From positions 48,622,333 to 48,686,332 of the forward strand of contig OX419756.1 of NCBI GenBank assembly GCA_948567375.1: DNA of 64,000 bases, in the 5' to 3' direction. Position numbers and translations under genes: made by a program. The notes below the pieces were generated by a model. That model was given only the letters and a program-made list of their open reading frames with translations, had not been told where the DNA came from and did no database searches. Within the stretch, counting starts at the first letter, position 1, and every line of letters starts with the position of its first letter. Origin of the DNA: Lunularia cruciata. Its lineage: Eukaryota > Streptophyta > Marchantiopsida > Lunulariales > Lunulariaceae. Of this stretch, positions 1 through 64,000 are shown in pieces.

Positions 1-232
1 GTGGCTTCAAGAAGGAAGCTTCCTAACAAGCTTCCTAATTATCTTAGCTTAAACTCTAAGAAAATAATCTTTAGGAAGCTTCTTGAGAAGCTTCCCAATA
101 GCTTTGTATGTTCCTAATAATTACCAAAGCCCAAGCTCATGCTAGACATCTAGAGTTTTTCTCATTCAAGGTTTCATTGTGATCTTTCACTCTGGTCTTC
201 TATTCTTCTATTTCTCTCCTCCGTCTTTTACA
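1..232 (+). repeat. 3' part of a family A LTR (truncated by window edge)
   Basis: The sequence carries the GAAGCTTC-rich palindromes, the short TATA-region and the CTTTTACA terminus seen in the LTRs of the complete family A elements at 38654-44245 and 46579-52221, but is more diverged. Its left end lies outside the window. It interrupts a family B LTR, which resumes directly after the terminal CA. No internal A sequence follows, so it is a solo LTR or the 3' LTR of an element beginning outside the window. Confidence 0.75.
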
Positions 233-588
233 CCACCCACTCATAGGATTATTCTCATATGCTTGGATATTCTTCTAGACTTTTAACTTTATTTGACTTT
301 TAGCTTAATAGCTTGATATAATTTGGTAATTAGTAATTTTGGTGTGTAGCTTTTTCACAATTATATAAACTAGAGATGAGGAGGTACCCATCATCCTTTC
401 ATTTACAATATTTCTCTCTCATTGAGTTCTTTAGTGAGTAATAACATGAGTCTTGGATGTGCCTTGGAGTTCTAGCCCTGGAAGAGTGTGATGGAATGTT
501 GGTTCTTTGCCTTCTAGTCCATGGTGCACTACCCTAATAGCCATCAAAGGTTCATTTTGAGTGAGAGATAAGCCTAGGCTGGCTCACA
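233..588 (+). repeat. 3' half of a family B LTR
   Basis: Matches the second half of the B LTRs at 25862-26553 and 32994-33685, including the TATATAAA-like box, the CATCATCCTTTCATTT stretch and the terminus GGCTCACA. The 5' half is missing because the A LTR to its left is inserted in it and the rest lies outside the window. No B coding sequence follows, so it behaves as a solo LTR fragment inside the decayed E element. Confidence 0.7.
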
Positions 589-1113
589 AGACAAGCATAA
601 TGATCCATGTGAAATATAAATTCATAGCCAAGCAAGTAGTGTCAAAATTTCTTACATAGATATATCATTCCTAATGCCTCCCTCTTGGTGGTCTTGGTTG
701 ACTATCAAGAATTGCTTATTGGCCTAATATATAGATAGTCCTTCTTCTTATCACCCTATTAATTGAGGACAACTTCAATCACCACATACAACATATCTAC
801 ATATACATGAAAGTAGGACTCCCAATCTAGAGGATGATTATAAGGGCTTTGATAAGTTTAGTCTTCAAGATGACAAATGTCTTCTCCTATTCTCTTGTCT
901 AGTTGTACTCTTCTACTTTCTTTAGTAGTTTTGTTAATAGGGATGCAATGATAATATAGTCAGAGATAAATCTATGATAGTAGCACACATGGCCAAGAAA
1001 GGCAAAAAATTCTTATATGGTAGTGGGTGCACGCAACTCCTTGATAACTTTTACTTTTACTTTATTTTATATAACTCCTTATCTCCCTCAATTCCATGAA
1101 CTAACACTGTATG
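589..1113 (-). pseudogene. Family E gypsy pol remnant: end of RT and start of RNase H
   Basis: Reading the minus strand through stops and shifts gives a recognisable RT thumb/connection segment, with a FLGHVCYYHRFI stretch (family consensus FLGxxGYYRRFI) and LLTKLLKK, followed by a FHVYVD-like start of RNase H. These motifs are typical of Ty3/gypsy pol. The same element continues to the right in segments separated by later solo LTRs (1702-2083, 2825-2947, 3645-3945, 4700-6356, 11756-12560). It is far too decayed to be functional. Confidence 0.6.
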
Positions 1114-1701
1114 TGTAATAATCCAAGGACAAGAGAGCTCTCCAAGAGAGATACAATAGAGAAAACACAAGTTTCACACTCAATCCTACGTGCGCCAAAG
1201 GAGCATCTTCTCTTTATTATTTAACAAAGAGGATCCCCTCAAAGGAAGCTCCACCCTTGGATCAAATACATGGATTGGTGCCTATCAGCGAGCTCTATCC
1301 TTGGAGTAGTTTTTTTGGATGTGTGACATATCAGTCCTTGTCCTATCTAGTTGGTTTGACCACAAAGAATCTTTAGGGAATCTTCTTGTAGGGAGCTCAG
1401 AATTGCATCTGTGAGATACAATTGGAAAGCTGTCAATGAGAAAAATCATTGGGGGTAGAAGGCAAGCCTTTTTACCCAAAGGGATGGAATCTTTCCACTT
1501 TTGAGGCCTAATTCATCCGATTAGGCCTCCAAAATTGGCTCTAAAGTTTTTAGGCTATTTTTGGCTTCTACTTTATTAGTAAAAGTACTCTTTTGGTGAC
1601 ACCTCTGTCTGATCTACCTAGCCAATTGTACAAAAAATCTTTCTAGATGTTACCAAGCCAATTTTCACCTCTAGATAATATGTCTAGTTGCTTGTATTAC
1701 A
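1114..1701 (-). repeat. Solo LTR of family D, one-unit U3 type
   Basis: This is the reverse complement of a D LTR: it begins TGTAATA and ends TATTACA, and contains the CTTCTACT...AAGAGTACTT U3 motif and the CCAAAATTGG segment. Flanks are GTATG (1109-1113) and CTATG (1702-1706), a 5-bp target duplication with one mismatch. At 588 bp it is about 150 bp shorter than the LTRs of the complete D element because it has only one copy of the U3 repeat unit. It lies within the RT of family E. Confidence 0.8.
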
Positions 1702-2083
1702 CTATGTTACAAAATTCCTTCAATCATCATGAAGAAACACTTCTCCAGATGTCAAGTGGCCTTAAATCAAGCAAAGACTTGGCTGAGTTTTAAAAGTGAT
1801 ATTTTCTATGGCCAAAGACACAAAAATTGTCAAAGAATACCTCTACAAACTTTCGTAGGAAATCTTTTAATATAACATTCATCATTCTTTGAAAACTATC
1901 AAGTGCGTTGCAAAGGCCAAATGACATCTGATTGTAGGAGTAAGTCCTCCAATCCATTGTGAAGGTGTTTTTTCCTTGTACTCCTCTTGAATGGATACTT
2001 GATTGTACTTTGAAAACCAGTCTAAGAAGTTATAATATGCATGCCTAGCCACTTGGTCAAGACTTGCATATGTGGAGGGTAAA
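1702..2083 (-). pseudogene. Family E RT core remnant
   Basis: On the minus strand this encodes the RT palm: LDWFSKYNQVSIQEE (gypsy consensus LDGFSGYNQVxIxxxD), then MSFGLCNALDSFQ, then the catalytic box, which reads FFDN at about 1820-1831 instead of the YxDD/FxDD consensus. The second catalytic Asp is therefore Asn, and stops are present. The style of the box (DDFCVFG-like) points to the non-chromodomain Tat/Athila branch rather than chromoviruses; that placement is inference. Confidence 0.65.
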
Positions 2084-2824
2084 TATAATACCAATAGCTA
2101 GACACATGACCTAGAGATGAAATTTGGTTTGGTAATATATAGGAGGATATTATACATGATGGACTTTATAGATCAGACATAGGTATCACCAAAAGAGTAC
2201 TTCTACTAATAGGCCAAAAGTTAAAACATGCTTGAAGACTTTATAATCAATAGCTAGCCACATGATCTAGAGATGAAATTTGATTTGGTAACATCTAGGA
2301 GGATGTTGTTATACATGATGGACTAAGTAGATCAGATAGAGTTATCACCAAAAGAGTACTTCTACTAATAGTGCAGAAACCAAAATAAGCCTAAAAACTT
2401 CAGAGGCAATTTTGGACGCCTAAACAAATGAAAAGGCCTAAAAAATGTGCAGAACCTCCCCCCAATGGAGGAAAGGCTGGCCTTCCCTCCCCCTTGGTTT
2501 GTCTCACTGAGGGCTTTCCAACAATATCTCACCCACGTGATTCTAAGATTCATACAAGAAGATTCTCTAAAAGGTTCCCTTTGGTCAAAGCCTATTTGAC
2601 CAGGTAGGACCAAGATTGACATGTCACCCATCCAAGCAAGTAATCTAAGGGTGGAACTTGCTGACAAGTCACCTATCCATGTACCTAATCCTATGGTGGA
2701 GCTTCCTTGGAGGAGATCTCCCCTGGCTATATAAGGAAAAGGTGCTCCTTTGGGGCATAAAAGGATAGAGTGTGAAATCTATATTTTCTCTCTTGAAGAG
2801 TTCTCTTGTCCTTAGAGTATTACA
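2084..2824 (+). repeat. Solo LTR of family D, two-unit U3 type
   Basis: Bounded by TATAATACC (consensus TGTAATACC) and ATTACA, and flanked by perfect 5-bp duplications GTAAA at 2079-2083 and 2825-2829. Two diverged copies of a roughly 150-160 bp U3 unit (each with CTAGCCA/CTAGACA, ACATCTAG-like and ACCAAAAGAGTACTTCTACTA motifs) are followed by a G-box CACGTG, a paired GGTCAA/TTGACC and a CTATATAA box. No internal region remains, so it formed by LTR-LTR recombination. It splits the E RT. Confidence 0.85.
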
Positions 2825-2947
2825 GTAAAGAATGACAAACCTTCTTGATGGCAACATTCAACATTTGACATGTTAACAAATGTTGAATATTTGTGTCTTC
2901 TTCTTTGCAGCAATAACAATGGGAAAGATCCATTTGCTACTTTTCAT
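2825..2947 (-). pseudogene. Family E RT N-terminal segment
   Basis: The minus strand encodes a degraded SSKWIFPIVIAAKKK block, corresponding to the gypsy RT motif SxWVSPIVxVxKK, then the LNVAIKK motif. It continues into 1702-2083 once the solo LTR is removed, and joins 3645-3945 on the other side of the B solo LTR. Confidence 0.6.
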
Positions 2948-3644
2948 TATAACACCCATGTATGTTGGTGCATGTATGTATCCTCTATGATTTATTGGGA
3001 TATTTAGTTTGGTATTGTAAGTAGCTGAAGATATTGTTTCTATGGAGTTTAACCAAGCTTTTATATTAGTCATGATTAGCCAAATTCAGTCACAGCCAAG
3101 AGTAGAGGTGACTCTACTTTAGGGAAAGGTGAAAGAGTGAGCACCAATATTTTGGATTCTAGTATATTGACTTTATATTATTCATAGATGTTTGGCTATG
3201 AGGAAAGAGTTGAGAACTTTTGGATCTATTAGCTTTTTGTTTTAGAATTTTCTAGAGTCCAAGGATAGCCCATGTGAAGGAATCCTTGACTTAGTTATTG
3301 GGTCAAGCTAAGACCACATGCTTAAGAGATTATTCCCTAAGTTTGGATATTCTCTTAGACTTTTGACTTTATATGACTTTTAGCCTTATAACTTGAGTTA
3401 TTCCAATAATTAGTAACTTTGGTGTGTAATTATTTCACAAGTATATAAATTTAGATTGAGGAGGTACTCATCATCCTTTCATTTGCAACTATCTCATTGA
3501 GTTCTCTAGTATCAATGGCTTGAGTCTTGGAGGTGTAGCCTTGGATGAGTTTGATGGAGTTTGGTTCTTTTCTTCTTAGTCCATGATATGCTACCTTAAT
3601 AGCCATCAAAGGTTCATCTTGAGTGAGAGACAATTTAGCTCATA
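2948..3644 (+). repeat. Solo LTR of family B
   Basis: About 697 bp that aligns along its length with the 692-bp LTRs of the complete B element. It starts TATAACACCCATG (consensus TGTAACACTCATT) and ends near ...AGCTCATA. It contains the TATATAAA box near 3442 and the CATCATCCTTTCATTTGCAACT stretch. The right boundary is eroded and I could not identify a clear target duplication. It sits inside the E RT. Confidence 0.75.
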
Positions 3645-3945
3645 ACACAAGAAAGATAATCTTGGCCTTAAGGTACTCGTCAATTTCATCTTTGTTTAGT
3701 AATGAGTACTTTGGGTTTAATCTATACTACCATTGGCAAACTAGTGTTGCTCCATCTACCATGTTGCTCCATCTACCATGTTGATTTGGTGTTCTCCAAA
3801 CTGACAAGAGATGCCTAAATATCTTTTGATACTCCAAGCAAAAACATTCTTATACTCTCTAAATAACGTGGCATAAATTTTATTCTTATCTGCTAACATG
3901 TGCTTGTCAAATTTTAGTACTTTGCCTTCCTCCAAGACAACATCT
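3645..3945 (-). pseudogene. Family E protease-RT connection and RT start
   Basis: On the minus strand a FREYKNVFAWS motif (typical of the region just upstream of RT, consensus FxDVFAWSxxDMPGI) is followed by GEHQIN and then NPKYSLLNKDEIDEYLKAK, matching the gypsy RT start NPKYxxxVKEEIDKLLxAGFI. One internal stop is visible. The order is collinear with the neighbouring E segments. Confidence 0.65.
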
Positions 3946-4699
3946 TGTAATACCAATAGTTAGATAGATGATCTAGAGATGAAATTTTGTTTGTTAACAT
4001 CTAGAAGGATGTTATACATGATGGAATAAGTAGATAAGGTAGAGGTATCACCAAAAGAGTACTTCTACTAATAGGCCAAAAGCCAAAACATGCTTAGAAA
4101 CTTTAGAATTAATAGCTAGGCATATGATCTAGAGGTGAAACTTGGGGTGGTAGCATCTAGAAGGATGTTACACATAATAAAGAATGTAGATCAAATAGAC
4201 ATATCACCAAAAGAGCACTTCTACTAATAGGGTAGAAGCCAAAATAAGCTTGAAAACTTTAGAGGCAATTTTGGAGGCCTAAACAAATGAATTAGGCCTT
4301 GAAAATGTAAACATTCTTCCTAGTTAAAGATATGATGGCCTTCCCTCCTCCCTAATTTTTCTCACCAAGAGCTTTCCAATGGTACCTCACCCACATGATT
4401 CTGAGATTCCTACAAGAAGATTCCCTAAAAGATTCCCTTTGGTCAAAGCTTGTTTGACCAACCACATGGGACCAGGACCAACATGTCATCCATCCAAGAA
4501 AGTAATCTAAGGGTGGAGTTTGGTGATAGGTACCTATCCATGTACTTAATCCTATGGTGAAGCTTCCTTGGAAGAGATCCTCCTTGGCTATATAATAAAG
4601 AGAAGGTGCTCGTTTGGGGCATTGGAGGATTGAGGGGTGAAATCTATGTTTCTCTCTTGTATCTCTCTTGAAGAGTTCTCTTGTCCTTGGAGTATTTCA
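3946..4699 (+). repeat. Solo LTR of family D
   Basis: Starts TGTAATACCAATAG, ends TATTTCA, and is flanked by perfect 5-bp duplications CATCT (3941-3945 and 4700-4704). It is a two-unit U3 type LTR (754 bp). Its G-box position reads CACATG, a C-to-T-type change. It lies inside the E element upstream of the RT. Confidence 0.85.
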
Positions 4700-6356
4700 C
4701 ATCTTGACAATCATTTAGGTTGATGACCCTTGCTATATGGCTCACATGACTATAGCACAACATTGTGGTGGTTTGCCAAGGATTATCTTCATCTTCTAAG
4801 GCTTTCCTAATTTGACCCTTTGTCTACTTCGTTGATTTCTTTGATCTTGTAACATTTGAAGCAGTTTACCTCATTTTTCTCTATCAAGATTTTGGATGAT
4901 TTACAATTATAACCTTCCTTGGAGGATTATATTTTCCCTAAATGTTGTTCCTTCTTCCAAGATGTTGTGATGAATTTCTCTTTTGGATTGCTTAGATACT
5001 TGAATTTGAGCTTATGTTGGTACCAACCAATACTTATGTGAGAAATTTATAGCCAAGGTAGACCAATTAGGAGTGTATACCCTATCTTTGAAATTGGATG
5101 TAAGACCACATAGGTAAGTTTAAAAGAACTCCCACAATAATGGTTGGCACATTAGAGAGTTGGCCTGAGGGCAGTCATTAGGTCTGATCAGCAAAATGCT
5201 ATACTCAAGAGGTTGCCTCAAATTCCCTATACCCCAACTTATGGGTGGTATCTTCAATCATCACATTGGCTCCCATTCTTGAGTCAATTACAATTGAATC
5301 AATAAGGTATCCTTAAATCTCAATCTCAATCTTGGGAGAATCCAAATTCTACTCCTCCATCCTATAGATAGTAAGAAGGTCCTTTGGCCTTGCTTGTTGT
5401 GATATTTTGACTACCAAGGCCAATTACAACATTGTTTTATGGGATGCCTTGAAATTTGACATGTGGCTTCTACTTTAGGCTTGATTCATCACTCTTCTTC
5501 CTTAAGAAGAGAGCTATCAATTGCTTATTTTCAAATTCATCCTTCCCTTGAAGAATAGTAATTGGTGGTTGAGGAATAAATACCATAGGAGTTACTTCTT
5601 AACGTAGTTGTGATAATTCTTCTTGAATTAATCGTTTAAGTTTGCACTAAATGTGTGCAAGATAAGATGGGACCAAAGTGGTTGGAAATTTTGCTTCCTT
5701 TTTAGGTTGGTCTTTCTTAAGGATGATCCAATCACATTTGGCTCACATTTTCTCTAGTATTTTGTCTTTGCGCTTTGATAGAATCCATCTGAAGTCTTGG
5801 TTGACTCAGATGAATCAAAAGATGTTTTCATTTTGTGAAGCATAATACTAGAGTGTGTCTCAATGTTATTTAGCTCCATTGGCCATCTCTCTTCCTTTTT
5901 TTCCTTGTTCTACATCTCATTATTTAGACCCAACTCTTCTAATGCAACCAAATCAAATGTAAAGGTAAAAACAATTGTAACATTTGGATCAGTTTTTGTA
6001 GTGGATGCACTAGGAATGAATTGCACACAGGTAGTTTTGAAGCATGTGGTTGTGAGAAATTTGCTCCTACATTGCCCAATAGTTTATAGTTTGAGCTCAA
6101 GAGCATATATACAATTTTCTTGCAAGGTTTGTGATAATATGTGGACCAACAACTAACGACATCACAATTGTAATATATGACGGAGTTGGCATTTGACATG
6201 ATTGCATAATCCTATGCAAAGGTTCATTACTCACAAACTCTTTTGGGACATATGATGTAATTGTAACAATTAGCCCCGACATTGAATTGGGTATTTCTTA
6301 TACTATAAACACTAGGAGTTCTTCTTCATATAGTATTCCTAGTTTTCCTAAGTTGG
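4700..6356 (-). pseudogene. Family E protease and C-terminal gag remnant
   Basis: Near 5215-5300 the minus strand encodes a decayed protease-like block (DSRMGANVM...THKLG, resembling DxGSxxNIMxxxxxxKLG of gypsy proteases). Around 6115-6200 there is a Cys/His-rich stretch that may be a degenerate zinc knuckle. Between them I see only short open stretches and no confident domain. The segment ends at the insertion point of the complete D element, with gag sequence resuming at 11756. Confidence 0.4.
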
Positions 6357-7095
6357 TGTAATACCAAGAGCTAGCCATATGATCTAGATGTGAAATTCCA
6401 TTTGGTAACATCTGGAATGATGCTATACATAATGGTCAAAATAGATCAGATAGAAGTATCACCAAAAGAGTACTTCTACTAATAGGGTAGAAAAAAATAG
6501 ACTTGAAAACCTTAGAACCAATAGTTAGACATATGATTTAAAGGTGAGAATTGGTTTGGTAACATTTGGAAGGATGTTACACATGATGGACTAAACAGAT
6601 CAGAAGGAGGTATCACCAAAAGGGGACTTCTACAAATAGAGTAAGAACTAAAATATGCTTGAAATCTTTGAAGGCAATTTTGGAGGCCTAAACTGATGAA
6701 TTAGGCCTTGAAAATGTGCAGACCCCCCCCCTCAAATAGAGAAGAGGTTGGCCTTCCCTCCTCCTTGCTTTGTCTTGTCAAGAGCTTTCCAACAGTGCCT
6801 CACCCACGTGATTCTAAGATTCCTAAAAGGAGGATTCCCTAAAAGATTCCCTCTAGTCAAAGCTTGTTTGACCAACTAGATAGGACCATGACCAACATAT
6901 CACACATCCAAGTAAGTAATCCAAGGGTGGAGCTTGTTGACATGTCACCTATCTATGTGTCTAATCCTATGGTGGAGCTTCCTCGGAGGAGATCCTCTTT
7001 GTCTATATAATAAAGAGAAGGTGCTCCTTTGGTGCATCAAATGATTGAGTATGAAATTTGTGTTTTCTCTCTTCTCTTGTCTTCTAAGTATTACA
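6357..7095 (+). repeat. 5' LTR of D
   Basis: A 739-bp LTR beginning TGTAATACC and ending TATTACA. U3 holds two diverged tandem copies of a unit of about 160 bp. Further on are a CACGTG G-box, an inverted pair GTCAA...TTGACC, and a CTATATAA box near 7005 as the likely core promoter. It differs from the 3' LTR at many positions, so the insertion is not recent. Confidence 0.9.
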
Positions 7096-7970
7096 ATGGT
7101 ATCAAAATGAGTGTTTTAGTCCAAGAGAGTGGATCACCCCTTTTGGAAGAACACAAACTATTGAAACTAAGTAATTTGAGGTAGAGAACATAGAGTAATT
7201 GCTAGACTTAGGAAGGGCTTTAGAGAGCGGATGGGATGGATACACTAGGAGGACAATTTCCCGTCCCTAGCTTTCCATTCTTGAATCCATTCCACATCAA
7301 GGTTATGTACATCCAGCGTGAGCAAATGAGAGTATTGCTAGTTAATCACTTTAGAGCAGAATTCATGGACAAGGTGATGAGCTCACCAAACACGGTGATT
7401 GTACATGTGGTGGTATATGACAGAGTGTGGGATTTGACAATCTACATTCTATTATGATGTTATGGATGTGAATGTCCCAAATCCTCTCTCTTTCAACACT
7501 CAAGTAGAAATTTGTTATGTAAGTGAGACCAAAAGTGATCTTTAGAGATTGTGTGGTTAGGAATTTTAATGAGGAGTATTATAACAAGTGATAGCTTTTG
7601 AGGTCCCAATGGTAGTTCCAATAGCTTGTGCGTCTTCCAAAGTGATCATATTGACTTTGTATTGAAGTAGACATTAGCAATTGAGTATTGTAGGAACAAT
7701 GGATCTGCAATTGCAAGAGCTGGTGTAAGGAATGCAAGGGATGTTGAATGAATTTTGAGAGATTAAGATGACCATGGAGACATTACAAAGTCAAGTGCAG
7801 ATCCTAACAAATGATCAAGCAATGCAAGAAGAAGAGCCATCTCAAAACCCAATACCTATGATGGAAGTACTTGAAGAGGCACTTGTGCCTACAACCCTGT
7901 CAGTGATGAAGCCACATTGCTACTTTGGATGAAGAAGACTTGCAACATCTAGCCTTAAAAGGGACAACAT

Positions 7971-8411
7971 ATGATGGGAGTAGTGGAAAATTGGATCTCA
8001 AGAATAAATCAATATTTTGGATTGTTCTCAACAAAGATCACGGAGCATGCTACAGGCATGTTTGCATGTGGGTACTTGACCAATAAATCTCTCACATGGT
8101 ATGATGCTTGGGAGCAATCCATGTTGGTAGAGAGAAGGGAGGTCACATGGACAACAATGCAAGAAGGATTGCTAAAGAATTTCCAATTGGTGGATTCTGT
8201 GCATATGGCCCAAATTCGACTATGGAGATTGAGACAAAAGAACAATGTACAAGAGTATGTGAAGGCATTTCTGGATCTACAAGTCACAATAACCGACATG
8301 AGTCCAGTAGAGGCTCTAAAAAATTTCAAACAAGGATTGAAAGAGTGGATTTGCCAAGAAGTCATGGTGAAAAATCCTTGCATGGTATTTGAAGCCATTG
8401 CTTGTGCGTAG
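7971..8411 (+). pseudogene. D gag (capsid-like domain)
   Basis: An open frame of 146 codons with the plant gypsy Retrotrans_gag pattern: a Trp-containing helix (LTWYDAW), then WTTMQEGLLKNF, then a basic LRQKNNVQEYVKAFLDL segment and GLKEWI. Gag forms the cytoplasmic virus-like particle that packages element RNA. The frame starts inside the original gag (upstream similarity from about 7750 is broken by stops) and ends in a TAG before the zinc knuckle, so it is a fragment of gag. Confidence 0.7.
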
Positions 8412-9310
8412 AGAATAGCAGGAGTATTGGGTGAAGGTGAAGGAGTAGTTCCACCTCAACATTATTGGGCAGAAATGCCACACATGAGTGGACCAATACC
8501 AATGGAATTGGGTGACCTTTGATTTTGAGATTGAGGAGCATGACCGCTTCAAGGAGAGCGTGGACGGGTAGAAGAACAAAGAGATAGAGTCCCACAAGGA
8601 GAACAATGCCGTTTTTACAATTGTGGTTGTATTGGGCACATATCTACCAACTATTGCACTCATTTCCCTAGAGGCCCTTGGCCTTCATATAGGTGATCTT
8701 TGAACAACATGGAGATGCGCACTGAATAGGAAGAGGTGGGAATCACTTCAGAAACCAAGATTGCCAGTAAATGTACCTCATAGCCTTACTGGCTCAATAA
8801 GGAAGTACCTCGCAGCCTTACTGGCTCAATAAGAAGTAGAGAAGCAAGGGAAGGAAGAAGACAAACATGCAAAGGTCTCAAAAGGCGACCTCACAATTGA
8901 TTGTTGTGAATGGAGTCCTAAAAGGCAATCAAGTGAGAGTATTAATAAATCTGAGAGCAACATAGAATTTCTTGTCTTGCTTTGTTGCAATAAGATTGAG
9001 AATGGATCTAGAGAGAGATGAGAGTGAAGAAGTAGAGTTACCTAATGGGAAAATAGAGAGGATTGAATCATTACTTAGATGAGTAATACTCTCTATAGGA
9101 GAATATCAAGAAGCAATTGAGTGGCAAGTGATACAATTAGCTCATTATGATGCAATCTTAGGCATGCCATGGATAGAGCATTACAACCCTATGGTAGATT
9201 GGAGGAAGAAAGTAGTGAGAACCCACCAATGGTCAATCATTGGGATTAAAGAAAAATCACACAAGCAAGAGCTGCCTCTATATGTCATAAGGACGGCAAC
9301 TGTCTAGATT
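8412..9310 (+). pseudogene. D zinc knuckle and aspartic protease remnant
   Basis: Around 8608-8660 a CCHC-like knuckle is visible (CRFYNCGCIGHISTNYC) but its spacing is disturbed. From about 8905 a protease reading frame follows; the active-site region reads LINLRAT then a stop, where the family has LIDSGAT, so the catalytic Asp is Asn and the enzyme is dead. The downstream flap/ILGMPW motif (ILGMPWIEHYNP, about 9160-9200) is well preserved and anchors the call. Confidence 0.6.
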
Positions 9311-9322
9311 GATAAATGTTTC

Positions 9323-9850
9323 ATGGGTCTAATAAGAGAAGTCCAGAGTGCACAACTTGATGGACAAATTCTTGAGAAACTGAAAGATGTGGTGGATGAG
9401 TTTCAAGATGTCTTTCTTGATGATCTACCCTCAAGCTTACCACCAAAAAGGAGAGTAGATCATAAAATTGAGACACTCCCAAGGAAGACACCTCCTTGTA
9501 AGGCCCCATATCGCCTATCACCTCATGAGTTGGAGGAATGTAAGACTCAAATTGAGGAGATGCTACAAAAAGGGTTCATCCAACCTAGCATATCACCATA
9601 TAGGGCTCTTGTCTTGTTTGTGAAGAAGAAGGACGGTACAATACGCATATGCATTGACTATCGAGGTCTCAATCAACAAACAATGAAGAAAAAATACCCC
9701 TTACTTTGCATGGATGACCTACTTGATCAACTCCATGGAGCAAGTTACTTCGGAGATCATGTTGGAGTGGACAAGACCTTGGATGCAGTCCAACGCCATT
9801 ACTATTGGCCCAAGATGAGCAACAATGTGATGGACTACGTGCATAACTAG
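9323..9850 (+). pseudogene. D RT N-terminus fused in frame to integrase zinc domain
   Basis: The 175-codon frame begins with the protease-RT connection ([17 protein letters not shown]), continues through the RT start ([27 protein letters not shown]) to [11 protein letters not shown], then jumps without loss of frame into the integrase HHCC region ([22 protein letters not shown]). The palm with its catalytic YxDD box, the thumb and all of RNase H are missing. The junction is near 9752. Roughly 1.2 kb is absent compared with family A. A short-homology deletion or recombination during reverse transcription could explain this. Confidence 0.8.
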
Positions 9851-9950
9851 CTACTTTCTCAACAAAACAAAGCTTCTTATCAAGCTCCTATAGGGCTCCT
9901 TCACCCTCTCCCCACTCCTGCCCAACATTGTGAATAGGTGAGTATGAATC

Positions 9951-10349
9951 TTGTCTATGAATTACCCAAGACCACCTATCATGATCTTTGTGGACCGACT
10001 TAACAAAATGATTCATTTACACCCTACTACCAAGGATGTGACCGCCCCACAACTAGCTCAATTATACTTACATGCAGTCTTCTCTCACCATGGCTTGTCT
10101 CGAGTACTCATCACTAATAGAGGGTCTCAATTCACTAGTTTGTTTTGGCAAACACTCTTTGGTTTCTTCAAAACCAAGTTAGCCATGTCCAGAGCTTACC
10201 ACCCACAAACAGATGAACAAATAGAGCGGGCTAATTGCACTATTGAAGACATGTTACGCGGCTTCACCTTAGAAGAGCAAGAGAGATGGGACACCCTACT
10301 TCCGTTGGTGGAATTTGCTTACAACAATTTAGTGAATGTATCCATCTAG
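9951..10349 (+). pseudogene. D integrase catalytic core
   Basis: A 132-codon open frame with IMIFVDRLNKMIHLHPT, FSHHGLSRVLITNRGSQF and AYHPQTDEQIERANCTIEDML, the standard gypsy integrase core. Of the DDE triad, the second Asp position reads Asn (ITNRG for ISDRG), and the first Asp, expected just upstream in a SMDF-like motif, also appears as Asn (about 9944-9955); the Glu in the QxER motif is present. Integrase joins element cDNA to host DNA; this copy should be inactive. Confidence 0.75.
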
Positions 10350-11001
10350 GTCACTTTGTTCTTTCTCATGTATGATGAGCATTCCTTCACACCTTCTAGC
10401 TTGATGAAGATCCGTTTGGTGGCTACTAAGGTCAATGTAGTCAACACATTTGTTTCTAGAATCCAACAAGGTGTGGAGAGCACCAAACATAGATTACAGA
10501 TTGCACAAAATCAACAAAAGTAGTATGTTGATGCACACCATAGGCACATGGAGTTCAATGTTGGGGATCAAGTGTGGCTATCAACAACCAACCTCACATT
10601 AGTTGGACCTCGTAAGCTTAGACCTTGTTTTATTTGGCCTTTCTTGATTCTTTGTCGAGTTGGCGCTGTGGCCTATCACCACAAGCTACCACCACACATG
10701 AATATCCATCAAGTGTTCCATGTTTCCCTATTATGCAGATATGCTCCCTGATCAGGCCAATGTCATTCCACACAAGACATTTGACCTTGTCCGATACTCA
10801 TTGATGGCACAAAGGAATATGAAGTGGAGCGTGTTCTCCAAAAATGCATGCGTGGTACTTGCCATCCACAGGTAGACTATCTAGTACAATGGAAAGGTTA
10901 TCCTCTCTATGAAGCAACCTAGGAGCCTGCTGCCAATTTGACACATGCACCAATGTTGGTGAAAGCGTTTGAGCAACAGTTGTACAATGAGGATGTTGCG
11001 T
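10350..11001 (+). pseudogene. D integrase C-terminus and chromodomain
   Basis: After a short broken stretch, GDQVWLSTTNL and LRPCFIWPFLIL (GPF-type integrase C-terminal motif) with FHVSLLCRY are readable at 10548-10751. From about 10803 a chromodomain follows: EYEVERVL, VDYLVQWKGY, and a TxEP motif in which the Trp codon is TAG. Chromodomains of chromoviruses bind methylated histone H3 and direct integration to heterochromatin. The frame ends directly before the polypurine tract. Confidence 0.75.
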
Positions 11002-11019
11002 CTTAAAAGGAGGGAGGTT

Positions 11020-11755
11020 TGTAATACCAAGAGCTAGCCATATGATCTAGATGTGAAATTCTGTTTGGTAACATCTAGAATGATGCTATACATGATGGTC
11101 AAAATAGATCAGATAGAAGTATCACCAAAAGAGTACTTCTACTAATAGGGTAGAAACCAAAATAGACTTGAAAACCTTAGAACCAAAAGCTAGACATATG
11201 ATTTAAAGGTGAAAATTGGTTTGGTAACATCTAGAAGGATGTTACATATGATGGACTAAACAGATCAGAAAGAGATATCACCAAAAGGGGGCTTCTACTT
11301 ATAGAGTAGGAATTGAAATATGCTTGAAATCTTTGAAGGCAATTTCAGAGCCTAAACTGATGAATTAGGCTTGGAAATGTGCCGATTCCCCCCAAACAAA
11401 GAAAGGGCTGGCCTTCCCTCCTTTCTTCTTTGTCTTGTTGAGAGTTTTCCAATGGTATCTCACCCACGTGATTCTGAGATTCCTAAAAGGAGGATTCCCT
11501 AAAAGATTCCCTCCGGTCAAAGCTTGTTTGACCAACCAGATAGGACCAGGACCAACAGGTCACCCATCCAAGTAAGTAATCCAAGGGTAGAGCTTGCTGA
11601 CATGTCACCTATCTATGTGCCTTATCCTAAGGTGTAGCTTCCTTGGAAGAGATCCTCTTTGTCTATATAATAAAGAGAAGGTGCTCCTTTGGGGCATCGG
11701 ATGATTGAGTGTGAAATCTACATTTTCTCTCTTCTCTTGCCCTCAAAGTATTACA
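11020..11755 (+). repeat. 3' LTR of D
   Basis: A 736-bp copy of the 5' LTR, beginning TGTAATACC right after the polypurine tract and ending TATTACA before the GTTGG duplication. It has two U3 repeat units, a G-box CACGTG at 11465-11470, inverted W-box-like GGTCAA (11515-11520) and TTGACC (11528-11533), and TATATAA at 11664-11670. Confidence 0.9.
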
Positions 11756-12560
11756 GTTGGGGTCCATTCTATCTAATTTATTGGGTAGGTGGGCCTTTTG
11801 GTTAGCATTTTGTGTTAGCATGGCTAGGTTTCCCACTTGTATTACACTAAACATTGGGTCTAGCATATGAGAGTGGCCTTCTTTTTTGTTTGGATTTGAC
11901 CATCTGCACTTTGAAATCCACAAAGTGTTTGATTATTCTTCCAACTTTGTGTAGATTGAATACCTTTGGATTGGAGGAGATGTGTGGCTGTCAATGACCT
12001 TCCTCTTCTTATGGCAATCTTTCTCCTCTTTGATGAAGATTTTCCAAAGGAAGAGGGACTACTAGAATTGTTGGAAGAAGGAGAAGACCAAGATTTACAA
12101 GTAGATCTCTTCTTTGGTTTCTTGCTTTTGGATTGATCATTGGATGATCAATATCTTCCCAATGGTGTGATACATGCTGATTCATGGAGCTTTTTGGATT
12201 TAATGACTTTGGCTATAATTTCATCTTCATGCTCCTTTATAAAATATTCATTACTCTATGATAAGGCCCCCCAAAGTTGCTTAGCATCACTCTCTTCTTG
12301 GTTGGCCACTAAGATTTCCTTGAACTCCATCATGAAAGTGTTTGGATCATCTATCTTGTCCTTTAAAATTTAGTACCTTTGTCAAGTGAAGGGAGTAGTA
12401 TTTTCCATTTGAGTTTGTACCTTGGGTAAGATGTTCTTTAAAAGTGGGACATAATGGAAGTTTAGGCCAAGGATAGCTGTTGGCATTTGAGGTGAGACTT
12501 TAGGAACATCACCTTCAACATAAGCTGCTTGTATTAATATCTCATCTTCAAATCCACCCT
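11756..12560 (-). pseudogene. Family E gag remnant
   Basis: On the minus strand, reading through stops, there is a gag-like segment (DDPNTFMMEFKEILVANQ and a KLHES...LGRY region), then a Ser/Lys-rich linker and, around 11800-11845, a degenerate knuckle CNTSGKPSHANTKC in which the second Cys is Ser. Order and strand fit the remaining E segments at 589-6356 once the D element is removed. Confidence 0.5.
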
Positions 12561-13376
12561 CTTCTTAGGACAACAAGTCAATTAAAACTTCTCTTGGGTT
12601 TAGAGGACCTTGTGGTACTTCTTCAAATGGGTTTAGAGGATCTTGTGGTACTTCTTCAAATTTGGAATCAATGGCAACTTGTGTTGATTTTTCAATTACT
12701 TTGGGAGTGTCTATAAGAAATAACAAGGAACCATATGGAGCAAATTTGGTTGGGAGTCATGTCTCTAATAATTGCATCTTGAGCATTCATCTGTAGCTAG
12801 AGTTTCTTTATAAGATAACCTTTGAGAGTTGGGCTCCATTACACCTCCCTGTTCTAACAACACTAGAGATTTGGTTAAATCAATCAACTCACTTATCTCC
12901 TTAATTCATTTTTTGGATCACTAAATATTTTGTGCATTTAAGAGAAAATAGAAGATGAAGGTCTTGCTTCTTGTGAGACTAATACAAGTCTTGATAGGTT
13001 TGCATGAAGGTTAGTGTGTAAGGAAAAAGGCATATTCACTAAACTTTAGGTGAAAGCTTGAGCTTTTTCTCTTCTCCTTTTTGCCACCATGCCTTTTGCT
13101 TCTTCAAGTTCTCCTTGTTCTAAGGCTTCCAAAACTTGGTTTTGTTTGTTAATTCAAGATTCTGCAACCAATTCAATAAGAGGTTGGTCTAGCACTCACT
13201 TTTTGACATTCATCGCCCCTAAACAATCCTTTTGTATCAAGCAAATCCAAAGAATGTATCCACCAAATAGTGGTGCAGAACAATTGTCTATGTGACAACT
13301 TGGTAACTATTGAATTATAGAAATTGGTAAGAAATAGGTCAATCCCATGAAGACATAAGTATGAAGTGGTCAGATA
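12561..13376. other. Unclassified sequence upstream of E gag
   Basis: No domain is recognisable on either strand. A short imperfect tandem duplication of about 42 bp (GGGTTTAGAGGA-C/T-CTTGTGGTACTTC) occurs at about 12597-12660. The stretch is probably the decayed leader and 5' gag of element E. Confidence 0.35.
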
Positions 13377-13961
13377 TCTAATACAAGTAGCTAGATATAT
13401 TATCTAGAGATGGAAATTGGCCTGGTAACATCTAGAAGGATGTTATATACGATGGACTAAGTAGATTAGATAGAGTTGTCACCAAAAGAGTACTTTCACT
13501 AATAGTGCAAGAGCCAAAACACCTTGAAAGCTTTAGAGCCAATTTTGGAGGCCTAAACAAATGAGTTAGGCCTCAACATGGAAATAATCCCTCCCCTCTT
13601 GAGGACATAATCATGCCTTCTCTTCCCACTATTTTTCCCATTGAGAGCTTTCCAATGCTACCTCATCTATGTGATTTTTAGCTTCATATATGAAGGTTCT
13701 CTTTGTACAAACCTATTTGACCAACCAGATAGGAGAAGGACTGAAATGTTACTCATCCATGAAATTAATCTAAGGGTGGAGCTTCCTGACCTATCACTAT
13801 CCATGTATTTGGCCCAAGGGTGGAGCTTCCTTTGAGGGGATCTTCTTTGCTATAAAATAGATACAAGGTGTTCTTTTGGAGCATCGGAGTATTGAGTGTG
13901 AAGCTTTGTGTTTTCTCTCTTTTGTTTCTCTTGGGGGTTCTCTTGTCCTTTGAGTATTACA
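13377..13961 (+). repeat. Solo LTR of family D, one-unit U3 type
   Basis: A 585-bp LTR starting TCTAATACAAG (consensus TGTAATACCAAG) and ending TATTACA, with perfect 5-bp duplications AGATA at 13372-13376 and 13962-13966. It has a single U3 unit like the solo LTR at 1114-1701, so one-unit and two-unit subfamilies coexist. Confidence 0.85.
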
Positions 13962-16900
13962 AGATACAAAGTTAAATGTCACAATTGAGTTCATTTATTG
14001 TTGTGTTTTTTACCTATTGGGCATAAAAAAATTCCTAAAAGAAAGCCAAGTCACCATGAAGGTGCCTCATAGGAAAAGAAATTAATATACTTCACAAAAA
14101 ACTTAAAATAAAGACAAAACATCTGATATTTTAGACTCAATTCATAGAGTGCTAATTTGAGTTACAAGTTAATAGCAAAATTTGGCTCATATAAGCATTC
14201 TGCTCTTTTTGTTAAGGCACTTGAAGTCCAAAAGAATCACAAAGAAACCTCTGTCCACGTAGTGGTCCAAGTCTTTGTATGTTAGGATGTCTTTATTATC
14301 AAAATTATAGAGCTCAAAAACTCAATTGTTGCACTACTTCAGGTTAGTCTACCACTAGAAGGTGACCAAGGATCAAACACACAAGGCACTAGATAGTTGT
14401 GCATGAAGATTCACCAAGTCTTATACAATACTAAGGCAAGGAACACAACATCAAGAATTAAGGAAAGTGACAAGTTGCACAAGAGCCCTACACTTATTTA
14501 CTTTGTATGGATTTGAATACAAAGCACTTCAAGTTTGCAAGCTTATATTGTTGAGTGACTTGGTAGTGAAAAAAGCTAACAAACTAACTAATGGCCAATG
14601 CCAAGCTTCCTAATTGTTGTTTAAATAATCGTAATTTTTGTACCATGTCAATTGTCTTTGTCTTCCTTGTTTGCAATACCTCTAGTCTACAAGCTACATT
14701 TCTTAACTCCAACTTTAGACTTTCCTTGATTTCCCTGATCCATTGTTGTTCCTTTGATAGAAATATTGCAATTTGTTGCCAAGAATGTTGGGGGTCTATT
14801 AATTATTAATAGACCATTCTATTAATTATTTTAGGATATCATCTAACTATGTGGTGGATCAGTTCCTAAGTATCAACTCAAAAAGATTGAGAATCTCATC
14901 TAACTTAACGCATTTCCATCTTTGATAACTTAATGACTCAATTCTATTCTCTCTCTTTTGATGGCTAGAGCAGAAGATGCAAGTCCAACTTCTTATCTAA
15001 CTGTCCTTCTTGACCAGGATGATTGCTCTCTCCTACTCTCAAATTTTGCTAATTGTGTTCTGATACTATCTAAATCTACTTGGGTAATATTCAACTCTTC
15101 TTCCGTAAGCTTCTTTTAGTCTTATTTCACATTGACTTCAATCCGCAGTCTTCAAACGTTGGTTGTTTAGAGTGCCAATGATACACATACTCATTTGATT
15201 CTTCTACTTATTGTCATTTGTGATTGCTATGAGATCTTGTTTCATCACTCGGTAGTCTTTCTTAGCCTCCGTCAATTCTTGGTCAGGAAACTCCTTCTCA
15301 CTTCTCTTGTAGCTCTAGAATATAGCTGGCCTTCTCCTTGTTCTCTTTCTTTTACATGGACCAAATTGGAGCAAGACTTCTACGTCTATTACAATATGAA
15401 TATGTCTTACCCAATGCAAGTTATTGTTAACTTTGGGCCATTGCTTTGGTAGTTAGGTAAGACCTTGTCTAAGAAATCTACCAGAAGATCTTCCTCATAG
15501 TTTTAGTCAATGACAAACCAATCTGATGTTGTAGACACCAAAGTGCTCTTTTCTTCTTCAAACTCAAAACTTCAACAAAAGTAATGTCATGAGGTTTAGG
15601 GTTTAGGGTTGATATTTCTGCAATCTCTTTCTAATACTTTCATGCTTCCCTAGTGGATTACTAGAAGGTGCGGAGTATCTCAACTTCATGATCTTAATGT
15701 TGGGTGCAATACTGATCGGGTTAAAAGTGAGTTACTACAAGGTCTAAATTTGATATTGCATGGCAACTTGAGAGAATGGAATGACTTTGACTTGAAACAT
15801 GAGAGGATAGAATGCTTGCATATCTTGGTATAGTATACATATAAACTATGGAGAATGTTAAAGGAGAATTACAAACGTAGACATCCGTAATTAAGAAAAA
15901 AGAACGAATGCAATGCAAAAATATTTATAGATACACATACAAAAATCCATAATATTCACAAAGAAAGACATAGTTAAAAATATTTATGGATAAGAGCACA
16001 CTTTATTACAGCTTAATGCAAACATTACTATACAATGTTATGGGAACTATGATATGTTTGACTATGTCTGACCTTTTCCACCACATTTTCCACAGGAAAG
16101 TTGATCTTACAACCCTATTTCTCCACAACTTTGAATCCTAATTTCCTTGCTTGACCTTGCTTGCTTGGTATATAGAGGAGGACAAGTGAGATTGTCATTT
16201 TCACACAATACTAAGTCTATTGAAATAACAACTATATGCTTTTTAAAGCTCTAAAATCAAATAAGATTGTGTGCACTAAGTCAAAGGGTGACTAGTGTGC
16301 TTTCCTTGTAACTGCACATTCATAAAAATTGGTATTTTGGGAAAGCTTTACATTAACACAAATGTCCACATAGATAAAAAACACAAAATCCACTATTGCT
16401 TATATGCATAAATTAAAATTTGCTAGACAAAGCTAAAACACTATGCAAATGAGTGCATCTTGAAAAGTCTGTTGAATTTTTTATTGAACATATTTTGGAA
16501 TCAAACTCACTTTGCTAATGTTTGCTAGCTCTATGCATTGCTTGTGGATGAGCATGTCACTCTTATGCACAACTTGCATAATTGCTCAAGTGGCTGAGCC
16601 TTCCTTGCTTCCAAGATACAAGAGTTCAAATATATTTGACATCAATATGGCAAATTGTGGAATTGGAGTATGGCTAAGTGCACAATTTGGGAATGATATA
16701 ATATGTAGAATGAGGAAGCATCCTTAATTTTCTTTGTAATATGAGCCATTGAAGCTTCAAATGAAGTGACTAGTAGTGCTTTTGCTTTTGCTCAAATCTT
16801 GCAATTGAGTTTTGTTTTAAATAGACAAGGGCGACCATGTAGAAAAAACAAAGGATTGGAAGACCACATCATTCATTTTGTTTTAAATTGTACATTGAAA

Positions 16901-18172
16901 TTGTTTTCTATATGCCAAGCACAAGAACAATGTTGTACACTAGGCATTTTTGATGTCATTGCATCTATGAAACCTTGTAAAATATTAACATGAATACATT
17001 AGTGCTTTGGTAGATTACAACTTCACAAAGGTCCAAAAAATCTGCTAATTTGGTTAGTTCATCAATGTAGGGAGCCTCACTAATCTAGTGCCTCATTCTT
17101 CACCAACACCATGTGCTACTTTTGAACCAAAGCATTCACATAATATTACATCTCCTTCTAATCACAAGCACTTTGCAATCATTGTCAATCATATTTAGCC
17201 ATCATCAACCAACATCTAGTTCTACTTTTGAAGAAAGCAATTAGACTCAAGAATATCATAGAACCTTATTAGTATCCACATCATGAATGCACCAAGAAAT
17301 GGTGATCATAGGAGCCATTACTTAAAGCTCTACCTAAATGAGCTTAATTTGGTGCAATTACTCCGTGTCATAGTTTGTTACTTCACTTGCTAAAGAATGG
17401 ATTCATATAGTAATTATTAGCTTAGCAATATGACTAGAGTACCAAGAATATAAAAAGTGCAAGGATGAGTTTCTCTCTATCTTTAGTGCACCAAAGTAAG
17501 CAAATATACTAACAAGTAATACAAACCAACAACATTTGATTTGTAAGTTTCCTAATCATAATAGAGAAATTTATTGACTCATTCTTTGAGAGGAATGTAC
17601 ACCATGAAACTTGCTTATTGACAAGTATTTTCATCTTTTGTTGAGGCATGTATGGAATGAAGTTAAGTAAGTACATCTTCTGATTAATCAGGTGGATTCT
17701 AGTGGCCTTGAGCATAGGACATGTCCAACATCTAAAGACCAAGTCCCCAACAATAAATGGTAAAACTAAACCTCAACTTGTTATACAACTATTCTTCCTT
17801 TCTATTTTTATGAGTGGTATAGCAATTAAGCAAGCCTCCAATTACCATGGAGAGAATACACCTTCAAGAAAGAGCCTTGTTACTAAGCACACTTAATTTG
17901 ACTTGCAATCCAAACAAATGAAGGAAGAGCTTTTGTCACCAACAAGATGCCTAATCATATGTACATCTTGTCTACATATATTTGAACATAAATTAAATTC
18001 TAAAAAAGTAAATTCCTTGATCAATATAGGGTTCAGATGAGTTAATTATATGCTCACCCACAATCATACAAAGATCAAGAATTGACAAATTGTTTCAAAG
18101 CTACCTTGCAAAATATGGATCAAGTCATAAAGTAAATATAGAGGTTTATTAAGAAAGCAATATGAATATATT
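13962..18172. other. AT-rich unclassified sequence left of the nested stack
   Basis: No intact gene. Open frames are short and have no recognisable motifs. Small items: a 10-bp inverted repeat GGTCTATTAA/TTAATAGACC with a 3-bp spacer (14793-14815), and two plant-telomere-type units (TTTAGGG) at 15595-15610. The right part may belong to the same MULE-like host sequence found at 52860-53495, because A1 is inserted between them, but I found no MULE motif here. Confidence 0.4.
15020..15530 (-). pseudogene. Degenerate coiled-coil-like coding remnant
   Basis: Reading the minus strand through stops gives Glu/Lys/Leu-rich stretches (for example QELTEAKKDYRVMKQDL and EEDLLVDFLDKVL-like pieces) similar in style to the long coiled-coil gag proteins of some plant retroelements. 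There is no continuous frame and no diagnostic domain, so this is a weak call. Confidence 0.25.
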
Positions 18173-18597
18173 TGTAACAATATGGAGTTTAGCGATGAAG
18201 TTAGTAGGACTAACAAAGTAGCAAATAAGAAAATTAGCCTAGAATATTCTGGAAGTATTTAGGAAGCTTCTTGGGAAGCTTCCCGGCTAACTTGGCTTGC
18301 ACCTAAAGTAAGTAGTTTCTAGAAGGAAGCTTTTAGAAGCTTCCAACTAGCTTAGCTTGCACGCCAAGTAGGCGACTTCTAGAAGGAAGGTTCTTGAGAA
18401 GCTTCTTGGTTAACTTGGCTTGCACTCTAAGAAAGCGGCTCAAGGAAGCTTCTTGAGAAGTTTCTCAAGGGCCTTGTATGCTAGATATAAATACCAAAGC
18501 TGAAGTTCATGCTAGGCATTCAAAGTTTTCACTCATACTAGCGTCCTAATGTGAGCTTCCATTCTCCTATTTCTCTCCTTGGTCTTGGTCTTTTACA
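18173..18597 (+). repeat. 5' LTR of A1
   Basis: 425 bp from TGTAACAATATGG to TCTTTTACA, followed by a primer site TGGTATTAGAG at 18599 (one base inside; consensus TGGTATCAGAGC of the iMet site). It contains GAAGCTTC palindromes; the four-unit GAA/TTC array at 18326-18343 has one mismatch (TTT for TTC). A TATAAAT box is present near 18487. Confidence 0.9.
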
Positions 18598-18869
18598 TTG
18601 GTATTAGAGTAGGAATGGGATGAATTGAATTTATGGACCACCAAATCCACTTTTGCCAAACCATTGGGATTTTCATGTCTAGATATTACCCAAGCATTGA
18701 TTCATACAATTCATCACCTTGCACTTTGGGCAGGATTTTTTGCATATGATTACCTTGTTTGAGGAACCCTTGATACTTCCGATTGTAACTTATGGAGAAC
18801 GGTGGACATATTGCATCTATGTGTTAATCAATTAGATAAAATTGGGAGTAGTGGGATAGAGTAGTAACT

Positions 18870-19144
18870 ATGGCGGCAATACCGGATGTTATCCTTGCAA
18901 TGTAGAAACAAATCAAGCACCTTATTCGGTTGTTGAATGGATGAGACCAGCAACAACAAGAATAGAAAGAGAGAGCGCCAGTTCAAGATGAAAAAGATCA
19001 TATTCGATTTCCAAAACCCAAGGTGTTTGAAGGTAAGAATCTTCTAGGCATAATGGAGAATTTTGTGTTTGAGTGCGAATGTTACTTTGAAGCCACCAAT
19101 CTTCAAGATGAACAAAAATAGATTCTCTTGGCTTCTAGCCAATT
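18870..19144 (+). pseudogene. A1 gag, 5' part
   Basis: Starts at the same ATG context as the A2 gag (AIPDVILAM), with an early TAG at the codon after AM, and continues through the FPKPKVFEG motif to the ILLAS-like segment, where element C is inserted after CCAATT. The rest of gag resumes at 36848. Confidence 0.8.
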
Positions 19145-19699
19145 TGTCGTGCGTATATACATCACTACACAACATACATCGCTGTCAACATCATACACTA
19201 TAGAAGCACAACTCACACATAAGTCATACATAGACTCTAAAGTGCCACAATAATCAGATTGCTTACCACTCTCAACTCAACTCAACTCAGATCAATACTT
19301 GATCTGTCACTCTATAAACTACAAACAACTGGGCACTGATTACAGTCAAGCCACACCCATTCAAGCATAGAGAATCTAGGTGATGCTTGCCGGCCTCTGT
19401 CCACCATAGCCAAGAACTTGAAGGCTCAACATCAGAGAAGTGAACTCTCTAGAGCTCACTTTGAAACTATACCTCATGGACTTGAGCTAGCTCTGAAACC
19501 CTAACGGTCCCGCTGATGACACACTTGATGGTGCAAATGGTGCAAAGTGACGGTGGGCCTCACCGTGAAGTCAGTACTCTGAACACAAAATCTGACCATC
19601 GGAAAGTAGTCTTTGAGATACTGCTGAAATAACTCTAACTACTATCACTGGAACTCCAGTGTCCAAGCATCTAGATGCGGCACTACAAAAGGCGTGACA
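19145..19699 (-). repeat. 3' LTR region of C (composite)
   Basis: 19250-19699 matches the 5' LTR at 36389-36843 nearly base for base (minus-strand start TGTCACGCC). Beyond it, 19145-19249 is an extra 105-bp block that ends the insertion next to AATT and is itself a near copy of 19701-19807, just inside the LTR. The outermost bases read TGTCGTGCG on the plus strand, so the insertion still ends with TG/CA. Confidence 0.75.
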
Positions 19700-19975
19700 G
19701 CTGTCGTGCGTATATACATCGCTACACAATATCCATCGCTGTCAACATCATACACTATAGAATCAGAACTCACACATAAGTCATACATAGACTCTAAAGT
19801 GCCAAAATCGCCTCCCTTGCTGGCGGTTAGGCCCCTTTAACTCTAGATAGCCATCTATTCTAAGTATATGGTATACCCTCTAATGGGCAAAGATCAAGAG
19901 GCCGGGTGCTATGGAGCCCTATCGTTAGTCGCCTGTCTACAATCTATACCATATAAAGAATGAACTAGCTATAGG
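19700..19975 (-). other. 3' untranslated part of C
   Basis: It contains the second copy of the 105-bp block (19701-19807) next to a purine-rich minus-strand stretch (GCAAGGGAGGCGA, rc of about 19808-19820) that could be the original polypurine tract. No coding sequence downstream of the PHD stop. Confidence 0.5.
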
Positions 19976-20276
19976 TCAAGTACATCTAGGACATAACCAT
20001 TGTCCATGAGGAACCACCGTGAGGGGAGGAGTCATACATGCCATATGCCATCCTCTTGAACATCTATCACACACTAACATAGTAGTAGCTCCACCAAAAG
20101 AGCCACATAACATACACCTCAAGCTTGCATGTACAAGTGCCAAGCTTGGGTCCATAGTACCATCAATGTTTAGGAGGTGGCATGGTGCACAATTGCGCAC
20201 ATGATCCTTCCAAACAACACCATCACGTCCTTCTAACACAAGGACTCCAGATGGCAAAACCTTACGCACTCTCAAG
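19976..20276 (-). CDS. C-terminal PHD finger of element C polyprotein
   Basis: The final segment of the C reading frame. After an integrase tail (VRKVLPSGVLVLEGRDG, HVRNCAPCH) comes a full C4HC3 PHD zinc finger at 20116-19982: Cys-x2-Cys, then Cys-x2-Cys (CDRC), His-x2-Cys (HMAC) after a GW, and a final Cys-x2-Cys (CPRC) preceded by the usual Trp (GQWLCPRC). All eight zinc ligands are present. PHD fingers generally read the N-terminal tail of histone H3, methylated or not at K4. At the end of an integrase it sits where chromoviruses carry a chromodomain, so a role in target-site choice is a reasonable inference. The frame ends with a stop at 19976-19978. Confidence 0.88.
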
Positions 20277-21240
20277 ATAGTGTGGCCTGTAGAAACATCA
20301 AGTGTCGTTGGTGTTGTTTACTGTAGATATACATAGTCGCCTAGATGAAATCGATGGATCAAGGGTCTATAACCTCCTCCTCAAATAGTAGCATAGCGTA
20401 AAGTATCTTCATGCTGAGCAATCGCCAAGTTCTCAAAGGCCATCGGCATCACTCTCCGAAAGATCTCTGCCCATTGAGAACATGCGCTCATCCATACATC
20501 GGGGTCATCCAAGTCCAAAACTACAATAACATCTCAATGAATGGCTAAAGGTAAATCAAGATCTTGTCCATAGAGTAGAAAGTATAGAGAGAAGGATGCT
20601 AAGGAGGCTTGCCGGCTGAATCGATAGCCTATGGCAAACCAAGGTAATTGGAGATCCCAATCACCCAAGTAGCCTCTTTGCAAACCATACTTTTGCAATC
20701 CTCTCTTCACAGTCTGAACCACTCTCTCTGCTAAGCCATATGCCTCAGGGTGATCTTGGGATGTAGTACAATGATCAATCAAAGCCTTGTCACACAAGAC
20801 CTGAAACTCCCCCAAGAACTCTGTACCCTAATCAGTCAAAACCTCAGTTGGTGCACCAAAATGACTAAGAACTCGATCCAGGAACGAGTAAGCTGTCCCT
20901 TCACTAGACTTGTCAGGAAGTGCCACCAACTCAATCCACTTGGAGAAGTGCTCTACCATCACCAAAATATACCAATGATGTCTCACAGTTAGCGATAAAG
21001 GTCCGGCAAAGTCCAAACTCCAACGGTAATCCAATCCCATGATAGGTAATGGGTGTAACTGTGGCATAGGAGCATTGAATGATGCTCTAACTCAATCACA
21101 AACCACACATCTAGCAACAAACTGCTATACCTTGGTCTGCATACCGTGCGCCACCAATAATGACCCTAGAGTAAGCTATATGTACACTTTACTCCAAAAT
21201 GTCCTAGCTCCTTATGAGCATGACGGACCAACTGTGGTCT
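20277..21240 (-). pseudogene. Element C integrase
   Basis: The minus strand shows an HHCC zinc domain (HAHKELGHFG, then CVVC after a frameshift at about 21130), then the DDE core: LDFAGPL with the first Asp, EVLTD followed by TAG and GTEF with the second Asp, and HPEAYGLAERVVQT with the Glu. All three catalytic residues survive. The C-terminal part has FHLGDYVYLQ. Stops at about 20831 (TAG, family DQGTEF), 20537 (TGA) and 20320 (TAA) interrupt it. The core is followed without a chromodomain by the PHD finger. Confidence 0.82.
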
Positions 21241-22982
21241 CTATGTTGGCAGTGGTACTACTCGCACTCTACCATCTTCCCATACACGCAAAAGGTGTCT
21301 GCCCTCCAATCTAAACCGTCTGGCTTGCTGAAGAACATGGTCTCTCTCCTTGGCCCCAACTGTGCCACCAACAACACCAATGCAAAGATAGTCCATCACT
21401 AAGGCATCATCATGAATGTCTTGCTGAACTGTACCAATATCTTCACTCTCTGGATCTATGACCTCAATAACTCCTCCTATATGCGCTGAGAGAGATACCA
21501 CCAAAGCCTCTGCAAATATACACAAAATGGCCGATGCATGCCAACCTGGCACCATCTCCTCATCTGTCTCACCATGCCAACGTGCTCCGGTCTGATCCTG
21601 TTGGCTGGGACACGGGTTTCTACTCAACCCATCTGCATCACAGTTCACCACTCCAAGTCTGTGAACAACCGTGAAATCATACTCTTGTACAATCAAAGCC
21701 CATCGTGCAAGCTTCCATGAAAGCTTGTCGGACTCCATCAACCACTTCAGCGGCTGATGATCAGTGATGAGAGTGAAGGGGTTACCAAATAGGTAACATC
21801 GTAAATGTGCTACTGCCCAAACTGCTGCCAAGCACTCTCCCTCATATGAACTATACTTCACCTCCGCTGAATTGTTGGAGCGACTAGCATAGGCCACCAC
21901 AAACTCCTTCCCCTCATCATCATGTTGGGTGAGCACCGCTCTAAGCCCCAACATACTCCAATCAGTGTGAACCTGAAATGGTCATCCCCTGACTAGTCTC
22001 CTCAAAATAGGAGCAGATGTCAACCTCTCCTTGAGCTCTACCAAAGCTCTCTCCTGCTCATCTCCCCAACATCACTCATGTGTAAGCTTGGTCAGCTTTG
22101 TCAAGACCTTGGCAATGGCACTAAATCCTCTAACATAGCGGTGATAGAAGTTCGCCAACCCAAGGAATGCTCGCACTTTGCTCACATCCATAGGCCAAGG
22201 AATATGTGCAATAGCCTCCACCTTGGTCTGCTAGACACCAAGTCATCCGGGGTAGATAGTGTGACCCAAATACTCAACTTGCTCGTGGAAGAACCTACAC
22301 TTCCCAGGATGTAATTTGAGTCCATGAGATCTCAACCTCTCAAACACCTCCAACAATTGTCTCTCGTGCTCCTCCATAGTAGTGCTATAAACCAAAATGT
22401 CATCAATATAGCACCGAGCAAAATCCAATCCAGCTAGGATCCTATCCATGACCCTCTGGAACTCAGCAAGAGTGTTCTTTAACCCAAATGGTAAGAACCT
22501 CCACTAATATAACACATCCTTGCCATGAGGATCAATAGCCAAAATGCTATCTTGGACTTATCCTCCTCCTTGATCGGCAACCGAAGATATCCCGCTCGAA
22601 GATCCAAAGTACTGAAGATCTTTGCATGCCCAATTGCATCAAAAATCTCCTCCAGTGTAGGCATGGCATACCGATCAACCCTGGTCTATCAATTGATAGG
22701 ATGGTAATCTCCACACATCCGCCTATCTGTATAGTTGCCATGCATATCCTTCTTGGCTGGCATCACTGTCGCTGATGCATACTCTCCATGTGAAATCTCC
22801 ACCAAACCAGCCTCAAAAAGGTCACTACTCCGGCTCTGAATCAATGTCCTCTCCATCTCACTATATCGATAAGGAAGTCGGAAAACTGGTGTGTCATTAG
22901 TAAGCTCAATCCGTACACCCAGTCCCTTTAGAGCACCCAAATCCTTTATACTGAAGGCAAAACAACTTGTGTGACTCCTCAA
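21241..22982 (-). pseudogene. Element C reverse transcriptase and RNase H
   Basis: RT starts with LFEAGLVEISHGEYASATVM and CGDYHPIN, then STLDLRAGYLRLPI, and the catalytic box YIDDILVYS near 22400, intact. The thumb (VRAFLGLANFYHRYV) and RNase H follow: AVLTQHDDEGKEFVVAYASR, SSYEGECLAAVWAVAHLRCYL and LITDHQPLKWL. A 237-codon open frame covers RNase H and the connection to integrase (21954-21241). Frameshifts occur near 22465 and upstream; stops are TGA and TAG. The RT converts element RNA to cDNA and RNase H removes the RNA strand. The RT resembles Ty3/gypsy; I cannot assign the clade. Confidence 0.85.
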
Positions 22983-23410
22983 GAACCTCCAAACCCTTCG
23001 TCTTTCCTCTCCAATAAGCTTGGGTCCAAGATTTGGCTCCCAAGTATCCTCTGTAACTATAGTAAGAGTGGAAGACGTACTGATTGACTGCTACACTGGG
23101 CCCTTGGGAGCAATAGTGTCATGCTCCCGCCCACTAGAGGTCCCAACCTCTGTGTGAAAAACTCCCTCCACTCTGGCTGCAAGCTCCACATGTCCTATGG
23201 CTGCATCCCATGTGGACCAAGGGTGTAATCCAAGTAGCCCATGCTCACCTGGATGGACTCTAAGTAGACCACTCTCCCTAGTAGCTACTGGATGTGTCCC
23301 AAGAATACCATGTCCACTTGGTCCATCGCCCTCAGCATGTGCCTAAATCGTCTTGATAGGGTGATGCCTATCAAGCGCATCATATGCTGCTCTGCCAAGC
23401 CAAGGCTCAC
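22983..23410 (-). other. Element C spacer between methyltransferase and RT
   Basis: A reading frame broken by stops and at least one frameshift. I see no domain motif. It probably contains a linker and the RT N-terminal extension. Confidence 0.4.
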
Positions 23411-24358
23411 AATCCAGGTCAAACAATTCAGGTCCATAACCTGACCTAACACTTGACGCCTGGATGCCTTTAACACTGCTGGAACAGCGGTAATACCGGT
23501 ATGAAAACCCATCGCCCACTCTCTCTCATCAGCGTTGGGCTCCACCAACTGCTATAAATGTGAGTCCTAAACAAGTCCAGGTCCTCCCTCTCAAAAAGCA
23601 TGAGAGCCTGGGAAACTCATGAGTGTGGGAAATGCAGCTCTAGGCTGTCCAACTAGGTTCACCACTGCCATAAGTGACCTATCAGCGACTACCACTATCT
23701 AAGACTGATGCCTAACATCCAAGATATCATCAACAAGGATGTGGTCAAGTCGCTGAATCCCATCATAAGCGCGCTGTAGAACCTCTCTGGGTAAGAGGTT
23801 TGTCCACCAAAGATGAAGACAATGAGCCTGTGATCCCACTCTAGTTGCATCTAACAATACAGCAGGTCCTATCCAAGAATGGACCTGATGTGTACTCACC
23901 ACCACTTGAGTGCGAGAATCATCCATCAAAGGAATGTTCTCCAAAAGGTAAGCTGGAGAACCAGATTGATGAACCTGGAGATGTTGTAGTATCTGTAACA
24001 TCTCCCAAAACACACCAAAATGAGGATCCTAAAGACCCAAACCGTGGCCCGCACATGTATGTCCCTGACATGGCCATCCAAAAATCACCAAGTGAATAGG
24101 CCCATGTCTCTCTAGGTCATGCGCCCCCAATAAGGAAATGTCTCCTGTTAGGGCTTTCTGGTAACCTTTGACTGCTGACATCGGTAATAACTCCGGATAC
24201 CAATAGGCCAAGTATGCCACATGATGTAGAGAAACTTGCCTAGCAGTCTCATCTCTCTCTACATACAAGTACCTCTGTACTTGGATACCCTCATGTAACA
24301 CCACAGCTAGTCCGGTGTTGATCCCACCAAACAACTCCAATAGGCATATCCCCTCTAT
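23411..24358 (-). pseudogene. C5 cytosine DNA methyltransferase domain of element C
   Basis: The minus strand encodes the conserved C5-methyltransferase motifs in canonical, unpermuted order: motif I ELFGGINTG (about 24337-24311, S-adenosylmethionine binding), motif II YVERDETAR, motif IV GWPCQGHTCAG with the catalytic Cys of PCQ (24073-24065), motif VI ENI (23938-23930), a VLLDATRVGSQAH...WWTNL segment (motif VIII region, about 23860-23800), and a motif IX/X region with RRQVLGQVMDLNCLTW (about 23460-23411). All are in one frame, broken by TAG at about 24026 and 23696 and a few others. The GPAVLLDA...WWTNL block recalls DNMT3-type enzymes more than DNMT1 or the rearranged plant DRMs; that is inference. 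It lies between protease and RT, so it is part of pol and not a separate gene. Confidence 0.85.
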
Positions 24359-24748
24359 TGGATACTACCAAGCAATGAGTGTGGTATCCAAAGGTGTCAA
24401 AGCAATCGCCTCTGGAGGCTCATCCTCACACTCATCTCCTGATGGTACAAAGGCTCCACTCCAAGCCTGCTGCACCAACTGATCTGCATGATGTTGCAAT
24501 GCCTCCTCTGAACTCCACAATGGAACATCCAAGGTGGATAGAACAATCCTACTCGTACTCCAAAGCCGAGTTATCTCCTCTGGTACTAGATTATCCTCTG
24601 CATAGACGTTCCCCTCCAACAAGTCACCAGGCCAAGTAATCGCACCATTGAAAGCTAAAATTGATGCTGCCATGGTCTCAGACTGTAGTGAGCCAAGACT
24701 GCCACTACTAAAGCGTATTGGTAGGCGATATACCCATCCCTCACCAGA
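24359..24748 (-). pseudogene. Element C linker between protease and methyltransferase, unknown domain
   Basis: A 102-codon open stretch (24673-24365) in the same frame as protease and methyltransferase, bounded by TAG codons. It is acidic and Trp-containing (PSGDECEDEPPEAIALTP near its end). I do not recognise any family. Confidence 0.45.
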
Positions 24749-25417
24749 CTACCAACCAGGTCTATAAGAGGTTGTCTCCTCCCAATAGTCAATGCTAAAA
24801 CCCATGAGGTATAACACTGCTCCCCCAATTAGCACATCATATGACTCAGCTATTGTTGCAATAGCTTGAGCTCTCACCACCGAATTATCAGTCGTATGAC
24901 CAGACTGAACCTGGACAACAAGCTCTCCACATGTGATGTACTGTGTCAAACCACCACCTACAGATGTCTGGATCTGAAATGGACACCTCTCCTCATCGGT
25001 CTTTTGTAACTCCAGACAGACAACTGCATCCTTCCCCAACATAAGGGGCTGCGCACCAGAGTCTAACAAGACTCTCTATGGTGTATAGATCTTTCCTGAA
25101 GGTCCCACCAAACAAAAAATCCCTCTTTGGTTATCCAATAGGACAACACCATGTGTAAATCGTGCTCTCTCAAAGGCCGGTCTAGCTGGCAACTCCTCGA
25201 GTCTAGTCGCTGCTGCCTGCCATAAACCACTGGTCGCTGAACGGATCCCATGCTCCTCAAGCAAGTTAGCTCCACTACCAACCACCTCTACTCTAGTAGT
25301 AGGAACTGCACCATCCCTACTCTCACACAACGTGGCAGCCAACCGGAATACTGGGGCTAGGTCAACTCCCAATGTAAACATATCACTAGCCAAAAACAAA
25401 AGATGCCGCATAATCAG
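24749..25417 (-). pseudogene. Element C aspartic protease
   Basis: The catalytic motif LLDSGAQPLMLGKD lies at about 25072-25031, followed by a flap-like region and AESYDVLIGGAVLYLMGF near 24850-24800, matching the retropepsin fold (DSGA and a hydrophobic-hydrophobic-G motif). The 111-codon open stretch upstream (25411-25076) is a pre-protease region in the same frame, separated by a TAG. The enzyme would cleave the gag-pol polyprotein in the particle. Confidence 0.72.
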
Positions 25418-25861
25418 CTAAGCCGCCCTCAACATCATGCTAGACTCAGTCTGTGTAGTAGCACGTGGCTGACTAGCAGGTAGTCCATCATGTAATCCAT
25501 CACCACCTACCACACCTGCACTGGGACATCTAGGAACCATGGATGTTGTCTGCAATGCCTCAGATAGCGTGAAAGATTGGGGAAGTCTGACCTGTCTCCC
25601 AACCTCTCCTCTCTGTGGGTCCAACTCCACTGATGCTCCTCTAGACTCTGGAGCACATACTGCACTCCTAGTCACTACTGCAGATGCATCCACCTGTGCT
25701 GCTCCGCACATGAAGTCCAAAGCATCTCTATCACTAGCATATGAGGTGGAAGCCTCAGCACCCGAATCTGATCTCCTCTGAGCAATAGCCATACTAGCCA
25801 ATCTCTGCTCCAACAGCTCAATCCGAGTAGCCATAGCTGTGTCAGAAGTAAGGGCAAGTAC
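25418..25861 (-). pseudogene. Element C gag C-terminal part, 3' of the B insertion
   Basis: Continues the gag frame from 33690 once B and one GTAC copy are removed: the frame runs from the Gly/Arg-rich tail after the zinc knuckles into a short helical segment (RIELLEQRLASMAIAQ) and then a low-complexity Ser/Thr/Arg linker up to a TAG at 25418. No enzyme motif. Confidence 0.65.
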
Positions 25862-26553
25862 TATAACACTCATTTGTGCATGTGTATGGTATTGTGATAT
25901 TTAGCTTGGTATTACAAGTACTTAAGAGATATTATTTATATAGAGATAAAGGATGGTTCTATATTAGTCATGGTTAGCTAAAGTTAGTCATAGCTAAGAT
26001 AGAGGGGACCTTACTTTAGAGGAAGTAGAAAAGATGAGCACCACTATTTTGGATTTTAGTGTGTTGACTTGGTATTATTCCTAGGTGTTTGGCTTTGAGG
26101 AAAGAGTTGAGAACTCTTGGGCCCACAAGCCTTTTTGTTTTGGATTCTTCTTTAGTCCAAGGATAGCCCATGTGAAGGAATCCTTGACTTAGTGGTTGGG
26201 TCAAGATAAGACCACATGCTTAGGGGAATATGCCCATGTGAATAGATATTCCTTTCTACTTTTTGACTTTATTTGACTTTTAGTCTAGTAACTTGAGTTA
26301 CTATGGTAATTAGTAACTTTGGTACGTAACTATTTCACAAGTATATAAACAAGGGGTGAGGAGGTACTCATCATCCTTTCATTTGCAACTATCTCTCTCT
26401 CATTGAGTTCTCTAGTGAGCAATGTCTTGAGTCTTGGAGTGTTAGCCTTGGAGGAGTATGATGGAGTTGGGGCTCCTTGCCTTCTTAGTCCATGGTGCGC
26501 TACCATAATAGCCATCAGAGGTTCATCCTGAGTGAGAGACATGCCAACTCACA
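25862..26553 (+). repeat. 5' LTR of B
   Basis: Starts TATAACACTC (the 3' LTR has TGTAACACTC, so the terminal G mutated) and ends CTCACA. A TATATAAA box at 26342-26349 is the probable core promoter. The same LTR occurs as solo or partial copies at 233-588 and 2948-3644. Confidence 0.93.
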
Positions 26554-26557
26554 TTTT

Positions 26558-26576
26558 TGGTTCCGTTGCCGGGACC
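26558..26576 (+). promoter_or_regulatory. Primer binding site of B
   Basis: TGGTTCCGTTGCCGGGACC begins four bases after the LTR. It resembles the TGGCGCCGTTGCCGGGG-type site of plant Tat-lineage elements, pairing with a tRNA 3' end (CCA complement TGG). The tRNA identity is not determined here. Confidence 0.6.
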
Positions 26577-26759
26577 TTTCTAGAAGGCAAGGTAATGTTC
26601 CGCGTTCAATTCTACATTAGGCAGAAGGAGGCTATGAGAGCTCACTTGGAGAGAACATTAGGAGAGGAGAGGGCTGAACTTATGTTAGAGAACCAAGATC
26701 CATTTGTATACCATGTAGTTCATTATGATGTCTTTGAGGTGATTTTATAAATCTTGTAC

Positions 26760-27889
26760 ACATGAGAGGAATTGGAGAGATTGTGTGAGGTGGATTGCAG
26801 ATTTTGGGGATTAAGGTGATTTTGGGCAAAATCTCAAGTTTAAGATTTGGACTTGAGATTTCTACACATGATAGCTTGGGTTATCTTCCAGTTAGCACAC
26901 TTAAAATTATTGTGAGAGCTTCTATGCGCACTGGGCTAGAATTTTTGAAAGTTGATAGGGTAAAGTGCTCCCGCAACTGCATGCTCTTTGGAAAATTGTA
27001 TAGAGTTTTCCATTTCTTCAATTTTCATTGAATTGTCCTAAAAATTTCCAAGAAAATTCAGTGGATTGTATCCTACCTGTTGCCACAAAAATTAGAGAGA
27101 GATCGTTCTTGCGCAGGGAGTTATGAGTTTTTGAAGTGAAGGGGGTGGTTTTAAGACCAAATCTGAAATATGGGTGCTGAATAGAAAGGTGTCTAGGCCA
27201 AATGGCTTGATGAAAAGATCTGAAATTTTGCAGGGAGTTAAGCCCTAGAGTTGTGATTAAGTGTGCTAAATTTCAGAGGACTATGACATACTGGTTAGGA
27301 TATTTGAGTGACATTGTGAAGAAGGGTCAATTCTGCAAAGTGGAGATCTCATGCATGAGGAGTTTGAGATCAACAAAAAGCATGTTTGAGTGTTTAGATT
27401 CATTTTGGGAACATGGAGGGCCATCAAGAGTGGAAATTGAGATGATGCAAGGTTCCCCAAGGGTTTGAGGTGATTGAAGGGGTGGATTTGAGGAAAAGAG
27501 AGTTTACAATAGAATTTGAAGAGAGTGTTTAGAGGATCCAAAAACCTACACCACTTGGAGGAAAGAGTGAGTCTAAGTGCTTTTTGTGTGGAGAGAAGGG
27601 ACATAAGGCAAGTTCATGTCCATTGACCTTTGAGAGCAAGAGATTGAGAGAAAGGAGAGGCTTACTGGACTTGGGTTTACATATTGGATCTTCTTCACCA
27701 AGATTGGGAGGAAGAAGATCTAAGACCAAGGAGTTGTGTGAGCTTTGTGGAGTTGAAGGACTTCCAAAAGGACATGAGTGTAGTAGAGTAAAATCAATTT
27801 TGGAGACTTTGGTGAAGGATCTTGGAGAGAGTCTTAGTATAGCTACAGAAATACTACCACCTTCATCAACTAGTTCTCAAGATTAGTGA
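26760..27889 (+). pseudogene. B extra ORF upstream of gag with zinc knuckle
   Basis: Between primer site and gag there is degraded coding-like sequence, with open stretches at 26795-27031 and 27584-27886. In the frame running into the second there is a VDLRKREFTIEFEES segment, one stop, then a perfect CX2CX4HX4C knuckle (CFLCGEKGHKASSC, about 27560-27605) and a second Cys/His cluster (CELCGVEGLPKGHEC) about 50 residues later. Upstream ORFs of unknown role are known from Ogre/Tat elements, but none of those that I recall has this knuckle pair. Function unknown; nucleic-acid binding is likely from the knuckle. Confidence 0.55.
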
Positions 27890-28119
27890 TGGAGATAATC
27901 TTTCAACTTATGGATAAACTATCCATGAGAGTTAGATTAATATGCACTCTAGGATTTGATGTTGCTATAGAAATCTTGGAGCAACCTGAACCTTTTGTGT
28001 TCCCTAGAGTGGATTATTCTCAGATGGTGTTAGTCATGTATATACTCTATTAGTAATAGAGTGAGAGAAAAGAAAAGAGAAGAAAAAATTGAGAGAAAGA
28101 AAGATAGTGAGAGGTTAAG

Positions 28120-29730
28120 ATGGGGAAAATTCCGGTTTTCTTTGGCAAGGATGGAGAAGATGTGGAGGCCTTTGTGAGAGACTTCAAGAGAGCTTGCATA
28201 GGAAACAATGAGAGGAGGAAGAATGAGTGGGCCTCATTATTACCAGATTTCTTTCAGGATGTAGCACTTACATGGTATGAGTCAGAATACCAAAAGAGAG
28301 AGAGGAGAGATGGGGAAGAAGAGTTTTGGGAGACTTTGACTTCAGCACTCATTGAGAACTTTCTTCTTGATGAGAGTTATGAGAGATTGATGAGTGAGGT
28401 TACATTTCTCAAGCAAGGAGATGGAGAGAAAGTGAGAGTCTATGTGGAAAGAGTAGAAAAGTTAGAGTTCAGATTTCACATAGTGTTGAGGAAGGGTGGG
28501 GATGATGTGGAGACTACAATGATTGGCAAAGGGGCCATGCTTACCAAGAATTTTGTGGGAGAGTTGAGACCACAAATTAGAAGCAAGGTGAGATATGAGA
28601 AACCTTCTTCCAAGGTTGAAGCTATCAAGATCGCAATTCGTATGGAGGAGAGTTTGGAAGGGGATGAGAGTGATTTGGTAGTGAAGGAGGTTGTGCATCC
28701 TCCTCAAGGCTACAAGTATGGTGGAACTTTTGATACTTTGGTGACAAGGGTTGCACCACAAGTAGTAGTTGCTCCAGTTCTTGCACCTCTACCAAAAGAT
28801 CCACTCCAAACCATCACAGAACAACTTGCCGATCTCAAGATCAATGTGGTGCAACTATGGGAGAAGAGAGAGGTGGATCATAATGTAGGGAGAGGGCCTA
28901 GGAGTTATGGAAACTATCCATATAGAGGAGGCCAACCAGCCAACAATTTCAATGATAGAAATTGTTTTGGTTGTGGAGGAAGAGGCCATATCCAAAGGAA
29001 TTGCCCAAATTCCACTTACCATGGAGGAAGGGGTTATGAGGGAGCCAATAGAGGGAAAGAGGGAGGTAGTGAAACCCAAGTGGCTCCTAATCCCAACAAA
29101 GGTAAGGGGATAACATCCATAGATGTGGTTGAGAGCAAGTATGAGAAAGGAGAGTGCTCAAACTCCAAGGGTCTTAATTTGGAGCTTTTGGCACAAGAGA
29201 AGAAGAGAGCTTGTTTTGCAGAGGATGTTCACTCTTCTCAAGGATTTACTCCAAGCAAGGATACTCCTATGTCTACTAGGAGCACTCGTATCTCAACACC
29301 ATCAACAACAAAGACTCCAAGGAAGAAGTTGGGGATGGAGGACTTCTTGATCTCAAAGCAACAATGGAACTACAATGTGTTGGAGGATGTTGGTAGTCAC
29401 AAGGCTAACATCACAATGGGCCAATTAATTGCTTTGAACCCTACCTTGAGAAAGGAGCTTAGAGGTGGTTTGAGTTCTACAAGGAGCAAGAGGAAGAAGA
29501 AGGCAAAAGTTTCGGTATCAATGGAGGTGGTGGATGCCAAGCCTGCACCATGGGAGGCTTGTGAATATGCCTCCAAGATTGATGTGAGAGTGAATGGTCA
29601 CAACATCAAGGATGCATTGGTTGATGGAGGATCAGCAGTGAATGCTATGTCAGAAAGGTTGATGAAGAAGTTGGGTATGATACCCTCAAGACCTTCAACA
29701 TTTGTGGTGAGCATGGCAAACAAGCAATAA
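28120..29730 (+). CDS. B gag with zinc knuckle and start of protease
   Basis: An open frame of 536 codons from an ATG preceded by an A/G-rich leader. The N-terminal half is the capsid-like Retrotrans_gag domain (WASLLPDFFQDVALTWYESE, FLLDESYERLMSEV). A CCHC knuckle CFGCGGRGHIQRNC lies near residues 285-298. The C-terminal part is the beginning of an aspartic protease with DALVDGGSAVNAMS near residue 500; the active-site triplet is D-G-G instead of D-S/T-G. The frame stops at TAA (probably CAA) but continues in the same phase, so gag and pol were one polyprotein. Confidence 0.85.
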   Translation: MGKIPVFFGKDGEDVEAFVRDFKRACIGNNERRKNEWASLLPDFFQDVALTWYESEYQKRERRDGEEEFWETLTSALIENFLLDESYERLMSEVTFLKQGDGEKVRVYVERVEKLEFRFHIVLRKGGDDVETTMIGKGAMLTKNFVGELRPQIRSKVRYEKPSSKVEAIKIAIRMEESLEGDESDLVVKEVVHPPQGYKYGGTFDTLVTRVAPQVVVAPVLAPLPKDPLQTITEQLADLKINVVQLWEKREVDHNVGRGPRSYGNYPYRGGQPANNFNDRNCFGCGGRGHIQRNCPNSTYHGGRGYEGANRGKEGGSETQVAPNPNKGKGITSIDVVESKYEKGECSNSKGLNLELLAQEKKRACFAEDVHSSQGFTPSKDTPMSTRSTRISTPSTTKTPRKKLGMEDFLISKQQWNYNVLEDVGSHKANITMGQLIALNPTLRKELRGGLSSTRSKRKKKAKVSVSMEVVDAKPAPWEACEYASKIDVRVNGHNIKDALVDGGSAVNAMSERLMKKLGMIPSRPSTFVVSMANKQ

Positions 29731-31914
29731 GTTCAACCAGTAGGGGTGATGGATAAAGTGGTAGTTTCAGTTATGGGAGTTCAAAATCTCATGACTTTCC
29801 AAGTCTTGAAGGATTCAAGCTATGACTTACTTCTTGGGAGGCCATGGTTGAGAGCAGCACGCACAACTGATTGATGGCACAAAGGGTACTTGAGGATTGG
29901 GCCATCAAACCATAGAGTCACTGTTCATGTGACTAACACCACCAACACTTCACATTCAGATACACCATCTTCTGATTATTAGGAATCAGATTCTGAAGAA
30001 GGAGCTTCAGGTGTGGACACAAGCATGGAGGAGGAGACTTCCACGGAGGAGGATGAATCTGAATCTGATTCAGATGTATATCCCTTGTGTGCTATGGATT
30101 TTGCACCTAAGCCAGAGGTTTTGAAGGACCCAAACAAATCACCATTGACACTTGAGGAGGTAGAGAGAAGGTTAGCTACCCTCAAGTATGGCCCAAATGT
30201 TACCAAGGAGGAGAAGGTGAGATTTGAGGAGATTTTCCGCAAGTTCATCAATGTGTTTGCTTTTAGTTACAAGGATTTGAAGGAAGTCACCTTGGAGGAG
30301 CACAAGATAGAGGTGGAGTCACATGCAAGACCAATCCGCCAAAAGCAACGTAGCATTAGCCCACCAATATCTTTGGTTGTGAAGGAGGAGATTGATAAGC
30401 TCAAGGAGGCCGGATTTATCTTTGAGGTGGAGAATTCAAAATGGGTGTCTCCAATTGTCATTGTGAAGAAAAAGAATGGCAAGCATTGGGTATGTGTGGA
30501 TTACAAGAAGCTCAATGCTGTTACCAAGAAGGACTACTACCCATTGCCGTTCATTGATGAGATCTTGGAGGAGGTTGCAAGTCATGAGAGGTACAGTTTT
30601 GGAGATGGTTATAGTGGATACAACCAAATCAAGATTGCACCAGAGCATCAACAACTCACCACGTTCATTACACCTTGGGGAACTTATGCTTTCAAGGTCA
30701 TGCCTTTTGGGCTTTGCAATGCTCCAGCCACATTCCAACGGTTCATGAACAAGGTATTTGAACCTTTCATTGGGAAATTTGTGAGAGACTTCATTGATGA
30801 CTTTTGTGTCTATGGGAGCAAGGAAGAGCACTTTGAGCACATAATCAAAGTTTTGCAACACTTGGATGAGGCAAATGCATCACTCAACCCAGAGAAGTGC
30901 ATTTTTGGATGTGAAGAAGGTCTACTTTTGGGGCACATCATCTCCAAGGATGGAATAGCAGTTGATCCTGAGAAGGTGAGGAAAATCTCAGACCTTCCAT
31001 TCTCTTCAAGCTTGACAAAGTTACGTCAATTCTTGGGGATGGTTGGATACTATAGGAGGTTCATCTTCTCATTTTCCAACAAAGCTTATGCATTGACCAT
31101 CTACATGAAGAACGGTGTAGATTACATGGTGATTTTGGAGGACAAGGAGGCTCTCAAAGCTTTTGAGGAGCTCAAGCAAACCCTTGTTGTAGCTCCAATT
31201 CTTGCTAAACCTGATTGGAGTAAGCCTTTCATCCTCTACATTGATACTTCTAATGTAGCTATAGAATGCACTCTTAGTCAATTAGACCAAGATGGGCATG
31301 ATCATCCAATAGCTTATGCTAGTAGGCAGATGGTTTCAGTAGAGAAGAACTACTCTGTCACGGAGAGAGAAGGGTTGGCAGTGATCTTTGGTCTCAAAAA
31401 GTTTAGACACTTCTTGATTGGAGGGAAAGCCACGATTGTCACGGATCACAAGGGTTTGAAGTACAACTTCAACAAGCCTAATGTTGAAGGGAGACTAGCA
31501 AGGTGGATGATACTCTTATCTGAGTATGACTACACCATTGAGGATAGGCCAGGAAAGAAACATGCAAATGCTGATTTGTTATCAAGAGCCTATGATCATG
31601 ATGGAGATGAGCCAGTGGATGATTCCTTCCCGGATGAGGAGCTCATGACAATCTCAGTCACTCAAGAGGTTCCAATGGAGTACAAGGAGATTGTAGATTT
31701 TATGACAAGAGGTAACTATCCAGAAGGGATGCATGCTAGGGAGTGGAAGGCCCTTGCAGCAAGATCTAGACCTTACACAATGGTGGAGGATATTCTTTTT
31801 CATCAAGGAGCAAATGGTCTACTTCGAAGAGCAGTGGGTAAGGAAGAGTCTATCCTATTCATAAAGGAGTTTCATGAAGGTTTAGTATGTGGAGGACACT
31901 TTGTAGGAAGGTGA
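29731..31914 (+). pseudogene. B protease end, reverse transcriptase and RNase H
   Basis: After the rest of protease (SSYDLLLGRPWL) and an acidic Ser/Glu/Asp linker, an open frame of 633 codons (30013-31914) carries RT: SKWVSPIVIVKKKNG, YKKLNAVTKKDYYPLPF, MPFGLCNAPATFQRFMN, and the catalytic box FIDDFCVYG (F/YxDD, intact), then FLGMVGYYRRFI. RNase H follows with FILYIDTSNVAI, YSVTEREGLAVIFGLKKFRHFL and TDHKGLKY. It ends near the integrase HHCC start at a single-base frameshift (about 31910). Stops at 29872 (TGA) and 29981 (TAG) precede the long frame. Confidence 0.85.
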
Positions 31915-32945
31915 CTACTTTCAAGATTCTAGATGCAGGTTACCATTGGAGAGGGATTTTCAAGGATTGTCTTGATTATTGCAAAACTTGTCATGTTTAT
32001 CAAGCTTTTGCTAGAAAGTCTACATCCACTCCACCACTTAGATCAATTCCATTACTAGGACCTTTTGAGAAGTGGAGAATTGATTTTGTAGGTCCTCTCA
32101 ATAGAACCCCAAGGAACAATCTGTACATTGTGGTAGTTACTAATTACCTTACCAAGTGGGTTGAGGCTAGACCATTGAGGGACAAGAATGAAGATGAAGT
32201 GGGTAGATTTCTTTATGAACACATTATCACTAGGTTTGGATGCCCTTTGGAGTTGGTTTCTGATAGAGGAGGAGAGTTTACAGGAAGCATTACTACAGCC
32301 ATGCTATGACATTTCTCTATCACCCATAGAGTAACTACATCCTATAAGCCAAATTCCAATGGCTTTGCAGAGAGAACCAATCAGACCTTGTGCATGATGT
32401 TGGCCAAAGATGCAGAAATGGAAGGGGCTAAACATCATTGGGACAAGAGGATTCATGCAGTTTTGTGGGAGTATAGTACAACTATGAAAACTTCCACTGG
32501 ATATTCTCCATTTCAATTGGTGTATGGTATTGAGTCTACCTTACCTATTCACTTTGATCTTCCTACCTTCCAAAGCATTCATAGGAGATTGAAGAAAGCA
32601 CAAGGAGGTGATGCAAAGAAGTCAAGGAAGGATCAACTCATGGAGTTGGAAGAGGCAAGAGCAATTGCTATGGTTTGAGTGGAGCTAGCCCAAAGGAAAA
32701 AAAAGGAGAGCTATGACAAGAGGCAAGGCAAGGAGAAGGTGGAGACTTTAAAAGAAGGTGATTGGGTAATGTTGTTTGATTCCATTTGATTCAAGAGAGT
32801 GCAAAAGAAGTTTTTGCCTAAGTACTTTGGACCTTTCATAGTGGAGAAGGTGTGGGGCAATTACACCTATGATCTCAAGGAGTTGGGAGGAAGACACTTT
32901 GATAGGATTAACCATGATAAGTTGAAGATGTACCATAGAAGTTAG
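31887..32945 (+). pseudogene. B integrase
   Basis: The CxxC of the zinc domain (CKTCHVYQ), then the core with WRIDFVGPL (first Asp), LVSDRGGEFTGS (second Asp), a TGA/stop near 32307, and SNGFAERTNQTL (Glu). All DDE residues are visible. The C-terminal domain has EGDWVMLFD and KYFGPFIVEKV (GPF motif) and ends at 32943 with no chromodomain, which places B outside the chromoviruses. Confidence 0.8.
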
Positions 32946-32993
32946 AGAGACCTTCACTTTGAGGACAAAGTGAAAACTTAGTCCGGGGGTAAA

Positions 32994-33685
32994 TGTAACA
33001 CTCATTTGTGCATGTGTATGGTATTGTGATATTTAGCTTGGTATTACAAGTACTTAAGAGATATTATTTATATAGAGATAAAGGATGGTTCTATATTAGT
33101 CATGGTTAGCTAAAGTTAGTCATAGCTAAGATAGAGGGGACCTTACTTTAGAGGAAGTAGAAAAGATGAGCACCACTATTTTGGATTTTAGTGTGTTGAC
33201 TTGGTATTATTCCTAGGTGTTTGGCTTTGAGGAAAGAGTTGAGAACTCTTGGGCCCGCAAGCCTTTTTGTTTTGGATTCTTCTTTAGTCCAAGGATAGCC
33301 CATGTGAAGGAATCCTTGACTTAGTGGTTGGGTCAAGATAAGACCACATGCTTAGGGGAATATGCCCATGTGAATAGATATTCCTTTCTACTTTTTGACT
33401 TTATTTGACTTTTAGTCTAGTAACTTGAGTTACTACGGTAATTAGTAACTTTGGTACGTAACTATTTCACAAGTATATAAACAAGGGGTGAGGAAGTACT
33501 CATCATCCTTTCATTTGCAACTATCTCTCTCTCATTGAGTTCTCTAGTGAGCAATGTCTTGAGTCTTGGAGTGTTAGCCTTGGAGGAGTATGATGGAGTT
33601 GGGGCTCCTTGCCTTCTTAGTCCATGGTGCGCTACCATAATAGCCATCAGAGGTTCATCCTGAGTGAGAGACAGGCCGGCTCACA
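32994..33685 (+). repeat. 3' LTR of B
   Basis: 692 bp from TGTAACACTC to GGCTCACA, preceded by a short G-rich tract (GTCCGGGGGTAAA) acting as polypurine tract. Nearly identical to the 5' LTR; most differences are transitions. Confidence 0.93.
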
Positions 33686-33689
33686 GTAC

Positions 33690-35125
33690 TGCACCCCTAC
33701 TAGGTGTAGATCCTCTACCACCACCTCTACCACCTCATTCTCCATGAACTGGAGCTCCTCTACTACCAGCCATAGCAACCCTACCACTCTGTAACTCCGG
33801 GTGTAGGTCAAAACACCAATCACTAGTGTGACCAAATCTATGGCAATGCTCACACTGCCTCTGTGCTGGCTGTGATGCACACGAGGTATCAGGTCCACTG
33901 CCTTGAGTACACTCTCTCCGATGGTGAGGTCCACCACAAGTCCAACAAGCAACACCACCACTCATTGGCTATTGCTGACCTGAAAATGAGGGTAAGGGTC
34001 TAACTCCACTAGGCCCTCCACTCGCTCCATAGGATCTGGACTGTCCACCTTGTCCTCAAAAATCAACTAGGCATGGTGCACTCTGCTGCACTCTAGAAGA
34101 AGTCACAACCGTGGATGAGGTCTCCTTATCAAATGCAGATGTCACCACCCTCTCCTCTACCATGTTGAGCTCAATACGCTCAGCCAAACCAAAGACCACT
34201 GCCAAAGTAGGCAAAGTAGCATGTAACAACGTAGCATCACAAACTCTATGTTGCAACTCCTTGTCCAATATTCCATACCAAAACAAGATTGCCTAGGCCT
34301 CGGTAACTCCTTGAGTGAAACTGATCAGCTGTCTCATGCGAGTGTATGCCTTGCATTGGCTCTCTCTAGCCTTCTGCTGGAACTCCTGCAAGCTCCTCAG
34401 CTTGTCAATCCGCACTCCCTGGTAGTTCTGCCTCAAACACAAGAAGAACTCCACCATGGGGTTAAACCCGATACCACACCACCTCCTGCAGCGGTGCCTC
34501 CACCCGTAGTAGCACTATCTCAAGCTAGTGCACCTCCACTAGCTCCACCCACACTACTCTAGCTAGAACTCATAGGTACAACCGATCTACTCCTGGCCAC
34601 CGAGCCTGAAGTGATGGAGACATAGTGTGGAGACCAATACTGTCTCCATAACTCAATCTCCTCCAAATGAGCTCTCCTGAACTCATGGTAGTCATCCATT
34701 GGTGGATCCTCCAGATGCTAAAACAACCCCTTCCATGCCATGAAGGGTGTGAACAAAGTCGGGTTCCGCATCTACTGCAGATCACACCAACTATTAAACT
34801 CCTGGATGAAGTCATCCAACTCAATGGTACCCACTGTACCAAAGTAACACCTAGGGCCTTTGGAGGCCCCATAAATCTTGTCCATGTCCCACAACAACGG
34901 TGCGGACACACCAAGTGCACTCTCAACTAAATCAACTCCTGTGTAGAACTCAAACTCAGAGTCAATCTCCTCCCTCATTGGGACTTGAGATATAGGCTGA
35001 AACTGAGCACCACTCTGAGTAAACCCATTGTGTACTACAATGCTAACTCCTCTAGAATCTCCAAAGAACTCCGTCGTGACAAAGTAACCACAACAGTAAA
35101 CCCGAACCACCAACTGCAACCGCAA
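33690..35125 (-). pseudogene. Element C gag, N-terminal and zinc-knuckle part
   Basis: The minus-strand frame, broken by TAG and TGA stops, includes a gag core (FNPMVEFFLCLRQNYQGVRI, LRSLQEFQQKARESQ, FWYGILDKELQHRVC) and then two zinc knuckles close together: CWTCGGPHHRREC (C-x2-C-x3-H-x4-C) and CEHCHRFGHTSDWC (CX2CX4HX4C) at about 33950-33850. A Gly/Arg-rich tail follows to the B insertion point. Gag forms the particle and binds element RNA. The start codon is uncertain; the open stretch 35125-34772 is the N-terminal portion. Confidence 0.75.
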
Positions 35126-36388
35126 GTTGCAATCGCAAGTACCCCACCAAGTGCCAACACCAACTAAGCACCACCCACTAATGTAACTCTAACCGAGATA
35201 ACTACACTAGGGGAAAGGGCAACCTATAACCTACCATCATAACACGCACTCTCACGGTCTGTAGGTCATCACTTCTTGTCTCACCGGAGAGAAACAAAGA
35301 TAGTATGACTGTTCATCACTCTAGCCTCACCATCGAGAGCACACTAGAGCACCAACGCTCAAAAGTCAGGGCACCTCACACAAACGTGGTGCACAAACAG
35401 GAAGAAGAGAATGGAGGGGGTCTAATCACAAGAAATCTAAACGAAAACCCTCTATCTCATAACACAACACGGGACTTACTCTGCCACCATTTGGCATTTG
35501 ACATAAGAGAAGTTCGTATCTAAGTTCTAAGCTACTAGGATCACCAAGAATGGGATCAAACTGCCTCTCCTTGCCAAAGCTACATGTGTATAGATAATAG
35601 TGGCACAGTCACTAGGACAACAAGTGAGGGTGGACGAGTTGCTAGGGCACAAGTCTAGGAACAAGAGATCTAGGGATCAAACCGTGTTGCGCACAATCTA
35701 GCAGGAAAGGCAGATTTTGCCAACCAATGACCAAGATCTACTCTAAACTAGCTAGCCTCACGCCAGCAAGTTGGCTTGCTGCCCTTTTAGGCCTTCGTAG
35801 CCTCTCATAGCCCACAGCCCTATGCCTCGAAGCCTTTAAATGCCGAAATTCAGCCAAATGAGGCCTTTCTTGTTGCCACTTTGAACCTCCTCCAAAATTG
35901 GTGAAACTTCTCCAAATTTGCAAAAGTCCTCCAAACTAGTGAAACTCCTCCAAATCTGGCCAAAATCTAACATAAATCCCAACCAAAATCTGACATAAAC
36001 CGTAAAGTTGGCTATTTGCCGCTAACTTTCCACTCGAGCCAAATTGACAACATTGGTTTTTCCAAATCACAAATTCATGAGAATAGCTTCCCAACTCCAC
36101 CTTCAATTTGACTTTCTGAGCCCAACTCATAGCAAATTGGTCCTGCCTTCACCTTCTGAGCTCAAAATCACAACCACTGCTCAAAATTTGCTCCTTCTTT
36201 GCTCAAAATTTGGCCAACACTTCCGCACACCGTTTGCCTAACTGCCAAATTTGCATCAATCAAATGAGCTTCTACACACTAGGGAAACACTAAACTTGAA
36301 TCGAGCTACCAACAATCCACCAAGCTTGGAGATACCACCAACACTCAAAGTTCTTGCACCCAATTTCCTCCTGATTTTGCTTCTCTGA
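35126..36388 (-). other. 5' leader of element C
   Basis: About 1.26 kb without a convincing reading frame between the 5' LTR and gag. It contains diverged short repeats of a CCTCCAAAATTGGTGAAACTT type (about 35890-35960). A possible decayed primer site (minus-strand ATCAGAGAAGC) touches the LTR end near 36378-36388, recalling the TATCAGAGC part of the iMet site, but the TGG is missing. Confidence 0.5.
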
Positions 36389-36843
36389 TGTAATCAGATT
36401 GCTTACCACTCTCAACTCAACTCAACTCAACTTAGATCAATACTTGATCTATCACTCTATAAACTGCCAACAACTGGGCATTGATTACAGTCAAGCCACA
36501 CCCACTCAAGCATAGAGAATCTAGGTGATGCTTGCCGGCCTCTGTCCACCATAGCTAGGAACTCGAAGGCTCAACATCAAAGAAGTGAGCTCTCTAGAGC
36601 TCACTTTGAAACTATACCCCCTGGACTCAAGCTAGCTCTGAAACCCTAATGGTCCCGCTGACGGCACACTTGATGGTTCAAACGGTGCAAAGTGATGGTG
36701 TACTCCACCGTGAAGTCAATACTCTGAACACAAAATCTGACCGTCGAAAGTAGTCTCTGAGATATTGCTAAAATAACTCTAACTACTATCCCTGGAACTC
36801 TAGTGTCTGAGCATCTAGATCCGGCACTACAAATGGCATGACA
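36389..36843 (-). repeat. 5' LTR of C
   Basis: 455 bp; on the minus strand it begins TGTCATGCC and ends CTGATTACA. It matches 19250-19699. It carries tandem CTCAA repeats near 36412-36432. The 105-bp block that flanks the 3' copy is absent here. Confidence 0.85.
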
Positions 36844-36847
36844 AATT

Positions 36848-37505
36848 GGATGATGTCGCAAAACTTTGGTGGCAATTCTGAGTGGAGCGAGTTGAACAAC
36901 AAGATTGTTGCACCAATTTTGACATGGGCAGAATTCAAGGATGCAATACTTGGTCAATTTCAAACTATAAATACCACCCAAGCCGTAGAGATAAATTGGC
37001 AGAGTTGAAGCCGATTGGTTCAATAAGGATCTACATCACACAATTTTAGAACATTATTATGCAAATTCTAGATATACAAGAAGGTGAAGTTTTGGATTGA
37101 TTTGTGCGGGGATTGAAGTCACAAAGAAAATTAGAGGTGACTATGTGAGAACCACAAAACATAAAAGAAGCCATGTAATTGGCTGAGCGCTTTGGTTCCT
37201 TTGGTTGTGACAACTTGGTCTAAACCTCAACCTACACAAAGCTTACCAGTACACTACACACGGATGGAAGAACCAACACCAATGGAGATTGATGCTATCC
37301 AATGGAGACCACTTGGTACAATGGATAGAGAAAGATTGTGATAAAATGGAGGTTGTTTTTATTATCACCAAGTTGGACATTGCATTGCTGAATGTCTATT
37401 GAGGAATAAGTGACCTCAACAAGTTGCCCAGATGGAGTTTGTGGAACAGAATGATTAGGGAAATGAGGAATCCCAATAGGAGATTTTGAGCTGCCTATTG
37501 GGAGC
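36848..37505 (+). pseudogene. A1 gag, 3' part with zinc knuckle
   Basis: Resumes the A gag after the AATT duplication: an LWWQF-like motif, TWAEFKDAIL, and a region corresponding to LEVTxREPQNxxEAM. The zinc knuckle region near 37345-37400 is readable as a CCHC remnant with a Cys lost. Numerous TGA/TAA stops. Confidence 0.75.
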
Positions 37506-38653
37506 TTGATTAGTTCCAATGGGATTGAAGGCTCAACCTATGCAAGTTTGTTTCACTTGCAAGATATGATATCTAATTGGGGTTGTAGGATTTTGGTTGA
37601 TTCTAGAAGTTCAAAGAATTGTATTTCTATGCAAGTAGTGAAAGAATTGGGTACTCCTATCAAATTAGTGATTGGAAATAGATTGATGATGGTGGATGGT
37701 AGAAAGGGTTTTGCATTCCGTACTTCACATCTTGTGGCTTTTAAGATTAGGAAGGAATATTTAGTGTATGAGGTTTGTAATGGCACCTCTACACTATGAT
37801 GTCATTCTAGGACTACCTTTGCTTGAGTGTCATAAAATTCAATTTGATTGGACCTGATGACAAATTCAAGTACAACACCAAGGTAGGAATTTCCGATTAG
37901 GTTGTTTGGCACCTTTGAGTAAGACACCTAAGAATAGTTAGTCCTAGGATGGGAAGTTTGTTGAAAAGGTAGCCATAGAGCATGCCTTGAAGAGCGAGGA
38001 GTCCCAAGATGGGAAGTTTGCCAAGAAGGCAATTATAGAGCAAGCGTTGAAGAGAAATGACTCCCTAGATGAAAAGTTTGTTTGTGAAGTAGCCATAGAG
38101 CAAGATTTGGAGGAAGAAAAGTCTATTTTTGTAGTGTGGATCAAGCCAATTGCACAAGGAAAATCTGAGGAGAGCCTTGAGCCTCATCAAGCAATGGTTG
38201 ATCAGATATTCCAAGAGTTTGCGGACGTGTTTCTAGATGATCTGCCAAAGGGATTACCCTTCGATTGTGGCATGCACTTCAAGATTGAGTTATTGCTAGG
38301 GAGTACTCCAATGAGTAGACCAATCTATGGGCTCTCACCAAAGGAGTTGGGGGAGTTATGAACAACACTTACAAAGTTGTTGGAGAAGGACTTCATACGA
38401 CATAGTACCTCTCCTCGGGGAGCACCGGTACTATTTGTTCCAAAGAAGGATGGAGGACTTTGTTTCTATAGTGATTATCGTGAGCTCAATAAGCAAACAA
38501 TAAAGAATGCATATCCCTTGCCTCGGATTGATGACTTGCTTGATCAATTGAGTGGAACACAATACTTTTCCAAGTTGGATCTTTGTAGTGATTACTGGCA
38601 AATCCACATTGATAGGGAGGATGTGCAAAGGATGGCCTTTTGCACAAGGTATG
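37506..38653 (+). pseudogene. A1 protease and RT N-terminus
   Basis: The protease segment has ILVDSRSSKNCIS where A2 has [13 protein letters not shown], so the catalytic Gly changed to Arg. Three diverged 20-residue repeats ([20 protein letters not shown] type) follow at 37945-38110, then the VFLDDLPKGLP connection and RT up to the FCTRY motif, where A2 is inserted after GTATG. Confidence 0.8.
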
Positions 38654-39019
38654 TGTAACAATATGGAGTTTAGCAACAAAGTCAATCAAGATCACAAAGT
38701 AGCACATAAGACAAACTAGCCTAGAATATTCCGGTAGTATCTAGGAAGCTTCTTGGGAAGCTTCCCGGTTAGCTTAGCTTGCACGCCAAGTAGGCGGCTT
38801 CTAGAAGGAAGCTTCTTGAGAAGCTTCCTAGTTAACTTGGCTTGCACTCTAAGAAAGCGGCTTGAGGAAGCTTCTTGAGAAGCTTCTCAAGGGCCTTGTA
38901 TGCTACCTATAAATACCAAAGCCAAAGCTCATGCTAGGCATTCGGAGTTTTCCCTCATTCAAGTGTCCCAATGTGAGTTTCCATTCTCCTATTTCTCTCC
39001 TCAGTTTCGGTCTTTTACA
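38654..39019 (+). repeat. 5' LTR of A2, with 60-bp deletion
   Basis: Like the 3' LTR but lacks 60 bp between two copies of TAGCTTAGCTTGCA (single copy here at 38770-38783). The missing part contains the four-unit GAA/TTC array. The TATAAAT box and the 3' terminus CTTTTACA are intact. Confidence 0.9.
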
Positions 39020-39294
39020 TTGGTATCAGAGCAAGAATGGGATGGATGGATGGAATTTATGGACCACCAAATCCACTTCCACCAAACCATTGGGACTTTC
39101 ATGTCCAGATATTACCAAAGCATTTTTTCACACAATTCATCACCTCACGCTTTGGTCAAGATTTTCTACATATGATCACCATGTCAGAGGAACCCTTGAT
39201 ACTTCCAGTTGTAACTTATGGAGAACGGTGGATGTGTTGTATCTATGTGTTAATCAACTAGATAAATTGAGGGTAGTGGAATAGAGTAGTAGCG

Positions 39295-40215
39295 ATGGCG
39301 GCAATACCGGATGTTATCCTTGCAATGCAACAACAAATCGAGCATCTTACTCGATTGTTGGATGAACGAGACCAGGAACGACGAGAACAGATGGACAGAG
39401 CGCCAGTTCGAGATGGAGAAGATCGCATTCGATTTCCAAAACCCAAGGTGTTTGAAGGCAAGAATCTTCCAAGCACAGTGGAGAATTTTGTGTTTGACTG
39501 TGAATGTTACTTTGAAGCCACTTATCTTCAAGATGAGCAAAAACAAATTCTCTTGGCTTCTAGCCAGTTATATGGCGTGGCAAAACTTTGGTGGCAATTC
39601 CGAGTAGAAAGAGCTGAACGAAAAATTGTTACACCGATTTTGACATGGGCAGAATTCAAGGATGCAATACTTGGTCGATTTCAGACTATAAATACCACTT
39701 GAGCTGCACGAGATAAATTGGCGGAGTTGAGGCAGATTGGCTGAGTAAGAAGCTATATCTCACAATTTTAGAATATCATCATGCAAATTCCAGATATCCA
39801 AGAAGGTGAAGCTTTGGATTGATTTGTGCAAGAATTGAAGTCACTAACTAGATTGGAGGTGACCATGCGAGAGCCACAAAACGTAGAAGAAGCCATGCAA
39901 TTGGCTGAGCATTTTGATTCCTTAGTTGCGACAACTTGGTCTCAACCTCGACCTACACAAAACCTACCAGAACCACGAGTGGAAGAACCGGTACCAATGA
40001 AGATTGATGCTATCCAACGAAGACCACTTGGCACAGCAGATAGAGAAAAATTACGACAAAATGGAGGTTGCTTTTATTGTTGCCAAGTTGGACATTGCAT
40101 TGCTGAATGTCCACTTAGGAATGGGCGACCTTGACAAGTTGCACAGATGGAGTTTGTGGAATAGAATGATCAAGGAAATGAAGAATCTGAGTAGGAGATT
40201 TCGAGCCGCCTATTG
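39295..40215 (+). pseudogene. A2 gag
   Basis: Starts at ATG (AIPDVILAMQQQIEHLTRLL, a short coiled coil), followed by FPKPKVFEGKN, ILLASSQLYGVAKLWWQF and TWAEFKDAILGRFQ of the capsid-like domain. A TGA at 39700 (family CGA, Arg) and further TGA codons break it. The zinc knuckle CFYCCQVGHCIAEC (CX2CX4HX4C) lies at about 40069-40110. The length and layout match the A3 gag. Confidence 0.8.
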
Positions 40216-40220
40216 GAAGC

Positions 40221-41540
40221 TTGATGAGTTCTAATGGGATTGAAGGCTCAACCTATGCAAGTTTGCTTCACTTGCAAGGTATGATATCTAATTGGGGTTG
40301 TAGGATTTTGGTTGATTCTGGAAGTTTAGAGAATTGCATATCCATGCAAGTAGCAAAGGAATTGGGTATTCCTATCAAGCTAGTGATTGGAAGTAGTTTG
40401 ATGATGGCAGATGGTAGAAAAGGTTCTACATTTCGCACCTTGCATCTTGTTACCTTCAAGATTGGGAAGGAATATTTGGAGTGTATGAGGTTTGTAGTGG
40501 CACCTCTACACTATGATATCATTCTAGGTCTACCTTGGCTTGAATGTCATAAGGTTCAATTTGATTGGACCCGACATCAAATTCAAGTACAACACCAAGG
40601 TAGGAATTTCCGATTAGGTTGTCTGGCACCTCTGAGTAAGACACGTAAGAATAGTCAGTCCCAAGATGAGAAGTTTGTTGAGAAGGTAGCCATAGAGCAA
40701 ATTTGGAAGGGAGATGAGTCCCAAGATGGGAAGTTTGCCAAGAAGGCAACCATGGAGCAAGCTTGGAAGAGAGATGAGTCCCTAGAAGGGAAGTTTGTTA
40801 ATGAAGCAGCCATAGAGCAAGCTTTGGAGGAAGATAAGTCTGTATTCGCAGTGTGGATCAAGCCGATTGCACAAGAACAATCTGAGGAGGGCCAGGTGCC
40901 GCATCAAGCAACGGTTGATCGGATAGTTCAAGAGTTTGCAGATGTGTTTCCGAAAGATCTGCCAAAGGGATTACCCTCTGATCGAGGTATACCCTTCAAG
41001 ATCAAGTTATTGCTAGGGAGTACTCCAGTGAGTAGACCAATCTATTGGCTCTCACCAAAGAAGTTGGAGGAGTTGCAAACAACACTTACAGAGTTGTTGG
41101 AGAAGGATTTCATACAACATAGTACCTCTCCATGGGGAGCACCGGTACTATTTGTTCCAAAGAAGGATGGAGGACTTTGTTTTTGTATTGATTATCATGG
41201 GCTCAATAAGCAAACCGTGAAGAATGCATATCCCTTGCCTCGGATCGATGACCTGCTTGATCAATTAAGTGGAGAACGCTACTTTTCCAAGCTAGATCTT
41301 TGTAGCGGCTATTGGCAAATTCCTATTGAAGGAGAGGACGTGCAAAAGACTGCCTTTCGCACAAGGTATGGACATTCCAAGTGGAGAGTTCTACCTTTCG
41401 GACTCACTAATGCTCCAATAGTCTTCATGGATCAGATGCATTGGGTGTTGGAAGGACTATTGGATCAGTCCATGGTAGTGTTCTTAGATGATATCTTAAT
41501 CTATAGTAGGACAGAGGCAGAACACAGGAATCATGTGTGA
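40221..41540 (+). CDS. A2 protease and reverse transcriptase
   Basis: A 439-codon open frame: protease active site ILVDSGS near residues 29-35, flap/ILGLPW motif at about 100, three tandem 20-residue repeats ([20 protein letters not shown] type, about residues 145-205), the [11 protein letters not shown] connection, and RT with [31 protein letters not shown] and the catalytic box [10 protein letters not shown]. It ends in TGA where the frame continues, so the enzyme is truncated in the thumb. Confidence 0.88.
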
Positions 41541-42497
41541 GAAGTCCTAAGACGACTACGACAATGGAAATTTTACTGCAAGAAGTCAAAGTGTGCTTTT
41601 TGGCAGAAGGAGGTTACCTTCTTGGGTCATAAGATCTCATCAGAGGGGATCAAGATGGAAGAAGAGAAGATCAAGGCCATTACTGATTGGCCTACCCCAA
41701 AGGATGCTACAGAAGTACGAGCATTCAATGGATTGGCCAGTTTTTACCGACGGTTCATCCACTATTATGCTCACGTGGCTGCACCATTGACTGACCTATT
41801 GGGAAAGAACTTGAGCTTCCAATGGACCACCAAGCATGAAGAAGCATTCCAGAAGTTAAAACATATGGTGTCTTCAAGACCCATTCTTCAACCATATGAT
41901 TCTCAACTACCTTGTGTGGTTGATTTTGATGCTTCTAACTTTGCAATTGGAGCTGTGTTGCAACAAGAATTTCCAGATGGACTACATCCTATTGCCTTTG
42001 TGTCTCGCCGACTAAATACAGCTAAAAGAAATTACTCTGCTCGAGATCGGGAACAACTTGCAATGGTATATGCCACCAAGGTATGGAGGCATTATCTCTT
42101 GGGGAAACAAGTGATCATGCAAATTGATCACAAGCCATTGTTGCAGACCTTACACCTAGAGCACATGAAGAGTCGACATCATCGATGGGAAGAGCAACTC
42201 CAATTGTTCTACATCAAACTTGAGTACAAACCAGGTTGGTTCCATGTCATCCCTGATGCTCTATCACGACGACCTGATTTGAAGTCTCTACCTCTCATCG
42301 CGGTAGCAATTACAACGGTGTCAATTGATCCCAAGATTCATAATGAGTTTTGGTTAGCTCTACAACAAGATCCCTTTTTCCAAATGGTACATGGTCGGCT
42401 AACAACTGGTGACAAGGAGTACAACACCTTCTCCTTCAAGGAAGGCCTTCTATTCCATGCAGACCAGATCTATGTTCCAGCCAAAGGTGATCTTTGA
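41541..42497 (+). pseudogene. A2 RT thumb and RNase H
   Basis: An open frame of 291 codons (41622-42497) with FLGHKIS-type thumb start, VRAFNGLASFYRRFI, then RNase [16 protein letters not shown] (Asp), [18 protein letters not shown] (Glu), [11 protein letters not shown] (Asp) and IPDALSRR. RNase H residues are intact. The transition to integrase is a TGA at 42496. Confidence 0.85.
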
Positions 42498-43570
42498 CTT
42501 GTGCGCCTTCAAGAAGCCCATGATTTACCCATTGTTGGTCACATGGGTGTGGACAAGACCTTGGGTACCCTCCAACATCAATGGTGGTGGCCCAACATGA
42601 CACGGGATGTTCAAGAATTTGTCCGATCATGTAAGAGCTGTCAACGTAACAAGGCCAACAACCAAAAGCCGGGTGGACTCCTTCAACTGCTTGCCGTTCC
42701 ATCAGCTATTGGGAGCATGTGAGCTTGGATCTCATCACATCCTTGCCAAAGACAAAACAAGGACACACCGCCATTGTGGTGTTTGTGGATAAGCTTAGTA
42801 AGCAAATCCACTTGGCACCAACCTGTGATACCGTGGATGCTCCAACCTTAGCACAAATCTACTTCAACAATGTCTTTAAGCATCATGGAATACCACGCGT
42901 ACTCATCTTCGACTGTGATCCTCGCTTTGCCGGGAAGTTTTGACAAGCACTCTTTCAGATACTTGGCATCAAGCTTGCTTTGTCCATGGCCTATCATCCT
43001 CAAACTAATGGACAAACCGAACGTGAAAATCGTACATTGGAGGATATGTTGTGTGCCTTTGTCAATGTCTACCATACCAATTGGTATGAATGTCTTACCG
43101 CTGCCAAATTTGCCTAGAACAATTCCAAACAGGCAAGCACCGGATTCTCTCCTTTCTTTCTCAATTTTGGCCAAGATCCGCTTGTTCCAGATTCTCTTCT
43201 TGCTCCCCCTCCATCTCAGGTTCCTCATACTTCCACATTCTTGACCACTATATCCCAATCTCTCCAACAAGCCAAGTCTCACCTCCTTGTTGCTCAGAAT
43301 CGCCAAAAACAATATGCGGACCACCATTGTTGAGATCTCACCTTTGAAGTCAGTGATAAAGTCATGCTATCCTCTAGTAACCTCACTCTCCCACTTGATA
43401 CCCAAGTTTGTAAACTTGCCCCTAATTGGATAGGACCCTCCGGTATCACCCAAATTGTCTCTCCTGTTGCTTATCGTCTTGCCTTGCCTTGTCACATGCG
43501 TATCCATCATGTCTTTCATGTTTCCAAGTTGAAACCCTTTGTTCCTAACCCCTCTTCCTTTTGCTCTTGA
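42498..43570 (+). pseudogene. A2 integrase
   Basis: Zinc domain GHMGVDKTLGTLQHQWWWPNM with CKSCQ; then, after a one-base frameshift near 42715, the core SLDLITSLPKTKQGH (first Asp), VLIFDCDPRFAGKF (second Asp region) and HPQTNGQTERENRTLEDML (Glu). A TGA at 42942 and other lesions follow. The C-terminal GPSGITQI and MRIHHVFHVSKLKPFVP motifs are readable to about 43560. Confidence 0.8.
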
Positions 43571-43795
43571 GTCCAACCTCCCCCTCTTCCTATCCCTATC
43601 AATGATCATGAGGAGTACAAAGTTGATCGTATCCTTGCACATCGCCACATTCAACGAGGCCGTTGCCAACATACGGAGTACAAGGTCCTTTGGAAAGGGT
43701 ATCCCCTACATGATGCCACATGGGAACCTCTTTCTCACCTCCACAATGCACAGACGACCATCCAGGAATTTGAAGCTTCACTGGCAATGAAGACA
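43571..43795 (+). pseudogene. A2 chromodomain
   Basis: In the integrase frame after a TGA: EEYKVDRILAHRHIQRG, TEYKVLWKGY and DATWEPLSHL, the three conserved segments of a chromodomain with its aromatic residues Y, W and W. It identifies family A as a chromovirus. It should read methylated H3 and steer insertion to heterochromatin, which fits the nesting seen here. Confidence 0.88.
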
Positions 43796-43819
43796 TCACT
43801 AACTAGCAGCGGGGGAATA

Positions 43820-44245
43820 TGTAACAATATGGAGTTTAGCGACAAAGTCAGTCAGGCTCACGAAGTAGCACATAAGACAAACTAGCCTAGAATATTCCTG
43901 AAGTATCTAGGAAGCTTCTTGGGAAGCTTCCCGGTTAGCTTAGCTTGCACCTTAAGTAAGTAGCTTCTAGAAGGAAGCTTCTAGAAGCTTCCAACTAGCT
44001 TAGCTTGCATGCCAAGTAGGCGGCTTCTAGAAGGAAGCTTCTTGAGAAGCTTCCTAGTTAACTTGGCTTGCACTCTAAGAAAGCGACTTGAGGAAGCTTC
44101 TTGAGAAGCTTGTCAAGGGCCTTGTATGCTACCTATAAATACCAAAGCCAAAGCTCATGCTCGGCATTTGGAGTTTTCCCTCATTCAAGTGTCCCAATGT
44201 GAGTTTCCATTCTCCTATTTCTCTCCTCGGTTTTGGTCTTTTACA
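43820..44245 (+). repeat. 3' LTR of A2
   Basis: 426 bp, TGTAACAATATGG to CTTTTACA. It contains at least seven GAAnnTTC/TTCnnGAA modules and TATAAAT at 44134-44140. Full length, in contrast to the 5' LTR of the same element. Confidence 0.93.
43974..43991 (+). promoter_or_regulatory. Heat-shock-element-like array in A2 3' LTR U3
   Basis: GAAGCTTCTAGAAGCTTC is four perfectly phased alternating GAA/TTC units with 2-bp spacers (GAAnnTTCnnGAAnnTTC), the canonical heat shock factor site. It lies about 150 bp upstream of the TATAAAT box (44134-44140). Further modules flank it: TTCTAGAA at 43965-43972 and GAAGCTTC copies on both sides. Function is inferred from the motif only. Confidence 0.6.
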
Positions 44246-46578
44246 GTATGGGCATTTTGAGTGGAGAGTTCTATCTTTTGGGGTCACTAATGCTCCAACA
44301 GTCTTCATGGATCAGATGCATCGGGTATTGGATGGAATATTGGATTGGTACATGATGGTGTTCTTGAGTGATATCTTAATCTATAGCAAGATAGAGATAG
44401 AACACGTGAAACACGTACAAGAAGTCCTAAGATGACTACAATAATAGAAATTTTATTGCAAGAAGTCAAAGTGTGCCTTTTGGCAAAAGGAAGTTACCTT
44501 CTTGGGGCACAAGATCTCATCGGAAGGGATCAAGATGGAAGAGGAGAAAATCAAGGCCATTGACTGGCCTCCTCCAAAGGATGCTACAAAAGTACAAGTA
44601 TTTAATGGATTGGCCAGTTTTTACCGACGGTTTATCTATTATTATACTCATGTGGCTGCACCATTGACTGATCTCTTGGGGAAGGACTTGAGCTTCTAGT
44701 GAACCACTAAGCACAAAGAAGCATTCCAGAAGTTGAAACATATGGTGTCTTGAAGACCCATTCTTCAACCGTATGATCCTCAACTACCCTGTGTGGTTGA
44801 TTTTGATGCTTCTAACTTTGCAATTGGAGCCGTGTTGCAATAGGAATTCCCACATAGACTACATCCCATTGCCTTTGTGTCTCACCAACTCAATACAACT
44901 GAAAGAAACTACTCTACTGAAGATCGAGAACAACTTGCAATGGTATATGCCACCAAGGTATAGAGGTATTACCTCTTGGAGAAACAAGTGATGATGCAAA
45001 CTGATCACAAACCATTGTTGCAAACCTTACACTTGGAACACAAGAAGAGTCGACATCATTGATGGGAGAAACAACTCCAATTGTTTGACATCAAACTTGA
45101 GTACAAACCAGGTTGGTTCCACATCATCCTTGATGCTTTATCACAACAACCTGATTTGAAGTCTCTTCCTTTCATCACAATGGCAATTACGATGGTGTCA
45201 ATTGACTCCAAGGTCCAAAATAAGTTTCAGTCAACTCTACAATAAGATTCCTTTTTTCCAAATGGTACATGGTCGCCTTACAACATGTGACAAGGAGTAA
45301 AACACCTTCTCCATCAAGGAGGGCTTTTTATTCCATGAGGACCGGATCTATGTTCCAACCAAAGGTGATCTTTGACTTATGTGCCTTCAAGAAGCCCATG
45401 ATTTACCCATAGCTGGTCACATGGGTGTGGACAAGACCATGGGTACCCTCCAACGTCGATGGTGGTGGCCCAACATGCTGCGAGATGTTCAAGAATTTGT
45501 TTGATCATGTGAGAGTTGCCAATGCAACAAGGCCAACATCCAAAAGCTGAGTGGACTCCTTAAACCACTTGCCATTCCATTCACTTGATGGGAGCATGTG
45601 AGCTTAGATCTCATCACATTCTTACCCAAGGCAAAGCAAGGACACACAACAATTGTGGTGTTTGTGGATAAGCTTAGTAAGCAAATCCACTTGGCACCAA
45701 CTTGTGATATCGTGGATGCTCCAACCTTAGCATAAATCTATTTTGACAATGTCTTCAAGCATCATGGATGCCATGTGTACTCATCTTTGACCACAATCCT
45801 CAATTTATTGGGAAGTTTTGGCAAGCACTCTTCCAAACACTCGGCAACAAGCTTGCTTTGTCCATGGTCTATCATCCTCAAATTGATGGACAAACCAAAC
45901 ATGAAAATTGTACATTGGAAGATATGCTATGTGCCTTAGTCAATGTCCACCATACCAATTGGGATGAATGCCTTATAGTTGCAAAATTTTCCTAGAATAG
46001 TTCCAAGCAAGCAAAGCAAGCATCAGATTTTCTCCTTTCTTTCTCAATTTGGGCCAAGATCCGCTTGTTCCAGATTCTCTTCTTGCTACCCCTCCATCTC
46101 AGGTTCCTCATACTTCAACATTCTTGACCACTATATCCTAATCTCTCCAACAAGCCAAATCTCACCTCCTTGTAGCTCAGAATTGTCAAAAACAATATGC
46201 GGACCACCATCGTCTTGATCTCACATTTGAAGTCGATGATAAAGTCATGTTATCCTCTAGTTACCTCTCTCTCTCCCTTAATACCCAAGTTTGTAAACTT
46301 GGCCTTGATTGGATAAGACCCTTTGATGTCACCCTAATTGTCTTTCCTGTTGCTTATTGACTTGCCTTGCCTTGTCATATGTGTATCTATCCTATCTTTC
46401 ATGTTTCCAAGTTGAAACCCTTTGTTACTAACCCCTCTTCCTTTTCCTCTCGAGCCCAATCCTCCTATCCCTATCAATGATCATAGGGAGTACAAAGTTG
46501 ATTGTATCCTTGCACATTCCCATATTCAACAAGGCCGTCAACAACATACGGAGTACAAGGTCCTTTGGAAAGGGTATC
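44246..46578 (+). pseudogene. A1 RT (rest), RNase H, integrase and chromodomain start
   Basis: Resumes after the GTATG duplication with the RT palm, whose catalytic box reads VFLSDILIYS (FLDD changed to FLSD). RNase H ([14 protein letters not shown] region), integrase zinc domain (about 45410-45550), core (about 45600-45960) and the C-terminal motifs follow with many stops and frameshifts. The chromodomain begins near 46480 and is cut by A3 after GGGTATC. Confidence 0.8.
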
Positions 46579-47001
46579 TGTAAAAGACCAAAACCGATGA
46601 GAGAAATAGGAGAATGGAAATTCACATTGGGACACTTGAGTGAGGGAAAACTCCAAATGCCTAGCATGAGCTTCGGCCTTGGCATTTATAGGTAGCATAC
46701 AAGACCCTTGAAGCTTCTCAAGAAGCTTCTTTGAGCCGCTTTCTTGGAATGCAAGCTAAGTTAACTAGGAAGCTTCTCAAGAAGCTTCCTTCTAGAAGCC
46801 GCCTACTTGGCGTGTAAGCTAAGCTAGTTAGAAGCTTCTAAAAGCTTCCTTCTAGAAGCTACCTGCTTAGGGTGCAAGTTAACTAGTTGGGAAGCTTCCC
46901 AAGAAGCTTCTTAGATGCTTCTAGAATATTCTAGGCTATTTTGTCTTATTCTCTACTTTGTAAGCCCGACTAACTTCATCACTAAACTCCATATTGTTAC
47001 A
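46579..47001 (-). repeat. 3' LTR of A3
   Basis: Minus-strand TGTAACAATATGG to CTTTTACA. The GAA/TTC array (46831-46860) has three of four units matched in the core plus an adjacent TTCTAGAA. The polypurine tract (GCGGGGGAATA on the minus strand) borders it at about 47002-47012. Confidence 0.93.
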
Positions 47002-47012
47002 TATTCCCCCGC

Positions 47013-47250
47013 CGCTAGTTGGTGACGTCCTCGTTGCCAGTGAAGCTTCAAAGTCCTTGATGGCCATCTGTGCATTTTGGAGGTGAGAAAGAGGTTCCCA
47101 TGTGGCATCATGAAGGGGATACCCTTTCCAAAGGACCTTGTACTCCGTATGTTGGCGACGGCCTCGTTGAATATGGCAACGCGCAAGGATACGATCAACT
47201 TCGTACTCCTCATGATCATTGATAGGGATAGGAAGAGGGGGAGGTTGGAC
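47013..47250 (-). pseudogene. A3 chromodomain
   Basis: The minus strand encodes EYEVDRIL-type, TEYKVLWKGY-type and ATWEP-type segments homologous to those of A2, in the same position just before the polypurine tract. The frame is close to intact; the exact start is set by the preceding integrase frame. Confidence 0.75.
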
Positions 47251-48543
47251 TTAAGAGGAAAAAGAAGAAGGGTTAGGAACAAAGGGTTTCAACTTAGAAA
47301 CATGAAAGATAGGATGGATACGCATGTGACAAGGTAAGGCAAGTCGATAAGCAACAAGAGAGATAATGTAGGTGATATCAAAGGGTCCTATCCAAATTGG
47401 AGTAAGTTTACGAACTTGGGTATCAAGTGGGAGAGGGAGGTTACTAGAGGATAGCATGACTTTATCACCAACTTCAAAGGTGAGATCATGACGATGATGG
47501 TCCGCATATTGTTTTTGGCGATTCTGAGCAACAAGAAGGTGAGATTTGGCTTGTTGGAGAGATTGGGATATAGTGGTCAAGAATGTAGAAGTATGAGGAA
47601 CCTAAGAGGGAGGGGGAGCAAGAAGAGAATTTGGAACAAGCGGATCTTGGCCAAAATTGAGAAAGAAGGGAGAAAATCCAGTGCTTTTGTGTTTAGAATT
47701 ATTGTAGGCAAATTCTACAGCTGCAAGACATTCATCTCAGTTGGTATGGTGGACGTTGACAAAGGCCCGCAACATATCCTCCAATGTACGATTGGCGCGT
47801 TTGGTTTGTCCATCAGTTTGAGGATGATAGGCCGTGGACAAAGCAAGCTTGGTGTCGAGTATCTGGAAGAGTTCTTGCCAAAACTTCTCGGTAAATCAAG
47901 GATCACAATTGGAGATGAGTACACGTGGCATCCCATGATGCTTGAAGACATTATCGAAGTAGATTTGCACTAAGGTTGGAGCATCCACGGTATCACAGGT
48001 TGGTGCCAAGTGGATTTGCTTACTAAGCTTATCCACAAACACCACAATTACGGTGTGTCCTTGTTTTATCTTTGGCAAGGATGTGATGAGATCCAAGCTC
48101 ACATGCTCCCAATGAGCGGATAGAATGGCGAGTGGTTGAAGGAGTCCACTCGGCTTCTGGTTGCTGGCCTTGTTCCGTTGGCAACTCTCACATGATTGGA
48201 CAAAGTCTCAAACATCTCGTGTCATGTTGGGCCACCACCATTGGCGTTGGAGGGTGCCCAAGGTCTTGTCCACTCCCATGTGACCAGCTATTGGTAAATC
48301 ATGGGTTTCTTGAAAGCACACAAGTTGAAGATCACCTTTGGCTGGAACATAGATCTGGTCTTCATGGAATAAAAGGCCTTTCTTGAAGGAGAAGGTGTTG
48401 TACTCCTTGTTGCATGCTTTCAGACAACCGTGTACCATTTGGAAGAAGGGATCTTGTTGTAGAGCTGATTGAAACTTGTTATGGACCTTAGGGTCAATGG
48501 ACACCATTGTAATTGCCGCCGTGATGAGAGGAAGATCCTTCAA
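47251..48543 (-). pseudogene. A3 integrase
   Basis: Open stretches 48543-48208, 48102-47896, 47951-47715 and 47580-47251 cover, in order, the RNase H-integrase connection and zinc domain (GHMGVDKTLGTLQRQWWWPNM), the core start (SLDLITSLPKIKQGH), the second-Asp region (VLISNCDP, where the catalytic Asp reads Asn) and the C-terminal domain with VGDKVMLSSSNL and GPFDITYI. Several small frameshifts separate them. Confidence 0.78.
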
Positions 48544-48552
48544 ATCAGGTCG

Positions 48553-49746
48553 TCATGATAGAGCATCGGGGATGACATGGAACCGACCTGGTTTGTACTC
48601 AAGTTTGACATCAAACAATTGGAGTTGCTCTTCCCATCGATGATGCCGACTCTTCATGTGCTCCAAGTGTAAGGTCTGCAACAATGGTTTGTGATCAGTT
48701 TGAATGATCACTTGTTTCCCCAAGAGATAATGCCTCCATACCTTGGTGGCATATACCATTGCAAGTTGTTCCCGATCTTGAGCAGAGTAATTTCTTTCAG
48801 CTGTATTTAGTCGGCGAGACACAAAGGCAATAGGATGTAGTCCATCTGGAAATTCTTGTTGCACCACAGCTCCAATCGCAAAGTTAGAAGCATCAAAATC
48901 AACCACACAAGGTAGTTGAGGATCATATGGTTGAAGAATGGGTCTTGAAGACACCATATGCTTTAACTTTTGGAATGCTTCTTCATGCTTGGTGGTCCAC
49001 TGGAAGCTCGAGTTCTTTCCCAAGAGGTCAGTCAATGGTGCAGCCACGTGAGCATAATAGTGGATGAACCGTCGGTAAAAATTGGCCAATCCATTGAATG
49101 CTTGTACTTCTGTAGCATCCTTCGGGGTAGGCCAATCAGTAATGGCCTTGATCTTCTCTTCTTCCATCTTGATCCCCTCCAATGAGATCTTATGACCCAA
49201 GAAGGTAACCTCCTTCTGCCAAAAAGCACACTTTGACTTCTTGCAGTAGAAATTCCATTGTCGTAGTCGTTTTAGGACTTCTTGCACATGATTCACGTGT
49301 TCTACCTCTGTCTTGCTATAGATTAGAATATCATCTAAGAACACCACCACGGACCGATCCAATAGTCCCTCCAACACCCGATGCATCTGATCCATGAAGA
49401 CTGCTGGAGCATTAGTGAGTCCAAAAGGTAGAACTCTCCACTTGAAATGTCCATACCTTGTGCGAAAGGCAGTCTTTTGCACGTCCTCTCCTTCAATAGG
49501 AATTTGCCAATAGCTGCTACGAAGATCCAGCTTGGAAAAGTAGCGTGCTCCACTTAGTTGATCAAGCAGGTCATCGATCCAAGGCAAGGGATATGCATTC
49601 TTCACGGTTTGCTTATTGAGTCCATGGTAATCAATACAGAAATGAAGTCCTCCATCTTTCTTTGGAACAAATAGTACCGATGCTCCCCAAGGAGAGGTAC
49701 TATGTGTATGAAATCCTTCTCCAACAACTCTGTAAGTGTTGTTCAC
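48553..49746 (-). CDS. A3 reverse transcriptase and RNase H
   Basis: An open frame of 397 codons without a stop from the RT start ([16 protein letters not shown]) through [24 protein letters not shown] and the intact catalytic box [10 protein letters not shown], the thumb ([12 protein letters not shown]), and RNase H with [42 protein letters not shown] and IPDALS. All catalytic residues are present; it is the best preserved RT-RNase H of family A here. The upstream connection is in another frame after a small shift near 49740. Confidence 0.88.
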
Positions 49747-50601
49747 AACTCCTCCAACTCCTTTGGTGAGAGCCGATAGATTGGTCTACTCACTGGAGTA
49801 CTCCCTGGCAATAACTCGATCTTGAAGGGCATACCTCGATCAGAGGGTAATCTCTTTGGCAGATCATCCGGAAACACATTTGCAAACTCCTGAACTATCC
49901 AATCAACCATTGCTTGATGAGGCTCTTGGCCCTCCTCAGATTGTTCTTGTGCAATCGGCTTGATCCACACCGCAAATACAGACTTATCTTCCTCCAAAGC
50001 TTGCTCTATGGCCGCTTCATTAACAAACTTCCCTTCCAGGGACTCATCTCTCTTCCAAGCTTGCTCTATGGTTGCCTTCTTGGCAAACTCCCCATCTTGG
50101 GACTCATCTCCCTTCCAGATTCACTCTATGGCTACCTTCTCGACAAACTTCCCATCTTGGGACTGACTATTCTTAGGCATCTTACTCAAAGGTGCCAGAC
50201 AACCTAATCGGAAATTTCTACCTTGGTGTTGTACTTGAATTTGTCATCGGGTCCAATCAAATTGAACCTTATGACGTTCAAGCCAAGGTAGACCCAGAAT
50301 GATATCATAGTGTAGAGGTGCCACTACAAACCTCATACACTCCAAATACTCCTTCTCAATCTTGAAGGTAACAGGATGTGAGGTGCGGGAATGCAGAACC
50401 CTCTCTACCATCCGCCATCATCAAACTACTTCCAAACACTGGCTTGATAGGAATACCCAATTCCTTTGCTACTTGCATAGACATGCAATTTTCCGAACTT
50501 CCAAAATCAACCAAAATCCTACAACCTCGATTAGATATCATACCTTGCAAGTGAAGCAAACTTGCATAGGTCAAGACTTCAATCCCATTGGAACAAATCA
50601 A
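49743..50601 (-). pseudogene. A3 protease and 20-residue repeat linker
   Basis: Protease active site ILVDFGSSENCMS (DSG changed to DFG) near 50520-50480. The linker has three 60-bp repeat units (about 50160-49985) encoding the EKxAIEQxW / SQDGxFAKKAT type of repeat, then [13 protein letters not shown] and the VFPDDLPKRLP connection. Frameshifts and a stop near 50120 break the frame. Confidence 0.75.
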
Positions 50602-50675
50602 GCTCCCAATAGGCGGCTCAAAATCTCCTATTGGGATTCTTTGTTTCCCTAAACATTCTGTTCCACAAACTCCAT

Positions 50676-51527
50676 CTAGGCAACTTGTTGAGGTCGCCCA
50701 TTCCTAAGTGGACATTCAACAATGCGATGTCCAACTTGGCGACAATAAAAGCAACCTCCATTTTGTCGTAATCTTTCTTTATCTGCTATGCCAAGTGGTC
50801 TTTGTTGGATAGCATCAATCTCCATTGGTACTGGTTCTTCCACTCGTGGTATTGGTAGGCTTTGTGTAGGTCGAGGTCGAGACCAAGTTGTCACAACCAA
50901 GGAATCAAAACGCTCAGCCAATTGCATGGCTTCTTCTACATTTTGTGGCTCCCGCATGGTCACCTCCAATTTGGTTTGTGACTTCAATCCTCGCACAAAT
51001 CGATCCAGAACTTCACCTTCTTGGATATCTGGAATTTGCATGATGATGTTCTGAAATTGTGTGATGTAGCTTCTCACTGAGCCAATCTGCCTCAACTCCA
51101 CCAATTTATCTCATGCGGCTCGGGTGGCATTTATAGTTTGAAATCGACCAAGTATTGCATCCTTGAATTCTGCCCATGTCGAAATCGATGTAACAATTTG
51201 TCGTTTAGCTCTTTCTACTCGGAATCACCACCAAAGCTTTGCCACGCCATCCAATTGGCTAGAAGCCAAGAGAATTTGTTTCCGCTTGTCTTGAAGATTG
51301 GTGGCTTCAAAGTAACGTTCGTAGTCAAACACAAAATTCTCCACTGTGCTTGGGAGATTCTTACCTTCAAACACCTTGGGTTTCGGAAATCGAATGCGAT
51401 CTTCTCCATCTCAAACTGGTGCTCTGTCTATCTGTTCTTGTCGTTGCTGGTCTTGTTCATCCAACAATCGAGTAAGATGCTCAATTTGTTGTTGCATTGC
51501 AATGATAACATCCGGTATTGCCGCCAT
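50676..51527 (-). pseudogene. A3 gag
   Basis: Starts at 51527 (MAAIPDVI) with the same coiled-coil start and FPKPKVFEGKN motif as A2. The second half (51104-50676) is an open frame with IIMQIPDIQEGEVLDRFVRGL, LEVTMREPQNVEEAMQLAERF and the zinc knuckle CFYCRQVGHRIVEC. Stops in the first half are TGA in place of CGA and similar. Confidence 0.82.
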
Positions 51528-51798
51528 CTCTACTACTCTATTCTACTACTCTCAATCTATCTAGTTGATTAAAACATAGATACAACATGTCCACCGTTCT
51601 CCATAAGTTACAACTGGAAGTATCAAGGGTTCCTCTGACACGATGATCATGTGTAGAAAATCTTGCCCAAAGCGCAAGGTGATGAATTATGTGAAACGAT
51701 GCTTTGGTAATATTTGGACATGAAAGTCCCAATGGTTTGGTGGAAGTGGATTTGGTGGTCCATAAATTCCATCCATCTCATTCCTGCTTTGATACCAA

Positions 51799-52221
51799 TG
51801 TAAAAGACCAAAACCAAGGAGAGAAATAGGAGAATGGAAATTCACATTGGGACACTTGAGTGAGGGAAAACTCCAAATGCCTAGCATGAGCTTCGGCCTT
51901 GGTATTTATAGGTAGCATACAAGACCCTTGAAGCTTCTCAAGAAGCTTCTTTGAGCCGCTTTCTTGGAGTGCAAGCCAAGTTAACTAGGAAGCTTCTCAA
52001 GAAGCTTCCTTCTAGAAGCCGCCTACTTGGCGTGTAAGCTAAGCTAGTTAGAAGCTTCTAAAAGCTTCCTTCTAGAAGCTACCTGCTTAGGGTGCAAATT
52101 AACTAGTTGGGAAGCTTCCCAAGAAGCTTCTTAGATGCTTCTAGAATATTCTAGGCTATTTTGTCTTATTCTCTACTTCGTAAGCCCGACTAACTTTGTC
52201 ACTAAACTCCATATTGTTACA
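51799..52221 (-). repeat. 5' LTR of A3
   Basis: 423 bp, mate of 46579-47001. It is followed on the minus strand by one base and the primer site TGGTATCAAAGC. TATAAAT-type box at about 51904-51910 (minus strand). Confidence 0.93.
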
Positions 52222-52226
52222 ATATC

Positions 52227-52342
52227 CCCTTCATGATGCCACATAGGAACTTTTTTCTCACCTTCAAAATGCACAGATGGTCATCTTGGAGTTCAAAGCT
52301 TCACTAGTGACGAGGACGTCACCAACTAGTGGTGGGGGAATA
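52227..52342 (+). pseudogene. A1 chromodomain end and polypurine tract
   Basis: Continues the A1 chromodomain after the A3 duplication (CCCCTTCATGATGCCACA matches the LHDATWEP region of A2), ending with the tract GGTGGGGGAATA before the 3' LTR. Confidence 0.75.
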
Positions 52343-52768
52343 TGTAACAATAAGGAGTTTAGCAATGAAGTTCGTAGGGCTAACAAAGTAACAAATAAGA
52401 CAAATTAGCCTAGAATATTCTGGAAGTATCTAGGAAGCTTCTTGGAAAACTTCTTGGCTAGCTTAACTTGCACCTAAAGTAAGTAGCTTCTAAAAGGAAG
52501 CTTCTAGAAACTTCCAACTAGCTTAGCTTGCAAGCCAAGTAGATGGCTTCTAGAAGGAAGGTTCTTGAGAAGCTTCCTGGTTAACTTGGCTTGGACTCTA
52601 AGAAAGCAGTTCGAGGAAGCTTCTTAAGAGGCTTCTCAAGGGCCTTATATGCTACCTATAAATACCAAAGCTAAAGCTCATGTTAGGCATTTGGAGTTTT
52701 CCCTCATTCTAGTGTCCCAATGTGAGCTTCCATTCTATGTTTTCTCTCCTCAGTCTTGGTCTTTTACA
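52343..52768 (+). repeat. 3' LTR of A1
   Basis: 426 bp from TGTAACAATAAGG to CTTTTACA. It holds an intact four-unit GAAnnTTCnnGAAnnTTC array at 52497-52514 and a TATAAAT box near 52656. Followed by ATATC, the partner of the ATATT duplication at 18168. Confidence 0.9.
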
Positions 52769-52859
52769 ATATCAAACATAATTGATAATAACATTCAAGA
52801 TTATTCCACCATTTTATGCAATTTTGTACCTTTTTTTATCATTAATGATGGTTATTGTA

Positions 52860-53495
52860 TTTGAATTCACAGAATCCCATAGCTTCTATAATAAGTCCAC
52901 AAAACCATGTCCAATTCTTTGCATTCTCAACTAGTGCTATAGCAAATGCAATAGGATGTAGTCAGCTTGCACCATCAAGAACACTCACAGCAAGGTATAC
53001 ACCCTTGTATGTTCCTTTGGCATGACATGCATCAATTTTGTATACATGGCAAGAAAAGCATGCTACTTGCACCCAAGGGGTAAGACATATAAAGGCTAGC
53101 TTGAAGCAATTATTAGAATCTACTTGAAATTTTATTATACTTCTTGGGTTTGAAATTTGCAAAGCATCCAAGAGTGAAGAGATTTTTTGGAAGCTATTGT
53201 AGTATTCATTGGCTGATCTCTTCTTGTGCACTTCCCTACTATGCCATGCAGCCATATATGATATCTCTGCAAGTAATTTAGAGCAGGCTAGATTGATGAT
53301 GTCTTTTGGTATGAGCTTTTTAACATTAGAAACAAGAGGCTTTGCAAATTTTGCTAAACTGCATTCATGTACTTGAAATGTTTTTGTAAAGGTCAAGCAA
53401 GTTGCATCTTGTGCAGTAAATGAAACAACATTAATAGACAATCCTTCCAACGGTCTATAAACACTCAAACTTGCATGCATTTGATTGCACAACAC
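52860..53495 (-). pseudogene. MULE (Mutator-like) transposase fragment
   Basis: The 177-codon minus-strand frame has the MULE layout: an N-terminal region with VHECSLAKFAKP, a helical segment (SYMAAWHSREVHKKRS), YYNSFQKISSLLDALQISNPRS, and the catalytic-domain start KIDACHAKGTYKGVYLAVSVLDGAS (MULE consensus xDGTHLKGxYxGVLLxAxxxDGN). After one TGA the same frame continues with LHPIAFAIALVENAKNWTWF, again MULE-like. The rest of the catalytic domain is missing, cut close to the A1 insertion. No terminal inverted repeats were found. Confidence 0.78.
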
Positions 53496-55305
53496 TTGCT
53501 ACATTGCTTGCTAGATGCATAGACTATGCCTTCCGCTCATTATTGCTTGTTGGACAAGAATGGAAATGTTTCATGGCTTATTGCTTATGGATATATAGGG
53601 AGCTAACATAGCAAAAGAGTAGTTTGAACATGCTACTCTTGCTTCTTTTGCAATACTAAAAAGTACTTTGACTTGTAAGAGGTGTGTCATAGTAAAACTA
53701 AGAAATCTATTGTGCGAGAGAATGAAAAGGAAGGGTGGGGTGAGTGCATTGGCCAAGTAGGAAATTGTGCCTCCCTTTAACTAGTTTTTTGAAAGGTGCA
53801 TATTAGTAGACTAGACCTCTCTTTGTAAATATTATAGATATTTGTGCTCGTATTCATAAATTCCCCTATGAAAAAGTGCATGTATCAAGAAACTGTACCC
53901 CTCTTTGTAACTGGTATAAATTTTTGTGCATGCATTTGTAAATTCCCCCTTGTTAAATCTACTTCTCGTCTTATTAATTTGACCTACCCTAGTTTACCTT
54001 GTGTGAAGGCACAATTACTCTTGTGTGAGTCGGTTGTTTGATTTATGATAGTGTATGGTCGTGAGAAGTGCAGACTAGGGTGTGTTGTTCTAGTAAAGTG
54101 AAGAGGTCAATTTAATAATCCTTATCATCTATGATCTATTTGAGACGTGGAAATATATAAAAAGAGCATAAAAATATCAATTCTCTTGTTTAATATTTCC
54201 TTTTCATTGACTTAGAATACTTATATTTCCAATTCCAATATATTTTAGGTCTCTTGTGTCCATTGCTCTATAGAAAGCAATGTCCGGTACAATCCAGAGG
54301 AGAGCAATTACACTAGGTGACAGTTCTTCGATTGCTCCAATTGTTTGTAAACTATACAACATGCATAGTTCAGAAATTTGCTCTCAGCAAGAGTGCAAAT
54401 TTCTAATATTGACATTTTACCTATTTTATCTCACCCTTGTATGGCTTGATGGGGTCTTGCCATCCCTCGTGTTTTCTACGCAGTAGCCCTTCTCTCTTAC
54501 CTAACCTCCACAGTCACATCCATTAGCAAGCTCAAATACGCTCAAATATTCAGTAATGGATGAGATGATGAGATTCGCTTACGTAGGACAGAATGCTGGA
54601 AGAAACGTAATGACCTTTAGGCTTTGAAGTAAAGCGGTTGCAAGGTCGGAAAGATGAGACCACCACCGGCCCCTGCAACGATATCGAACTCCAACAAACT
54701 TACCTCCAACAAACATGGGGCTTAGCCCCATGTTACCTTTTTTGTCTCTCCCGTGTACGGCTCGATGGGGTCTTCCCATCCTTCGTTTTTCCTACACCGT
54801 CGCCTTTTTTCCTCTTTTGTCTTCCTTCTTGTACTTGATGGGGTCTTCCTTCCTTCATGTGTGGTCGCCTTTTCGAACAAATTGAATACTCTTTGAACCA
54901 CATCCGGAAAGCTCAGTTGGCCCGGTAAGACACCAATCAGATTTGGAGGCCATTTCCGGGACAGTCACAAGAGAGAAAAGTCCTTCACGGGAGGAGAGGA
55001 CAGTAATCCACGGCATGATGCAAACGAGGTTGCCTCTCCTCCGGTGGTGGAGTGGCGTGAGAAAACTGCAGAGGAGGATGCCTGTCGATTAATTCGTCGC
55101 TGGGAGACAAAGAAAAGAGGAGAGAGGAGTTGAAGGAAGGAAGGCACATGTTTGCTGGATCGAAGAAACTGTCAATTGCGGCGGAAGATTTGGGCAGTAG
55201 TTTCCCAGGAATCTCTGTAGGAGAGGCAGACGATTTTGAAGTGTAGAGACAGAGGAATAGGGAGCACGACGAGGAGGAGGACATTTGTGCAGTTGATTGC
55301 GAGGT
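53496..55305. other. Intergenic sequence upstream of the helicase gene
   Basis: No supported gene. Two diverged copies of a unit of about 75 bp (CTCTTTGTAA...TTTGTGC...TAAATTCCCC) lie at 53818-53955. Three diverged copies of a TGATGGGGTCTTCC-type motif occur at about 54445, 54765 and 54840. GC content rises from about 54900, and 55140-55305 probably holds the helicase 5' UTR and promoter; I see no clear TATA box. Confidence 0.45.
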
Positions 55306-58300
55306 ATGAATGGGAGAGACGGGGGAGGGAGGGGAGGCCGAGGAGGAGGAGGCAGAGGAGGAGGGAGACAGGGATTGTCAGCTGGTTGGAGGCCTGTTTC
55401 CGAAGCTGATCGGATCAGTATCGCGGAACGCTTAGAGCAATTCAGAAGCAGTGATGTAAAAGGTATGCTCTGATTATGGTGGATATTGATAAATACTTAG
55501 TTCAGAATTAGCGGTATTTGTTCTGGCTGTAGAAATTGGAGTTGACATGTGCAAGATATTTGTCAGAGCTTGAATTTCACATCACTCCGTCTCAAGTGTC
55601 TCTCTAGAATGTTTGCGCAAATGTTAGATTTGCAGGGGAGCAAAAGAAAAGGTGTTCCAATCACCCCCTGTTTGGCTAGCGACGTTTGGATTTTGATGGA
55701 CGTGTTTCGCAAGCAGGGTTAGTATGCTGGTTGACTTAAAGGTGGTGGCCTGATTGCTCTTGAGTATGGATCGAGTATAAACCTTGAAATGCAAGTTCTC
55801 GTGATGGCCACGGATGGTCATATTCTAATTGCTTGTGGCAAGGGTCATATATATTTGTTGCACCAGTGTTGCGTTCAAATATAGCCTGAGAATTTGGAAA
55901 TGGTCAGGAAATTAACACACTTCTCAGAACGCAGTGATTATCTTCAGAAAAGATACATTAATAGGCGGCTCACCTTTGAGCACCTGTTTCTGCATTGCCT
56001 TCTGTTGACATCTGCGATATCCATATAATGGTTATGAACTGCTTTTAGGAGGTTTAACTACTTGGAGTGCTTCTAATATGTAGTTAATGTATTGGGATTG
56101 CAAACTAAACGGGGTCGATGATACATTTAACATCTTCAAACTAATAATGAAGAGCACCTTGTATTGTCAGTAGGTTTGTGTATCAGCGCTTAAAAGTTTC
56201 TGATGGCCTGCTATAACTACACTGGAACATCAATGACTTGCGTACATGAATCATTAAGACTTGCTTAATGACCTTACGTCATTAGCAAAACTCTAACCAG
56301 CTTATGATTCTAGACATACGTTTCGTTGGCCATCACTTAAGGGCTTGAGTTCTTCGCTCTTTACTTGTACCTGACGTATTCGAAACTGGCCACAGCCTGA
56401 AATTTTGGAAATTCATATGAGCTACTGCACTCCGTGCATCTAAAGTAATTTGTCCACTGTGTACGTTCAGAGTTGACATTCGAGGCTGGTCTGAGCAACC
56501 ATGACAGAGCGGTGGTACATGAGTTCTGCAAGAGGATGGGATTCAAGTCAAAAAGCCATGGGTACCTTCTACACTCTCTAAATTTTACCGTGGTTCTAGG
56601 AGTTCCGTAGAGACTTGCCGTCTTTGACCTCTTGAGCAACCAGTTTTTACATATTCTGCATCTGTATTTATGCTCTAAGGACCTGCTATCTGACTATAAT
56701 TTCTCACTGTTTCGCAGTAAGGGTGAGGCGAGACGGGTTACAGTACAAAAACCAGCAGGTAGTCAAGGGAAGGGACAGCCCACAACCTCTCCTCTCTCAT
56801 TTTCAGCAGAAGCACAAGAGGTTGTCGTGGAACTGTTCACGAATTTTCCTCCCTCAGAGGATGAGCTTCTAGGAAAGGAGAGGATTGCTCAACCATGCGA
56901 TAACTCTATTCCGAAGGCCCCAATGCGAGGCAAGTCCACATCCTCACGGCACGCAATGGCTTCTACGCCAACTGAAGTAGCCAAACAAGCTTCGAAACTG
57001 ACGTCACGGTTGAAGCATACGCCTGCTCTACAACAGGTTCTATCTCGAGGTCCATTTTTTGTTGCTGGAAACTGCTAAGTGGTCATGCTGCCCAGGACTT
57101 TACATCATGTGCGCTGACATTATGAGTTCGAGTGATGTTTGCTAAACCTGCTGTGTTGTTTTATTTCCTTCTTACCGTATTTTAAGAGAGAGTGCAGTGT
57201 CACGAGTTGTCAATCTTAGCTATATTAGATCATTTATAGGTTCTCGCGATCAATCTTTGGCATTAGATGTACAGTTTGGAAAGGAGACAAGAATACTGTG
57301 ATCAGAAGTAAAGAAAATATGGCCACACAGCACGGGGCTGATTTGTGGATGGTAAATCTAGTGAACCAGCATTTGGCAGTGCGATATGCTCTTACTAACG
57401 CCGCGTTATGTTTGTTGACCCATGTGACTTGCCTTCACTTGGTTTTCAGATTGCAGAAGGCAGGGAAAAATTACCCATTTTTGCATTCAAAGAATTTATA
57501 ACAAAATCTGTTGAAAACAACCAGGTACTCATCAAAGGATTATATACAGGAGTTAGCCTGACTCATTGAGCGTGGCATTTAGTTATATATGCACTATGTG
57601 AAGTGTGCCGTTATTTCTCAAGTCTGAGATCACAATAGGGAAACTCGATGGTAAGCTCTATATCTGAAGAACTGGCATTCAGTCATAGGTGATGGCGATG
57701 TTCATGTCCAACTTGCTGGGGGAGGTCAAGAGGTTCAGAAAGCATCTATCATGAAGTAGAAAGTGAATTTCCAGGCATTTCTCACGAGTTTCCGTCCTTG
57801 ATGAGTCAGGTTGTACTTATAGCGGGTGAAACCGGTTGTGGAAAGACGACTCAGGTTTGTACTTCATTCCCTGGTTTTCTTTTTATCATATATCTCATCC
57901 AACCATTTGCATTGCTCTTTCGCCACGTTTACTGTGTTTTGAGCTCTGCACAAGATGCATTTCTGGGTCCCCATGTTTAATTGCACACACTATTTGACGT
58001 GTTCAGGTCCCACAATACATTTTGAACCATATGTGGCAACAAGGAAAACCATGCAAGATTCTTTGCACGCAGCCCCGGCGAATATCTGCGACATCCGGTT
58101 TGTTCCTTAAGCAACTGGTCTTACTTTGATGCTTCTTTTGACTTTGTATACGGTTTACCGCTGCCAGACCACTCATTGAACTCCTAGCAACAACTTGAAG
58201 TTGGTACTTGAAGTTGGTATCCAGGGAGGCAGTGCCAGTGGAGTGTCGTGTTTGCACTACTCCTTCAACATCTCCAGACCTCATATCTTGACGGAGCGAG

Positions 58301-61300
58301 CATTTTGGCATCGTCCTTTCTCAAATCTATAAACTCAGGAGCTAAAGTTGGTTAGGGAAGTCAAGCCCTTTTTCACCTTTTGGTGCTTGATATTTCTTGC
58401 AGTAGCGGAGCGAATCGCTCATGAACTTGGCGAACAGATAGGAGACACCGTTGGCTATCAGGTACTCATCAAATTAGGTGTTTGTGCAGACATCGACAGT
58501 GTGATATGGACGTCCTCAAATCCTTGTATCGGATCAATTAAAAGAAAGCAAGAAGCCTATGTGACTAGTGGGTTGGCAATACCTGGTTATAACTTATATT
58601 GCACGTTTCTGGCAGATCCGGTTGGAGGCAAAGGGAGGCAAGCACTCATCCCTAATGTTTTGTACCAACGGTGTTCTATTAAGAAAGCTTGTTGGTTCCG
58701 GCGGCCAATCAAGAGGGCAAACTGCGGAGGATGGCCTGTGGGATGACACATGTGGATTAGATGCAACACATGTTATTGTGGTAAAGTGACTGTCTGCGAC
58801 ATCAATTACCAAGTAGCATGCTCCTTGGGGATTGCTCTTTTGTTATGTACATGCTTACACATATCCAGCATTTCATGTCCTTAAAATTTTGATTATAAGG
58901 CTGATCTTGGTTGACCTTGAAAGGCTGTTTACTCTATGTATTGCTCCATCATTTCAAAAGAAAATGCTTGTGCTGCAGGATGAAATCCACGAGCGAGATC
59001 GAAACGCGGACTTCCTTCTTGTTGTGCTCCGGTAAGTAATTTCTTGTGCTGCGGAACATTTAATTTAATTCGATAATTTACTATCTCTTTATGGGCTTAC
59101 TCTGAATTTGTAATTGTGTGGTATTTTTCTTGTTCAGGGATTTGCTACCTTTGAGACCAGACTTGCGTTTGGTAAGTGCTACCGAATGTGCAGTGTCTGT
59201 GCGATGATATCCTATCCGTATCTGGTGGGATATCTTTATGGTGCCCTAGCTTTCTGGTCGATGCTCAAGAATTGAAAATAGGGTCTGGTTAGTTCATCAC
59301 GACGCCGTGCAAGGTTTTCACGGGACTCAATGGTAGTAGCGCTTGCTAAAGACCCTCTGGTAGCTGGAGTGTGATGCATATACATCACTCAGACACGACC
59401 TTTTGGCCAGTAAGTCTGGACCGTATATCTGACGATTACTTTGTAAGCAGATTTTAATGAGTGCTACGCTGGATGCGGAGCTCTTTTCTGCCTACTTCAA
59501 TGGCTGCCCAATCGTCAGAGTACCTGGCTTTACTTATCCTGTAAGTTGAGGAATATCCAGCAACATGAATTTCGAAATTCAAAAAATTATGCTTTAGATC
59601 CAAACAGGTACTACATCTGTTTGTTGGGCCATTTACTTGTTTCTCCTTCTGTTGTTCTCTTTCTTTTTCGTAGCAACATGATGTACATTTGTTCTACTTT
59701 CTATACTACATTCCATACAACCTTCTTGTGTAGCTTCAAAAGGTCGCAAAAGGAAACACTCTTGAAGGTTTTCCAGTTGATTTCAACTTGAGCAGTCAGC
59801 TGTATCCTCGAGCGTTGCAGATAGGTAACGCTTGAACCACAATTACACTTCAGTACTCGTTCTAAACCCTAGCATACCCTTTCAGATCCGTACCTACTAC
59901 TTGGAAGATGTCCTGGGAGCAACTCAGAGCGGGGCAGAGAGCAGTAGCTTGCAAGCTGCAGGAGCTATCGTAAGTAAGGAGGATGCGGATGTCATGGACG
60001 AGGCTATTAGCACTGCATGGCTAGAGGATGATTTTGAATTACTGCTACAAATCGTCACAGATGACCCCAGCTCACGTTTATGTGATTACCAGCACCCACT
60101 AACTGGCGCTACTGCCTTGATGGTTGCTGCTGGTAAGGGCAGGGCGGATGACTTGCAGTTACTGCTCTCTCTTGGGGCAAAACGGTCTATTGTTTCGCAG
60201 GATGGTGCAACAGCCCTTGATTGGGCCAAGAGACACGGACATGAAGACGTTGTGGAACTTTTGAATGACTATCAAGAGGAGAAAATGTCCTCAATTGAGG
60301 AAGCGGAGCTGCTCAAGAAGTATCATGCCTCAGTAGATCAAGAAGAGATTGATGTGCGTCTAATCGAACGGTTGTTGCTCAGTATCTGTAGGGGTCTCAG
60401 TGAGGATACGGGTAGTAACCAAAATGGAGCTATTCTCATATTTCTTCCAGGATGGGAAGATATAATGAGGACCAGAGAATGCTTACAAGCGTCACCTGTT
60501 TTTGGCGATCATTCAAGTTTTCTAATACTACCATTACATTCAATGGTGCCTTCTCATGAGCAAAGAAAGGTTTTCCAACGGCCACCCGCAGAAGTCCGGA
60601 AAATTGTCCTTGCAACCAATATTGCAGAAAGTGCTATCACTATAGACGATGTAGTATATGTCATTGACAGTGGGCGTATCAAGGAGAAAAGTTATGACCC
60701 CTACAGCAATGTTTCGACGTTGCAGACAGCTTGGATCTCCAAAGCGAGTGCCAAGCAACGTGAAGGGCGAGCCGGACGTTGTCAGCCAGGAGTTTGCTAT
60801 CATCTCTTTTCGCGAATGAGAGCAGCTGCTCTTCCTGATTTTCAACTTCCTGAAATCAAGCGTACTCCGTTAGAAGAACTCTGTCTACAGGTTTGACCCT
60901 TAATCCCTTCCTTACCACAAGTCTTTTTGAGTCATACTGTAATTAACAACTAACCAGAAGAAGAAAAAGCATATCCACCACTTTAGAAGGTGAAAAAACT
61001 ATCTAGATTAACATCTGAAGTGGAAAGATGTGCTCTGGCTCATATCGATCTAGTGCTGCAGATATACTCACTCGTGTTTCTCTTGTGATCAGGTTAAACT
61101 GCTGGAACCAAACGGTAAAATTGCGACCTTTATCAGTAAGGCTGTAGCTCCTCCTCTTGATCTAGCTGTGCGAAATGCTGTTTTACTGCTACAAGATCTT
61201 GGAGCGTTGACTATAGATGAGAGACTGACTGAGCTTGGCAAGCAGCTGGGTTCGCTACCCGTCCATCCATCCACCAGCAAGATGCTCCTATTTGCCATTC

Positions 61301-62873
61301 TCCTTAACTGTTTGGATCCTGCGTTAACTGCTGCATGTGCTGCGGGGTACCGAGAACCATTTGTGCTACCAATGGCCCCAGATCAGAAGAAACGAGCGCA
61401 CCAAGCCAAACAACAGCTTGCAGCATCATACGGTGGATACAGTGACCATCTAGCCGTTATTGCAGCATTCGATGGCTGGGAAGTGGCCAAAGCGAAAGGT
61501 CATGGTCAGGAGGGTCGCTTCTGCGCCCAGCACTTTATTTCTGGTGGCACTATGAATATGCTTGCTGGCATGAGGAGACAGCTCCAGAGTGAACTCGTGC
61601 AGAAAGGCTTTATTCCCAAAGGACCTCATCCGTGCAGCCTCAATGCCAAGGATCCAGGCATTGTGCGAGCTGTGTTGGCGGCGGGAATGTATCCTATGGT
61701 TGGTGTGGTTTTGCCACCTCTTCCAAATGGTCAAAAAGCGGTAGTGCAAACCTCTCGAGGCGAGAAAGTCCGAATTCATCCACACTCAGAAAATTTCAAG
61801 CTCAACCGAAATATCTCTTATGCCGAAACTTCTTCTACGAACGATCTGTTGCTGGTGTTTGATGAAGTAACACGAGGTGAAACTCAAGTCTATATAAGGA
61901 ATAGCACTCTCGTGAAGCCACATCCAGTCATAATGATTGCAACAGAAATGGTGGTCGCTCCGCTCGACCCACAAGAAGAAATTCCTATGGACATGGACGA
62001 TGATGATGATGATGAGATGCTTATGGACAGTGAGGACGAGGATGATGTTGTGGTCAGGCCTGCGGGTTCAGTTGACAATAGGCAGGCTGAATGCATGACT
62101 GCACCAGATAAAACTGTCGCTGTAGTTGTTGATCGATGGCTGCGCTTCACCGCCACGGCTGTTGAAGCTGCCCAATTTTACTGCTTGAGAGAACGACTCA
62201 ATGCAGCTATATCGTTCAAGGTTAGTATAAGAGAATATTGTTTCTTTTTGACAGTTACAGTTCTTGCTGTTCTTACTCAGATGTCAGTAGAGCTGTAACT
62301 GATGTTTCTGGCGTGTTCTTTCAGATCAAACATCCGCGGGAAACTTTACCAGCACAGCTTGCTGCATCCGTTTACACTATAGCATGTATACTCTCCTTCG
62401 ATAACATGGTGAACATAGACCTGCCACCACCACGAACCTCTTACGCATCAAACTCTGACTCGTATAGACGGGTCGATCCACAAGCCTGGTTGCAAGGAGG
62501 CCGAGGTCAAGGTCAAGGTCAAGGTCAAATCCAAGGTCTCAATGAAGGTGGAAGTTGGAGAGAAAGAAGGTCAGGCTCTGAAATTGTTAGTGATGCTCAT
62601 CTTCAAGGTCAGAATCAAGGTCCAAATTGGAGGGAAAGACGGGCAGGGACTGGACCTGCCAGCGACAATGTGCATGGAAAATCATTGACTCAAAGTCGGG
62701 GCAACTTATCAGGTGGGGAGAGGCATAGTCGACAGGAGCAAAATCCTCAAGTGCAAGGGTCAGGAGGACGTGGTACTTATTATTCTCCACGTGACAACCG
62801 TCAGAAAGGCCTGAATAATTCAGGTTCCAGTCGAGGCACATATTTCAAGAGACCGAAAGGTGGTGCAGGATGA
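55306..62873 (+). CDS. DEIH-box RNA helicase with R3H and ankyrin repeats (NIH/HVT1 type), 14 coding exons
   Basis: Joining exons 55306-55462, 56471-56561, 56718-57036, 57450-57524, 57810-57854, 58007-58097, 58403-58461, 58616-58780, 58979-59031, 59138-59171, 59451-59540, 59886-60890, 61093-62220 and 62325-62873 gives 1286 residues without stops; every intron is GT-AG. Domains: Gly/Arg-rich start; R3H domain (about 35-95, with [15 protein letters not shown]); helicase motif I GETGCGKT (220-227), Ia [14 protein letters not shown] (335-338), III SAT (367-369); two ankyrin repeats (about 464-521) between the RecA lobes; motif [13 protein letters not shown] (about 635-646), [10 protein letters not shown] (684-691); HA2 (about 729-830) and OB fold; an Asp/Glu run (about 1027-1044) and a Gln/Gly/Arg-rich tail. 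This is the architecture of nuclear plant NIH and animal YTHDC2-like helicases, here without a YTH domain. It should unwind RNA in an ATP-dependent way. The start ATG is the first in frame with the Gly-rich tract. All catalytic motifs are intact, unlike everything else in the window. Confidence 0.93.
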
Positions 62874-64000
62874 ATGGAGGAGAATCATTCTTATATTACA
62901 CCCTTGTATAACTTGATGGTTAATCGTTGCTCACTGAGTCGATGGCTGTCACGACTGGATGAAGGTGGAAGCTTTCAGTTTCACCCCCCGAGTAAAGATG
63001 CCTGCAGTCAAGCCTGAAAGGGTCCTGAATTTGGACAAAGAAACTTTCATCTTGCGTTACAGGAGCGTGTTGGGAAAGAATTATTTCTTCAAGACTCTGG
63101 GTAAGAGCACACTCTTACCCAGGAACATTTTCCAGCGGTTACTACTCACTCAACATTCAACTGTTTCCCATGCCGGAGTTTGTGTCTGATTGGTTTAGTC
63201 CTTCTTTCCTGCCTGTATGGATGGGTCAATGTGTTGCTGACGATCGCGATATGATCCTCTTACTAAGGTACTAAACCTTTTGCACAGTGAAGTTTCTTGC
63301 CCACTGCTGCTAAAAGAACCAAGTAAAGGTCCATCAGTTTGTATTGCTTCTTACTCCCATACGGTGAGACGTTGATTTGCGGGAGCGAATGGAACTTTTA
63401 ATGCTGGGGATGCCACCTCGACCCCGTTTGTCGCCAAAACAGACTTGAAAATAATCAAATTTGCAATGAATGTCCCTTTCTTGCAGAGCTTTTGACTCTA
63501 CCGACCAGGATGGAGCTGACCCCTCTTCTTCCGTGCACAACGAGGACGGAGCAATTTAACAAGCCGATTAACAACGGAACTTGTCGTGGATGGGTCTCTT
63601 ATCGTGAAGCCATTTGGGAAAGTATTGGAATGAATGGCTTAGCCTTGTGGCCAAGATCATTCAACTTGTCTCGTTGGGAACCTGATCTTGTCTCCTAGTA
63701 CTTTGTTAACTGTGTCGTAACAAATGAGTTGCCTGGTTTTGTTATGTTCTCGAATATAGACCAAATTGACCAACCAGGAGGACAGTCAATGTAGTGGACT
63801 TCACTACCTTCAAGTGTAAGCAGCCAATTCTGGGATCAGAAATCTCTTCCGTGCACAAGTTTTGAAGCTCGTACTGTTATTATTTTAGTGTTGCAACAAG
63901 AAAACATGGGATTCCTTTATCTGTTCGTGGATGCTTCTTTGCATTAATTTACCATCTTCCTCCTTACATAGACCGTCATTTCCCGCGCATGAACTCAGGC
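62874..64000. other. Helicase 3' UTR and downstream intergenic sequence
   Basis: Open frames are short (up to 76 codons) and show no motif. The first few hundred bases are probably 3' UTR. I see no clear TE sequence and no convincing second gene before the window ends. Confidence 0.45.

What the first reader, a model, noticed from the sequence alone, without database searches (positions are those of the whole stretch)
23411..24358. A Ty3/gypsy retrotransposon carries a C5 DNA methyltransferase between protease and RT
The minus strand of element C encodes motifs I (FGGxNTG), II, IV (PCQ), VI (ENI), a motif VIII region and motif X (RRxVLGxxxDxNxLxW) of C5 cytosine methyltransferases, in the reading frame of gag-protease and directly upstream of RT. 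Retrotransposon-borne C5 methyltransferases have been reported in dinoflagellates and charophyte algae (de Mendoza and colleagues, 2018, from memory), but not to my knowledge as a routine part of a Ty3/gypsy element beside a plant NIH-type gene. It suggests an element that can methylate its own or host DNA, perhaps to hide, to repress competitors, or to lower the harm it does to the host.
Basis: partly seen in the sequence, partly recalled or inferred. Interest (0 to 1): 0.93.

Follow-up and report, generated by a model that had tools for sequence, protein, structure and literature searches.

The report
Jumping gene carrying a DNA methylase
A very abundant jumping gene in this plant-like genome carries its own DNA-methylating enzyme and a histone-reading finger, so the element may mark its own DNA, something so far reported mainly from algae.

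Summary
Confirmed, and larger than claimed. Minus strand 24352-23390 encodes a DNMT3-like C5 methyltransferase domain, in the protease frame, upstream of RT, inside a Ty3/gypsy element (36843-19145) that a younger LTR element has split. This copy is dead: five stops in the DNMT, motif VIII lost. It is not a lone transduction: one DNMT 32-mer has 1,221 exact matches (reversed control 0). Of the 124 best-scoring copies 74 are stop-free through the domain; of 34 sampled otherwise, only 8. Relatives occur in Marchantia, Sphagnum, a Scenedesmus and metagenomes; 45 sampled element DNMTs lie on one side of a 100% branch.

DNMT-carrying Gypsy was known from K. nitens (de Mendoza 2018): a new variant of a known kind. 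Self-methylation of cDNA is the likeliest role but inferred. Inserted copies show CG and CHG decay, so they are not hidden.

The parts
19145..36843 (-). Whole Ty3/gypsy element C (minus strand), split by a nested element at 25864-33685
   Evidence: Repeat A pair, repeat B pair, 4-bp target duplication AATT at both ends
36391..36843 (-). 5' terminal repeat A (starts TGTCA)
   Evidence: 90.7% identical over 454 columns to 19252-19699
33735..33968 (-). Gag zinc-knuckle region (two CCHC-like knuckles)
   Evidence: ORF translation, read by eye; similar residues in copy L014; no Pfam match
24749..25075 (-). Protease region (LLDSGAQ)
   Evidence: Same frame as the DNMT; no Pfam match in the window piece; relative P0014 matches Asp_protease_2 at 1.7e-4, under its cut-off
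23390..24352 (-). DNMT3-like C5 DNA methyltransferase domain, decayed in this copy
   Evidence: PF00145 4e-5; DNMT3A 3.3e-11 for copy L014; 5 stops here
23091..23093 (-). In-frame TAG followed by CAGTCA (type I leaky-stop context)
   Evidence: 35 of 35 matched rows carry TAG-CAG; at least 498 of 514 genome matches carry TAG
22243..23090 (-). Reverse transcriptase, frameshifted in this copy
   Evidence: RVT_1 6.6e-21 for 22243-22503
21241..21981 (-). RNase H
   Evidence: RT_RNaseH 1.9e-33
20534..21091 (-). Integrase core (rve)
   Evidence: rve 1.2e-7, 32.3 bits, just under the cut-off of 32.6, for 20828-21091; 1.2e-12 in copy L014
19982..20116 (-). C-terminal PHD finger after integrase
   Evidence: PF00628 5.7e-11; zinc ligands 100% in 118 family PHDs
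19702..19808 (-). Internal repeat B1, followed by a GC spacer (19700-19701)
   Evidence: 94% to 19145-19251; GC in 16 of 17 matched rows
19252..19699 (-). 3' repeat A2
19145..19251 (-). 3' terminal repeat B2 (ends CGACA)
25864..33685 (+). Nested younger Ty3/gypsy element that splits element C; no methyltransferase match in its two long frames
   Evidence: LTRs 25864-26553 and 32996-33685, 99.1% over 690 nt; gag and RT Pfam matches

Best explanation
SHOWN: the window holds an old dead copy of a highly amplified Ty3/gypsy family with the order Gag-PR-DNMT-[UAG]-RT-RNaseH-IN-PHD and termini A...B-nn-A-B. INFERRED: termination at the UAG gives abundant Gag-PR-DNMT, and occasional type I readthrough gives the full polyprotein. 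The DNMT is therefore loaded into the virus-like particle at about Gag level, where it methylates the element's own cDNA at cytosines, CG most likely, before or during integration. The PHD finger on integrase reads the histone H3 tail and steers insertion. The new copy arrives carrying a mark that the host's maintenance enzymes copy, so it is quiet in most tissue, which limits harm and helps the family reach high copy number. The internal B-GC-A block is the joined right and left end plus two bases; it probably templates complete ends that integrase then trims by two bases.
For: Family-wide: 1,221 exact 32-mers against 0 in the reversed control; 74 of the 124 best-scoring copies stop-free over the domain. 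Catalytic Cys kept in 160 of 164 relatives (the other 4 are gaps) and in 34 of 34 own copies. DNMT 73% identical to the best Marchantia protein (P0001) while its middle Gag and PR-DNMT linker are near 50%. UAG at the DNMT/RT junction in at least 498 of 514 matches, in the CARYYA context that PMC5382211 describes as type I readthrough (passages). PHD zinc ligands invariant in 118. B-A-B block complete in 4 of 4 other copies whose 3' ends were fetched; 4-bp duplications in 3 of 4 copies with both ends read. Some retrotransposon DNMTs methylate CG de novo in yeast (SymbioDIRS-Dnmt3, PMC5890265).
Against: No activity, expression, particle or methylome data here. In the yeast assay of PMC5890265 the K. 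nitens Gypsy enzyme showed no activity, which the authors call inconclusive. Inserted copies show CG and CHG decay, which host silencing explains without any self-methylation. In a sample of 34 copies picked by their PF00145 match only 8 have no stop in the DNMT, fewer than for PR (21 of 32), RT (13 of 33) or PHD (27 of 31). Motif VIII arginines are kept in only 27 and 28 of 34 own copies, and the Pro of PCQ in only 58% of distant relatives. Within-genome selection is weak: DNMT N/S 126/59 for singletons, 44/16 for doubletons, 51/37 for shared variants. The UAG context and repeat order could not be read in other species' DNA. L010 has only a 76-nt 5' A match; L013 shows no matching duplication.
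Confidence: 0.5

Rival explanations
1. Chance transduction: one element copied a host methyltransferase once and the domain is a passenger.
For: The window copy is decayed.
Against: More than 1,200 copies, open frames up to 1448 aa, and relatives in Marchantia, Sphagnum and a green alga with catalytic residues kept.
Confidence: 0.02
2. The enzyme acts mainly in trans on host or competitor DNA, altering chromatin rather than its own cDNA.
For: Expression as a Gag-side product would make much protein (inferred); PMC5890265 discusses host effects in Symbiodinium.
Against: No methylome was examined here; Gag fusion favours the particle over the nucleus (inference); the K. nitens methylome resembles that of land plants (PMC5890265).
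Confidence: 0.15
3. The domain no longer needs catalysis: it works as a nucleic-acid binding part of Gag, or methylates RNA as DNMT2 does.
For: PMC5890265 saw no DNA methylation by the K. nitens Gypsy enzyme in yeast; the authors raise RNA methylation for LINE enzymes.
Against: Among 164 relatives the catalytic Cys, the motif VI Glu and the second motif VIII Arg are 100% where a residue is aligned; the best solved match is DNMT3A (3.3e-11), not DNMT2 (0.021).
Confidence: 0.2
4. Independent captures: the DNMT-before-RT lineage (bryophytes) and the DNMT-after-RT lineage (algae) each took a DNMT from their hosts.
For: The domain sits in two different places in Pol; K. nitens was called an independent acquisition (PMC5890265).
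Against: All 45 element DNMTs in the tree lie on one side of a 100% branch from host DNMT3, DRM and other DNMT3-like enzymes (quick tree, midpoint root); their RTs also group, 95%, against only three outgroup RTs from this window; IN and PHD are shared.
Confidence: 0.15

Closest known systems
KnitGypsy-Dnmt3, Klebsormidium nitens (de Mendoza 2018, PMC5890265)
   Same: Gypsy element with a non-rearranged Dnmt3-type domain in its polyprotein; DIRS-like order of repeats with Gypsy domain composition (Fig. 4 legend).
   Different: Here more than a thousand copies in a land-plant-like genome, a PHD finger after integrase, and a UAG between DNMT and RT; the main text has no occurrence of 'PHD'. K. 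nitens letters were not available, so kinship by sequence is untested.
SymbioDIRS-Dnmt3 and SymbioLINE-Dnmt (Symbiodinium)
   Same: Retrotransposon-borne C5 methyltransferase.
   Different: DIRS with tyrosine recombinase, or LINE; not Ty3/gypsy with DDE integrase.
Chromoviruses (Ty3/gypsy with an integrase chromodomain)
   Same: A histone-reader module behind integrase (chromodomain role recalled).
   Different: PHD finger instead of chromodomain, plus DNMT and split repeats.
Orchid Ty3/gypsy with an m6A demethylase (PMC9289625, search listing only)
   Same: Nucleic-acid modifying enzyme fixed in plant Ty3/gypsy elements.
   Different: Demethylase of RNA, not a DNA methyltransferase.
DIRS/PAT elements
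   Same: A-coding-B-A-B split direct repeats (order as given in PMC5890265).
   Different: Integrase of the rve type and 4-bp target duplications in 3 of 4 copies, not tyrosine recombinase.

Membership tests
Ty3/gypsy LTR retrotransposons | PR-RT-RNaseH-IN order with DDE integrase | tested here: met
   RVT_1, RT_RNaseH, H2C2, rve in that order in copy L014; protease upstream by motif only
Ty3/gypsy LTR retrotransposons | Two complete direct LTRs | tested here: not met
   5' has A only, 3' has B-nn-A-B
Ty3/gypsy LTR retrotransposons | Short target duplication, TG...CA ends | tested here: met
   4 bp in 3 of 4 copies with both ends read (window AATT, L011 CATA, L014 GAGG; L013 CTTA against ATCA, no duplication); TGTCA...ACA ends
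KnitGypsy-Dnmt3 type | Dnmt3-type domain in the Gypsy polyprotein and DIRS-like repeats | tested here: met
   definition from PMC5890265
KnitGypsy-Dnmt3 type | Sequence kinship with the K. nitens element | not tested
   No K. nitens element appeared by name in the listed hits
DNMT3 | Motif order I to X not rearranged; best match DNMT3 | tested here: met
DNMT3 | Nests inside eukaryotic DNMT3 in a tree | tested here: inconclusive
   Element DNMTs form a separate side of a 100% branch; DNMT1, CMT, DNMT5 and DNMT6 not sampled
DRM | Rearranged motif order | tested here: not met
   Order I-IV-VI-VIII-X; the host gene at L002 is rearranged (by eye)
Type I leaky stop | UAG CARYYA | tested here: met
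   33 of 35 rows fit; definition from PMC5382211
Type I leaky stop | Measured readthrough | not testable with these tools
   Needs a reporter assay
DIRS/PAT | Tyrosine recombinase | tested here: not met
   rve integrase; no recombinase family among the Pfam matches of the two frames of L014

The most novel reading that the evidence does not exclude
A single retroelement lineage spread through green algae and bryophytes couples a DNA-methylation writer, made at Gag level by a leaky stop, with a histone reader on integrase. It pre-marks its own cDNA, and it uses split repeats whose internal junction encodes the joined ends, so DIRS-like replication feeds a DDE integrase.
Probability: 0.3. Interest if true: 0.88.

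Novelty: new variant of a known kind. Interest (0 to 1): 0.72.

Why it matters
A 2019 opinion paper states that transposon-encoded methylases are absent from land plants such as tracheophytes (PMC6338049, passages). Here one such family exceeds a thousand copies in a land-plant-like genome (host not named), and its proteins are annotated in Marchantia polymorpha, a laboratory model. That makes an open question testable: why would a parasite carry the enzyme of its own silencing? The Gag-side placement and the PHD finger turn that into a concrete model, and the two positions of the domain in Pol, in one DNMT clade, suggest an old acquisition followed by relocation rather than repeated capture.

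Tried and rejected
Single-copy transduction: rejected. DRM origin: rejected by motif order and weak DRM2 match. Hiding from methylation: not supported, because copies decay by C>T at CG 9.0%, CHG 5.9%, CHH 1.0% per site (copies chosen by score, commonest base taken as ancestral).

dN/dS inside the genome: copies are too young and methylation-decayed for a clear answer. N/S falls from singletons to shared variants in PR, DNMT, RT and RNase H, but rises in integrase (77/33 to 33/11), hardly falls in the post-DNMT spacer, and DNMT doubletons (44/16) show no fall. Cross-species dN/dS could not be run without foreign DNA. A scan of viral contigs with P0014 matched 12 stretches, none a relative. Rfam: nothing at gathering score in 18000-37500. 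Genome counts for RT and PHD 32-mers did not complete, so the share of copies lacking DNMT is unknown. Primer binding site and polypurine tract were not tested systematically.

Literature: ten searches in an open-licence library. No title or abstract start listed there names a DNMT-carrying Gypsy element in a bryophyte; several listings were capped (15 of 104, 15 of 33, 20 of 300, 20 of 23). Subscription papers are not held, so priority is not proven. PMC12344493 (passages) mentions DNMT3 in LTR Copia and DIRS elements, as reported in 2018.

Full report
What is there. The window lies in an unnamed 566-Mb genome. On its minus strand, 36843-19145 is one Ty3/gypsy element, split by a nested plus-strand gypsy element at 25864-33685 whose LTRs are 99.1% identical over 690 nt. 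In the minus-strand frame 24364-23285, continuous with the protease-side frame, the motifs of a C5 methyltransferase are readable in the order I-IV-VI-VIII-X (motif names recalled). Pfam gives DNA_methylase at 4e-5, above its cut-off, with X at each stop. RT, RNase H and integrase follow, and then a PHD finger at 5.7e-11. Integrase in the window scores 32.3 bits against a cut-off of 32.6; it is clear in copy L014.

Not a lone copy. PF00145 in the whole genome gave 123 scored matches out of 2,161 candidates; a few are host genes: L001 reads as a canonical DNMT3, L002 as a rearranged DRM, L003 as CMT-like (naming by eye). A DNMT-domain query gave 124 scored out of 13,310 candidates, each covering 320 or 321 of 321 residues at 95-100% identity; 74 of 124 have no stop (counted by eye). 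Those are the best-scoring copies. In 34 copies picked instead by their PF00145 match, only 8 have no stop over the domain, against 21 of 32 for protease, 13 of 33 for RT, 14 of 33 for integrase and 27 of 31 for the short PHD. One exact DNMT 32-mer occurs 1,221 times, 0 in the reversed control. Repeat A pairs are 90.7% identical in the window copy, 97.4% in L011 and 99.1% in L014: the window copy is old, others young.

Leaky stop. In copies such as L013 and L014 the Gag-PR-DNMT frame (up to 1428 aa in others) ends at one stop, and RT-IN-PHD (1037 aa) goes on in the same frame. A flank search, which did not specify the stop, matched 35 rows (33 distinct places, as L005/L036 and L007/L037 are pairs): all TAG-CAG, 33 of 35 fitting CARYYA. 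At least two further family copies (L028, L034) were not matched. Genome-wide, 514 sites match with any codon there and at least 498 are TAG; among the places listed two read otherwise, both TAA. These are exact-match sites, fewer than the copies. UAG CARYYA is the type I readthrough signal of plant viruses (PMC5382211, passages). So the methyltransferase lies on the Gag side. This placement is read from sequence; readthrough itself is inferred. Young copies share the stop by descent, so this shows the state of the active lineage rather than long conservation. Whether Marchantia keeps the UAG could not be read; of its annotated proteins P0001 and P0002 end after the DNMT, while P0004, P0006, P0009 and P0012 run into RT in the gene models.

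Termini. The order is A-coding-B-A-B. B is 107 nt; between internal B and A lie two bases, GC in 16 of 17 matched rows and AC in one (14 distinct places); a further copy (L052) reads GT there. The B-A-B block is complete in all four other copies whose 3' ends were fetched (L047-L049; L052). Of four copies with both ends read, three have 4-bp duplications (AATT, CATA, GAGG) and one (L013/L052) has none (CTTA against ATCA). L010 shows only 76 nt of 5' A. The internal B-GC-A block looks like joined ends with two extra bases, as if the ends before integrase trimming were encoded inside; that reading is inference. PMC5890265 reports the same repeat order for KnitGypsy-Dnmt3 (Fig. 4 legend).

Family beyond this genome. 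The first protein search gave 52 proteins: Marchantia polymorpha 59-73% in the DNMT, Sphagnum fallax 49% (a gappy gene model), metagenomic proteins 31-69%. The second gave 177 (120 listed), including 'pol' of Scenedesmus sp. PABB004. Among the 164 collected, 82 read RT-DNMT-IN-PHD, and 7 show DNMT before RT (4 DNMT-RT, 3 DNMT-RT-IN); the other 75 are partial or in other orders. So the domain occupies two places in Pol. The catalytic Cys is present in 160 of 164, the rest gaps; the Pro of PCQ is only 58% (Glu 33%) in these relatives; motif VIII arginines survive in 27 and 28 of 34 own copies. PHD zinc ligands are 100% in 118. In a 68-row quick tree (SH-aLRT, midpoint root) all 45 element DNMTs are one side of a 100% branch from host DNMT3, DRM and other DNMT3-like rows; the group with the bryophyte rows and the RT-first group each have 91% support. 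Two distant DNMT-first proteins (P0049, P0052; long branches) sit with the RT-first side at 87%, so the domain may have moved more than once. RTs group at 95% against three other gypsy RTs of this window.

Selection. Against Marchantia P0001 the DNMT is 73% identical, protease 64%, middle Gag and linker about 50%; RT pieces of four other Marchantia proteins are 68-85%. So the domain is constrained. Within the genome the signal is weak: N/S of singletons against shared variants is 2.14 to 1.38 for DNMT, 2.34 to 1.12 for RT, but 2.33 to 3.0 for IN. Recurrent C-to-T decay blurs it.

Mechanism. The model is a particle-loaded DNMT that methylates the element's own cDNA, with the PHD finger steering integrase. 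De Mendoza and colleagues proposed cDNA methylation and showed CG activity for SymbioDIRS enzymes but not for the K. nitens Gypsy enzyme, which they call inconclusive. Against hiding: C>T differences per site are 9.0% at CG, 5.9% at CHG and 1.0% at CHH, the pattern expected of silenced plant elements (recalled).

Novelty. A Gypsy element with DNMT3 was known. In the main text of PMC5890265 'PHD' and 'fern' have no occurrence. Ten searches of an open-licence library listed no bryophyte case by title or abstract start (calls in Tried and rejected). The finding is a new variant with testable new features.

Noticed in passing
window 25864-33685 (+): Young Ty3/gypsy element, no methyltransferase match in its two long frames, nested inside element C; LTRs 99.1% identical over 690 nt.
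   Followed up: partly
   Followed up: no
window 36850-44900: Another gypsy-like element present as repeated blocks, mostly 81-94% identical; some frames open.
   Followed up: no
L044 (G000:C7:31985500-31993000): The host has a canonical DNMT3 gene in at least two exon frames, best listed relatives an EukProt transcript and Sphagnum, beside a DRM (L045) and a CMT-like gene (L046).
   Followed up: partly
L013 5' flank: The flank reads like the DNMT region of another copy of the family (self-nesting, by eye).
   Followed up: no
P0013-P0017, P0019-P0021: A DNMT-first group about 50% identical from metagenomes of unknown host; the six sampled group beside the bryophyte rows.
   Followed up: partly
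P0025-P0164: Very diverse RT-DNMT-IN-PHD elements in green algae and environmental data, several named 'site-specific DNA-cytosine methylase' by their source.
   Followed up: partly
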